Source: Laccaria trichodermophora
Taxonomy: Eukaryota > Basidiomycota > Agaricomycetes > Agaricales > Hydnangiaceae
Length of the DNA: 64,000 nucleotides
Assembly (NCBI GenBank): GCA_018417955.1
Contig: JACTVC010000001.1
Span: forward strand, 3,658,001-3,722,000
Direction: 5' to 3'
Position numbers and translations under genes: made by a program. The notes beneath the pieces were generated by a model. It had not been told where the DNA came from and did no database searches. It saw only the letters and a list, made by a program, of their open reading frames with translations. Below are positions 1 to 64,000 of this stretch, piece by piece (position 1 is the first letter of the stretch; every line of letters starts with the position of its first letter).

Positions 1-694
1 TTGAATGCACAACAAAGAACCCGAAGAGCTTATAAAAGCGAAACAGGGATGTGTTGCTACCCAGCAGCACCTGTTGTTCTTTGTACTCGCTACAAGCCCT
101 TCCAACCTACGTCTTCATCGCCCTCGCCTTCGGCTCGGGCTCCACTACCCCCAAAATATTGGCCAACCCTTAAATGGACCCCTAAAATCATGAAAAATAG
201 CACAATCAACTCCTTTTTTAAAGCTGCATCTGATCCTGGACTTTGGGGAAATTCTGATGAGCTGTTTTTGTAAAAAAAGAATGATTTTAAACTACCGAAA
301 ATGGCAATTCAGGGTCTTCCCACCCATTTGGACCCTCAATAAACCCTGTCTCTTTGACCCCCCTCCTCTCCCCACCTTTAGCAAATTGTATATCATTGAT
401 TTCCAATCAGAATCATAATGTTTGGCACGAGCCACTAAATTTTTGGTCACCTCTGGCATTGGGAGCCTGCCAAGGGGGTCTCAAGAGCCACTGAAGAGCC
501 CTACTGAATGACAAAAATAGTCCAAAATTTTGGCCAACCCAATTTCTTGTGGGAAAAACTTCAAAGAGGTGTTTTTGGACACATTTTCACATTCTGAGTT
601 CAAATCTGAAGTCAGAATGTCAAAATATTTAGTCCTTCCCAAGATATCAATTTGGTTGACTTTGGCTGTCTGTGACTGTATGTACCTCCATAAT
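1..694. other. Unassigned, apparently non-coding sequence
   Basis: I see no convincing gene here. The longest open frame starts at the window edge and has low-complexity, serine/proline-rich translation with no recognisable family. The stretch is probably old repeat or intergenic DNA that continues upstream of the window. Confidence 0.4.
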
Positions 695-1287
695 TAGGGA
701 CATTCAAAGCTGGGCGCAGCTCACATACGCATCTTGTAGCTTGCATTTGATGGGCTTAGTCAGGGTGCGATTTCAAGTTCTGCTCGGCCTCCCAGAATAC
801 CGGCAACTGAACTTGATTCCCATCAATTTGTACATTAGGTGTACAATAACTCCTCAACCTGAATTCATCATGTATTTGTGTTGCCTTTAGGCACATCAGA
901 TCAGTAAATGGCCTATCTTATATTTTCAAAATGAAGAAAATGAGTTTACAATGCTTAATCATATTTTGGTTGACTTTTCAGTTAAATTGATTTGCTGGAT
1001 GACTAATAAATTAACATATTTCATATATAGGTCAATTTTAATGCCAGGACTGCTGTTTTCAAAACTATGTTCTCCAGAAATTGAACATACATCTTCTTTG
1101 TGTAAGTTGTAAATTAATCCATGGTATATCCTTATAACAGGCAGACAGCACTAGAACACATTTAATTTTCATCATCACCAGATGTTGCGGGAGCATTGGT
1201 GGAACTTGAAATCACACCCTGACTAAGCCCATCAAATGCGAGCTACGAGATGTGCATGCAAGCTGTGCCCAGCTTTGAACATCCCTA
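695..1287. mobile_element. hAT-like MITE with inverted ends
   Basis: Positions 695-782 and 1200-1287 form a clear inverted repeat of about 90 bp with roughly 85 percent identity by eye. Both ends start with TAGGGA, followed by TTCAAAGCTGGGC. TAGGG-type termini are usual for hAT elements. The interior of about 400 bp is AT-rich and has no gene. I could not find a matching 8-bp target duplication, so the superfamily assignment is an inference. The right end abuts the TA flank of the next element. Confidence 0.5.
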
Positions 1288-1379
1288 CTATGCCCTACCA
1301 GCACCTCGGCATACCCTACAAGTAGTCAGTCACTGATAGTCACACATTTTGGCTGGACAAATTTTCAGTACTTATCACT

Positions 1380-1625
1380 CCCCCACCTATTCCTACTGGA
1401 CTCCAGGACTCCAGTAAGATTCCTACTGGATTCCAGGACTCCAGTAGGATTCCCACTGGATTTGAACAATTCTTCCAAAAAAGGCAATTTCCACCTATTG
1501 GACTCCTATTGGACTCCAACTGGACTCCTACTGGACTCCAACTGGACTCCAACTGAACTTAGACAAAAAAAATCCAAACCTTCAGTTGGATTCCTACTGG
1601 ATTCCTACTGGACTCCTACTGGAGT
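1380..1625. repeat. Degenerate TGGACTCC/TACTGGA array (E1 left)
   Basis: Short units of 10-12 bp based on CTACTGGACTCC and TTCCTACTGGA are repeated imperfectly and interrupted by unique sequence around 1465-1495 and 1560-1585. The same units on the opposite strand (GGAGTCCAGTAG) occur in the right array, so the two arrays can pair. Confidence 0.8.
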
Positions 1626-1767
1626 ATCATGCATTCTATCAATTTTTGATTAAGTCAGTCAGATCTTTTAACACCTCAATTTCATACCAAACTTCCATTT
1701 AAACATAGATATTATATTGATGACTATATACACAAATATATACAAAAGTATTTAATAATCTAATGTG

Positions 1768-1980
1768 GTCAGGGTGGGGGAGGGAGGAAGTGGTGGGAAA
1801 TGATGAGGGGGGGAGAGTGAGGGAGGGGGGAGGCAGGGGAAGGGAGGGTGAGAGAAGGGAAGGGAGGAGAAGGGAGGGGGAGACAGGGTGAGGGAGAGGG
1901 AGGGGAAGGGAGGTGGGAGTGATGGAAGAGAAGTGGAGTGATGGAGGGGGAGGGAGAGGGAGGGGAAGGGAGGTGGGAGT
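1768..1980. repeat. Purine-rich tract of E1
   Basis: About 210 bp of almost pure G and A on the plus strand, made of GGGAGGG/GGGAAGG/GTGAGGG runs. The long proline-rich open frame on the opposite strand is a by-product of this composition. Comparable tracts occur in E3 (16265-16440, purine on plus) and E2 (39246-39530, pyrimidine on plus). Confidence 0.85.
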
Positions 1981-2254
1981 GATTTTCGTGGGCGGCAGCT
2001 GTCGTTGGTGGGCGTCGGGTGTTTTTCGTAGGCGGCGGCGGTCGTCGTTTGTGGGCGCTGGGTATTTGTCGTGGGCGGCAGCGGTCGTTTATGGGCGCTG
2101 GGTGTTTTTCGTAGGTGGCGGTCGTCGTTTGTGGGCGCAGGGCATTTTTCGTGGGCGGCGGTCGTCGTTTGTGGGCTGGTGGGTGTTCTTCATGGGTGGT
2201 GGGTGTTTTTTGTGGGCGGAGGGTGTCATTTGTAGGTTTTTCATGGACTAGCAG

Positions 2255-2330
2255 AAAAAAAAACGACGACGAACGACGAATTTCGGTTCGTCGTTCGTCG
2301 TCTGGTGCCACGTCACTGACGTGGCACCTG
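2255..2330. other. Two adjacent perfect hairpins in E1
   Basis: Around 2265-2302 an ACGACGAACGACGAA arm faces a TTCGTCGTTCGTCGT arm across a short loop. Directly next to it, GGTGCCACGTCA (from about 2303) faces TGACGTGGCACC. Both stems are essentially perfect. They occupy a central position in E1, and E3 has analogous stems at about 16890-16975. Function is unknown. Confidence 0.75.
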
Positions 2331-2707
2331 GTTTATGTGAGAAATAAAGGGGGGAGAGGGTAGCGAGCTCACCTGAGCTTGCCGTCGGCGCCTCTGTCCA
2401 TTCGCGTGTGCTGGCATTTGGCGTCGTTGGGTGGGCGTTGTTCTCGTTCCTTCGCATCTTTGCAGCTGCTGGGGGGTCGTCATGGCTTTGCGGAGTGTGC
2501 GTTGGCGGGCGTGGTGTGTGTTGATGGGTGGTGGAAGCAGTGGGTGGTGTGCGGTGGTTGTCGATGCGTTGTCGATGGTGGTGGTTGCGAGGAAGAGTGG
2601 GTCGAGGGTTTGTGGAGAATTTCCACGAACGGAATTTGCCGACGTTCGTTCTGGGAAAGCGGCCGAGCTGTAGGTATGTGTAGGTTAAAGTACATACCTA
2701 TAATAAA

Positions 2708-2790
2708 GCCTTCATGGTCTAGGTGTTTGAGCGCTTCCCTTAATTGTGGCACCTTGATGCTAAGGTCGAGTGTTCGATTTCCGATGTTGC
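2708..2790 (+). ncRNA. tRNA-like (Pol III type 2 promoter-like) sequence in E1
   Basis: A TGGTCTAGGTG box at 2715-2725, followed by TTTGAGCGC, resembles an A box. GTTCGATTTCC at 2772-2782 closely resembles the B-box consensus GGTTCRANTCC. The spacing fits a tRNA with a long variable arm. The acceptor stem is not convincing, so this is likely a tRNA-derived (SINE-like) promoter rather than a working tRNA gene. It points towards the right-hand array of E1. Confidence 0.5.
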
Positions 2791-2834
2791 ACTTTTATTT
2801 TTATATTATATTAATAACAATAACAGTGACAAAC

Positions 2835-3140
2835 TGTGGTCCTACTGGACTCCTGGTACTCGGAAATTCCTACTGGATTCCTAGTGGACTCCTAGTGGAC
2901 TCCTACTGGACTCCTACTGGACTCCTACTGGACTCCTACTGGACTCCTTGTACTGGACTCCACTATACCCATTCCTTAGGAATCCTTAATTCCTTGTGAT
3001 TTGGGATCATTCCAGTAGGAATCTACTAGGACTCCAGTAGGACTGAGATGCAAAATTTGTATGGTGTTCAGGCAATATGAAATTGGCTGGAGTCCTAGTA
3101 GAATCCAGTAGGAGTCCGGGAATCCAGTAGGAGTCCAGTA
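2835..3140. repeat. Degenerate TGGACTCC array (E1 right)
   Basis: Direct units of about 12 bp (CTACTGGACTCC) run from 2835 to about 2965. After a short AT-rich gap the orientation flips and the complement (GGAGTCCAGTAG) runs to about 3140. The array is therefore internally self-complementary. Confidence 0.8.
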
Positions 3141-3285
3141 GGAATAGGTGGGGGAGTGTAAAGAGCTCCAAATTTTTTAAGTTGTCACCTGTTGTCATGC
3201 AACATCATGCTTGTCCAGCCAAAAATTGTGACGATCAGTGACTGCCAACTCATAGGGTGTGCTGAGGTGCTGGTAGGGCATAGTA

Positions 3286-4005
3286 TTGTTGCCATCTGTA
3301 AAATAAAGAAGCTGGTGTGCATCTTGAAAACATCAATTGTCAAAATTACAAAATGAAGAACAATAAAAACATCAAGCACATTCAATTTGCATATTTAAAC
3401 AATTTCTTTGTGAAATAATCTTGGTAGCCATGGCAACACCACTCAGCTGAAGAATATGTTGAAGAATAAAATAATGAAAATGACTACTCAATGTGCTCAA
3501 TGTTCTTATTGTTCATCCATTTGAGATTTTGATAATCAATATTTTTGGGTTGTACATCAGCTTTATTATTCAAGAACTTAGTCTTTAGTAGATGTAGATG
3601 GATTTCCTATTGTAACAATTGTAACAAGTGTCTACAATTATGGAGGTACCTTTGCCCAGGTCAAACATTGGACCCTGTCTCAAGTGCCACTGATCCTAAA
3701 AACATCATTGTATGCGACTCTTCCAGGATCCCCTTGGCCAGTGCAAGAAGAGTGTATGAAGAGCTGGTGTCGCGTCCATGGAGTCATGTATATTGGATGT
3801 CCACATGAAGTTGGTTGAAAGAGTTCAAGGAATAGCGTACGAGGTATCATGTTTTTGCATGGACGGGTATGGATCTTCACGAAGGTTGCGATCTAACCTC
3901 TCTTCAATGACCTGTTGGCTTCGACTCCCAAGATAACGGCATCATCGCGTCAGTCTCTGACATAGTGCTTGCCATTCACAAGTTTGTCGTGGGTCTCAGT
4001 AGAAG
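3286..4005. other. Unassigned stretch before the Ty3 element
   Basis: No recognisable gene. There are frames of up to 87 codons (for example 3545-3808, plus) that look like possible gene remnants but match nothing I know. The 5-bp sequence CATCA at 4006-4010 is the left copy of the Ty3 target duplication. Confidence 0.35.
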
Positions 4006-4010
4006 CATCA

Positions 4011-4374
4011 TGTAGCGGTAGCGTGACATTTGTGACTTGAAGGTTACAGACGTTCAGTTTCAATACACTGAGGTAGCAAATAACAGACTGTTTGAATGAC
4101 TGAATTCACTGGAGACTAAGTAAATACATCTGGCCTTTATATATTGGACTGAGGGGGTGTTTATGTAATGAGGGTTGCAAGGGAATGGTAAAGGCCAAGG
4201 CCATGTAAGTAAAATGTAAGGACTGTGATTGGCTAGCAAAGACAAGCTAAGGGGTATAGACGTGTAAGTGGTAGGAGATGCGTAATTGGTAGAAGATGCA
4301 TAAGCGTGAAGGGTAAAGAGTCTGTTAGATCAGATAAGATGAATGAGTGTGTGATGTTGGTGACATCCGTCACA
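4011..4374 (-). repeat. LTR (3' LTR in minus-strand sense)
   Basis: This is 364 bp with TG..CA ends. It aligns along its length with 22835-23210, which is slightly longer because of extra AAGGCC and GCG-type repeats. CATCA precedes it. On the minus strand a short purine-rich stretch (GGAGGGCG) lies just upstream and may be the polypurine tract. Confidence 0.9.
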
Positions 4375-4405
4375 TACGCCCTCCAGGTATTCCATAGGGA
4401 TTCCT

Positions 4406-5863
4406 TCAAACTGTGATGGCGGAAGTGCCAGAGGAAGAGTCATCTCCAGGTTTCTTGAAGTTAGAGGTGGAGGAAGAGGGATAGGAGGAGGTAGGTTTGC
4501 GGTTCTTTTTGAATTTTAATTTGATGGTCCTCTTCTCTTCTTCAGCTGCATTCTCGGTGACTTTCCAAAGCAAACCATCGATGATCTTCATTTGCTTGGG
4601 GGTCAACACATTACCAGAGGCGATAGGAGCATCTTTATGCTTGGTGGACATGGGATTGATGGACCAACTGATGAGGTTGTGGGAGATGTTAAAGTCAGCG
4701 AAGTCGATAGGATCTCCTGCGAGGTTGAATTCAATTAGGACTGGGTCATAGGAGGCAAACCGCTTTTTCTGCTGTTCATCGGTCCAGGCATTGAATAACG
4801 CCATGAACTGCTTGTAACCTGCAGGGAAGCCATGGTGAGGAGGTTTGTTCTTGCAGAGGCGCGTGTCAGTGAGGCAGATTGCTACCTGACCAACATGGTA
4901 CAAGACGACGGAGCTGTCAATGGGATTGGTGCCTGTAATCGTAGTGAGGGAAGGACAATGGAAGCAGCAGTGTGTGATGTTGGTATAACGAGTGTCCTTG
5001 GGGACTTTTGGTATGGTGGCAATGACAGCCGGAGCAGCGATGTCAGTAATAATGACAGGAGTAGGAATTTCAGTGGTGGCCATGACTGTTGATTGGCAAC
5101 AATGATGAGGGAAGGCTTTTGATGATGGATTATTGGATGGACAAAGGGGAGTTAGGGATGGTGTGGTTGAGACTTCAAGGTGTGGTTTAAATATCTCTTC
5201 CAGAGAAATAGACCCAATGAAAATTTGAGGATCATCTTTTGGTGGTGTACCTTGTCCCTTCAGTAGCTTTGAGATGCTCTCAAACCCAAGGAGGTCAAAA
5301 TAAATTGGAAGAGCATCTAGGTGAGTAATTTGATAATAAGGGAGCCAGGTGATGTCACCAGCTTTCCATTGGACCTGAAAAACTGATTCCTCACCAGACC
5401 CTGAGTGCGCTAAGATCTTATCAACAGCCCACTCACCCTCCAAATCCTCGCCAAGCGCGAGTTGTGTGTCCATCCATCCTGGGAACAATCGGTCATTGTT
5501 CGGGATATGAATCCGAAGTAGGGCCGCATGGAAGACATTGTGTACTCCCCTCTGCTTTAGGTGGGCAGGTAGGTCAATTAGGAAAGATTGGTTATTGAAG
5601 TCCCTCAACACTTTATAGGGTCTGATGAATTTCGGAATAAGTTTTTGGGCCAATCCCTTTGGGAAGGTGATGTTTTTGGTGGAGATGTACACCAGGTCAT
5701 CTTTCCTGAAAGGTGCGAGTTGGCATTTTCTATTTGCATTGCATGTTTGTTTGACGTGTGCTGCCAGGATGCTGTCATGTGCAGAGATCAAGGCCAGTCT
5801 TCTCTGGAGTGTGAATGTGTGGACTGAGGGATATTCATCTGAGCATGCAGAGTCCCATAGCAT
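4406..5863 (-). pseudogene. Ty3 integrase C-terminal part with chromodomain-like module
   Basis: The 485-codon open frame starts inside the integrase. Residues of about 50-140 form the integrase C-terminal barrel-like region (FRKDDLVYIS, PKFIRPYKVL, HNVFHAALLR). A chromodomain-like segment follows (about 145-195: WAVDKILAHSGSGEESVFQV). The rest, about 290 residues, is a low-complexity tail seen in Agaricomycete Ty3 elements. Chromodomain-type tails are thought to guide integration to particular chromatin. The frame lacks its N-terminal part, which lies upstream in other frames. Confidence 0.8.
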
Positions 5864-7269
5864 GGACCTGGGCAGAACAGTGCAAAACCTGTGCTTTCTG
5901 ATCAGGCAGAGTTAATCGCAAATTCAATTACAGGAAGCTTGGAAACCCAATCTGTCTGTTTGTCATTAATGCACTGACACAGCATTTGCGTCACGGTGCG
6001 GTTTGTGTGTTCTGTCAACCCATCAGTCTCTGGATGGTAAGCACTAGACATTTTAAGTTTAGTTCCAACAAGCTTATGTAGGTGTCCCCAGAAGATGCTT
6101 GTGAACAGTACGTCTCAATCACTTATGATATGTTTGGGGAGACCATGTAATTTGTAAATCTCCTCAAACATTAGTTCTGTGATCTGTCAGGCATTGTAAG
6201 TGATCTGACTAGGGATTAAGTGAACCATTGCCATTAACAGGCAAATTACAACCGTTATGGAATCAAAACATCCGTTGCGATTTTTGGATTCAGGTAGGGG
6301 TCCAACAAAATCAATGCCTATTGCCTCCCAAGGCTGGGTAGGCACCACTAAGGGGTTTAATAACCTGTAAGGTTTTTGATTAGATGATTTGCTCCTTTTG
6401 GAAGTAGCACAACTTTCACAGAAAGCCTTAGTATCTGAGACCATAGTTTTCCACCATAAGTGGTCTCTGATATAATCAAGTGTTTTATTGGCACCCAAAT
6501 GAGCTAGTAGTGAGTGCGCTTCAGATAGCACAATTTCGCGGGTGTTCCTTCCCTGAATCAGGATGTTCGGAATGCAGAGTAGTTTGCATTCCTGAACCTT
6601 GAGGTACACAAGTCCGTTTTTGACTTGAAAATTTCTGTGTTCTTGGGGCTTATCCAAGATGATCTTAAATAAAGGGTCATCTTTAAAATTTCCCTTTAGT
6701 TCCTTGAGGAGATCAATACCTTTGAGGCTTTCCAAAATTACGGTCAGCAACGATGGGTATTCTCTCCAAGGGATATTGAGGTCCAAGATCTCCATGTTAG
6801 CTGTGGGATTGATCCTGATCGAGGGCTGATCAGATCCAGGTAGAGTTATGCTATTTTTAGCATGTGGGGGAATTCTTATTTTAAGCTTGACAGTGGGTGT
6901 CGTCGAGGTGGCAGTGGGTGTTGTTGTTACCTTTGTTCTGCTACTCTCGCCCTCCTTTTGTTCTGCTGGAGGTTTCAGGATGAAACGATTCTTTACACGA
7001 GCCGCAAATTCTTTTGAGGTCTCAGGCCTCCCTGTCTCAGCCCCTGGGACAACTTTCCACAGGTGCCTCTGCACTGCAATGCTAGCTTCAATGCCAGCCA
7101 AGACAGGCGCCAAAGTTTCCTCAAGGTCAAGACCATCCTCGTTGACGACATCGAAGTAGGTGTATTCGCTTTTAGCATGAACTGTACCCAGACTGTCCAC
7201 TGAATACATATGCAAGAGGGCATCGGCGATGACATTCTCAGATCCAGCAATATATTCCACCTCAAACAA
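5864..7269 (-). pseudogene. Ty3 RNase H end and integrase core, frame-broken
   Basis: From 7269 down: the RNase H/integrase junction (FEVEYIAGSENVIADALLHM), a spacer, the H2C2 zinc-binding segment (HSLLAHLGANKTLDYI followed by CESC) and the integrase core start (PWEAIGIDFVGPLPES, first catalytic Asp). The core continues below 6187 in other frames. Its second Asp region reads ISD followed by a TGA where the family usually has Arg, which would fit a CGA to TGA change, and then DVLFTS. A further stop lies near 5910. The integrase is therefore inactive as it stands. Confidence 0.8.
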
Positions 7270-7302
7270 GAACTCACTAATTTTCTCAATCCAGCAAGCC
7301 TG

Positions 7303-8556
7303 TCATCCCAAGAGGTTTTTCTGACTGAGTAAGTGGATCAGTCCTTTATGATCTGTGATCCATTTAAATTGTATTCCTTGCAGGATATCATGATGCTGCA
7401 GCATCGTCTCTACCCCAGCAAGCATTTCAATCTCATGAACAGGGTAATTCTGCTGAGCCGAATTTAGCTTTGCAAAGAAAAATGCCGCTATCCTCACAGA
7501 TTTCCAGTCAGCTCCCTGGCTCACAACACCAGCAACGCCGGTTGCACAGCCATCTGTCACCATCCATACTTGCGGCGCATCCACCACATAATCAAGTGGT
7601 ACGCGATGGTGATTTCGAGCCGCCTGGACAAGCACTTTCACATCCTCAAACGTGTGCTGTTCAGTGAAGCCCCAACAGAAGGGAACTGTGTCCCTGGTGA
7701 GTCCATGAAGCACTCCCATGGGTATCCTCACGTTAGGGATGTCATCAGCGAGGTAGCCCACTGAACCCAAGAATCCACAAAGAAGATCGTGGTTCGTTGG
7801 GGTCTTCCAGGCCAGGACGGAGTCAACTTTATATGGGTCCATTCGAATCCCATCATCCATGATAATTCGTCCAAGGATTTGCAACTCTGGACGAAGGAAA
7901 TGCAGCTTCTTTTCGCTGAGGTACAGTTTTTCACAGGTGAGTATGTCAATTACTGTTTTCACATGTCTAACATGGTCTTTGACAGTATTTGAATAGATGA
8001 TAATATCATCTAAATAGACATCCATGAACCTTCCAATGTACGGCGAGAACAAATGGTTCATGAGTGCTTGGTAAGTTGCAGGCACGTTACAGTCGCCTTG
8101 CTGAAGGACATGGCTAACCATATTCCCATCAGGTGTTGTCACAACCATTCGGTGAACATGGGCAGGGTCAATGTGAATCTGTTCATATGCATCTTTCCCG
8201 TCCATCATCGAATGGTAATGGTGGCATGCCGCTCATTGCAAGATCCCTTCAGGGTCTGGTAATGGCGACATCATTTTGTGTGTGTTCTCATTACGTGCCC
8301 TTAAATTGAAGACTGTTCTGAGCAACGCAGGTTCACCAGGCTTCTGTGGTTTCACTATCAAAAGCATGGGTATGGTATTCGAGGCATTTGTCACTTCCCA
8401 GTGCCCCGTTCGCAGGTAAGCATCCCTTTTCTCTACCCATTGTGAGCGTAGGGCCTCAGGGCAATGCGAGGGACACCACTGATAAACCTTGTTTTCATTG
8501 ATCAAGGGAATTGTATGATTTATCACCCTTAAGGGTGGCAAATCGGTTTCCCCCAC
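7303..8556 (-). pseudogene. Ty3 reverse transcriptase and RNase H, frame-broken
   Basis: The N-terminal fingers lie in one frame (8556-8233) and the palm in another (8208-7303), so a stop or frameshift separates them. The palm has the YLDDI polymerase motif (FMDVYLDDIIIYS). A tethered RNase H-like region follows (VTDGCATGVAGVV, then ITDHKGLIHLL). Upstream of the first ATG-type start the frame joins to the protease region in the next frame. Family-level identification is firm; the element is a relic. Confidence 0.85.
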
Positions 8557-8583
8557 TGTCTTACAGAGTGGCTTGGCATACTC

Positions 8584-9711
8584 TCAAAGAAAGGTATGGG
8601 TGGGTTCTAATTCATCGTCTTCCAATGAGACGGCTTGTGATGACAAGTCAGCTACAGCTGAGCTGTTTATAGGTTTTGCCATGTCGCACCTGATGACCAC
8701 ATGGGGTGGGTTGAGGCCCACGCATACCTGGTGTTGATACATCCATGGTGTGCCCAGGATGATGTCATAGTTGGACAGGTTGATAATATCCAGGTAGCGT
8801 TCCTCGGATATATTCTGATATTCAAATCTGACTTTAGCACCAGAATTGATCTTAGATTGAGATCCCTGAACAGCAAGCTGCAGCACTAAGGGTGTGCTCA
8901 GCTTTACGTGATTTACTTGCAGCTGATCTGCAAGCATTGAAGACAGGAAATCCCCCAGGGATCCGGAGTCTAATAGCACATGAGTGGGATGGCCATCAAC
9001 TTTCACAGTCACCACCACAGGTCGTGGAACCTTGCGAGTCAAGTCTTTCATGATTGCAGCATTCCATTGTACAGCAGGATATGTACCACGAGGTACTTGA
9101 ACCCCATTTAACTCCAGGTATGTTTTATTTAACAGAACGCAAGCTGGTTCATTGTGTGCGAATGACTTACAATCACACAGGGTTTCTGCTTGGGTTTTAT
9201 CCGTAGCAATGCCACTCACGCCACCTGAGTCGTCGTCAGGTTTGCGGTCAGAGTGCTTGGGTAAATCATCTGGTAAGATGAAGAACTCCAAGAGTTTGGC
9301 TAGCCAGCATTCATACCAATCAGCTAAATCAAATCCTGGGTTCTCAGCTAGAAACCTTGGTAATCTGATCCATGCATCCCAGCGCATATCCTGGATCATG
9401 AACAGGTCATCATCAAATGCATCTAGATAGATGTGGAATCTTTGGGACAGGAGTACATTGGGGAATTCCTCATCAAATTGGTAAGGTGCCCCATTTTGTA
9501 AACTCCTCAATATTTCCTGTTCTAACACATCCCCCATGAATAGTTGAGGAGTGGATTCTTGCCAGCATCGAGTGGAACATCCAATACGCAAGGCACAACG
9601 ATGAGTGTACCAGTGGGCAGGGGTAAAATCAGGCCTATGAGCTCGCTCTAAAGCCAAATTTGCGATGGTACATTGTAGCCTATCCTCAATGTGTAGGAAC
9701 TCATCTTCCAC
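8584..9711 (-). pseudogene. Ty3 Gag-Pol linker and aspartic protease
   Basis: The 375-codon frame ends before the reverse transcriptase. Residues of about 225-330 form a retropepsin-like domain with the active-site triplet in LLDSGSLGDFLS and a later hydrophobic-Gly motif (IILGTPWM). The first 200 residues are an acidic/aromatic linker (for example HWYTHRCALRIG). They resemble a stretch further upstream at 20412-20732 (PYPGDS, LRNHYFRLGEWY), which suggests an internal duplication. A stop separates this frame from sequence next to the element N insertion. Confidence 0.75.
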
Positions 9712-10969
9712 ATGATATACAGAGAATCAGGCTTGGCTCGGTTACAGGAAATATGAGTCACCAGGGTAAGGTTCTGACACTTCAAGGATCATTGCTACCG
9801 TCTCTCCCAAGACATCACCGATTGGGCAGTAAGGCCATCCATCAACGTCAGTGTCTGTTTCTGACATATTCAAGATGCACTAGTGGCTACCACTTTTTAT
9901 CATATAACCTAGACTTAAGCCTACAGACAACAATCTATAACACTGAGATATTTATGAAAGGCATTTCAATACACAAGCCTAAGCCTTTCAATCACTTCAG
10001 TCACCCATTTTTGGGTACCTATGAGGTACATCAATTCCTTGATTTAGGGTACCTTGAGGGTACCCATTCCGGGGTGGTATATGAGCTCCATACCAATACC
10101 ATGGTACCATGGAATGGAAAACCCATACCATACCCCACTCATACCAATACCATGTTACCATACCATACCAATACCATGTCACCATACCATACCAGATGGT
10201 ATGATGTCTTCATACCATCATACCAAAGCTGACATAGGGTGTCTGGGGTCCTTTTCCAAAATATAAAAAATATTTCTGCAGGCTGCAATACTGGTCCATT
10301 GGGTGCCATTTTTTGTGGGGTGGTTCTCCAGGTTTTTCCTGAGATATTAGGCTACAAATTGAGGCCAGATAGTCCAAACCATCTATTGAAAATGAGTTTA
10401 AATAGGCTTTATCCCAGCTTTCCCATGTATCCAAAGCCATTTAATGATACATATCTTTCCCAATCCTTTCTATTAAAACAATATTCATCCAAATCAAACA
10501 AAACCACATCTATTGTGATGAAGTGGTCATAGAGAAGAAAAGAAAAGTGAAAAGGCTTTCAGGTTTTTGCTAAGATTTCCAATTCCAAGTGGAGGCCAGA
10601 TAGTGAACTCCAACCTTTAAAAATTAGTTCAATTGAGGGTTTTTTCATTCCTGAAAAGCCATTAATATGAATGCTTTCAATAATAGGTTAAATATATTTT
10701 GCCCAGTAGGGCCAATCAGACAGTCCTGCCTACTTACATAGCATACACATATAGTATGGCCAACAACACCATCATATAATCTCAATTTTCTTAAACACTA
10801 CATATGTTGGAATCAAGTATTGTTGTCCTGAGTGTTTGGCCAAAGTCTTCTTTGTCATAATAGTTGGTCCAATTTATTGAAGCTAGGTGAATCTGTCCAA
10901 TCCAAAGTCTTGTCAGAGTCTCCATTATCAAAATATTATACCATGGTGTTGTAATCCCATGTTGCACTC

Positions 10970-11225
10970 TCATACCATACCATACCATAGTATTGCATTC
11001 CCATAACATACCATACCATGGTATTGCAATTCCATCCCATACCATACCATGGTATTGCACTCCCATACCATACCATACCATGGTATAGCACCCTCATACC
11101 ATACCATACCATGGTATCACACTCCCATACCATACCATACCATGGTATTGCACCCTCATACCATACCATACCATGGTATAGCACCCTCATACCATACCAT
11201 ACCATGCACCCTCATACCATACCAT
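10970..11225. repeat. CCATACCATGGTAT array in P1 left arm (mirror at 12929-13184)
   Basis: Units of about 30 bp contain the self-complementary core ACCATGGTAT plus a spacer such as GCACCCTCAT. The array reappears in inverse order in the other arm. Related ATACCATACCA units also lie near the ends (10080-10230). Confidence 0.85.
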
Positions 11226-11619
11226 GGTATCAGGAACCATAATCTATTTTTATTTAGGCAGAGGAAGGCAGAAAACCCTCACTTCGAAGTTTGTTTACAT
11301 ATATTTACCAGTAGCTTTGACTGAAGTGAGGCTAAAATTTTGTAGTGTCCGCTTTGATGATTTCCTAATTGGGCCATTTCCTAATTGGGAAAAGCGTTAC
11401 ACTTTTTTCTGCCACACCTAATGTCAGGCACAGTGTGCAGTTAGGTTGGGAACTGTTTCCCACGCTCTTTGGGCCACTGGAGTTAGTGGCTAGCTTAGTG
11501 TTGTCATTGTTCATGACGATGTCCGCACTATTTCCTAATTGGGCCATTTCCTAATTGGGAAAAGCGTTACACTTTTTTTAGACACAGCTGATGTCAGGCA
11601 CAGTGTGCATTTAGGTTGG

Positions 11620-12245
11620 GAACTGTAGCCTTTGTAATGAAAAAGGCAAAGACTACAAACATTTGTAGTCAAAAAAGCGGACACTACAAACATTTGTAAT
11701 GAAAAAGCGCACACTACAAACATTTGTAGTCAAAAAAGCGGACACTACAAACATTTGTAGTCAAAAAAGCGGACACTACAAACATTTGTAATGAAACAGG
11801 CAAAGACTACAAACATTTGTAGTCCAAAAAGCGGACACTACAAACATTTGTAAGGAAAAAAGCGCACACTACAAACATTTGTAATGAAAAAGGCAAAGAC
11901 TACAAACATTTGTAGTCAAAAAAGCGCACACTACAAGCCTTTGTAATGAAAAAGCCAAAGACTACAAACATTTGTAGTCAAAAAAGCGGACACTACAAAC
12001 ATTTGTAATGAAAAAAGCACACACTACAAGCATTTGTAATGAAAAAGCGCACACTACAAACATTTGTAGTCAAAAAAACGGACACTACAAACATTTGTAA
12101 TGAAAAAAGCGCACACTACAAACATTTGTAGTCAAAAAAGCGCACACTACATGCATTTGTAGTCTAAAAAGCGGACACTACAAAGTTTAGTAATGAAAAA
12201 AGCGCACATTAGTAATTTTTGTAGTGAAAAAGCGGACAGTACAAA
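11620..12245. repeat. Central array of 31-bp ACTACAAACATTTGTAGT units
   Basis: About 20 imperfect direct units each carry ACTACAAACATTTGTAGT, which is nearly self-complementary, followed by AAAAAAGCGGACA or variants (AATGAAAAAGCGCACA). It is not CRISPR-like: the sequence between palindromes is itself repeated. The same ACTACAAA/TTTGTAGT module occurs in elements N, A, B, C and F. Confidence 0.85.
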
Positions 12246-14289
12246 CCAAACTGATATTATGTAATGACTTTCCAAATTAGGAAATATGCGAACATCGTCA
12301 TAAACAATGACAACACTAAGCTAGCCACTAACTCCAGTGGCCCAAAGAGCGTGGGAAACAGTTCCCAACCTAAATGTGCATTGTGCCTGACATTAGGTGT
12401 GGCAGAAAAAAGTGTAACGCTTTTCCCAATTAGGAAATGGCCGAATTAGGAAATAGTGCGCACATCATCATTAACAATGACAACACCATGCTAGCCATTA
12501 ACTCTTCTGGCCCAAAAGGCGTGGGAAACAGTTCCCAACCTAAATGCGCACTGTGCCTGACATCAGCTGTGTCTAAAAAAAGTGTAACGCTTTTCCCAAT
12601 TAGGAAATGGCCCAATTAGGAAATAGTGCGGACATCGTCATGAACAATGACAACACTAAGCTAGCCACTAACTCCAGTGGCCCAAAGAGCGTGGGAAACA
12701 GTTCCCAACCTAACTGCACACTGTGCCTGACATTAGGTGTGGCAGAAAAAAGTGTAACGCTTTTCCCAATTAGGAAATGGCCCAATTAGGAAATCATCAA
12801 AGCGGACACTACAAAATTTTAGCCTCACTTCAGTCAAAGCTACTGGTAAATATATGTAAACAAACTTCGAAGTGAGGGTTTTCTGCCTTCCTCTGCCTAA
12901 ATAAAAATAGATTATGGTTCCTGATACCATGGTATGGTATGAGGGTGCATGGTATGGTATGGTATGAGGGTGCTATACCATGGTATGGTATGGTATGAGG
13001 GTGCAATACCATGGTATGGTATGGTATGGGAGTGTGATACCATGGTATGGTATGGTATGAGGGTGCTATACCATGGTATGGTATGGTATGGGAGTGCAAT
13101 ACCATGGTATGGTATGGGATGGAATTGCAATACCATGGTATGGTATGTTATGGGAATGCAATACTATGGTATGGTATGGTATGAGAGTGCAACATGGGAT
13201 TACAACACCATGGTATAATATTTTGATAATGGAGACTCTGACAAGACTTTGGATTGGACAGATTCACCTAGCTTCAATAAATTGGACCAACTATTATGAC
13301 AAAGAAGACTTTGGCCAAACACTCAGGACAACAATACTTGATTCCAACATATGTAGTGTTTAAGAAAATTGAGATTATATGATGGTGTTGTTGGCCATAC
13401 TATATGTGTATGCTATGTAAGTAGGCAGGACTGTCTGATTGGCCCTACTGGGCAAAATATATTTAACCTATTATTGAAAGCATTCATATTAATGGCTTTT
13501 CAGGAATGAAAAAACCCTCAATTGAACTAATTTTTAAAGGTTGGAGTTCACTATCTGGCCTCCACTTGGAATTGGAAATCTTAGCAAAAACCTGAAAGCC
13601 TTTTCACTTTTCTTTTCTTCTCTATGACCACTTCATCACAATAGATGTGGTTTTGTTTGATTTGGATGAATATTGTTTTAATAGAAAGGATTGGGAAAGA
13701 TATGTATCATTAAATGGCTTTGGATACATGGGAAAGCTGGGATAAAGCCTATTTAAACTCATTTTCAATAGATGGTTTGGACTATCTGGCCTCAATTTGT
13801 AGCCTAATATCTCAGGAAAAACCTGGAGAACCACCCCACAAAAAATGGCACCCAATGGACCAGTATTGCAGCCTGCAGAAATATTTTTTATATTTTGGAA
13901 AAGGACCCCAGACACCCTATGTCAGCTTTGGTATGATGGTATGAAGACATCATACCATCTGGTATGGTATGGTGACATGGTATTGGTATGGTATGGTAAC
14001 ATGGTATTGGTATGAGTGGGGTATGGTATGGGTTTTCCATTCCATGGTACCATGGTATTGGTATGGAGCTCATATACCACCCCGGAATGGGTACCCTCAA
14101 GGTACCCTAAATCAAGGAATTGATGTACCTCATAGGTACCCAAAAATGGGTGACTGAAGTGTTTCAATCATTAAATTGCCTGGGATTTCTGATAAAATAT
14201 GAGAAATTCTCTATGGACATTCCATAAGTCTGTCAAGCCATCTCAATGGCGGTTTTTCAGTGATACCTTGTACCTTTCATTGGAATTTT

Positions 14290-14760
14290 TCATTGATACC
14301 TTAGAATATTGCATTGCAATTTTTCAAATGTATTCCTGGGCATTTCATTACGATTTTTCAAATGTATCCCTGGGCATTTCATTGTGATTTTCTAAATGTA
14401 TCCCTTGATATTTCATTATAATTTTTCAAATGTATCCCTGGATATTTCACTGCTATTTTTCAAATATATCACTGGGCATTTCATTGCTATTTTTCAAATC
14501 TATCCTTGGGCATTTCATTGCGGTTTTTTAAATGTATCCCTTGATATTTCATTGCAATTTTTCAAATGTATCCTTGGGCATTTCATTGCAATTTTTCAAA
14601 TGTATCCTTGGGCATTTCATTGTGATTTTTCAAATGTAACCCCAGATATTTCATTGCTTTTTTTCAAATCTATCCTTGGATATTTTATTGCGATTTTTCA
14701 AATGTAACCCTGGATATTTCATTGTGATTTTTCAAATGTAGCTCTGGGTATTTCACTGTT
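14290..14760. repeat. CAAATGTATCCCTGGGCATTTCATT array, N left arm
   Basis: About twelve direct units of roughly 38 bp (TTTTTCAAATGTATCC, TGGGCATTTCATTG). The inverse copy is at about 18125-18575. The unit begins soon after the element terminus and is a subterminal repeat. Its translation as aromatic-rich peptides is a by-product. Confidence 0.85.
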
Positions 14761-15244
14761 CTAAAAATAGCCAGGAAATGAGAGCTAAAAATAGGAATTG
14801 TGTATAGGATGTCAGGTACTACTTTCAGGGTCTACAGTATATATAAAAAGGAGGAAATATGATTGGATATGACCAAAAAGTGGAGAAATCAAGATAAGAA
14901 TGACAATACAACTAGGGGTCCATGCAATGGGTTTCTGGTGGAGTGGTCACATGACCAATTTCCTAAAATGGTCAAAATCCAAAGTTGTAGCCCTGCTTTG
15001 TAACTTCCAGAATCTGTTTGAATTATGTTCTAAAGTTTACCTGTTGTGGAGATATGAGGTAAAAGATTTTTCTCACCACCGCATTTTTTTTTGGTTTTTT
15101 GCATTTTTCTCCATGAAAACATCACCAAACAACATGATTTCAACACATTTAGAAAACTAATAGATGGGGCTACAATAGTTGTATTGTGGGAAAATTGACC
15201 CCAAAAGGAAGGCATATACCCTAATTGGGAAATTGACTGACTGA

Positions 15245-15540
15245 CTACAAAATGTACTAATGGACTAGAAAACATAACAAAAGACTACAAAAGTCAGACA
15301 TAGACTACAAAATTTACTGATGTCTGCCTTTTTCACTACAAAAGCATGTAGTGTCCGCTTTTTTCACTACAAAAGTGTGTAATGTCCAGTTTTTTCACTA
15401 CAAAAGTTTGTAATGTCCGCTTTTTGAGAATACAAAAGTTTGTAGTGTCCAGTTTTTTCACTACAAAGGTTTGTAATGTCTGCTTTTTGAGACTACAAAA
15501 GTTTGTAGTCCGCTTTTCTGACATTAAGTTTGTTTGAAGT
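15245..15540. repeat. ACTACAAA/TTTGTAGT module, N left arm
   Basis: Units of the type CACTACAAAAGTTTGTAGTGTCC separated by GCTTTTT runs. The inverse copy lies at about 17439-17660. The module is the same as in the P1 centre although N and P1 have different termini. Confidence 0.8.
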
Positions 15541-16013
15541 GTTCTTAACTATGTAAAGGATCATGGGCACATGGTTGAAGGACTGAGTTCAGTTGACTTT
15601 TTGCCATTGTTGCATGTACACATTTGCTGTCAAGTCATGTCTGTGACATTAGTGGAGACTGTAATTTCTCTTCAGATAGGAAGTGGCTATCCTATCTTTT
15701 ACCTTCAGACTTTGAGCCACTGCCTTACATCTGCCTAGGTTCAATAAGTGTCATTAGTGTTTTTTCAGTCTTCCCAAATCATGAGCTAGTATGACTGTTC
15801 AGTCATTCACCCTAGCCAGTCTTGCCTGCAAATTGTCTTGACAGTACCACCAGTGAATGATCAAAGGCTGTCTATGATATTCATTCAGGATTCAGATACA
15901 ACACAATCTACCATTTGGTGAATACACTTCAAAGAACAACATGTGAAGAGAACAGTAGCCACTGATGTGAAAAGACAGTACATGATAGCACATGTGTACA
16001 TGCAACAACAGTA
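15541..16013. other. Central unique part of element N
   Basis: This stretch has no mirror in the other arm and no convincing open frame. It separates the left arm of N from the inserted E3. Confidence 0.4.
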
Positions 16014-17333
16014 CTTTATAGTGCCCCTCCCATTCCTGCAGGAATCCACAGGAATCCACAGGAATAGGACTGGAATGAATGTAAATTTACTGATCAGCTT
16101 TTCATCATGTGACTACATATGTATTTATTCAACTCCTACCTTATCCTGATAACTTAGTACTCTAAATCCCTCATGGAACCCATATCTCAAGCAATAGATT
16201 TATATGTCAAATTATAATTTATTTAATAAGGACACAAAATGTATTTTACTACATACAATCTATATTAAAGCAGGGGGGGGTAGGGACAAGGAAGGGGGTA
16301 GGGACAATGAAGAGGGTGGGGACAATGAAGAGGGTGGGGACAAGAAAAGGGGGTAGAGACACAGAGGGAGAGTGTGTTGTAGAGGGAGGGGGGGAGGAGT
16401 GGTGAGGAGAGAGTGTGGTGGAAGGGGGGACTAATGGGGTGGGATGAGTGTGGTGGGGGACTTGCATTATCGATGTTGCGTGTCGCTGTCACATTGTCAA
16501 TGTTGCGTGTCACTGTCGCTGTTGTGTTGTCGCCATTGAGTGTCGTTGTCGTTGTCATTGTGTTGTCGATGTTGCGTGTTGTCATTGCATTGTCATTGTT
16601 GCATGCTGTTGTTGCATTGGCATTGTCGCATGTTGTACGTGGGCACTGGGCATTGTTTGCTGTCTGCTGGGTGTTGTTCTGTGGGCACTGGGGCATTTTT
16701 GTGGGTGGGGTGTGGTTTTTGTGGGCATTAGGGTGTTTTTGTGGGTGCTGGGGAGTTTCTGGGGGTGGTGGCAGCTGCAAACCAAGGAGTGGGGGGCAAG
16801 GAGGTTGGCCACATCAATGGGGCACCTGAATAGTGAGCAGTGGGGGTGGAGACACCTGCTACTCACTTGGGTGGCTCAAAACAACCCAACGGTGATGACA
16901 TACCAGTCATCACTGTCAGACGACACATATTCATGTCATCTGACCTTTGTTGCTGCATTCGCCTGGTTGTTGTGGTGAGTGCTTGTGAATCGTGGTGGGT
17001 GCTGGTCGCCGTTGGTTGATGGCGGTGCTCTGGTGGTGCCACGTTGTTGTCATCTGGTTGGTGGTGGGCACTCGTTGGTGGTGGTGCCACATCAGTGGTC
17101 ATTACCACTCGTTGGTGGTGTGTCGTGGTTGTTGTTGGGTCATGTGGTGTCATCATTGTTGTTGCCATTGTCAACGTGGTTGGTGGGAGGGAATGGAGGT
17201 GGGGAAGAGGATGGTTGGTGGGTGGAAAGGAAAGAGTGTTGCATTTGTTTGGTAGTGTTGCCTTTGTTTGGTAACAAAAGTAAAATAAACAAACAAATGA
17301 CCAGATTCCGTTGCATTCCGTTCCTGTGCATTC
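16014..17333 (+). mobile_element. Composite element E3, truncated on the right
   Basis: The left end (CTTTATAGTGCCCCTCCC at 16014) resembles the ends of E1 and E2. The order is then the same: a short AGGAATCCAC array (16035-16075), AT-rich DNA, a GA-rich strand (16265-16440), a GTTGTCGATGTTGCG-type block (16450-16640), GTGGGC repeats, hairpins (about 16890-16975) and GC-rich DNA. It ends in GATTCCGTTGCATTCC-like units where the P1 fragment starts. I could not identify a tRNA-like box in this copy. Confidence 0.5.
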
Positions 17334-17438
17334 CACTTCAGTCACCCATTTTTAGGTACCTATGGGGTACATCAATTCCTTGATTTAGGGTACCTTGGGG
17401 GTACCCATTCCGGGGTGGTATATGAGCTCCATACCAAT
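17334..17438 (+). mobile_element. 105-bp fragment of a P1 end
   Basis: Starts CACTTCAGTCACCC and matches the first 100 bp or so of P1 with a few differences, then stops where the N arm resumes. It truncates E3, so a second P1 copy once inserted or recombined here. Confidence 0.75.
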
Positions 17439-18764
17439 AGACACTACAAACTTTTGTAGTCTCAAAAAGCGGACATTACAAACTTTTGTAGTGAAAAAAC
17501 TGGACATTACACACTTTTGTAGTGAAAAAAGCGGACACTACATGCTTTTGTAGTGAAAAAGGCAGACATCAGTAAATTTTGTAGTCTATGTCTGACTTTT
17601 GTAGTCTTTTGTTATGTTTTCTAGTCCATTAGTACATTTTGTAGTCAGTCAGTCAATTTCCCAATTAGGGTATATGCCTTCCTTTTGGGGTCAATTTTCC
17701 CACAATACAACTATTGTAGCCCCATCTATTAGTTTTCTAAATGTGTTGAAATCATGTTGTTTGGTGATGTTTTCATGGAGAAAAATGCAAAAAACCAAAA
17801 AAAAATGCGGTGGTGAGAAAAATCTTTTACCTCATATCTCCACAACAGGTAAACTTTAGAACATAATTCAAACAGATTCTGGAAGTTACAAAGCAGGGCT
17901 ACAACTTTGGATTTTGACCATTTTAGGAAATTGGTCATGTGACCACTCCACCAGAAACCCATTGCATGGACCCCTAGTTGTATTGTCATTCTTATCTTGA
18001 TTTCTCCACTTTTTGGTCATATCCAATCATATTTCCTCCTTTTTATATATACTGTAGACCCTGAAAGTAGTACCTGACATCCTATACACAATTCCTATTT
18101 TTAGCTCTCATTTCCTGGCTATTTTTAGAACAGTGAAATACCCAGAGCTACATTTGAAAAATCACAATGAAATATCCAGGGTTACATTTGAAAAATCGCA
18201 ATAAAATATCCAAGGATAGATTTGAAAAATCACAATGAAATATCCAAGGATAGATTTGAAAAAAAGCAATGAAATATCTGGGGTTACATTTGAAAAATCA
18301 CAATGAAATGCCCAAGGATAGATTTGAAAAAAAGCAATGAAATGCCCAGGGATACATTTGAAAAATCGCAATGACATATCAAGGGATACATTTAAAAAAC
18401 CGCAATGAAATGCCCAAGGATAGATTTGAAAAATAGCAATGAAATGCCCAGTGATATATTTGAAAAATAGCAGTGAAATATCCAGGGATACATTTGAAAA
18501 ATTATAATGAAATATCAAGGGATACATTTAGAAAATCACAATGAAATGCCCAGGGATACATTTGAAAAATTCCAATGAAAGGTACAAGGTATCTATTGAA
18601 AAACCGCCATTGAGATGGCTTGACAGACTTATGAAATGCCCATAGAGAATTTCTCATATTTTATCAGAAATCCCAGGCAATTTAATGATTGAAAGGCTTA
18701 GGCTCATGTATTGAAATGCCTTTCATAAATATCTCAGTGTTATAGATTGTTGTCTGTAGGCTTA

Positions 18765-19575
18765 CAGTGACTCACTAGAGTATAAGTTTTGCACCACTTA
18801 AAAAATATTATATCTTCCTCAACTTCTGGGGACTAGTTACCATATAAATATTGTAATATACAAATTGTCTATATACATCTTTGACATGAATATGAGGTCT
18901 GGATCTCATCCTCTGCTTCATGTGGGAAAAAGTGAAAAAATGAGGTTTTCAGAGTTTTACCAATACTTCATATGAGGGTCTAGAAAAATGTGAAGAATTA
19001 AGTACTTGCTGACTCAAGTATACAGAACTTTGAATGATATCAATTGGACTAGCGATTGTTGAGATATAGGTGTAAGGAAGGGGCTTGTTTTGAGTAGATC
19101 AAAAATGAGGTTTTGACAGTTTTACAGATGCTTTAAGCATGTGACAGTTGGAAAAACATATAGTACCAGCCTACTCAATTATACAGAACCTTGAATTATT
19201 TCAATTGGAGTAGCAGTTGATGTAAGAATGGGCCTTGTTTCATCATCAACCCCAAAACATGCCCTTTTCTTACATCTATATCTCAACAACCGCTAATCCA
19301 ATTGATGTCATTTGAGGTTCTGTATACTTGAGTCAGCAAGTACTTAATTCTTCACATTTTTCTAGACCCTCATATGAAGTATTGGTAAAACTCTCAAAAC
19401 CTCATTTTTTCACTTTTTTCTACATGAAGCAGAGGATGAGATCCAGACCTCATATTCATGTCAAAGATGTATACAGAATATTTGTATATTATCATATTTA
19501 TATGGTGACTGGTCCCCTGAAGTTGAGGAAGATATAGTATTTTTTAAGTGGTGCAAAACTTATAGTGAGTCACTG
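18765..19575. mobile_element. P2: 811-bp Tc1/mariner-type MITE in element N
   Basis: The ends are CAGTGACTCACTA and its complement, continuing TAAGTTTTGCACCACTT, with a TA on each side (18763-18764 and 19576-19577). The left arm of N near 9915 shows the uninterrupted site with a single TA. CAGTGACTCAC ends and TA duplications are usual for fungal Tc1/mariner elements. The two arms are inverted copies; there is no transposase gene. Confidence 0.8.
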
Positions 19576-19613
19576 TAAGTCTAGGTTATATGATAAAAGT
19601 GGTAGCCACCAGT

Positions 19614-22600
19614 CCAAGATGGTATCATCATCCAGGTTGTCCATGAGTTCACCCTCATCTTCCGAGTCCAAAACAGACTGTAGATCAGGCATGTCCTCGT
19701 CATCTTCTAACTCAGTCTCAACCTCACTGATAGGGTATAACCTAGGTGGGTCATCGTTGGAATCGTCGGAATCACTTCCTGGGTGTAAACCAGGTAAGTC
19801 TTCATCCTCTGAGTCAAAGATATCATTCTCAAACATGGAAAACACAGTGGGTCTGTCAAATATTGAGAAATCGATATCTAGGACATCTTCCTCGAGATTT
19901 ATGCGAATTTTGGGGAATCTGCGAACATGGTACCAGTTCCCCAGGTCAAAGTGGGGGTTCGCCAGAGTGTCTTCATCCACAGTAAGAGGCTCATTAAAAT
20001 CCTCATCATAAGTGAAATATTCAAAAGAACAAATTTGTATGCAAGTACCTCACAGACTAGATGGGGACCTTAATATATCCTAGTTTATTGAGTCTTTATA
20101 TATACAAAAATTGCTGATAGATCTTATAGCATATTTGACCATAAAATATATACTCAGGTGAATCCATGTCATAATTGTTCAATGTAAAACCTAGGGCTTC
20201 ACACACATATCAGTAAGTTCGCACGGGGTGTCCATGCTGTGCAATGTGTAAACACAGCCAACTACTTGTGGATTAGGTCATCATCTACATTTTGGAGTCG
20301 GTTAGCAGTACAAAGGGGAGCAAGCTCCCCAATCACTCTTTTGGACCACAGTGAACCGAAATGTGTCATCAATCTCGGGTTGGATGTAGGGTACAGGGTA
20401 GGAATGCTGCTTCATAAAATGAGCATTGCGTTATACCCATAAGTGTCCCCCATTGTCCAAACACATTTGGGCCACTCACAGAGCTTATTTTTGCGTGCTT
20501 GCTGACGCACATACCATTCCCCCAAGCGGAAGTAGTGGTTTCTTAAATGGCTGGCCCATATTCCGTATTCTTGATGGGTCAAGCGGTCATGAATATGGTA
20601 TATATCTGTATGGGGTTGTAGATTGACCTCAAATCTTTGTCTGACCCCTTCATGGATATGTTTGCTGTCCCCTGGATAGGGCTGCATGATGTCAAGGGTG
20701 TATTCTGCCATTAGGGCTAAGCTATCGCCCATTCTCTTTCGTCAACTAGCCTTTGGATTGTATTCCATCCAATCTGGTTCATAGGAATACCATAAGTTAA
20801 GAGGTTCTTCCCAGTGAACCATATTAAGTTCCAGGTTATCAAGAACATTAACTTCATCAGGTTCATCTGGGGCAATCTCAATGTTGTAGTTGGCTAGTCC
20901 GGGAGGTTTATTTCCAGAAGCTTGTACAGTATTTCCCTGGGGGCAGTTGCAGGAGAGATGCCCAGGTTTTTTGCACTTAAAGCTGGAGCCAGAGGCTAAT
21001 AATTCAGATTTTTCCTTGTCCAAAAGACAAGGTGTTGATTTTTCCCTCTGAAAATTAGGGGTTTTCAAACCCTTCCAGTCCCTTTTATTGTCATTGGTAT
21101 GACTGTTATTATTCCAGGGGGTTTGCGACCGGAATCTATTTGAGAACTCTGCTGCCTCTGTTGCATTTGCGGCATTTGAGAGTTCTCATGAGAAGTTTGC
21201 AAGCCGAAGCATTTCCACCCTGCTCCATTTTTCTCATTGGGGTGAGTGCAGTTACTCTGGTTGGATCCAGAGGGAGTTCCTCCTCTGGAGTTATTATGGT
21301 TTTGTCGATGCTGAGAATCAAACTTCTCTGAAGTTTCAAAGGTCTCAGTGCCTTCTTGGATTTCTTCCCAAGAGGATATCTCAGGGTTTAATCCAAATAT
21401 CCAAAGTTGTTTTTGGACGGGGGAGCGAAGTCTGTTCCAAAATTTCACAACCTTTTCTCGTTCGTCAACCACACCAATCATGTTAAAAGTTCTTTAAGCT
21501 CGAAGGCATAGTCTGAAACAGTTTTATTGTTCTGAAAGCATTTTCTAAGCTTCTCGTGAAGTTCCGTTCTGTAATCAGAAGGGAAGCAGTAGTTAAATAA
21601 CTGCACAAAGAATTCTTTGAGTGTCCAATCATGGGGATTGAGCGACACATTTTGAGTATAAAAATCATATGCTTTCCCTTCCAAATAATAGGAAAGCACG
21701 AATGCTAGTCGTTCCTTACAGACTTTACCAGTGGTAACATAGTCTGTTCCTTCAGTGATGAACCAGTGGTATGCATGAGCATCAGCTGTGCTGTCATATT
21801 CAACAGGGGGAATTGGTTGAATCAAGGTTTTTGACTTCTTTGATCATGATCGATGATGTCGGCTGTGGCATTGTTTGGATCTAGACCTGTGCCTAGGCCG
21901 TTTCCATGCTTGATGGCTGCTGATTGAACTGTCAGAGCACTCATCATCTGATTCACTCAAGTTTGACGAACTATTGCTGGAACTAGGAGATGAGTCTGAG
22001 CTGGAGGAGTCTGAGCTTGAGCTAGGCAGTCACCGATGTCGGGAAGATTTCTTCGGTCTATCAATCTGCTCAAGTGCGCATCCAAGGTAGCTTTTGGGCG
22101 CTATTTGATTGAAAGGTTCGTTCGTGCAGGCAGCTTTTGCCAACAGGGCTTTGCAGTGGTCCTTGTCCTTTTTGGCAGGACGTGCATGCGCTGGCTTCAA
22201 AGTTGCACTGGCAGGAGTTCTGGAGGGTTTACTGTTCCCTCAGTGAGTTTCTAAAACCTTTTTAGGGTTTTTCTCAGCTGAATCAAGGACGTATCGCTTT
22301 CATGGTTCTCAAAGTTAGCAACAATATTTTTTGTATTGTTAGGGCTAACGACTTTAGTTTTAGTGGTTAAAGTTTCTTTCACCCCTGCAGAATGTGCAGG
22401 GGTTTCAGCATCACCCAAAGGTGCTTCTTCCCCATTAGCGGAAGCTGGTGAGGAAGGCCGGGAGGTGACGACATCACTGTAGGAACACATCGTTCCTTCG
22501 GTAATGCAATTGTCCAATGCGTGAGGTTCTAACGCAACTGCTGATGTTGTGTTCGAGTGTTCCTGTGAGCTGAGGATGTTAGTATCAAATTTAGGTGCTT

Positions 22601-22673
22601 GAACCGTACCTTGCTGGGCAGCTACGCCAGCACAGGTGGAGTGGGTTCTAAGTGTGTAACGGGTTGCAGACAT
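19614..22673 (-). pseudogene. Ty3 Gag region, frame-broken
   Basis: It reads on the minus strand from the start near 22673 (MSATRYTLRTHSTCAG). Next comes a serine-rich stretch (about 21900-22050), then the retrotransposon Gag core (AYHWFITEGTDYV, YYLEGKAYDFY, LFNYCFPSDYR) at 21825-21478. A one-base frameshift near 21481 leads to the second half of the core (FWNRLRSPVQKQLW). A CCHC-like knuckle near 20955 has lost its first Cys (SFKCKKPGHLSCNCP). Downstream lies an acidic region up to the N insertion. Gag would form the particle and bind RNA; here it is a relic. Confidence 0.8.
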
Positions 22674-22834
22674 AGTTTGTAAGAATAGAGGTTATAATAA
22701 AGCAAGAGGTGGTTTTTGTTGCCAGTGAATGGAGGGTCCAGGTGATCAATCTGAAGTAGTCCAGTCGACGGGCAAGGGAGTGACAAGTAAAGTTGGGTTT
22801 TGTTTTGTAGTCAGTTTTGTCGGGTCAAAAAATA

Positions 22835-23210
22835 TGTAGCGGAAGTGTGACGTTTGTGACTTGAAGGTTACAGACGTTTGGTTTCGATACACTGAGGTAG
22901 CAAATAACAGACCGTTTGAATGATTGAATTCACTGGAGACTAAGTAAATACATCTGGCCTTTATATACTGGACTGAGGGGGTGTTTATGTAATGAGGGTC
23001 GCAAGGGAATGGTAAAGGCCAAGGCCAAGGCCATGTAAGTAAAATGTAAGGACTGTGATTGGCTAGCAAAGACGAGCTAAGGGGTATAGACGCATAAGCG
23101 GTAGGAGACGCGTAATCGGTAGAAGACATGTAAGCGTTGGGGACGCGTAAGCGCGAAGCGTTAGATCAGATAAGATGAATGAGTGTGTGATGTTGGTGAC
23201 ATCCGTCACA
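22835..23210 (-). repeat. LTR (5' LTR in minus-strand sense)
   Basis: TGTAGCGG...CCGTCACA, flanked outside by CATCA (23211-23215). The minus-strand sequence just inside (positions below 22835) should hold the primer-binding site, but I could not match it to a tRNA end. Confidence 0.9.
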
Positions 23211-23244
23211 CATCAGGTGATCCAGTGGAAATAACACCTCTTCG

Positions 23245-23640
23245 GCTCTTCCAACTCTAGCCAACTCTCAGCTCACAAACAAACAGATCTTTATGCGCAA
23301 CCTTTATCCATCCGTCTTTGTCACTAATGTTCGCCTCCATGATATGAACAGGCACAAATGAATGCTCGATTACCTCTAGTACGTGGCCGGATCCACAAAA
23401 ACTTACGACCAGTTACAAGAGGAAGCTCCCTATTTAGTGTTTATACCACCCATCTTCGCCTTACTCCTCCGCCAAGGTCGGCCCAGTAGCACGTTGTTGG
23501 CCAAGAAATGGACGAGCGTGATCAGGATGCATAAAGAGGTGTGTTCCACTCTCGTACCTTGCCTCCCTCATGAAATGAACAACGCCTCCATTCGTAGATT
23601 ATGGATCTGTAATCACGCCTCGCCCCAGCCGTCCAAGAAT
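23245..23640 (+). repeat. Left copy of an inverted duplication (partner 26785-27190)
   Basis: The segment containing TTATCCATCCGTCTTTGT and ATGAACAGGCACAAAT recurs on the minus strand around 27050-27190. The ASIRRLW peptide region recurs around 26830. Identity is moderate, with indels. It covers the presumed promoter and N-terminal region of the LIS1-like pseudogene. Confidence 0.65.
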
Positions 23641-24935
23641 TAGTGCATGCCTCGACCTCTGATGGCTCAAAACACGCAAATAAGGACGTTGTAGCGTTGG
23701 CTTCTGTAGACGCAATGGTGAAGATCTGGGATTGGGATTTGGGGGAATTGGAGAGGACGTTGAAGAGCCATATGAAGGCGGTTTCGGATTGTCAGTAAAA
23801 TTCGACAGGGAAAGTTTTGGGTGAGTGTTTGGTGTAGTGCTGCAGAGTGGATATGTGGGCTAAGGGATTGGATTTAGCGACATGTTCGGACGATTCTGTT
23901 GATAAAACTCTTGAACGTCCCTGATGATACAAGACTTTCGCTACCCTTTGAAAGTGTTTCCTTCTTACCAAGAGACAATCAGGTCGTTTCGTCAAGCCGG
24001 GATCATGCAGTCAGGATGTGGGATGTCCAGACAAGGTACGTTATGCCCCACTCCCTCTTTTCCTAACTAACCTCCTCATTAAAGTCATTGTGTAAAAGTC
24101 ATAAGACCAGACGAAGAATGGATCCAGTCTGCCATTCCCAGTCCGGACGGTCGACTTCTCTTAACATGCTCAGACGACCACGTATGTGTTTCGTTTCCTG
24201 TCCATAAACGCTCTTCATTCCTGACCTTCTTTCAGACGGCGCGAATCACAGACCTAGAGTTATCTGCACTAAAGGCGGAAATACGAGGTCACGACAATCA
24301 TATCGAATGTGCCGTGTTCGTACCTCCAATATCTATTCCATCTGTCCAGGAACTGGTAGCTGTGGTGAATTTATTTCCCCTCCTTTATACTTGCTGAGTC
24401 GAGCATAAACGTGTCCAGCCTTTCACCGTTCAGTCCGCGAAGGTCGACTCGCTGGGGATCTCATTCGTCATAACGGGGTCTCGTGACAAGACAATCAGGC
24501 TCTGGGACGCGTTGAGGGGTCAATGTTTATGGACTTTTGTCAGTTTCTCTTTCTACAGGGGTGCCTCTTATCTTTCCTAACACCTCGAACTCCATCAGTA
24601 GCGGACGACCATACCCTGCGGATTTGGGACTTGAAGACTGGCCGGTGCTTATGAAAAGGTTTTTCTTTGACCCTCACTTCCCCTTGGTTCTTCACTCAAT
24701 TCATTTCTTCTTTTTCCTTTACCTCTTGATAGTCGAAGCACACAGCCCCTTCATACAATGCGTAGCATGGGGACCTGCTCCCCTGACAGACGCGAAGAAC
24801 GACGAGCCAGAGAGAATTGTCAATGTTTTGGCAACGGGTGGAACGGACAAGGTACTGTTGTTATCCCTCTACCTCCATCTAACGACGAATCTCAATGTTC
24901 TTGATTCCAGTTGGTTAAGATCTGGAAACCCTGAT
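23383..24935 (+). pseudogene. Degenerate LIS1/PAC1-like WD40 protein gene
   Basis: Fragments in order match the nuclear distribution protein LIS1 (PAC1/nudF). They are LLAKKWTSVIRMHKEV (N-terminal coil end, about 23493), [16 protein letters not shown] (about 23718), SSRDHAVRMWDVQ (about 23993), SPDGRLLLTCSDDH (about 24138), TARITDLELSALKAEIRGHD, ITGSRDKTIRLWDALRGQC (about 24470), DDHTLRIWDLKTGRC (about 24605) and FIQCVAWGPAPLTDAK (about 24752). LIS1 acts with dynein in nuclear migration. Several stops lie in otherwise conserved stretches (for example after the second fragment and near 23918), and the N-terminal LisH part is not recognisable, so I call a pseudogene. Plausible short introns remain. 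Confidence 0.75.
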
Positions 24936-25526
24936 TTCCGTCATCCGTTTGCTTATTGGGGATGTGGGACGTTAGTGATCTTACAACACTGGCTCTGACG
25001 GCCCACTACCACCTGTCTTACAGCTCCCTTTCCATCATTCATACCCGACCTTGAATCACACCCACACTTTCACTGTCATTGTCGCATCCAATTTCACTGT
25101 TCTTCGTTCTCTTTCTTTCTTTATGTTTTTCTTTCTTTTCTTCATTTGTTACACTACGATCACCCACCCATAATTTATTCAACACTCAAACTTTCAAGCT
25201 GGCTGATGTTCTGCCCTATTCTGTCATCATCATCATCGTTTATTGTTATTGTTTTTAGCTTGATTAGTGCCCACTACTCTATTAGGCACTTCCAGGCGTC
25301 TGTTCTTGTACGAGCTCGAGCCTCCTGCCGGCCTCAAGGGAGGAAGGAAGATCTCTCTGCGTTTCACATCTGCAGTTCTACTGGTACCTCGGCCGGCGCG
25401 CCCCTGGGACTCGTTTGTTACCACCCCAGGTATGTATGTGTTACTCATCTTGAACGTGCTGTGTGGACTGATAGAGTGTTGGTCTTCTAGGTCTGAGGGA
25501 CAAGCAGGACCAAGCGAATGAATGAT
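24936..25526. other. Sequence between LIS1-like pseudogene and MITE
   Basis: T-rich DNA with possible 3' UTR character up to about 25250, then a GC-richer block (25290-25430) with open frames of 70-114 codons on both strands. None matches a family I know, so no gene is called. Confidence 0.35.
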
Positions 25527-26081
25527 TAGGGATGTTCACGGTTCTCATTTTTGATCCATTTTAAAAGACCCAAAAACACGATTTTTCGAAAAACAAGGTG
25601 TGTGTCTGTTTTTGATGTTTTTCCATTTTTCATTCCATTTTTCATCCATTTTTTGTCTTCGGGTTTCAAGTCGCCGAAGGGCGTTTCGGCGTTATCCGTT
25701 CTTTTTATTCCTTCCCGATATGGCAATCACACCACCGTTCGCATTACAGAAAGAGCAAAATAATTAAGATAAAATAGTTTTAATGGACTAAAGACCAATT
25801 ACTTGAGACTCACAGAAGATTTGAGGCTGACAGATAGTATTAGAAAAGTGATAAGATAAGGTGGGGTCTGGAACAAGATGCAGAGTTTAAGGCTGCCGAG
25901 GTGCCGGAAAATGTACTGTTTGTTCATTTTTGATCTCATTTTTGAAAATTTCAAGGGGGGTGGGTTCACAGTTCTCATTTTTCAGTTCATTTTTCAGTTC
26001 GTTTTTGATGTTCAATGTCTACAAAAATGAACAAAGAGTGAATCAAAAATGGATCAAAAATGAGAACCGTGAGTGCCCCTA
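25527..26081. mobile_element. hAT-like MITE, 555 bp
   Basis: The left end TAGGGATGTTCACGGTTCTC and the complement of the right end (TAGGGGCACTCACGGTTCTC) match and continue TTTTTGATCCATTTT. TAGGG ends suggest hAT. The flanking 8-mers do not match convincingly. Interior copies of CATTTTTCAGTTCATTTTT occur; there is no gene. Confidence 0.65.
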
Positions 26082-26784
26082 TTGCATGCATGCATGTGTT
26101 GACGAGAAGTAGATAGCTGAGCTTCCTCTTTGCGTATGAAAAGGCATCTTTTTGCGGTGCGAAGGAATGCATTACGCCGCGCAAAGGATGTACATATCGT
26201 AGCTAGATGTAGACGCATTTGTCCACTCCAAAGTTGCTCCAAAGGTGCAAGTTCTGATGAATACTTGGTTTTCCGAGAGAACTTTTGACATAGTTACACG
26301 TTTACATATAATGGGCAGGTATATATCGGATGTATGATACAAGATATACGGTATCATTGGCGTGCAATTGGCGACATCGCAAGAAACGATCGAAAAGCAT
26401 CGCGAAAAAGCCCAAAAGAAGCCCATCAACTTCCTCCACGACTCCTGCAGCTGCTGAAGCCAATGATTCAACCTCGCACGATCCTCATCTGTCATTGCAT
26501 GATCCTCATAACGGTTTTCTCAATCTCCCCTGATATTCATCGATTCAACGCCAGGCCACAGTGCACCGCGCAGCTTGAAACTTGATGGTAATGGAGAGGC
26601 AGTATCGGCTTGATTTGCTGGGAAGGGAGTCCACTTTCGCGAACTGGATGGTGGAAGGCTAGACACGTTGATGCTTGACTCAGAAAGTCCACGTTGGGAG
26701 GGGGAAAGAAATGAATTCACCAGGTATCAGTTTCCGGACAGACGGGATAGATACGAATACGGCAAATTGGAGGCATGTGATGAT
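26082..26784. other. No recognisable feature
   Basis: There are open frames of up to 107 codons on both strands but none resembles a known family. The right part approaches the inverted LIS1-like fragment. Confidence 0.35.
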
Positions 26785-27190
26785 TCGTTTGGGCGAGGCA
26801 TTATTCCACATCCATAATCTACGAATCGAGGCGTCGTTTATTTTCGAAGGACTCGGCGAGGTAACGAGGTTGGAACACACCTTTTTTGCATCCTGATCAC
26901 GCTCCAACAACCCACTAGAGGGCGAGGTGTTGTCGGGTTTGAACTCGAGCTTGTCGGAGGAAGGTCAGATCAGCAATAAATTGGTAAAGGGACAGAAGGG
27001 GGGTATAAACACCAAATCCGGGGCTTCCACTCATAACTGGTTATAAGCTCTTGTGAATCCAGCCGTGTGGGGGTAATCGAGCATCGATTTGTGCCTGTTC
27101 ATGTCATGAAGGTGAACGTTAGTAACAAAGACGGATGGATAAAGGTTGGCGTATACATCTGTTTGATGGCCAGCTGAGAGTTAACATTAA
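26785..27190 (-). pseudogene. Inverted partial copy of the LIS1-like 5' region
   Basis: On the minus strand it carries an ASIRRLWMWNNASP peptide similar to [14 protein letters not shown] at about 23585, and nucleotide similarity to 23245-23440. It is a fragment with no open gene. The two copies face each other across 3 kb. Confidence 0.55.
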
Positions 27191-27194
27191 GCAG

Positions 27195-27507
27195 CCATGG
27201 CGGGGAGGACGGCGAGGCGCCTGCCGGAGAGAGGGATTTTCAGTCGGTGGAGATTGTGGACATGCGCTTGTCGACTGCCTCGCTCCAGCGTTTTCGCTTT
27301 TCTTTGCCCTTTGCGCGCTGCATCTTGAATTACGCAGCAACGCAGAGGCAGATGAGCAAGAGTGGGATGAGGACGCCGGCGGCTGCTTTGCGTGAGATAG
27401 ACTTTGCGTTGGCTGCGTCATTCACGGGTGTAACACCCGAGTCCATTACGGTTACGTCCGCAGAGGCTGGTGTGCCTGTGGAAGGGGTAATACATCAGCA
27501 AAAATGA
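27195..27507 (+). other. Small open frame of unknown identity
   Basis: An 86-codon frame from 27247 to 27507 ends in TGA and has higher GC than its surroundings; the bases just before it are also open. The peptide (for example FARCILNYAATQRQMSKSG) is not one I recognise. It may be an exon remnant. Confidence 0.25.
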
Positions 27508-27509
27508 CG

Positions 27510-27790
27510 GTTCCATGTCAGCCCTAGTACATATTGTATGGCAGTACTAACCTAGTACCTCACTTGTATGGCTTTGGATGGGGCTTAAAAGGCTAGTCAT
27601 CCCTAGGATGGGCCATGAAATCCTAGTGAAACCTAGTATGGATGGAGAAATCCTAGTGAAGCCTAGCATGGGGAGAGGAAGGCTAGTACCACCTAGTATG
27701 GTGTTTAAGAGGATATTATGATCCATTCATGTGAGTTGGTAGCTTGTCATCAGCCTAGTATGCTTGTACTAGGGTAGGATTCTTCAACAA
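27510..27790. repeat. Degenerate CCTAGTATGG array
   Basis: About twelve imperfect units such as CCTAGTATGG, CCTAGTGAA and CCTAGCATGG. The core CTAG is self-complementary. It resembles in style the terminal arrays of E1-E3 and may be subterminal DNA of the Plavaka element or another composite element. Confidence 0.7.
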
Positions 27791-27865
27791 AAATATTTTT
27801 TTCGTCATGTCAGAAAACACTCATTTTTATGGACTCATTGAAATACATGTAAGACTCTATAAATG

Positions 27866-27960
27866 CTGCTGTGGTGTGGTGGTCTAAGCGCTGTGTACAA
27901 TGTTCATGCTGATTCTGCAACACCAAGGCTGCTGGTTCGATTCCCTCATTGCATAGCTAA
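27866..27960 (+). ncRNA. tRNA-like sequence with consensus B box
   Basis: TGGTGTGGTGG at 27872-27882, followed by TCTAAGCGC, resembles an A box. GGTTCGATTCC at 27934-27944 is an exact match to the B-box consensus. The distance of about 50 bp suits a Leu/Ser-type tRNA with a long arm or intron. The T stem and acceptor stem pair poorly, so a tRNA-derived SINE head is more likely than a functional tRNA. Confidence 0.55.
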
Positions 27961-28150
27961 TAAAATGTTGCATTTTGTCAAATGCGGCTCAGCCGTAAAA
28001 TTATCTACATGTTAAACTTCATTTGAATACTTTTCTACACACACGTATACTTTCCCCACTTGATAGTAAGTGGGCTTGAAGAATATTTTGAACTTGTACT
28101 TACGGTACTTGAGATGTTGCAGTATCAAGAAATCTATGGTCGACAATAGC

Positions 28151-31100
28151 CTACAGGTTTGAATATCCCAATACTTCTGTCTCATTTTCTACACCTTCAC
28201 CATCTTCAGGACCCAATTCATCATCCGCCTCATTGAGCACGTCAACATCGGAACCGTTGTCAGTCTCTTCCCCCGAGTCCTCTGCAGACAACCCACCATA
28301 TCCATAGTCATCCTCCTCCTCATCATCCTCATCCATCCACTCTTCCATACTTTGTGACTGTAAATGCGGTTGTTGATAAATGCCACCGAATTTCGTTCTT
28401 CGGAGGTAAATTCTGTTTCATCTCCTGAATATTCGCGTGCAAGGAGTCGACTCAAAAGATGATTTTTAAGTCTCGGGATGAAGTTCTTCAAAAAGCCCAA
28501 GTAAGAAAAAGTAAATTTGTCCAAACTTTGAAACAGCACTCACCGTCATGGCAGGGTCATCTTCATTTTCTCCTACCCATCGTACAACATCAATTTTATG
28601 TCTTGTATCCGATGACATATGGTGGTGCACTTGAGGATCAGTAAAAGGCAAATTCTCTGCCTCTTTGAAGGGAATTGTCGGAGCAAGATTTTTACGATTG
28701 CCTTTGCGCAGTTTTTCCCGACGGTTTCCTGTCTCACCGCTTCGGAGGGAAATTTTGTGAAGTATTCGTTCACGTCGTTGGTGAACGGATATTCCCTTCA
28801 CATGCTTTCCCTTGTGAACGCGTGGGTAAAACCGTTTTGGTCGACGGTGCTTGAGTTCCCCCTACATGAGTTGAATATAATTAACAAGGTAATAAAATGA
28901 ACACCTACAGTCTGCGTGCTAGTATTATCTGTCGTTCCAAAGCGCTTGATGGCCTTCACATAATCGCCGAGAGAGTGTAGCTTGTAGGTGTCAAGATTGA
29001 AATAGCGCTTCTTGAATGAACGCGCTTTGGTCTTCTTTTGAGGGGGGGGAGTTGATCCCTTTCTATTCAGCGGTTTTTTGGCGGTGGCTGCTGCTTTTCG
29101 ACGTCCCCGCGCGGCCTCTTCTGATGGTAGATTTTGAGTATCATACTCTTCGCAGACCGTGGATTTGAACTTTCGAAGCATGGCTCCTAATCTTGTTGTG
29201 GAGTTGTCCAGTGATCGTAAAGTCGACTCCATGTGTAGACGAAGTTTTGCAAAACCATGCCACATCGCAAGCTCAAAAAGGAGGTCCAGTACAATCTTAT
29301 TATGGCGTTTTGGTAGCAATCCCTCAAAGACAGGAATTGCACACTGCAAATGGTGAGATAAGGAATTCGAAAATAAGGCTAAAATCTACCTGTAAGAGGT
29401 CCTCAAAATCACGAGCTGCGAGCTTTTTCATGGCAGAAGCATTATTGTGGAATTTGCGAATGGTGTCTCATCCGAACGTAGGCATGGCACGAAATCTAAT
29501 TTTTGTAAGTGCAACTGTGACCTACCGGCGATTGAGTTCTTGAATGGCATCATCCCCATAGGCATGCAGAATGCGCATTAAATGTGTGAAAGTTGCCTTC
29601 CATACACCGAGTTCAAACTCGTGAAGGAGATCGGGTACGAACATCGTGTAAAATTGAAATCCATATGCTAATAATCGCTCAGAGAAAGCATTCTAGATTC
29701 GGTTAACAATGATTTGATTTTAAATGAGAAGGGTAAACTTACGTGCGTTGGAATGAGAGATTTGGGACCGAGGATTCTCTCAACAGCAGCACTTATGATC
29801 CCATATCCACCCTTATAAATCCAGTCTCGAACCAGTTGTATTTTACTTTGCCGATTTTCGTCATCTACTCGCTCCTTTGAATCGCGCAATTTACAATCGC
29901 GTTTAGTTCCAAGTTTTGAAATGTCTGCCTTGGAAATAAGGCAGCGAGGACATGGAAAGTTTCCAAGATACTTGATGCATGCAAGTATCGTTCTACAAGG
30001 TGGAATGGTAAGCCAACGCGTTGAAGCAAAAAAAAACAACCACACTTCTCTGGATAATCCGCTCCGTAGAAAAAGAAGCGAGGGAAAAAACGCCGCATGA
30101 TACCATCTGCGCATTCCATCACGATTCCGTGACAATACGCAACCATGAATTCGAGACCAAGTAAAATGCGCCAGATTGCTTGGACAAGCTCTCGATGGCA
30201 GTGAGTGATCACTTCAGCAGTTGCCGACTTTCCAAATGTCTTGATGTACCAGTCCTGAAATGCATCGCCGAGCTGAATGATTATGATCAGATGAGATTAC
30301 AAACTACCTTTAAATCACCCAGCTTACCTTGGGAATGTAAGCAACATGTTGAGCTGCAAACGATGTTGGTTTCCCTCGAGGGTATTTAGACTGATTTCCA
30401 AACCATTTGTAAATCGGCCATAGAGCAGCGTTGCCGAAACTGGTCAGGTGCATCGAATCGGAATAGCACATAATTGCGACCACGACAGTTTCTAGATTGC
30501 ATCCAGGCTCATGGGGCTGTGCTCGTATTCTTTTGTGCTCCTCGATGAAAGTCTCCGCAGTATAAACCTCTGAATACAGCCGCTCCTTTTTTCCGGTTGG
30601 ATCTGTCTCGCTTACCCAGTACTCTTTGAACGGAAATAAATTGAAGTGTTCCGCCGATGGTTCTTGAAAGGAGGCTTTGATTATTTCGACAAGAGGATGG
30701 TAAAAGAGACCTGGCACTTCATACTGGGGCGCAGCATCAACAGAGGAGTGTTTAACGCTGTCTGCAGGGACGGAAATCAATACCGAGGTTTCAATCCAGC
30801 CATCCTTTGGCGAAAACGGTGATTCTGGATTCTCTGTGTAATTATCAAGGCGTTCCGCTTCCCGTGATGCACTAAAGCCTATGAAGTCTTCCTGTTTGAA
30901 ATCGGGTTGCATTATAACGTCCTCTACAAGGGTATCAAGCTGGGAAAGGGACTTGAGATTTGATCCATTGTAATGCCAATTAAGGATGCGGAAGATGGAA
31001 GCGTTGCGAAAGGGTGCAAAAAAATCTTTGACGGAAGAGAGAGATGATCCGAAAGATGACCACCATGGTCGCGCTTCAGAAGAATGAGCATCCGGAGTGA

Positions 31101-31724
31101 AGTTCGGAGAATCCGAGACTCTGTTCAACGTGAACAATTCATCTGGAGTGAATGATGGTCGACTGCTTGGGTATGATCGAAAAACACCATAGCTGTTTGG
31201 ATTGGTTATGTATGGCGGCGTGTCCTTGACATTATCCCCACAAGATTCCTGTGATTCACATGAAATAGGAATATCTTCAAAAACTTCCGGAAGAATAATT
31301 GGTGGCGCTGGAGGCGGCTCATCTCGAAAACGTGCAGGCATGCACCGTCTGCAGTCAGGAAGGCCTGACGGCCTTAATTCAACAGGTGGCGTTGGCGATT
31401 GTGGAAGCTGAGAGATAAAACAATTACCATTTTTTAAAGTTTCCAACAGTTAATTGTACTCACATGTTCTTGCTCGACCTCAAATTCACCGTCATTGCCG
31501 TTTTCCCTCAACTCATCACGCTGCACAAGGTCTTCCTGTGTAAGTTCCATCGCCATCTTTTGTATTTTCGAGTTTCCATCGTTTTTTGTGTTGAGTTTTC
31601 GCTTGGCGCCAGCTGATCTTGTAGAAAGTGCCTTATATGCCATGCAAGAACGTTGGTGAACGCTGAGGCCACGATTATCATTGAATTTTTGAGGACAGGC
31701 CGGACATTTCAAAAGTGCAGGCAT
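28151..31724 (-). pseudogene. Plavaka-family transposase gene with C-terminal deletion
   Basis: The probable start at 31724 gives MPALLKCPACPQKF, a C2H2-type finger typical of Plavaka transposases. Exons separated by short GT..AG introns then encode the family core. Landmarks are YHPLVEIIKASFQEPSAEHF (about 30710), SDSMHLTSFGNAALWPIY (about 30460), ELVQAIWRILLGLEF (about 30180), YLGNFPCPRCLISKADI (about 29970), VPDLLHEFELGVWKA (about 29635), VFEGLLPKRHN and TYKLHSLGDYVKAIKRFGTT (about 28970). After NNRIYSHKV (about 28370) the family normally has some 170 more residues, which are missing. The remaining acidic tail (DDEEEDDYGYGG) lies in a different frame. The transposase is probably dead. Its start lies about 200 bp from the divergent DUF6698-like gene. 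Confidence 0.85.
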
Positions 31725-31921
31725 GCAGAGGAGCAGAAATATAATGAAAATGAGGGGTTTTATCCCCAGAGTCAGCATAGGTTGGCATGCACGATGCGAC
31801 GTTACAGGACAAGACCTGAGATAATTGATATCTTGAAAGTTTGGACTTGTTTGATTCACAGGGTTCACATGACCGCGTCACATCACATTTCTTTTTCATT
31901 CTACCTTCTCCACTGACCACC
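31725..31921. promoter_or_regulatory. Divergent intergenic region, Plavaka / DUF6698-like genes
   Basis: Only 197 bp separate the two presumed start codons, so promoter elements must be shared or overlapping. The plus-strand side has a pyrimidine-rich stretch (TTTTTCATTCTACCTTC) just before ATG 31922, as is common at fungal start regions. No clear TATA box. Confidence 0.4.
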
Positions 31922-32143
31922 ATGTCGGACGCCTCCAACGCTTCCGACAACGAGGAGGAGCGTTCTCCGCTCTTGAAGAGCTTGGAAAAGAGGTTGATGA
32001 GTGTGGGGAAATCACCGTAAGCACGTTCTTTTCTGAGATATTAGTGCTTTTCTCACCAAGTCGCAGCAACGATGCTATGGCCGTGTTTCTGGTTGCCGCC
32101 AAGTGGATTCCACGGTCCATACACCCATTCCTCAACTTAACAG

Positions 32144-35100
32144 AGTGGTAGCTACAACTTATATGATATACATAAGGCAAATGCCTGCACAGATATTTAA
32201 TTGTAGCCAAGGAAATCTATGATATGAAATGGTTTGGCAAATATATGAAATCTATTTCTTTCTCTGCCAGCCCTATATTTCTTTCCCTACCTAGGCTGAT
32301 GTTTTATCTATTTCTTTCCCCCATTCACTCATTTCTTTGGTTGCCTAGGCTGATGTTTTAGCTATTTCTTTCCCTCCCAGCCCTATATTTCTTTGCTTGC
32401 CTAGGCTGATGTTTTATCTATTTCTTTGGCTGCCTAGGCCGATGTTTTAGCCATTTCTTTCCTTCCCAGCCCTATATTTCTTTGCTTGCCTAGGCTGATG
32501 TTTTATCTATTTCTTTGATTGCCTAGGCTGATGTTTTAGATATTTCTTTCCCTCCCAGCCCTATATTTCTTTGCTTGCCTAGGCCAATGTTTTAGATATT
32601 TCTTTCCCTCCCAGCCCTATATTTCTTTGCTTGCCTAGGCTGATGTTTTAGATATTTCTTTGGTTGCCTAGGCCGATGTTTTAGCCATTTTTTCCCCTCC
32701 CAGCCCTATATTTCCTTGGTTGCCTAGGGTGATGTTTTAGATATTTCTTTGGCTGCCTAGGCCGATGTTTCAGCTATTTCTTTGGTTGCCTAGGCCTATA
32801 TTTTAGCTATTTCTTTCCCTCCCAGCCCTACATTTCTTTGCTTGCCTAGGCCTATGTTTTATCAATTTCTTTCCTCCCATTCACCTATTTCTTTCCCTCC
32901 CAGCCACATATTTCTTTGCTTGCCTAGGCCGATGTTTTAGCCATTTCTTTCTTTCCCAGGCTGCATTTCCAAATATAGTAATGCACAGTTTTTAAACTGG
33001 GAAATGGAAATAAAATGGCAGAAAATTCTGGGCCAAAAATGGGGAGGTGCTCACTGTTGTTGATGACATGGAGCATTGGTCTAGAGTGGTCTTCCAAATT
33101 TGTAAAACTACCCAGAAATACCCAGAAAAAATATACAGATGGTGGCTAGGATATCAGGCACTGCTTTCAGGGTCCACCATATATATCCAAAATAAGAAAA
33201 TATCCTCAGGGATGCCAAAAGTGGAAGAAACCAATGATACATATACTGGCTGATCAGGAGGGTGGTCACATGACCAATTTCCACAAGTGGTCAAAACAAA
33301 AAAAGTTGTAGCCCTGCACTGTAGTTTTCCAAATCTGTTTGAATCATGTCCTACAGTGCTCCTGTTGTGCAGATATGTTGATAAAGATCTTTCTGATCAC
33401 TGGCTTTTTCAACCTTTTGCACTTTTCTCCATCCATGAAAACAATATGATTTCAACACATTCAGAAAGCTAAGAGGAGGGCTACAATGATTGTGTCATGG
33501 GAAATTTCACCCAAAAGGAAGGTGCATCCCTTTTAAAAAAACAGGAAATTGACAATGACAGACTAAAAAAGACTCCAGATAGACTACAAAAATCAGTCAT
33601 GGACTCCAATATCTACTAACACACAACCACAGACTACAAAAAGTTGGATATTGACTACAAAGTTTACCAATAAACTACAAAAGACTACAAAGATTGGTAA
33701 AAAAACAGGAAATTGACAATGACAGACTAAAAAGACTCCAGATAGACTACAAAAATCAGTTATGGACTACAATATCTACTAACAGACAACCAAAGACTGC
33801 AAACAGCTGATTATAGGTTTGTAGTATCCACTTCTTTGATTACAGCAGTTAGGTCTACTACAATTGTTCAAGCTAAGCTTTGTACTGAGAGGGACAGTCC
33901 ACCTTTACTATAACATCTTTTAGCAAATGTACCTGTGTTTGCTTTTGGCCAAGCTAGTATTTCAAGTTGTGAAGTATAGTTGCAGCTATCTATACATCAG
34001 CTCCAAGACAAGGCAGATCTTACAACAACTTAGGGTGGTGACATGAAGTCTGACCATCATGCAACTTTAAGTATAGTGACATGTCCATGGTTCTGGTGCT
34101 CCTCCACCTTCTGACCAAGTTCATATAGTCAAAGACCAAGATGAGCAATCACTACCCAATCTATCAAGGCATCCCAGACATGCTTCAGACCCAGGCTTGA
34201 ACTTGTTATTCCATCCAGTGATGACTTCAATCACCACATCCATCTTCAGCTCTTCCACCTATACATCCAACCAAGATATGAATGATAAAGTGCCCAATCA
34301 ACATATCAGCAAAGCAAAGTATGTAAAGCAATCTGGACAAGTCCATATCCACCAACAACAACCATCTCAGTGTCAGAGATGCAAGTTCTATGCCAGAGCC
34401 AGACAGTGACAAAGTTGTAAAACTAACAGTGGGGATGTTCATGACCACATCAGCATCTGCTTCAAGTTCAATGCCATGGATGTTAAGCAATCTATCCAAG
34501 GCCATATCCAGCAGCAAGATCCATGTCTATGTCAGACATCCAAGTAGCATATCAGAAGATGACCAACCCAGTGTCTTCTCTACCATCTCTGTCTGGTTCA
34601 AGTCCATCTTCAGTATAATGTCTTTATCAAATACATACATGCTTAGACTTGGCCAAACTAGCTGTCCAAGCTGAGACTTGATGTAAGCTTTTCTATGTGA
34701 TCTATGTCCAATCTTTGTAGTCTTTTGTAGTTTATTGGTAAACTTTGTAGTCAATATCCAACTTTTTGTAGTCTGTGGTTGTGTGTTAGTAGATATTGGA
34801 GTCCATGACTGATTTTTGTAGTCTATCTGGAGTCTTTTTTAGTCTGTCATTGTCAATTTCCTGTTTTTTTAAAAGGGATGCACCTTCCTTTTGGGTGAAA
34901 TTTCCCATGACACAATCATTGTAGCCCTCCTCTTAGCTTTCTGAATGTGTTGAAATCATATTGTTTTCATGGATGGAGAAAAGTGCAAAAGGTTGAAAAA
35001 GCCAGTGATCAGAAAGATCTTTATCAACATATCTGCACAACAGGAGCACTGTAGGACATGATTCAAACAGATTTGGAAAACTACAGTGCAGGGCTACAAC

Positions 35101-36206
35101 TTTTTTTGTTTTGACCACTTGTGGAAATTGGTCATGTGACCACCCTCCTGATCAGCCAGTATATGTATCATTGGTTTCTTCCACTTTTGGCATCCCTGAG
35201 GATATTTTCTTATTTTGGATATATATGGTGGACCCTGAAAGCAGTGCCTGATATCCTAGCCACCATCTGTATATTTTTTCTGGGTATTTCTGGGTAGTTT
35301 TACAAATTTGGAAGACCACTCTAGACCAATGCTCCATGTCATCAACAACAGTGAGCACCTCCCCATTTTTGGCCCAGAATTTTCTGCCATTTTATTTCCA
35401 TTTCCCAGTTTAAAAACTGTGCATTACTATATTTGGAAATGCAGCCTGGGAAAGAAAGAAATGGCTAAAACATCGGCCTAGGCAAGCAAAGAAATATGTG
35501 GCTGGGAGGGAAAGAAATAGGTGAATGGGAGGAAAGAAATTGATAAAACATAGGCCTAGGCAAGCAAAGAAATGTAGGGCTGGGAGGGAAAGAAATAGCT
35601 AAAATGTAGGCCTAGGCAACCAAAGAAATAGCTAAAACATCGGCCTAGGCAGCCAAAGAAATATCTAAAACATCAGCCTAGGCAAGCAAAGAAATATAGA
35701 GCTGGGAGAGAAAGAAATATCTAAAACATTGGCCTAGGCAACCAAAGAAATATCTAAAACATCACCCTAGGCAACCAAAGAAATATAGGGCTGGGAGGGA
35801 AAGAAATAGCTAAAACATTGGCCTAGGCAACCAAAGAAATATCCAAAACATAGCCTTAGGCAACCAAAGAAATATAGGGCTGGGAGGGAAAGAAATATCT
35901 AAAACATCGGCCTAGGCAGCCAAAGAAATAGATAAAACATCAGCCTAGGCAAGCAAAGAAATACAGGGCTGGGAAGGAAAGAAATGGCTAAAACATCAGC
36001 CTAGGCAACCAAAGAAATGAGTGAATGGGGGAAAGAAATAGATAAAACATCGGCCTAGGTAGGGAAAGAAATATAGGGCTGGCAGAGAAAGAAATAGATT
36101 TCATATATTTGCCAAACCATTTCATATCATAGATTTCCTTGGCTACAATTAAATATCTGTGCAGGCATTTGCCTTATGTATTTTAAATACATTGCAGCTA
36201 CTAGTG
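32144..36206. mobile_element. Element A: 4.06-kb palindromic KDZ-type non-autonomous element
   Basis: The left end is AGTGGTAGCTACAACTT, and the complement of the right end is CACTAGTAGCTGCAATG. Flanks are CTTAACAG (32136-32143) and CTTAACAA (36207-36214). The two halves are near-identical inverted copies around 34175. The ends share AGTGGTAGCTAC and TGCCTGCACA with the giant element. It is almost identical to B (42290-46349) and C (from 60306). It has no transposase; the open frames are mirror shadows. It sits in exon 2 of the DUF6698-like gene. Confidence 0.9.
32270..32960. repeat. TTGCCTAGGCTGATGTTTTAG array, left arm of A (mirror 35455-36085)
   Basis: Units of about 28 and 56 bp combine the self-complementary core GCCTAGGC with ATGTTTTAGATATTTCTTT and CCCTCCCAGCCCTATATTTC. 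The inverse array fills the other arm, with different numbers and order of units. The same arrays occur in B (42420-43110 and 45600-46230) and C (60430-61060 and from 63570). Confidence 0.9.
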
Positions 36207-37051
36207 CTTAACAAGGGTGATATATGCGAGGTTTCAGGATGGTGATGAAGTGGATGTCGCGGAAATTGAAGAGTATGTTTAGCACACACGTTACATACCC
36301 GAGTACTGACACTCAGCAGGCCCTCAGAAGAGGAACTAGCAGCCAACTCATTGTTCATGAAGCTAGTTCCCCATTTTGAGAGGGTTTTGAAGGAGGTTGA
36401 CACGCAACCCGGCTTGTTGCATAGTTTTATCAAGATGGTGAGTACGTTATATGCGCTCCAGGGAACGAGCTGATGGACGTAAATGATCAGCTAGCCACAA
36501 CGTCGAATGATGCGCGCTCCGAAGACACCGGAAGCCTTCGCTACGCTATCCTCAGCTACATTCCCAAGGATATCCGCAAGGACAAACTTGATCCCCCATT
36601 ATTGACGGACGACAGCAAGGCGCTTCACGGCTTCCATCACCCGATGACTGCGAGGCTACTGTGTCCAATGCGGCTGATTGAAGATTTCGACCGAAACCCT
36701 TCGTGCCTCCGCAACTCTCTCATCACCTATTCATATGCGCTAACAACTTCTGCCCAGGGATTTTATGACACGCGCACAAGATGGCAAAATTAAGATACGA
36801 ACTAAACACTGGCCATCATTCTTATACGACGAGGGAGAGTATGATAGGGAGGAACGCGACAAAGGGTTGTTCAAAGGTTTTTTATTGCTTCAGGTTCGTC
36901 TCACCTCATCATAACTGGTAGTCGTCACAATTATATCTCTGTTATAGGTGTACCGTCATATTTTCACAAGCCCGTCATCAGCTATAGGCAAGGTTAGAAA
37001 AGGAACGAAGCCCAGCAAAGCTCAAATCTATGGTATGAAATGTGCCAGCGG
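36207..37051 (+). pseudogene. DUF6698-like gene, middle exons
   Basis: This is the segment of the interrupted gene between element A and the giant element. Intron 36273-36319 (GTATGT..CAG) joins IEE to PSEEELAANSLFMKLVPHFE. Further introns are 36438-36490, 36703-36757 and 36894-36947. The reading frame stays open through all four introns, up to the target site GCCAGCGG at 37044-37051. Confidence 0.8.
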
Positions 37052-38035
37052 AGTGGTAGCTACCACTTTTATGATAAAATACAGTCAAGTGCCTGCACAA
37101 CTTTTTGGTAAATGGCACTGTGGTCTATGAAATGAGAAACATGGGGGAAATCTAATGAAACATGTTTCATTTTTGGCCCAGACCATTTCATATATATCTC
37201 ATTGTTTCCCTAGCAGTATTTCTTTGCCATTTCTTTCCCATTTCATTGGCTGCCTAGCCATATTTCTTTCCCATTTCATTCATGTTTCTTTTCCATTTCA
37301 TTGTTTCCCTAGCAATATTTCTTCGCCATTTCATTCCTATTTCATTGGCTGCCTAGCCATATTTCTTTCCCATTTCATTCATATTTCATTGCCATTTCAT
37401 TGTTTCCCTAGCAATATTTCTTTGCCATTTCTTTCCCATTTCATTGGCTGCCTAGCAATATTTCTTTCCAGTATTTCATTGTTTCCCTAGCAATATTTCT
37501 TTGCTGTTTCTTTGCTATTTCTTTGCCATTTCTTTACCATTTCATTGCCTGCCTAGCAATATTTCTTTCCGATATTTCATTGTTTCCCTAGCAATATTTC
37601 TTTGCTGTTTCTTTGCTATTTCTTTGCCATTTCTTTACCATTTCATTGCCTGCCTAGCAATATTTCTTTCCGATATTTCATTGTTTCCCTAGCAATATTT
37701 CTTTGCTGTTTCTTTGCTATTTCTTTGCCACTTCTTTCCCATTTCATTGCCTGCCTAGCAATATTTCTTTGCTGTTTCTTTGCCATTTCTTTCCCATTTC
37801 ATTGCCTGCCTAGCAATATTTCTTTTCTATTTCATTGCCTGCCTAGCCGTATTTCTTTCCCATTTCATTGTATTTCTTGGGTATTTCATTGCCTGCCTAG
37901 CCACATTTCTTTTCTATTTCATTACCTTCCCAGCCATATTTCTTTCCTATTTCATTCTTTGCCCTAGCAATATTTCTTTTCTATTTCATTGTATTTCTTT
38001 GCCATTTCATTGTTTGCCTTAGCACCCGATAAGCA
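37052..38035. repeat. Left terminal inverted repeat and CTAGCAATATTTCTTTG array
   Basis: After about 140 bp of conserved terminus, units such as TTTCATTGCCTGCCTAGCAA plus TATTTCTTTGCCATTTC repeat to about 38035, including three nearly identical 101-bp blocks between about 37480 and 37700. The mirror is at 58700-59510. The alternating arrays are hydrophobic in translation but carry no gene. Confidence 0.85.
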
Positions 38036-38179
38036 CCATTTCTTTGCTAGAAAAGCAACCACACATGAAAAAAAATGTTAATCTACGAAACACTCTATAT
38101 ATCATCTAATTCAAAGTACTCGTTCTCGTCAACTTCATCTTCTTCCTCTCCTTCCATTTCAGAGGTCTTTACCATCCCC

Positions 38180-38455
38180 CATGAGTTCCGGCGGAATCCG
38201 GCGGATTCCAAGTGGAATGTCGGAATTCCATGGAATTCCGACGGAAACTAGTTGGCTGGAGCCTCAGCCATTCTGGTTTCCAATTCCACAGAAATTCCAA
38301 TGGAATCCGACGGAATCCGGTGGAAATGGTCGGAATCTGGGAGCCTCCCGGAACAGTTTCCATTGGAATTCCAACCAGATTCCATGGAATTCCAATGGAA
38401 AGTATATTCCAGTCAAATTCCAACAGATTCCGAGAGATTCCAATGAATTCCAATA
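38180..38455. repeat. GGAATTCC/GGAATCCG array (E2)
   Basis: Degenerate units such as TCCGACGGAATCC, TTCCATGGAATTCC and CAATGGAATTCC, many self-complementary around GGAATTCC. The counterpart at 39690-39985 uses CATTGGAATTCCATTCAGAA units. Confidence 0.8.
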
Positions 38456-38489
38456 TTTGTTGTTGTTATTATAATATATAAAAAAAGAA

Positions 38490-38575
38490 GTGGATGCATA
38501 AGGATTGAACTCTAGCCTCGGGGAAGGTCACGTGAGGTCCAAGCAGCAACATTTCCACTACACCATATGGCCGTT
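38490..38575 (-). ncRNA. tRNA-like sequence in E2
   Basis: On the minus strand an A-box-like TGGTGTAGTGG (38565-38555) is followed, 43 bp further on, by a B-box-like GAGTTCAATCC (38512-38502). It has the same place and direction relative to E2 as the tRNA-like part of E1, pointing to the terminal array. Stem pairing is poor, so a Pol III promoter relic or SINE head is more likely than a tRNA gene. Confidence 0.5.
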
Positions 38576-38754
38576 AAAATGCTAGTAACATTTATTCCAT
38601 ACAACCCACCCTCACGGCCACCTTCCTAAACGAGTCGCGGCATTCGCCGGCGTCACCATCAGCATTCCGTTTTGCTGTCAACCACAACCACAACCACAAC
38701 CACCGTCACCACGACCAGCGCGGTCACCGCCAACCACGCCCATGCCAGCGGACA

Positions 38755-39530
38755 ACGACGACAACACGACAACACGACGACGACGACGGACGACGACACG
38801 TCAGCGACGACGAGGCCGGCCACACGACGACGGACGACGACACGTCAACGCACGGCGACGACGGACGACGACGACACGTCAACACGTCAGCGACGACGAG
38901 GCCGGCCACACGACGACGGACGACGACACGTCAACGCACGGCGACGACGGACGACACGTCAACGCACGACGACGACGACGGACGACGACGACACGTCAAC
39001 ACGTCAGCGACGACGAGGCCGGCCACACGACGACGGACGACGACACGTCAACGCACGACGAGGACGACGACACGTCAACGCACGGTGACGACGGACGACA
39101 CGTCAACGCACGACGACGACGGACGACGACGACACGTCACGTCAACACACGACGACCACGCACGACACGTCAGCGACGACAAGGACGACACGTCAACGGA
39201 CGACACGTCAGCGACGACGAGACGGCCGCACGTCAACGGACGATGACGAGCCCCCTTCCTTTTCCCTCCCCCCTTCCTATTCCCTCCTCCTTCCTATTCC
39301 CTCCCCTTTCCTTTTCCCTCCCCCTTCCTTTGTCCTCCCCCTTCCCTGTCCCTCCCCTCCCTCTTCCCTCTCCCTTCCCTTTTCCCTCCCCCTTCCCTTG
39401 TCAATCCCCTATTTCTTGTGCCCCCCCCCCTTTCCTTTTCCCTTTTCCCTTCCCCCCTTCCTTTTCCCTTTTCCCTTCCCCCTTCCCTCCTCATTTCCTG
39501 CCCCTTCCTTGCCCATCCCCTCCCTCTCTA
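38755..39530. repeat. CGACGACGG / CACGTCAACG triplet-rich block and CT-rich tract of E2
   Basis: From 38755 to about 39245 imperfect repeats of roughly 95-150 bp combine ACGACGACGG, GACACGTCAACGCACG and AGGCCGGCCACACGACGACG. From 39246 the plus strand is nearly all C and T (CCCCTTCCTTTTCCC). Long arginine- or proline-rich frames here are compositional artefacts. Confidence 0.8.
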
Positions 39531-42289
39531 GTATACACTGTATGTAGTTAAATATATTTTGTATTATAATTGAAATACATCATTATTTGATCTAAATCAC
39601 TTGTGAATTTTATAAGGAGGTTTGAATTTATGACTTCAATAAATACAGCTCAAGTCACCTGACCTCTACCTCAGTTCTGATCAGCACTAATCAGTCTTCT
39701 GGAATTCCATTCAGATTCTGGTGGAATCCATTGGAACTCCATTCAGAATCCGGTGGAATCCATTGGAATTCCATTCAGAATCCAGTGGAATCCATTGGAA
39801 TTCCATTCAGAATCCGGCGGAATCCATTGGAATTCCATTCAGAATCCAGCGGAATCCATTGGAATTCCATTCAGAATCCGGCGGAATCCACTGGAATTTG
39901 AGATTCCTACCATTCCGGCAGACTCCGGATGGAATTCCGACATTCTATGGGAGTCCGTCAGAGTCCGCCGGAACTCATGGGGGAGGGTAAAGTACTGCCA
40001 TTTCATTACCATCAGTGTCGAAGTCCTCAGTTGCATTGAGCTCTGGAGTTGCATCATCACGTGACTCATCAGCAGCCTCAATGATCAAATGCTCATACTC
40101 TAGCCCCCACGACGGCATAATGCCACCACCCTGCAATTTGAGGTGTGGCAACCAGTAAACCGCACACTGCTCTGCCATACATGTGCACATATCCACCTGT
40201 TTATATGCATAACCTGAAATCCCACTCAAAATCACGGGGTCAGCATTACTTCGCAGTGAACTGCGCTCATGCCACCAATCTGCCTTCCACTTGTGATATG
40301 CTATGACACGTCGCATCTCCTCCTGAATGAGCATCCATTCTTCTTTCCACCTCATCATTCGAGCCCTAGCCTTTGCCCACTCCACACGCATATTCTCGTT
40401 GAACTCATCTTCATCAATGTGCGACACCGATCCAGAGCCAGTGGACTGAGCAACATGTTGTACCAGCCAGATCCATGACGGCTTGTAACGGCTGTTTGAC
40501 GTTGTCAAGTCGCCAGGATCTCTACCAGGACCACTGACATCCTTGGGTTTGAGCTCCTTCAGCCGTTCCGCCCATGAGCCACCAGGATCTAGTGTAGAGA
40601 GGGCACGCCATGCAACACGGTATTTCTGAGCTGCGCGATCAGTTTTGTTGTTGAAACGCTTGTACAGTCCTAACATTTGCGTGTTGGGCCTATTCCCGGT
40701 TCCTGAAACGTTGAGCCGTTTGAAGAGCCAGAGCCCCTGAATTACACGACACTGACGTCGGATCTCAGCAAGGGCATCATCTGCCTGTGGTTCACGTAGG
40801 CGTCGCTCAAGGTTACGGATCTCTTTGAGCTCAGGAAGGGCACGAATATGCGGTGGCAACGAAGACGGTAAGAAGAGTGGAAGGTTTTCGGCAAGAACTT
40901 CGGATGGCAATGATGCGTAAGGTGCTGCATTTGTTGCCTCAGGTGAGGGTTGGCTGTGCGAAATGAGGGTGGCAACGTGAGGCGTATAAACAAGTTGAAC
41001 TTCACGCCATGTATGAATGAGACGATGTAATGTGTTCCGCTTGTCTTGAAGATCGGCGAGCTGCTTGCTTGTCCGCAACCCTTTATTCTTGCTAACTTCG
41101 CGACGAAGGGTATATCTAACCACATTAAGAAAGAGAATTATACAAAGTATGGAGAATTTACTCACTGGCTGTCCTCCAAGTCAAAGCCGATCAATAGAAA
41201 TGCCGACATGCTAACCTTGTGTCGAGGAAGTCGCCCAAGCGCAACCTGTGCAGCCTCCTCCTGAGCTAATAATAAACGAACGTCTTGTAGTGTCGTCCCT
41301 GGAATAACATGAGAGAAAAACATCAGAAAAAAAGCCATAATTCATCGAGAAGATGAAACCTCACCGCTTCGTGGTTCCTGGTATGGATTCGGAGCTTTTG
41401 CTCTGGTGTTCCATGCGATAACCATGGCTTCCCACTTTTTGACAGTGGTGGGATGGAATGTCGCCAAAAACTGTTTGAAGACGTCGGCCTGTTGAGCACT
41501 CATTCTGAACGCCTCCTTGAGGCATTTTAAGAACAAAGAACCTGGTACAAAATAAATGTAAATATGTATGATGAGTAGACATAAGAAAAAAGACATACAA
41601 AACCCAACAATCTTTCTGAAGTTCCACCCGTTCCACTGATCATTTAAGGTGTCATGCCTCGCCGCTGGACCCATCTCCCAAACACTGGGGGCCAGCTGGT
41701 TTGTACCTGCCCACGTTGTTTCAATATCCTCGCCTACAGTCCGACCTGCACCCTCCATGTAGCTGAGGTTGAAGTTACTTCTACACCCATCACCGTGTCC
41801 GTTGATGTGCCAACCAGGGATTGCCACATCAAACTGGGTGGATTCAGGAAGTTGCATATGTTCGGGAAAGTCGCCCATGCGTTTTCGAAAGTTCTTCGAC
41901 CATTGGCAAATGATATCGTAAGTGATGACGATGTGGAGTAGTGTTATGCCCACCAACGTGGCAAGCACAATAAAATCAACACAACAATACCTGCCGGCAG
42001 TGATCAGTAGTTGAACGAGAGAGATTTCGATTGGAACTCACTTTTCACCCTTCTTGAGATCGCCTGCTCCATTTTTGCGTATCAGGCAGTGTCTTGAACA
42101 GATAACCAAAACCGCGCCCGATACAGCATACCCAGCTGTTGATCGAGTACTGGCGCGAACGAGAGCGTCGTGTTGAGATTCGCAAGTATTGATCTACAGT
42201 AATGTAATGAGTGATCAAAGTAGAAACAATCATCTGAATTACTGACCTCCGGTTCATCCACATAATTTGCAATATGGCCCTGGTACTCG

Positions 42290-45200
42290 AGTGGTAGCTA
42301 CAACTTATATGATATACATAAGGCAAATGCCTGCACAGATATTTAATTGTAGCCAAGGAAATCTATGATATGAAATGGTTTGGCAAATATATGAAATCTA
42401 TTTCTTTCTCTGCCAGCCCTATATTTCTTTCCCTACCTAGGCCGATGTTTTATCTATTTCTTTCCCCCATTCACTCATTTCTTTGGTTGCCTAGGCTGAT
42501 GTTTTAGCTATTTCTTTCCCTCCCAGCCCTATATCTCTTTGCTTGCCTAGGCTGATGTTTTATCTATTTCTTTGGCTGCCTAGGCCGATGTTTTAGCCAT
42601 TTCTTTCCTTCCCAGCCCTATATTTCTTTGCTTGCCTAGGCTGATGTTTTATCTATTTCTTTGATTGCCTAGGCTGATGTTTTAGATATTTCTTTCCCTC
42701 CCAGCCCTATATTTCTTTGGTTGCCTAGGCCGATGTTTTAGATATTTCTTTCCCTCCCAGCCCTATATTTCTTTGCTTGCCTAGGCTGATGTTTTAGATA
42801 TTTCTTTGGTTGCCTAGGCCGATGTTTTAGCCATTTTTTCCCCTCCCAGCCCTATATTTCCTTGGTTGCCTAGGGTGATGTTTTAGATATTTCTTTGGCT
42901 GCCTAGGCCGATGTTTCAGCTATTTCTTTGGTTGCCTAGGCCTATATTTTAGCTATTTCTTTCCCTCCCAGCCCTACATTTCTTTGCTTGCCTAGGCCTA
43001 TGTTTTATCAATTTCTTTCCTCCCATTCACCTATTTCTTTCCCTCCCAGCCACATATTTCTTTGCTTGCCTAGGCCGATGTTTTAGCTATTTCTTTCTTT
43101 CCCAGGCTGCATTTCCAAATATAGTAATGCACAGTTTTTAAACTGGGAAATGGAAATAAAATGGCAGAAAATTCTGGGCCAAAAATGGGGAGGTGCTCAC
43201 TGTTGTTGATGACATGGAGCATTGGTCTAGAGTGGTCTTCCAAATTTGTAAAACTACCCAGAAATACCCAGAAAAAATATACAGATGATGGCTAGGATAT
43301 CAGGCACTGCTTTCAGGGTCCACCATATATATCCAAAATAAGAAAATATCCTCAGGGATGCCAAAAGTGGAGGAAACCAATGATACATATACTGGCTGAT
43401 CAGGAGGGTGGTCACATGACCAATTTCCACAAGTGGTCAAAACAAAAAAAGTTGTAGCCCTGCACTGTAGTTTTCCAAATCTGTTTGAATCATGTCCTAC
43501 AGTGCTCCTGTTGTGCAGATATGTTGATAAAGATCTTTCTGACCACTGGCTTTTTCAACCTTTTGCACTTTTCTCCATCCATGAAAACAATATGATTTCA
43601 ACACATTCAGAAAGCTAAGAGGAGGGCTACAATGATTGTGTCATGGGAAATTTCACCCAAAAGGAAGGTGCATCCCTTTTAAAAAAACAGGAAATTGACA
43701 ATGACAGACTAAAAAAGATTACAGATTGAATACAAAAATCAGTCATGGACTCCAATATCTATGAACAAACAACCACAGACTACAAAAAGTTGGATATTGA
43801 CTACAAAGTTTACCAATAAACTACAAAAGACTACAAAGATTGGACATAGATCACATAGAAAAGTTTACATCAAGTCTCAGCTTGGACAGCTAGTTTGGCC
43901 AAGTCTAAGCATGTATGTATTTGATAAAGACATTATACTGAAGATGGACTTGAACCAGACAGAGATGGTAGAGAAGACACTGGGTTGGTCATCTTCTGAT
44001 ATGCTACTTGGATGTCTGACATAGACATGGATCTTGCTGCTGGATATGGCCTTGGATAGATTGCTTAACATCCATGGCATTGAACTTGAAGCAGATGCTG
44101 ATGTGGTCATGAACATCCCCACTGTTAGTTTTACAACTTTGTCACTGTCTGGCTCTGGCATAGAACTTGCATCTCTGACACTGAGATGGTTGTTGTTGGT
44201 GGATATGGACTTGTCCAGATTGCTTTACATACTTTGCTTTGCTGATATGTTGATTGGGCACTTTATCATTCATATCTTGGTTGGATGTATAGGTGGAAGA
44301 GCTGAAGATGGATGTGGTGATTGAAGTCATCACTGGATGGAATAACAAGTTCAAGCTTGGGTCTGAAGCATGTCTGGGATGCCTTGATAGATTGGGTAGT
44401 GATTGCTCATCTTGGTCTTTGACTATATGAACTTGGTCAGAAGGTGGAGGAGCACCAGAACCATGGACATGTCACTATACTTAAAGTTGCATGATGGTCA
44501 GACTTCATGTCACCCTAAGTTGTTGTAAGATCTGCCTTGTCTTGGAGCTGATGTATAGATAGCTGCAACTATACTTCACAACTTGAAATACTAGCTTGGC
44601 CAAAAGCAAACACAGGTACATTTGCTAAAAGATGTTATAGTAAAGGTGGACTGTCCCTCTCAGTACAAAGCTTAGCTTGAACAATTGTAGTAGACCTAAC
44701 TGCTGTAATCAAAGAAGTGGATACTACAAACCTATAATCAGCTGTTTGCAGTCTTTGGTTGTCTGTTAGTAGATATTGTAGTCCATAACTGATTTTTGTA
44801 GTCTATCTGGAGTCTTTTTAGTCTGTCATTGTCAATTTCCTGTTTTTTTACCAATCTTTGTAGTCTTTTGTAGTTTACTGGTAAACTTTGTAGTCAATAT
44901 CCAACTTTTTGTAGTCTGTGGTTGTGTGTTAGTAGATATTGGAGTCCATGACTGATTTTTGTAGTCTATCTGGAGTCTTTTTTAGTCTGTCATTGTCAAT
45001 TTCCTGTTTTTTTAAAAGGGATGCACCTTCCTTTTGGGTGAAATTTCCCATGACACAATCATTGTAGCCCTCCTCTTAGCTTTCTGAATGTGTTGAAATC
45101 ATATTGTTTTCATGGATGGAGAAAAGTGCAAAAGGTTGAAAAAGCCAGTGGTCAGAAAGATCTTTATCAACATATCTGCACAACAGGAGCACTGTAGGAC

Positions 45201-46349
45201 ATGATTCAAACAGATTTGGAAAACTACAGTGCAGGGCTACAACTTTTTTTGTTTTGACCACTTGTGGAAATTGGTCATGTGACCACCCTCCTGATCAGCC
45301 AGTATATGTATCATTGGTTTCCTCCACTTTTGGCATCCCTGAGGATATTTTCTTATTTTGGATATATATGGTGGACCCTGAAAGCAGTGCCTGATATCCT
45401 AGCCACCATCTGTATATTTTTTCTGGGTATTTCTGGGTAGTTTTACAAATTTGGAAGACCACTCTAGACCAATGCTCCATGTCATCAACAACAGTGAGCA
45501 CCTCCCCATTTTTGGCCCAGAATTTTCTGCCATTTTATTTCCATTTCCCAGTTTAAAAACTGTGCATTACTATATTTGGAAATGCAGCCTGGGAAAGAAA
45601 GAAATAGCTAAAACATCGGCCTAGGCAAGCAAAGAAATATGTGGCTGGGAGGGAAAGAAATAGGTGAATGGGAGGAAAGAAATTGATAAAACATAGGCCT
45701 AGGCAAGCAAAGAAATGTAGGGCTGGGAGGGAAAGAAATAGCTAAAATGTAGGCCTAGGCAACCAAAGAAATAGCTAAAACATCGGCCTAGGCAGCCAAA
45801 GAAATATCGAAAACATCACCCTAGGCAAGCAAAGAAATATAGAGCTGGGAGAGAAAGAAATATCTAAAACATTGGCCTAGGCAACCAAAGAAATATCTAA
45901 AACATCACCCTAGGCAACCAAAGAAATATAGGGCTGGGAGGGAAAGAAATATCTAAAACATTGGCCTAGGCAACCAAAGAAATATCCAAAACATAGCCTT
46001 AGGCAACCAAAGAAATATAGGGCTGGGAGGGAAAGAAATATCTAAAACATCGGCCGAGGCAGCCAAAGAAATAGATAAAACATCAGCCTAGGCAAGCAAA
46101 GAAATACAGGGCTGGGAAGGAAAGAAATGGCTAAAACATCAGCCTAGGCAACCAAAGAAATGAGTGAATGGGGGAAAGAAATAGATAAAACATCGGCCTA
46201 GGTAGGGAAAGAAATATAGGGCTGGCAGAGAAAGAAATAGATTTCATATATTTGCCAAACCATTTTATATCATAGATTTCCTTGGCTACAATTAAATATC
46301 TGTGCAGGCATTTGCCTTATGTATTTTAAATAGATTGCAGCTACTAGTG
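42290..46349. mobile_element. Element B: 4.06-kb palindromic KDZ-type element inside the transposase gene
   Basis: The ends are the same as in A. It is flanked by a perfect 8-bp repeat GGTACTCG (42282-42289 and 46350-46357). The transposase frame continues across one copy of the repeat, from PESEY into GHIANY. It is nearly identical to A over its whole length, with small indels in the arrays. It is a non-autonomous element landed in a transposase gene of what appears to be its own family. Confidence 0.92.
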
Positions 46350-47896
46350 GGTACTCGGACTCCGGGACATAAGCCCCCCATCCAGGCATCAGTTCCACGT
46401 CTTTGATGTGTCGTTCTTTGCCCTTGAGTTTGAAATTTCCATCAACGGCAATAAAGAGAGAATACAAGAATCTGCAGAAATTTAGCAAGTTGGCAGATTG
46501 CAACTAATCGACAAAACTTACAACAAAGGCCCTGCCTTTTCCCAATCGTCAGGGAGGTTTCGTTTAGGGTGAGGGCAAGCTGGACATTCGACCATCAGCT
46601 CCCCTTTAGATGTCCCACGAACGCCTTCAGGATCGTGACCTCGACCGGCTCGTTTAAGGCTCATCAAATTCCTCCACATTCGAAATACATGGTGAAACTC
46701 AGGATATCGGTACTATAGTTGTGATCAGAACTGGTGATGAAGACAAGAATATAAATTGACGTACAACTGGAGTGGACAAGTTGGCATTATCGGACCGTCG
46801 CAGAAGTGTGTGGTAGAAGTCGTACAGATTTGTTTTGCCTTGTAGTGTGAGTTCATGGAACGTTTCAAGGCAATCAAAGGTGAAAACCGATTGTGGACGT
46901 GAAAGCGTCGCCGGAAACCATCTCTCACGCAGTAATTGGACCCAGCTTGATAAAGGTTCGTTGCCGCATTGACAGTAGTCGATTGTAAGATGATGTGGCC
47001 CCGAGACGTCAAAGACAATGAAGTTCTTAGGCCCTGGCTCAGGACAAGGGCAAGGTTCCCCATGATGACCCAATTGATAGCGGAGACCGAGGCTTTGCAG
47101 CGTGGCCTTGGCAAAAAACGAGCCATTCCAGTTCTGTTTACAAAAATCAGCTTAGTTCGCATCTGGTGACAGCTGCACTTACCTCGACGCGATGCAAAGG
47201 AAGCGTCGAGTGTATAGCGAGGGTACAGTTTAAGCACTTGAGCATGCTTCCGTCACCACAGTCCTTGCACTTGATGACACCATCATGTTCTCCACACTTT
47301 GAACAGCTCGTCTTGCCCAAGAAACTACCCAGGCCATCATGGCGCAACACTTCATCTAAGAATGTCTCTCTGAATTTGAGCCATTCTGTGAGGTGATCCT
47401 AGAAAAACCAATCCTGTAAGTATTTAAGAACAACATAGATGAATTGAAAGGAATGAAGCAGTCTCAATAAGGGTTTGCCCGGGCCAGCCACAGAAGCCGC
47501 ACACAGGCAATAGGGCATAGGGAAGGAGATGAAAGTAGGTCAATTCCTTACTGAAGTTGTTGTATGTCTTTTTCTCTTGGGTTTAGCAGTGGTGTCGGTC
47601 TCTGGTATGCAACTCTGCCCTTCAAGCTCATGAGGGTCCGCAGGCTGTGGATCTGAAAGCGTGTCCAAGGGTTGTTCAGACGATTCGAGGGAAGAAGGTA
47701 TGAGGTGGTGCTCGCCCGTCAAGATTCCCCGCCGGCGAGAGTCGGTGCTGACAGTGACAAACAACGAGGAATTTGATGAAGAGGATGGTTGAGAGCTCGA
47801 GGGGACGGGGCGTGCAAGTCGGAATCCAGCAGGTAAGCGGGTTCGTTTAGCTTGAGGTCCATTTTGAGACGAATTGGCCCGCTTGAGGTTGGACAT

Positions 47897-48727
47897 TGGT
47901 AGGACTTGGGTAGGACGTAGTGTGACTACAGTGACTGTGTGTGACGAGCTCGCTCATCGTAAACTCGATCTCCTGGTCGTCTGGCCCTCCTAACAGGACA
48001 TGAGGAACTGTAAAGTACACAAATGATAAGCATATGAAAAAACAATGAAATCTCTCTCCCGAGGTCTGACATGGAACATAAATACAGTTTACGTGGTTAT
48101 AATTATTAGTTATCACCCCGCTTTTGGGTTTCTTTTGGGCAATGTCAATCGCAAATGAGCAAACTGCAGGGGATGAGCTACTGCTCCCAAATTGAGGAAA
48201 CAAGTTCTAATAATCTGTAATGACCGTCAAGATTATCTAGTAGGCAGTTTACTGAAAACTCGACAGTCAACGGGCCGATTCTGACTTGATTCCGACATGA
48301 AGTTTCTTGACAATCAATTAGCGGCAACTCTAATCTCTTCTCAACGATTAATTGAAAGCGGCAACTCTACCGTGACTCTCTTGAAATCTCGTGCTCAAAC
48401 GTCCTCATAAGTCATACATAATCTATCTACGTATGTTTCTCAAGGTTCGTACAAAAGAGTATGTTGAGACTAGTGCATTTCTTCTTGATTTCTTCACTCA
48501 ATTTCGAAGTTAATATTGGATCGCTGAAACAGCATGTCAGTGCTGAACCATCTTAAATTTTGAACTTGACTGGAGAAACTATTCTCTGAAAGTGGCATAA
48601 CGGTGGTTTATATTCAACAATTCTAGACAACAAGACAATAACATTTCTGAGTCAAATGAACGAGAGTTTCTGAACTATTCCTTCCACTGTTTCTACAGGC
48701 CATAGGTCGAACAGCAAGAGAACTAAT
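47897..48727. other. Intergenic, giant element
   Basis: It lies between the KDZ start codon and the end of the next minus-strand gene. It contains the presumed transposase promoter (upstream of 47896) and the 3' UTR of the RNase H1 N-domain-like gene. No gene and no repeat seen. Confidence 0.4.
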
Positions 48728-49665
48728 CTACTGAATAGCGTCCACATCTGGACCAAACCTTGCCACATCTCCCGGGTTACGTATGAAGTCAACCTTCCGG
48801 CTACGCTTAGCATCCAAGTAAAATGCGGTAGCCTGTTCAAGTGTCTTGAACGACTTGTGACGAGCACCTGGGACATGGTCAACGAGACACCTTATATCGT
48901 CCCTTAACGAGTAAACTGTTAGAATGCTAGGTTTGACAAGAAAAGGCAAACATACCAGTTTCCATAGTATACCCCGGTGCACTTTCCCTTGACGACGACA
49001 TAATATTTCGCATGGAGCAGTGGCTGATAGGTCGAAGAATAAGGAGGAAAACCGGGCGGGGAACACGGTACAAGCGGCGTGGGATGAAGCGGCGCACGCG
49101 TTACAATCGGCATGGGTTGAAGCGGCGTGCGTGGTGCAAGCGGTGTGGGATGAAGTGGCACAGGATCAATCAAGGCGAGGAGACGCGAGAATGTACTCGT
49201 TAACTCCAAGGACTCAGGGGACTCAGTCGGGGAATGATGTCCATCCTGCTGTTCCACTTGATTGGAGGTAGCCACTGGGATATCGACACGATCGGATTCG
49301 ATCGTAAGAGGATCAGCACCATCCTGCTGATTGTTGACCGCCCTCCTGGCAGAGCGGCTAAGGTGATGGGAAAGGAGTTGGAGCTGATGACGATCGCCAG
49401 AAGTGCTAGAAGGGCGTTGGGAACCGTCTAGAGCACCAGCTTCACAATTGTATCCTCTGGGCTTCGTGATCCAGTTGATCGGGGGCGGCAAGCTGCCGTT
49501 CACTGAAGGGCTCTGCGATACTTCTAGAGCGCCAGCGTCGCGATTGTATACTCTGGGCTTCGTGCTCCAGTTGATCGGAGGCGGCGAGCTGCTGTTTACT
49601 TCAGACCCCGGTGTATTGGAATCTGTGAACGATGTCAGAGATTTGACGAACGATGCAGAGAGAAC
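48728..49665 (-). CDS. Protein with RNase H1 N-terminal-like (hybrid-binding) domain
   Basis: On the minus strand, Ser/Pro-rich sequence leads to KYYVVVKGKCTGVYYGNW (about 49010-48957). After an intron around 48957-48920 comes DHVPGARHKSFKTLEQATAF (about 48875-48820), with the stop at 48728. These two halves match the small domain at the N-terminus of RNase H1 that binds RNA-DNA hybrids; no RNase H catalytic domain follows. The N-terminal part holds a tandem repeat of about 35 residues (PPPINWSTKPRVYN / PPPINWITKPRGYN). The exact start is uncertain: the frame is open up to about 49665. I could not find a normal-length intron that joins the two halves in frame, so a one-base error or a small lesion is possible. 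It is divergent from the 764-codon gene. Confidence 0.55.
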
Positions 49666-49864
49666 ATGCCCTTAGTCATTTCGTAGTATTGGGGCTGGAA
49701 GACGTGGTAAATTGAAAATTTCGTCCAAGGACTCCAAACATACCAAAATCGGGTCACAAACAATTCAAGCAATCAGGGCCCTGTACCACATAGCGGGAAC
49801 CTCGCACCCATATTTACGTAGCCCCCATTGCATCCCAACTTTATCCTTTCTCAGCTCATACAGC
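49666..49864. promoter_or_regulatory. Divergent promoter region inside the giant element
   Basis: About 200 bp lie between the divergent RNase H1 N-domain-like gene and the 764-codon gene. ACCCATATTTACG near 49805 is AT-rich, and a pyrimidine-rich stretch (TTTATCCTTTCTCAG) lies at about 49840 before ATG 49865. This suggests co-regulation, but nothing more specific is visible. Confidence 0.4.
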
Positions 49865-52800
49865 ATGACACGTGCTACCTGGACCACTGAAGCTCAGCAT
49901 GATTGGCTAGAGGCTCGCAAAGCTCAGTTCATTGAAGCGAATCAGAGGAAGGCGGCTGCGAAAGAATTCTTTCCCGACATTGTCAAGGCATTCTGTGAAA
50001 ACTGGCCTGTGCCTTCGGTTTCGCAAGAAGAAATTGCTGCAGCAGGTTCAGTTGAACGTGCAACAAAGGATAAACGTGACAAATATGACAAGGTACCTGA
50101 TTGCTGATCACGCCCAAATAGTGTGCTGACTTGACCTGATGTAGCGCGTCCGTGGTTGGTTCCACAATAATAGCAGAAGCATAGCTTCCGGCAAGGGGTC
50201 TCATGGTGTCCTGAAGGTCAACCCGAAGGCTAAGACACTTCAGCCTTGGCAGGCATATCACGCGTTGACGTACCAGAACCAATGGAAGCCGGTCATCCAG
50301 GAGGAATGGGTTACCTACCAAAAGGAGTGGATTTCCGAGCATCCCAAGGAGCCGATCCCTCCAAAGACTCGATTTCAGATCATGGTTGAGTTCATGAAAG
50401 GGAAATACAACCAAGAGACCGAGGAGATGAAAGCGAAGTGCGAAGAGTATCGAATGAATCGTCGTGACAATAGCCCAGTAGGCTCAGTTGACGAAGACAC
50501 TAAAAAAAACATCGAATTACAGGCGTAAGCATCATCTCCTATCCGTTCAAAAGCAACCTGACTTACTCATAAGCTAGTGCGATCGACAAACTTCCCCGCA
50601 CGCTGGCGATGATGGGCGAGTCTCTCATGCAACAGACCGGGTGGCACATTAGCATCCTTGCAGGCGGCCCTTTACCTGAAAACGGCGGCAAGGTTGTGAC
50701 GTACTTGTAGGTTAATCTATTTACGAGTGAGTATACATAAAGTTCACATAACGTACAGGTCGCACACCGGAAAGACGAAAGCTGGCGAGACTTTTGACAA
50801 GTTCCTGGGGAAGAAAGAATACGATGAATCCTTCCTTTTTGCATTCGAAAGGTTCCTTCAATCGTCATTTTGTGAGTACCACAGTAAGAGAGCAATAAAA
50901 TAATGACCAACCTATGTTTTTGGCAGCTCCCGAGGATTGTGCGGCATGCAGCCTTTCGAAAGAGGATCCAGAGGGAGAGCGTGAGGTTTCTGATGAAGAG
51001 TGGAAGGCAAAAAACGAGCAGGTTCCTGAGGCGGAAGGGCAATCAACTATGCGTGATGCAGATAAAAGCATAGAAACCAATGGCGCTGGCGGTGACGATG
51101 CGAAAGGAGATGGCGATGTGATGGAAACGGGATCGAACTCAAGAGGGTTGAGTGAATACGAAAGAACCAAAGCTGAGAACATCGCAAAACTTAAACTACA
51201 ACTTGCCAAGTTGGACGAACAGTTTCCAGTACCCGAAGAACTGAAACGGAAGGCAGGACCAAAGAAAGCAGCGAATCAAGGCAAACCAAAAGGTGAAGCA
51301 GTCATTCGACGCGAATCATCAAGAAACAAATCAAAGTTACACAAGTATACATAGATGTCGCTATAGTACCATAACAATAGAAATTGACAATTGTCCCAAT
51401 AAGTCATAGGGCTACCCCAATGGGCCCAATACACATGGACGCTATGGATCCATACCTGGGACCAATGGATGTTTACAGCATATGGTATTAATGTGTGGCC
51501 CAATGCATATTCTGCAGATGTGGTTATTGCCATAATCAATGGTACCATAGGTACCCAAAGTATAATCTACAGAATGGCCAAATGTTGGGCCACATGCATT
51601 CAAGAGATCACTGGAAGCATTGACATGCTGACTGCAAGTGCTCCGAAAATGCGACTGAAAAAATGTCCGGATTTGTGGTTGCCATGTTGGATGTCACTGC
51701 CCCAAATATGCAGCTGAAGAAAGGTCCGGATTTGTCACTAGTATGCAGAATACCAGTGCTCCAAAAATGCGGCCGAAAAAATGTCCGGATTTGTGATTAA
51801 CTTAGTTAATGTCACTGCTCCGAAAATGCGGCTGAAAAGAACATCTGGATTTGTATTTAAGATGCTGAATGTCATTGCCCCAAAAATGCGGCCGAAAAAA
51901 TGTCCAGAGTTGTAGTTGACTGGGTAAATGTCACTGCTCCAAAAATGCGGCCGAAAAAACATCCGGATTTGTATTTAAGATGCTGAATGTCATTGCCCCG
52001 AAAATGCGGCCAAAAAAATGTCCGGAGTTGTAGTTGACTGGGTAAATGTCACTGCTCCAAAAACACGGCCGAAAAAACATCCGGATTTGTATTAGTACAA
52101 CACTGTCCGAAATTTCAGATGTAATTTTGACAGGCGCCAGACAACCCCCGTGGAATGCTTCGATGCCCGAAATTTAGAACTTCAAGCACCCGAAAATGTG
52201 GCCGAAAAAATGTCCAGATTTGTGATTAACTTGGTAAACGTCGCTGCTCCGAAAATGTGACCAGAAAGACATCCGGATTTGTATTAGTGCACCAATGTCC
52301 GATGTTTCGGATGTAATTTTGACAGGGACCAGACAGCCCCCCCATGGATTGCTCTGAAGTCCGAAATTTTTTAAGTTAGTTCGAACCTTCTTCTGTTTGG
52401 CCCGCGGGTTTCCAATTACAGCAACGGACCTTTTGTGGCTCCCCCACGGGTCTCCGATTACACCCATGGATTACCTGCTGCTCCGTTACACCTGTGGCCA
52501 CCCATGGACCACCTGCTGCTCCTTGACCAATTGGCCCTCTTCCATCAGCCCCCCACCTGTGGGCCACGTTTGCAGCTGGCCTGCAAAATGGACCAACAAT
52601 TGTGCCTTTACATTCAGAGACCATTATTCCATTAGACCCGTGGACCAGCAATTGTGCTGTTTCATCCACGGACAAGCACTTGTTCCATTACACCCGTGGG
52701 CTGCGCTCTCATCCACGGACCTGCTCTTTTTCTGTTACCCCCACGGACCAGCAATTCTTTTATCTGCGGACTGACGGATTACCTACCACTCCATTTCTGC

Positions 52801-55800
52801 GGACACCCATTGTTGCTGTTGGACCCATGGGCCACACCATTTGTTAAGCCCATTGGTCTGTTACATCTGCGGGCCACCAGCTAGAGCTCCACGGATGTGA
52901 ACATCTGGATTTGTATTTAACATGCTGAATGTCATTGCCCCAAAAATGCGGCTGAAAGAATGTCCGGATTTGTGATTAACTTGGTGAACGTCACTGATCC
53001 GAAAATGTGGCCAAAAAAACATCCGGATTTGTATTAGTGCAACAATGTCCGAAGTTTCACATGTAATTTTGACATGGACCAGACAACCCCCCATGGAATG
53101 CTCTGAAGTCCGAAAATTTTTAAGTTACTTCCATCCGGATATAATAATCCCCATAGACTGCACCAATGTCCGAAATTTTGGATGTAATTTTGACAGGGGC
53201 CAGACAACCCCCATGGAATGCTCCAATGTCCGAAATTTATACTTCAAGTACCTGAAAATGTGGTCACAAAAACATCCGGATTTGTATTTAACATGCTGAA
53301 TGTCATTACCCCGAAAATGTGGCTGAAAAAATGTCCGGAGTTGTAGTTGACTTGGTCAATGTCACTGCTCCGAAAATGCAGCCGAAAAAACATCCAGATT
53401 TGTATTTAACATGCTGAATGTCATTGCCCCGAAAATACAGCCGAAAAAATGTCCGGATTTGTGATTAACTTGGTGAACATCACTGATCCGAAAATGCGGC
53501 CGAAAAAACATCCGGATTTGTATTAGTGCAACAATGTCCGAAGTTTCACATGTAATTTTGACATGGGCCAGACAACCCCCCGCGGAATGCTCTGAAGTCC
53601 GAAATTTTTTAAGTTACTTCCATCCAGATATAATGATCCACATAGACTGCACCAATGTCCGAAATTTCGGATGTAATTTTGACAAGGCCAGACAACCCCC
53701 ATAGAATGCTCCAATGTCCGAAATTTAGTACTTCAAGTACCCGAAAATGCGGCCAAAAAAACATCCAGATCTGTATTTAACATGCTGAATGTCATTGCCC
53801 CGAAAATACGGCCGAAAAAATGTCCGGATTTGTGATTAACTTGGTGAACGTCACTGATCTGAAAATGCGGCCGAAAAAACATCCGGATTTGTATTAGTGC
53901 AACAATGTCCGAAGTTTCGGATGTAATTTTGACATGGACCAGACAACCCCCCACGGAATACGTTGATATCCGAAATTCTAGACTACACAATTTTGCAATG
54001 ACCAGTTGAACTCAGGCAGAACTCTCTCAATTCCTAACCGATTTGGATGTTCTTGGGCTCGTTTTGACAGGTAAACCCGTGGGGTTGTGGGTACGGGTAC
54101 TCTACAGGTCATGTATGGGCCACTTGTCCGATATTTATAGGTTTTTTAGTGTCCTTGATCATGAATGAGTATATGGGTTCATGGGTCTACAGTTGAAGGA
54201 GTGAGAAGGGTGGACATTTGCCATTTCTGTATCATTGGTTTATTATGAATAAGTACATAGATTCAGGGTGCTATAGTTGAAGGAGTGATAATGGTGGGCA
54301 TTTTGCTATTGCTTTCACTGTCTGTGTCACCTCTTCAACCATACATCCCCATGAACATATGTACTTATTCATTGATGTCTGGTCTCCCAAACTTGAAAGT
54401 TTGTAGTCCACTTTTCTGACATATAATTTGTAGTGTCCTTCACTATGAATAAGTACATAGGTTCATGGGACTATCATTGTAGGAGTGAAATGGATGGACA
54501 ATTTGACATTCCGGTATTTCACTTAGTTTTAAGATTGAACTATGTCATTCTCACTCCTTGAACCATATCTCCATGAACATATATATACTTATACATAGTA
54601 AATCAATGATCCAGCAATTGCAAAATGTCCACCCTTTTCACTCCTTCAACCATAGACCCATGAACCCATATACTCATTCATGATCAAGGACACTAAAAAA
54701 CCTATAAATATCGGACAAGTGGCCCATACATGACCTGTAGAGTACCCGTACCCACAACCCCACGGGTTTACCTGTCAAAACGAGCCCAAGAACATCCAAA
54801 TCGGTTAAGAATTGAGAGAGTTCTGCCTGAGTTCAACTGGTCATTACAAAATTGTGTAGTCTAAAAAGCAGACACTACAAAGTTTTGTAGTCTAGAATTT
54901 CGGACATCAACATATTCCATGGGGGGTTGTCTGGTCCATGTCAAAATTACATCCGAAATTTTGGCCATTGTTGCACTAATACGAATCCGGATGTTTTTTC
55001 GGCCGCATTTTTGGATCAGTGACGTTCACCAAGTTAATCACAAATCCGGACATTTTTTCGGCCGTATTTTCGGGGCAATGACATTCAGCATGTTAAATAC
55101 AGATCCGGATGATTTTTTGGCTGCATTTTCGGGTACTTGAAGTACTAAATTTCGGACATTGGAGCATTCTATGGGGGTTGTCTGGCCTTGTCAAAATTAC
55201 ATCCGAAATTTCGGACATTGGTGCAGTCTATGTGGATCATTATATCTGGATGGAAGTAACTTAAAAAATTTCGGACTTCAGAGCATTCCGCGGGGGGTTG
55301 TCTGGCCCATGTCAAAATTACATGTGAAACTTCGGACATTGTTGCACTAATACAAATCCGGATGTTTTTTCGGCCGCATTTTCGGATCAGTGATGTTCAC
55401 CAAGTTAATCACAAATCCGGACATTTTTTCGGCTGTATTTTCGGGGCAATGACATTCAGCATGTTAAATACAAATCTGGATGTTTTTTCGGCTGCATTTT
55501 CGGAGCAGTGACATTGACCAAGTCAACTACAACTCCGGACATTTTTTCAGCCACATTTTCGGGGTAATGACATTCAGCATGTTAAATACAAATCCGGATG
55601 TTTTTGTGACCACATTTTCAGGTACTTGAAGTATAAATTTCGGACATTGGAGCATTCCATGGGGGTTGTCTGGCCCCTGTCAAAATTACATCCAAAATTT
55701 CGGACATTGGTGCAGTCTATGGGGATTATTATATCCGGATGGAAGTAACTTAAAAATTTTCGGACTTCAGAGCATTCCATGGGGGGTTGTCTGGTCCATG

Positions 55801-58550
55801 TCAAAATTACATGTGAAACTTCGGACATTGTTGCACTAATACAAATCCGGATGTTTTTTTGGCCACATTTTCGGATCAGTGACGTTCACCAAGTTAATCA
55901 CAAATCCGGACATTCTTTCAGCCGCATTTTTGGGGCAATGACATTCAGCATGTTAAATACAAATCCAGATGTTCACATCCGTGGAGCTCTAGCTGGTGGC
56001 CCGCAGATGTAACAGACCAATGGGCTTAACAAATGGTGTGGCCCATGGGTCCAACAGCAACAATGGGTGTCCGCAGAAATGGAGTGGTAGGTAATCCGTC
56101 AGTCCGCAGATAAAAGAATTGCTGGTCCGTGGGGGTAACAGAAAAAGAGCAGGTCCGTGGATGAGAGCGCAGCCCACGGGTGTAATGGAACAAGTGCTTG
56201 TCCGTGGATGAAACAGCACAATTGCTGGTCCACGGGTCTAATGGAATAATGGTCTCTGAATGTAAAGGCACAATTGTTGGTCCATTTTGCAGGCCAGCTG
56301 CAAACGTGGCCCACAGGTGGGGGGCTGATGGAAGAGGGCCAATTGGTCAAGGAGCAGCAGGTGGTCCATGGGTGGCCACAGGTGTAACGGAGCAGCAGGT
56401 AATCCATGGGTGTAATCGGAGACCCGTGGGGGAGCCACAAAAGGTCCGTTGCTGTAATTGGAAACCCGCGGGCCAAACAGAAGAAGGTTCCGCGGGTCTA
56501 AGAGAACAAGAGCTGGACATCGTGGGTGTAATGGAATAAGATCCCGCAGGTGTAATGGACCTATTGTCAACCCGTGGGGTAATGGAACACAATCTGGCCT
56601 GTGTGGCGACCCACGGGGCTAACGGAACAAGAGCTGCCCCATGGGGGTAATGAACAACAGCCAGCCTGAGGGTGTAATGGATCAATTGTCAATCCGCGGG
56701 GGTAACAGAACATGATCTGGCCCACGTGGCGACCCCTGGGGGTAACGGAACAAGAGCTACCCCGTGGGGGTAACTGCACAATAGCCAACCCGCAGGTGTA
56801 ATTGCACAATTGTGCGGCTGTGGGTCCAACGGAACAGGAGCAGACCCACGGGTTTACCAGACCAAAGCCCACCTGCAAAATTCAAATAATCATTGGGCTA
56901 ACCTATGAACTATAGCTTATATCATGGCATGGGCCCAACTTACAAGCCATAGCATTGAAATTTTACCATTGGGCCCAACCTGTTCCCTTAACAAATACCT
57001 TACATTAGGCCCAACCATCAACCGTAGCTTAATAATTGGGCCAATGGGCCCAACCATCTCCCTTAACGATTTTCCTTCATTGGGCCCAACTATCAATGGT
57101 ACCTTAATACCGTCATATATCAACGGCCAAAATTACCCCCATTTAAGCCATGTGGCCAATCTATAAACCCTTAGCTTGGACTGTGGCACTGTCGTTGGGC
57201 CCAACAATCAAATATACATATTGTCATGTTGTTGGGCCAATGTATAGTATCATAATGTCTTTTGTAATTGGGCCCATTGGGGTAGCCCTATGACTTATTG
57301 GGACAATTGTCAATTTCTATTGTTATGGTTCCATAGTGTATCTACTGAATGCCCTGAAAGTTAGTCTTACCATGACCTTTGTGACAATCTACTCACGACG
57401 GCTTTCTTCAGCTCGTCAATCCCCACGTCCACCCCAGCAGCGGTGGAGACGGTCAATGGTGCCGAGGAGCTGCCCAATCCTGTGACACCTGTCGCAGATC
57501 GCACTGATGACATGGAGAAATCTACCAAGCCTACTCAAGAAATCCAAGCCAGTCCTCATGGTGACACCCAAGGCAACGAAATCGGGACTTTGACCATCGA
57601 TTCCGCCTCCACTTCCATTGCCAACAACCCAGATTCCGTCATTGAATCCGTTAACGCGGATCCCATCCAAACCCCTTCTCTCACTCAATCGGGTCCGCCT
57701 CTTGACTTCGTTGGCTTCACTCAGGTTCAGCAGCCCACCAACGTGAGTGACTCAGGCGCCACCAGCAGAGATCCAGCTGATCAGTCCACGGACTCCGTTC
57801 AGCAGCCGACTGAAAGTGCGACTGTCAGTGACTCGGACGTTGTTATGGCCGATGACACGGATCTTCCAACGTACCTCTCTAAGATGATAGGCTACCTACG
57901 CGGGGTTGCGGCAGATCGGGAATGGCAGGATTTGGTGACAAGTTTTGTCGCATTTGAGAAGATGGGTCGTCCTGTAAACGGGGTAAGTGCTATGTGACTC
58001 ACCACTGAATTTGAACTTACGTGTTTCTATGACAATCAGCACCTCTCGGTTCAATCTCGGCCACAGGAGGTCTTGGACTGGATCAGGAGCAAAAAGAAGG
58101 ACGTTGTTCCTTCTATCAACTCGAGCGTATACGGCCGTCGCTTTACAGAGTGGTGGGGTCAAATGCAGCCCGCGTGGCGGCAATTCCAAGGGGCCGATGG
58201 TCCGCTGAACCTCGTTCGCGACACTCCGATGGACAAAACCTGGAATGGGCTGAGAAAGGGAGGTACCGCTGGCATCTATGTAGTGGTGGTGGGCCTATCG
58301 TGGTGGATCAGGGCTCAGCGAAACGAACGCGACACAAATGCTTGGGCCGCTGTTGATGACCTCTCTTGGGTCATCCAGCAAATGTCTAATGCCTCAGATA
58401 CCGTGTTGTCGGCCCTCCAGAAACGACGCCGTGAGGACGAAAGCAAAGATGAAGAGGCGGAAGAGCAACCCAAAGAGAAACGGAGGTATGTACTGTCTCA
58501 GATAATTGTCCTTCTTACTGACGAATGTCATTTTCTATAGGCGTGATTGA
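49865..58550 (+). CDS. 764-residue protein of unknown function, giant-element cargo
   Basis: Exons: 49865-50092, 50145-50524, 50578-50706, 50759-50871, 50927-51344, 57412-57982, 58040-58485, 58541-58550. They sum to 2295 bp, exactly 765 codons with stop. The protein starts MTRATWTTEAQHDWLEAR and has an aromatic/basic N-terminal half (FCENWPVPSVSQEE, WQAYHALTYQNQWKPVI, KTRFQIMVEFMKGKYN, RAIDKLPRTL-like AAIDKLPRTLAMMGES, QTGWHISILAGGPLP). A Lys-rich low-complexity middle follows, then a C-terminal domain (PTYLSKMIGYLRGV, EWWGQMQPAWR-like TEWWGQMQPAWRQF, LRKGGTAGIYVVVVGLSWWI). I recall similar Agaricomycete proteins without a known function. Intron 5 contains the 6-kb palindrome F and would be 6067 bp long. 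All splice sites are GT..AG and the frame is clean, so it may still be expressed. Confidence 0.75.
51700..53990. repeat. TCCGGATTTGT / GAAAATGCGGCCGAAAAAA array of F (mirror 54895-55970)
   Basis: Roughly 70-bp units alternate ATTTGTATTTAACATGCTGAA, GTCATTGCCCCGAAAATGCG and GCCGAAAAAATGTCCGG; a second unit type has CCAGACAACCCCC and GTCCGAAATTT. TCCGGA and CGGCCG cores are self-complementary. The left arm has extra copies, so the palindrome is not symmetrical in length. Confidence 0.8.
54390..54900. repeat. Centre of F with ACTACAAA/TTTGTAGT module
   Basis: GTTTGTAGTCCACTTTT at about 54401 and GTAGTCTAAAAAGCAGACACT near 54860 repeat the module found in P1 and N. The centre also contains inverted CATATACTCATTCATGATCA-type segments at about 54155 and 54670. 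Confidence 0.6.
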
Positions 58551-58699
58551 TTTCCCTTATATTATTGTTCATCCGTATGCATATATTCCGATTGCATAGA
58601 TAATTACCATGTCGTGGACTCCTCTACTTATACCTTTCGATGTGTAGCCTAAGTGTGATTATGTCATACTTCAGCCAAACACAATCAAACACTTTCTGT

Positions 58700-59510
58700 G
58701 TAAAGAAATACGGCTAGGCAGCCAATGAAACAGGAAAGAAATCCTTCAAGGCAGAAAATGAAACAAGAAAAAAATGTTGCTAGGGAGGCAATGAAATAGG
58801 AAAGAAACATGGCTAGGCAGGAAAAGAAATAGGAAAGAAATATGGCTAGGCAGGAAAAGAAATAGCAAAGAAAGAGCAAAGAAATATTGCTAGGGAAACA
58901 ATGAAATACCAGAAAGAAATGTTGCTAGGCAGGCAATAAAATGGGAAAGAAATAGCAAAGAAACAGCAAAGAAATATCGGAAAGAAATATTGCTAGGCAG
59001 GCAATGAAATGGTAAAGAAATGGCAAAGAAATAGCAAAGAAACAGCAAAGAAATATTGCTAGGGAGGCAATGAAATGGTAAAGAAATGGCAAAGAAATAG
59101 CAAAGAAACAGCAAAGAAATATTGCTAGGCAGCCAAAGAAATGGCAAAGAAATATTACTAGGGAAACAATGAAATATCGGAAAGAAATATTGCAAGGCAG
59201 GCAATGAAATGGTAAAGAAATGGCAAAGAAATATTGCTAGGGAAACAATGAAATAGAAAAAAAATATGGCCAGGCAACCAATGAAATGGAAAAGAAATAT
59301 AGCCAGTCAGCCAATGAAATGGGAAAGAAATGGCAAAGAAATATTGCTAGGGAAACAATGAGATATATATGAAATGGTCTGGGCCAAAAATGAAACATGT
59401 TTCATTAGATTTCCCCCATGTTTCTCATTTCATAGACCACAGTGCCATTTACCAAAAAGTTGTGCAGGCACTTGACTGTATTTTATCATAAAAAGTGGTA
59501 GATACTAGTG
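58700..59510. repeat. Right terminal inverted repeat and array of the giant element
   Basis: The inverse of the left end: GCAAAGAAATATTGCTAGG and CAGGCAATGAAATGG units, then about 140 bp of conserved terminus ending GGTAGATACTAGTG at 59510. The number and order of units differ from the left end. Confidence 0.85.
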
Positions 59511-60305
59511 GCCAGCGGTCGCACGATCGCATATGCTTGCATTCAGGTAAGGTTTTGATATCTCTTAACGCCACCTGACGCCCTGCAGACGCGCTTCTTG
59601 CTGAGCAATCTCAATTCGTGGTCCACGGTTGATGGCCACTTCGACCTTCACGCATTTTACGACAACATCGTCGCCCTCTTTGAAACAAATCCGCGTTCGC
59701 GTTGGGTCGTCGAAACACTCAACTGGTGGAATTCGTACGTTTTTCTCACAAATATCATTCATAGATCTAATATTTTTATCAGTCAAGTTTTGTGGCCGAA
59801 AGCTCGAGGTCACAAGAAGGCGAAAACATGCGAAGACCTTACGGAGTCTGAGGATTCGGGTGACGACGATATTTTGGCGAAACATCGTGCCGAGGTAATA
59901 TTTTTATTTGGTCTTTGAGGCTGCTGAGCTTTCCAAATAAGCAGATGCAGTCGTCGACGGACGCTACGCGTGGCCGTACCGCTCAGGTAAACTCCCATAA
60001 CATCATTAACATTGTATTGATAATATTGCAGAGGGATGAATCCCACCGAAGCAATGGCTCCCAACGCTCCACATCCCGACCTTCTCGTCGTGATGACCCA
60101 CCTCATGACCAAAGTCATAATCCCAGTCCTCCCTGCCCTCCACGCCATCGCAGTCCCAGTCCTCCCCGCCCTCCACGCCCTCCACGCCATCGCAGTCCCA
60201 GTCTTCCACGTCCTCCACACCATCGCGGTCAAAGTCGCCTTGGCTACACGCAAGACGGTCCTCGTGGCCGCAGCCATCAACGCAACTCCTCCCACGCCTC
60301 CCACG
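59511..60305 (+). pseudogene. DUF6698-like gene, 3' exons
   Basis: The right copy of the target duplication (59511-59518) is followed by exon end IAYACIQ, intron 59547-59588, DGHFDLHAFYDNIVALFE, intron 59735-59782, and QVLWPKARGHKKAKTCEDL with an acidic stretch. Introns 59895-59944 and 59987-60031 follow, then an Arg/Ser/Pro/His-rich tail built of PPRHRSPS and PPHHRGQS units. Element C interrupts the tail at 60306, so the stop codon is not in the window. Confidence 0.8.
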
Positions 60306-63300
60306 CACTAGTAGCTGCAATGTATTTAAAATACATAAGGCAAATGCCTGCACAGATATTTAATTGTAGCCAAGGAAATCTATGATATGAAATGGTTTGG
60401 CAAATATATGAAATCTATTTCTTTCTCTGCCAGCCCTATATTTCTTTCCCTACCTAGGCCGATGTTTTATCTATTTCTTTCCCCCATTCACTCATTTCTT
60501 TGGTTGCCTAGGCTGATGTTTTAGCCATTTCTTTCCTTCCCAGCCCTGTATTTCTTTGCTTGCCTAGGCTGATGTTTTATCTATTTCTTTGGCTGCCTAG
60601 GCCGATGTTTTAGATATTTCTTTCCCTCCCAGCCCTATATTTCTTTGGTTGCCTAAGGCTATGTTTTGGATATTTCTTTGGTTGCCTAGGCCAATGTTTT
60701 AGCTATTTCTTTCCCTCCCAGCCCTATATTTCTTTGGTTGCCTAGGGTGATGTTTTAGATATTTCTTTGGTTGCCTAGGCCAATGTTTTAGATATTTCTT
60801 TCTCTCCCAGCTCTATATTTCTTTGCTTGCCTAGGCTGATGTTTTAGATATTTCTTTGGCTGCCTAGGCCGATGTTTTAGCTATTTCTTTGGTTGCCTAG
60901 GCCTACATTTTAGCTATTTCTTTCCCTCCCAGCCCTACATTTCTTTGCTTGCCTAGGCCTATGTTTTATCAATTTCTTTCCTCCCATTCACCTATTTCTT
61001 TCCCTCCCAGCCACATATTTCTTTGCTTGCCTAGGCCGATGTTTTAGCCATTTCTTTCTTTCCCAGGCTGCATTTCCAAATATAGTAATGCACAGTTTTT
61101 AAACTGGGAAATGGAAATAAAATGGCAGAAAATTCTGGGCCAAAAATGGGGAGGTGCTCACTGTTGTTGATGACATGGAGCATTGGTCTAGAGTGGTCTT
61201 CCAAATTTGTAAAACTACCCAGAAATACCCAGAAAAAATATACAGATGGTGGCTAGGATATCAGGCACTGCTTTCAGGGTCCACCATATATATCCAAAAT
61301 AAGAAAATATCCTCAGGGATGCCAAAAGTGGAAGAAACCAATGATACATATACTGGCTGATCAGGAGGGTGGTCACATGACCAATTTCCACAAGTGGTCA
61401 AAACAAAAAAAGTTGTAGCCCTGCACTGTAGTTTTCCAAATCTGTTTGAATCATGTCCTAGAGTGCTCCTGTTGTGCAGATATGTTGATAAAGATCTTTC
61501 TGATCACTGGCTTTTTCAACCTTTTGCACTTTTCTCCATCCATGAAAACAATATGATTTCAACACATTCAGAAAGCTAAGAGGAGGGCTACAATGATTGT
61601 GTCATGGGAAATTTCACCCAAAAGGAAGGTGCATCCCTTTTAAAAAAACAGGAAATTGACAATGACAGACTAAAAAAGACTCCAGATAGACTACAAAAAT
61701 CAGTCATGGACTCCAATATCTACTAACACACAACCACAGACTACAAAAAGTTGGATATTGACTACAAAGTTTACCAATAAACTACAAAAGACTACAAAGA
61801 TTGGACATAGATCACATAGAAAAGCTTACATCAAGTCTCAGCTTGGACAGCTAGTTTGGCCAAGTCTAAGCATGTATGTATTTGATAAAGACATTATACT
61901 GAAGATGGACTTGAACCAGACAGAGATGGTAGAGAAGACACTGGGTTGGTCATCTTCTGATATGCTACTTGGATGTCTGACATAGACATGGATCTTGCTG
62001 CTGGATATGGCCTTGGATAGATTGCTTAACATCCATGGCATTGAACTTGAAGCAGATGCTGATGTGGTCATGAACATCCCCACTGTTAGTTTTACAACTT
62101 TGTCACTGTCTGGCTCTGGCATAGAACTTGCATCTCTGACACTGAGATGGTTGTTGTTGGTGGATATGGACTTGTCCAGATTGCTTTACATACTTTGCTT
62201 TGCTGATATGTTGATTGGGCACTTTATCATTCATATCTTGGTTGGATGTATAGGTGGAAGAGCTGAAGATGGATGTGGTGATTGAAGTCATCACTGGATG
62301 GAATAACAAGTTCAAGCCTGGGTCTGAAGCATGTCTGGGATGCCTTGATAGATTGGGTAGTGATTGCTCATCTTGGTCTTTGACTATATGAACTTGGTCA
62401 GAAGGTGGAGGAGCACCAGAACCATGGACATGTCACTATACTTAAAGTTGCATGATGGTCAGACTTCATGTCACCACCCTAAGTTGTTGTAAGATCTGCC
62501 TTGTCTTGGAGCTGATGTATAGATAGCTGCAACTATACTTCACAACTTGAAATACTAGCTTGGCCAAAAGCAAACACAGGTACATTTGCTAAAAGATGTT
62601 ATAGTAAAGGTGGACTGTCCCTCTCAGTACAAAGCTTAGCTTGAACAATTGTAGTAGACCTAACTGCTGTAATCAAAGAAGTGGATACTACAAACCTATA
62701 ATCAGCTGTTTGCAGTCTTTGGTTGTCTGTTAGTAGATATTGTAGTCCATAACTGATTTTTGTAGTCTATCTGGAGTCTTTTTAGTCTGTCATTGTCAAT
62801 TTCCTGTTTTTTTACCAATCTTTGTAGTCTTTTGTAGTTTATTGGTAAACTTTGTAGTCAATATCCAACTTTTTGTAGTCTGTGGTTGTGTGTTAGTAGA
62901 TATTGGAGTCCATGACTGATTTTTGTAGTCTATCTGGAGTCTTTTTTAGTCTGTCATTGTCAATTTCCTGTTTTTTTAAAAGGGATGCACCTTCCTTTTG
63001 GGTGAAATTTCCCATGACACAATCATTGTAGCCCTCCTCTTAGCTTTCTGAATGTGTTGAAATCATATTGTTTTCATGGATGGAGAAAAGTGCAAAAGGT
63101 TGAAAAAGCCAGTGATCAGAAAGATCTTTATCAACATATCTGCACAACAGGAGCACTCTAGGACATGATTCAAACAGATTTGGAAAACTACAGTGCAGGG
63201 CTACAACTTTTTTTGTTTTGACCACTTGTGGAAATTGGTCATGTGACCACCCTCCTGATCAGCCAGTATATGTATCATTGGTTTCTTCCACTTTTGGCAT

Positions 63301-64000
63301 CCCTGAGGATATTTTCTTATTTTGGATATATATGGTGGACCCTGAAAGCAGTGCCTGATATCCTAGCCACCATCTGTATATTTTTTCTGGGTATTTCTGG
63401 GTAGTTTTACAAATTTGGAAGACCACTCTAGACCAATGCTCCATGTCATCAACAACAGTGAGCACCTCCCCATTTTTGGCCCAGAATTTTCTGCCATTTT
63501 ATTTCCATTTCCCAGTTTAAAAACTGTGCATTACTATATTTGGAAATGCAGCCTGGGAAAGAAAGAAATGGCTAAAACATCGGCCTAGGCAAGCAAAGAA
63601 ATATGTGGCTGGGAGGGAAAGAAATAGGTGAATGGGAGGAAAGAAATTGATAAAACATAGGCCTAGGCAAGCAAAGAAATGTAGGGCTGGGAGGGAAAGA
63701 AATAGCTAAAATATAGGCCTAGGCAACCAAAGAAATAGCTGAAACATCGGCCTAGGCAGCCAAAGAAATATCTAAAACATCACCCTAGGCAACCAAGGAA
63801 ATATAGGGCTGGGAGGGGAAAAAATGGCTAAAACATCGGCCTAGGCAACCAAAGAAATATCTAAAACATCAGCCTAGGCAAGCAAAGAAATATAGGGCTG
63901 GGAGGGAAAGAAATATCTAAAACATCAGCCTAGGCAATCAAAGAAATAGATAAAACATCAGCCTAGGCAAGCAAAGAAATATAGGGCTGGGAAGGAAAGA
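60306..64000. mobile_element. Element C: third copy of the A/B palindrome, cut by the window end
   Basis: It starts CACTAGTAGCTGCAATG, the complement of the right end of A and B, so it lies in the opposite orientation. It matches A over the visible 3.7 kb, including both arrays and the central TCTTGCTGCTGGATATGGCC region. About 0.4 kb should lie beyond the window. The left flank is CTCCCACG (60298-60305), which predicts the sequence after its right end. Confidence 0.88.

Follow-up and report, generated by a model that had tools for sequence, protein, structure and literature searches.

An exon of a DUF6698 gene in Laccaria trichodermophora is interrupted by a KDZ transposon of 22,460 bp, here called element A, which occupies positions 37051-59510 of the window (the whole stretch of 64,000 nucleotides analysed, C1:3658001-3722000, from a searched genome of 59.03 Mb in 77 contigs). 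We consider it roughly 85% probable that A belongs to the KDZ transposons, with target site duplications (TSDs) of 7 bp and long inverted ends, that it carries accessory genes (Y, and a gene represented by X and Z), and that short copies with the same ends have been moved in trans. Elements with these ends have inserted with a 7-bp TSD at many sites, their two ends are of different types, and later insertions have nested in A and interrupted its transposase gene.

Borders, target duplication and empty site

Element A begins with GAGTGGTAGCTACC, ends with GATACTAGTG, and lies between two copies of the 7-bp duplication GCCAGCG, at 37044-37050 and 59511-59517. Its terminal inverted repeats (TIRs) extend over 37051-37280 on the plus strand, with tandem subterminal repeats beyond them to about 38013, and over 59280-59510 on the minus strand; within this inverted-arm pair, 37067-37280 and 59280-59493 match over 214 nt at 98% identity. 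The outermost bases are GAGTGG on the left and CTAGTG on the right, that is, GA at the left end and, as the reverse complement, CA at the right. A target duplication and defined ends are thus found around a KDZ gene, as is characteristic of the superfamily.

The preliminary description had reported inverted ends with GCCAGCGG on both sides, and had taken these eight bases to be the duplication. The ends and the repeated letters are present as described, but the duplication is 7 bp long: the eighth base is on the left the terminal G of A itself, and on the right a coincidental G. In a scan using the internal motif only (20 regions plus the window), all 20 left-type ends read GAGTGG, and we therefore assign the first G to the element rather than to the host. 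Two sister elements lend independent support, since their alignment with each other (position 1365 of L035 with position 1751 of the reverse complement of L033) starts at the same G of GAGTGGTGG. An exact 7-bp TSD flanks 17 of the 20 copies that have one left-type and one right-type end, and just three of these 17 could be extended to 8 bp, against a chance expectation of about one in four. The occurrence of GCCAGCGG at either border would suit an element of the Zisupton/Dileera type, in that 8-bp TSDs are described for Zisupton and for one Dileera family (PMC12730594), and Cryptococcus KDZ1 is described as having 241-bp TIRs and 8-bp TSDs (PMC12810828). Given the TSD counts and the sister elements, and given that four other insertions in this region (B1, B2, B3 and, by eye, C) also have 7-bp TSDs, we regard such an assignment as very improbable, and as refuted for TSD length.

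The interrupted gene lies on the plus strand. Its 5' part, including the left TSD copy, occupies 36207-37050 (PF20414 at C1:3694503-3694703 and 3694744-3695046) and is 98.3% identical to an inverted paralogue, while its 3' part, at 59511-60305 (PF20414 positions 152-206), is 99.2% identical to the same sequence. This uninterrupted relative was located by a genome search with PF20414 at C1:3746971-3747745, on the minus strand, about 30 kb past A. When the flanks of A are joined through one GCCAGCG, 1,415 of 1,433 bp are identical to the paralogue, and as the alignment is free of gaps the empty site of A is directly visible, which confirms the earlier proposal of a KDZ insertion in a DUF6698 exon with a readable empty site. 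The host frame does read through one TSD copy, as had also been proposed, but the peptide is GTKPSKAQIYGMKCASG-RTIAYACIQ, from which the residues RT had been left out. After the interrupted exon, which reads ...IYGMKCASGRTIAYACIQ, comes a GTAAGG donor.

Both versions of the gene belong to an inverted duplication, of which the window copy comprises 28347-32149, 36207-37051, 59511-60306 and, with the numbering continued past the window, 64422-65124, these blocks being 98.3-99.4% identical to the other copy. Three insertions are confined to the window copy: the palindromic element B1 (32143-36206, adjoining the DUF6698 gene, TSD CTTAACA), A itself (TSD GCCAGCG) and the palindromic element B2 (60306-64000, extending on the contig to 64313, TSD TCCCACG). 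Insertion C (TSD AGCGTGC, by eye) is present only in the other copy. Each of these has an empty counterpart in the opposite duplicate, and all were consequently inserted after the duplication, unless they were precisely lost from the other copy. The differences between the duplicates fall at CpG sites in 17 of 18 and 19 of 20 cases in two blocks, so raw divergence probably overstates the age of the duplicate and plain divergence dating is unsafe. We also rejected dating A by the difference between its left and right TIRs, since the same difference separates the left and right types in the copies seen.

Long inverted repeats are abundant in the region, and the junctions are known from the assembly alone; a duplicated flank might on these grounds have been joined to a collapsed repeat. 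The exact 7-bp duplications that flank each of A, B1, B2, B3 and C are unlike misjoins, however; for all of these but B3 the other duplicate has one clean empty site, and C1 spans 5.3 Mb. An assembly artefact therefore seems to us barely credible, and we treat A as a genuine insertion.

Two further elements are nested within A. The palindromic B3 (42289-46349, 4,061 bp, TSD GGTACTC on both sides) lies within the transposase gene. The dispersed element D (51364-57333, about 5.97 kb) lies between X and Z; its borders are set by its inverted ends, a TA duplication being tentative only, and it contains a near-perfect internal palindrome (52383-56490, arms 99% identical). The suggestion that A was enlarged by later insertions is borne out by this pair (about 4.1 kb for B3 and about 6.0 kb for D), though the original size comes to about 12.4 kb and not to the 10.6 kb first given.

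The transposase gene and its recurrent partners

The KDZ transposase, a name reportedly due to Iyer et al. in 2014, is encoded on the minus strand of A in a region spanning 39975-47953, with approximate exon borders. The exon pieces are 47540-47953, 47147-47398, 46699-47151, 46518-46712 and 46350-46503 on one side of B3, and 42082-42288, 42038-42193, 41342-42037 and 39975-41180 on the other. Comparison with Pfam identifies the CxC2 domain (PF18803, E 2.6e-42), a cysteine cluster of the CxC kind situated N-terminally of the KDZ domain, and finds the latter (KDZ transposase, PF18758) divided into three pieces. Two of these (E 8.2e-37 and 1.9e-9) exceed the cut-off and place the gene in the KDZ superfamily, in agreement with the preliminary description; the first piece (E 2.6e-5, 24.5 bits) is below the cut-off of 26.6 when taken alone. 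As B3 separates this first piece from the rest, the transposase gene is interrupted, and A cannot be called complete as it had been.

The genome search gave no further copy of the transposase of A, the next best match being 66% identical over a 231-aa exon. KDZ and CxC2 are the only domains over cut-off in the transposase pieces, and the Pfam comparison revealed no P-type transposase in these pieces. None of the genome's 76 matches to TET/JBP (PF12851) falls within 37051-59510, and TET/JBP cargo in A was accordingly rejected. Many of these 76 matches have, at a distance of a few kb, members of a divergent KDZ group, which is outside the list of KDZ places used below.

Beside the transposase gene, A contains gene Y (48728-49671, minus strand), with a Cauli_VI / RNase H1 N-terminal domain (PF01693, E 7.9e-6, 26.5 bits, cut-off 21), and, on the plus strand and with approximate exon borders, X (49676-51354) and Z (57365-58540), for both of which a Pfam scan gave nothing over cut-off. 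These had been described as three cargo genes. That A carries genes beyond the transposase holds good, but neither their number nor their designation as cargo is likely to do so. The nearest named protein relatives are from Hebeloma cylindrosporum and Laccaria bicolor, and they indicate that X is probably the first part, and Z the last part, of a single gene. A 632-aa model from H. cylindrosporum contains both (X 48% identical over 111 aligned positions, Z 52% over 150), which makes it doubtful that the extra genes are three in number, and a model from L. bicolor covers all of X (48%) and, at 73% over 141, the N-terminal part of Z.

Relatives of all three recur beside KDZ transposase genes. 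We scored their matches against 58 KDZ places (the best 57 other matches of 150 scored, plus the window) at a distance of up to 20 kb, within which 3.9% of random places would be expected to fall, assuming even scatter. For X, 17 of 20 matches lie near a listed KDZ place (16 of 19 without the window), all 17 being divergent from the transposase; for Y the figure is 9 of 10 (8 of 9), all nine on the transposase strand; and for Z it is 41 of 49 (40 of 48), with 38 divergent. Some of the elements entering the counts are nearly identical to one another, so these counts represent a smaller number of independent events.

PF01693 is common outside transposons. Together with the absence of a Pfam domain over cut-off from X and Z, and with the matches that have no listed KDZ within 20 kb (3 for X, 1 for Y, 8 for Z), this could point to unrelated host genes captured as cargo. 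Recurrence near KDZ on the scale observed argues against random cargo, an explanation that we consider improbable. The relatives of Y, X and Z are instead recurrent partners of this genome's KDZ transposases and, judged by position alone, Y and X/Z would provide accessory functions to A.

Short palindromic copies with the ends of A

The ends of A recur elsewhere in the genome. With the first 119 bases of A as query, 40 matches were scored among 100 candidates, each 97-100% identical over 115-119 bp, and a pattern search for the right end gave 25 exact matches plus 7 variants carrying 2-3 mismatches, whereas its reversed control gave no match. Examination of 20 regions (L009-L028), one further region (L038) and the window identified the same ends on 22 copies including A. 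Twenty have one left-type and one right-type end (A, the copy in L038 and those in 18 of the 20 regions), and L009, L019 and L020 are the three among them without a TSD; the other two (L011 and L022), bounded by a right-type end on either side, were excluded from the TSD count. L039 and L040 have one end only. The refuting condition set in the preliminary description, that these ends occur at no other locus, has thus turned out in favour of the element, and with 21 further copies the pattern of ends and TSDs is well outside what chance would give.

These 21 copies measure 1.9-6.3 kb and are mostly near-palindromic: the longest self-complementary arms are over 1 kb in length in 16 of the copies from the 20 regions L009-L028 (range over all 20, 254-2,074 nt, 88.6-99.3% identical) and reach 1,746 nt in L038. 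Their longest stop-free frames are 97-297 aa, and not one of the 60 KDZ matches on the contigs concerned lies inside them. Might they constitute an independent foldback family that has converged on, or captured, the ends of A? Their interiors have no match to the genes of A and, among the matches listed, the only similarity beyond the ends is a segment of at most about 280 bp, about 76% identical, within B3. Against this stand the near-identity of the 40 scored end matches, the sharing of the same asymmetric left and right types and of the same 7-bp TSD, and, in L009-L012, the four copies with alignments listed, the continuation of similarity to A into subterminal sequence (82-89% over about 550-930 bp). 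An independent origin is on this evidence unlikely, and we regard the short copies as relatives of A, probably moved in trans.

B1, B2 and B3 are also palindromic, with arms of 1,406-1,495 nt, 7-bp TSDs and related left ends (GAGTGGTAGCTACAACTT); 15 left ends of this type occur in the genome, 12 of them exact. Among the copies with the ends of A, L019 and L020, a pair on C9, match without a difference over 3,741 bp; they are inverted with respect to each other and about 1.8 kb apart, and their duplications (ATCCGAC and TGACTGG) are exchanged, which is what an inversion between the two would leave.

KDZ elements transpose by cut-and-paste through a DDE-type enzyme. For A, the transposase would bind both long ends, excise the element and join it to a 7-bp staggered cut. 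The short palindromic copies, in which no transposase gene was detected, would be mobilised in trans by the transposase of A or of a sister element.

Relation to described elements and implications

Judged from its sequence, A is a KDZ element by domain and resembles Kyakuja by TSD length, Kyakuja being compared here by its published description. Two Kyakuja families from Laccaria are described as having 7-bp TSDs and CA..TG termini, as lacking TIRs and as carrying TET/JBP (Kojima 2025, PMC12730594), and Kyakuja elements are recorded in Laccaria bicolor and other Agaricomycetes (PMC12730594). A shares with them the KDZ transposase and the 7-bp TSD. In contrast to CA..TG, however, its termini are GA at one end and CA at the other, and it has the 214-nt arms where the two Laccaria families are described without TIRs. 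It further differs from these TET-carrying families in its lack of TET/JBP, although this is not strictly defining, and in its Y and X/Z gene set (PMC12730594). As the published terminal features are not those of A, we have not filed it as Kyakuja. Zisupton and Dileera belong to the same Pfam transposase family as A, but with a TSD of 8 bp as against 7 (PMC12730594).

Large KDZ elements with TIRs are also described from Cryptococcus neoformans, where KDZ1-KDZ3 are mobile, about 9-11 kb long and bounded by TIRs of 139-241 bp; KDZ1, of about 11 kb, has 241-bp TIRs and an 8-bp TSD, and KDZ2 and KDZ3 have TSDs of 4-8 bp (PMC12810828). A is likewise a large KDZ element with TIRs, but they have CxC1 where A has CxC2, and TSDs of 8 or 4-8 bp rather than 7 (PMC12810828). 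KDZ insertions are also reported in Cryptococcus mating-type loci (PMC12510652). For Marasmius oreades, TIR motifs of KDZ and Plavaka elements are reported in a 2021 genome paper that terms both understudied (PMC8290104). In the literature covered, which takes in few of the subscription journals, neither KDZ derivatives of palindromic form nor the Y and X/Z gene set are described.

A likeness in behaviour is offered by Galileo, an element of the P superfamily in Drosophila, which is described as having mostly 7-bp TSDs and long foldback-like inverted ends and as causing inversions; the likeness is one of behaviour only, as the transposase is of another superfamily (PMC4168063). We tentatively suggest, as a possibility somewhat short of even odds, that several families of large palindromic non-autonomous elements (mostly 3.5-6 kb) are descended from a KDZ lineage that carries accessory genes, and that in the manner of Galileo these families make 7-bp TSDs, insert into one another's relatives (one having cut the transposase gene of A) and invert the DNA between inverted partners, the last as suggested by the exchanged duplications of L019 and L020.

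KDZ transposons are common in mushrooms, and here the borders, the TSD and the empty site can all be read in one genome, giving a corrected TSD length and a defined end pair for a transposition assay. The recurrence of Y and X/Z suggests that this branch of KDZ elements may use more than a transposase. As a model of the way in which DNA transposons make large palindromes and inversions in fungi, the palindromic copies that share the ends of A are of use and, if the comparison with Galileo is true, a main source of inversions and palindromes in such genomes would be KDZ elements.

Palindromic copies and an inverted pair

Short, mostly palindromic copies elsewhere in the genome share the left and right end types of the KDZ transposon A (window 37051-59510, within a DUF6698 exon). 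Two of them, L022 (contig C8:306736-310718) and L011 (C34:1981470-1985612), have right-type ends on both sides and are without duplication; the flanks of L022 mirror each other over at least 12 bases. Two others, L019 and L020, form an inverted pair at C9:72929-82228, each of 3,741 bp and identical in sequence, with their 7-bp duplications swapped between them, the pattern expected from an inversion between the two copies. The window holds a further palindrome (9993-14161; arms of 1,634 nt, 99.94% identity), the ends of which differ from those of A and of the palindromic B elements.

KDZ and DUF6698 matches across the genome

Genome-wide, DUF6698 matches of identical score occur at several contigs (e.g. 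C3, C35, C54 and C60), as if the family were itself carried on a repeat. Mirrored pairs of KDZ or DUF6698 matches (C77:1306-1484 kb, C76:1412-1433 kb and C4:464-476 kb) hint at more large inverted duplications. TET/JBP genes (PF12851) lie about 3 kb from a divergent KDZ group (e.g. C1:857278/860173 and C25:65344/62471), members of which also give a partial CxC2 match; this is probably the TET-carrying type described by Kojima (2025; PMC12730594).

CpG differences between DUF6698-region duplicates

An inverted duplicate of the DUF6698 region (L029, L032), in which the gene is uninterrupted, lies about 30 kb beyond A. Compared with it, window 36401-37050 plus 59518-60300 has 17 of 18 differences at CpG sites (16 CpG transitions), and window 28347-32142 has 19 of 20 (18 CpG transitions). 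This bias looks like methylation-driven decay, in which case the duplication would be younger than raw divergence implies.
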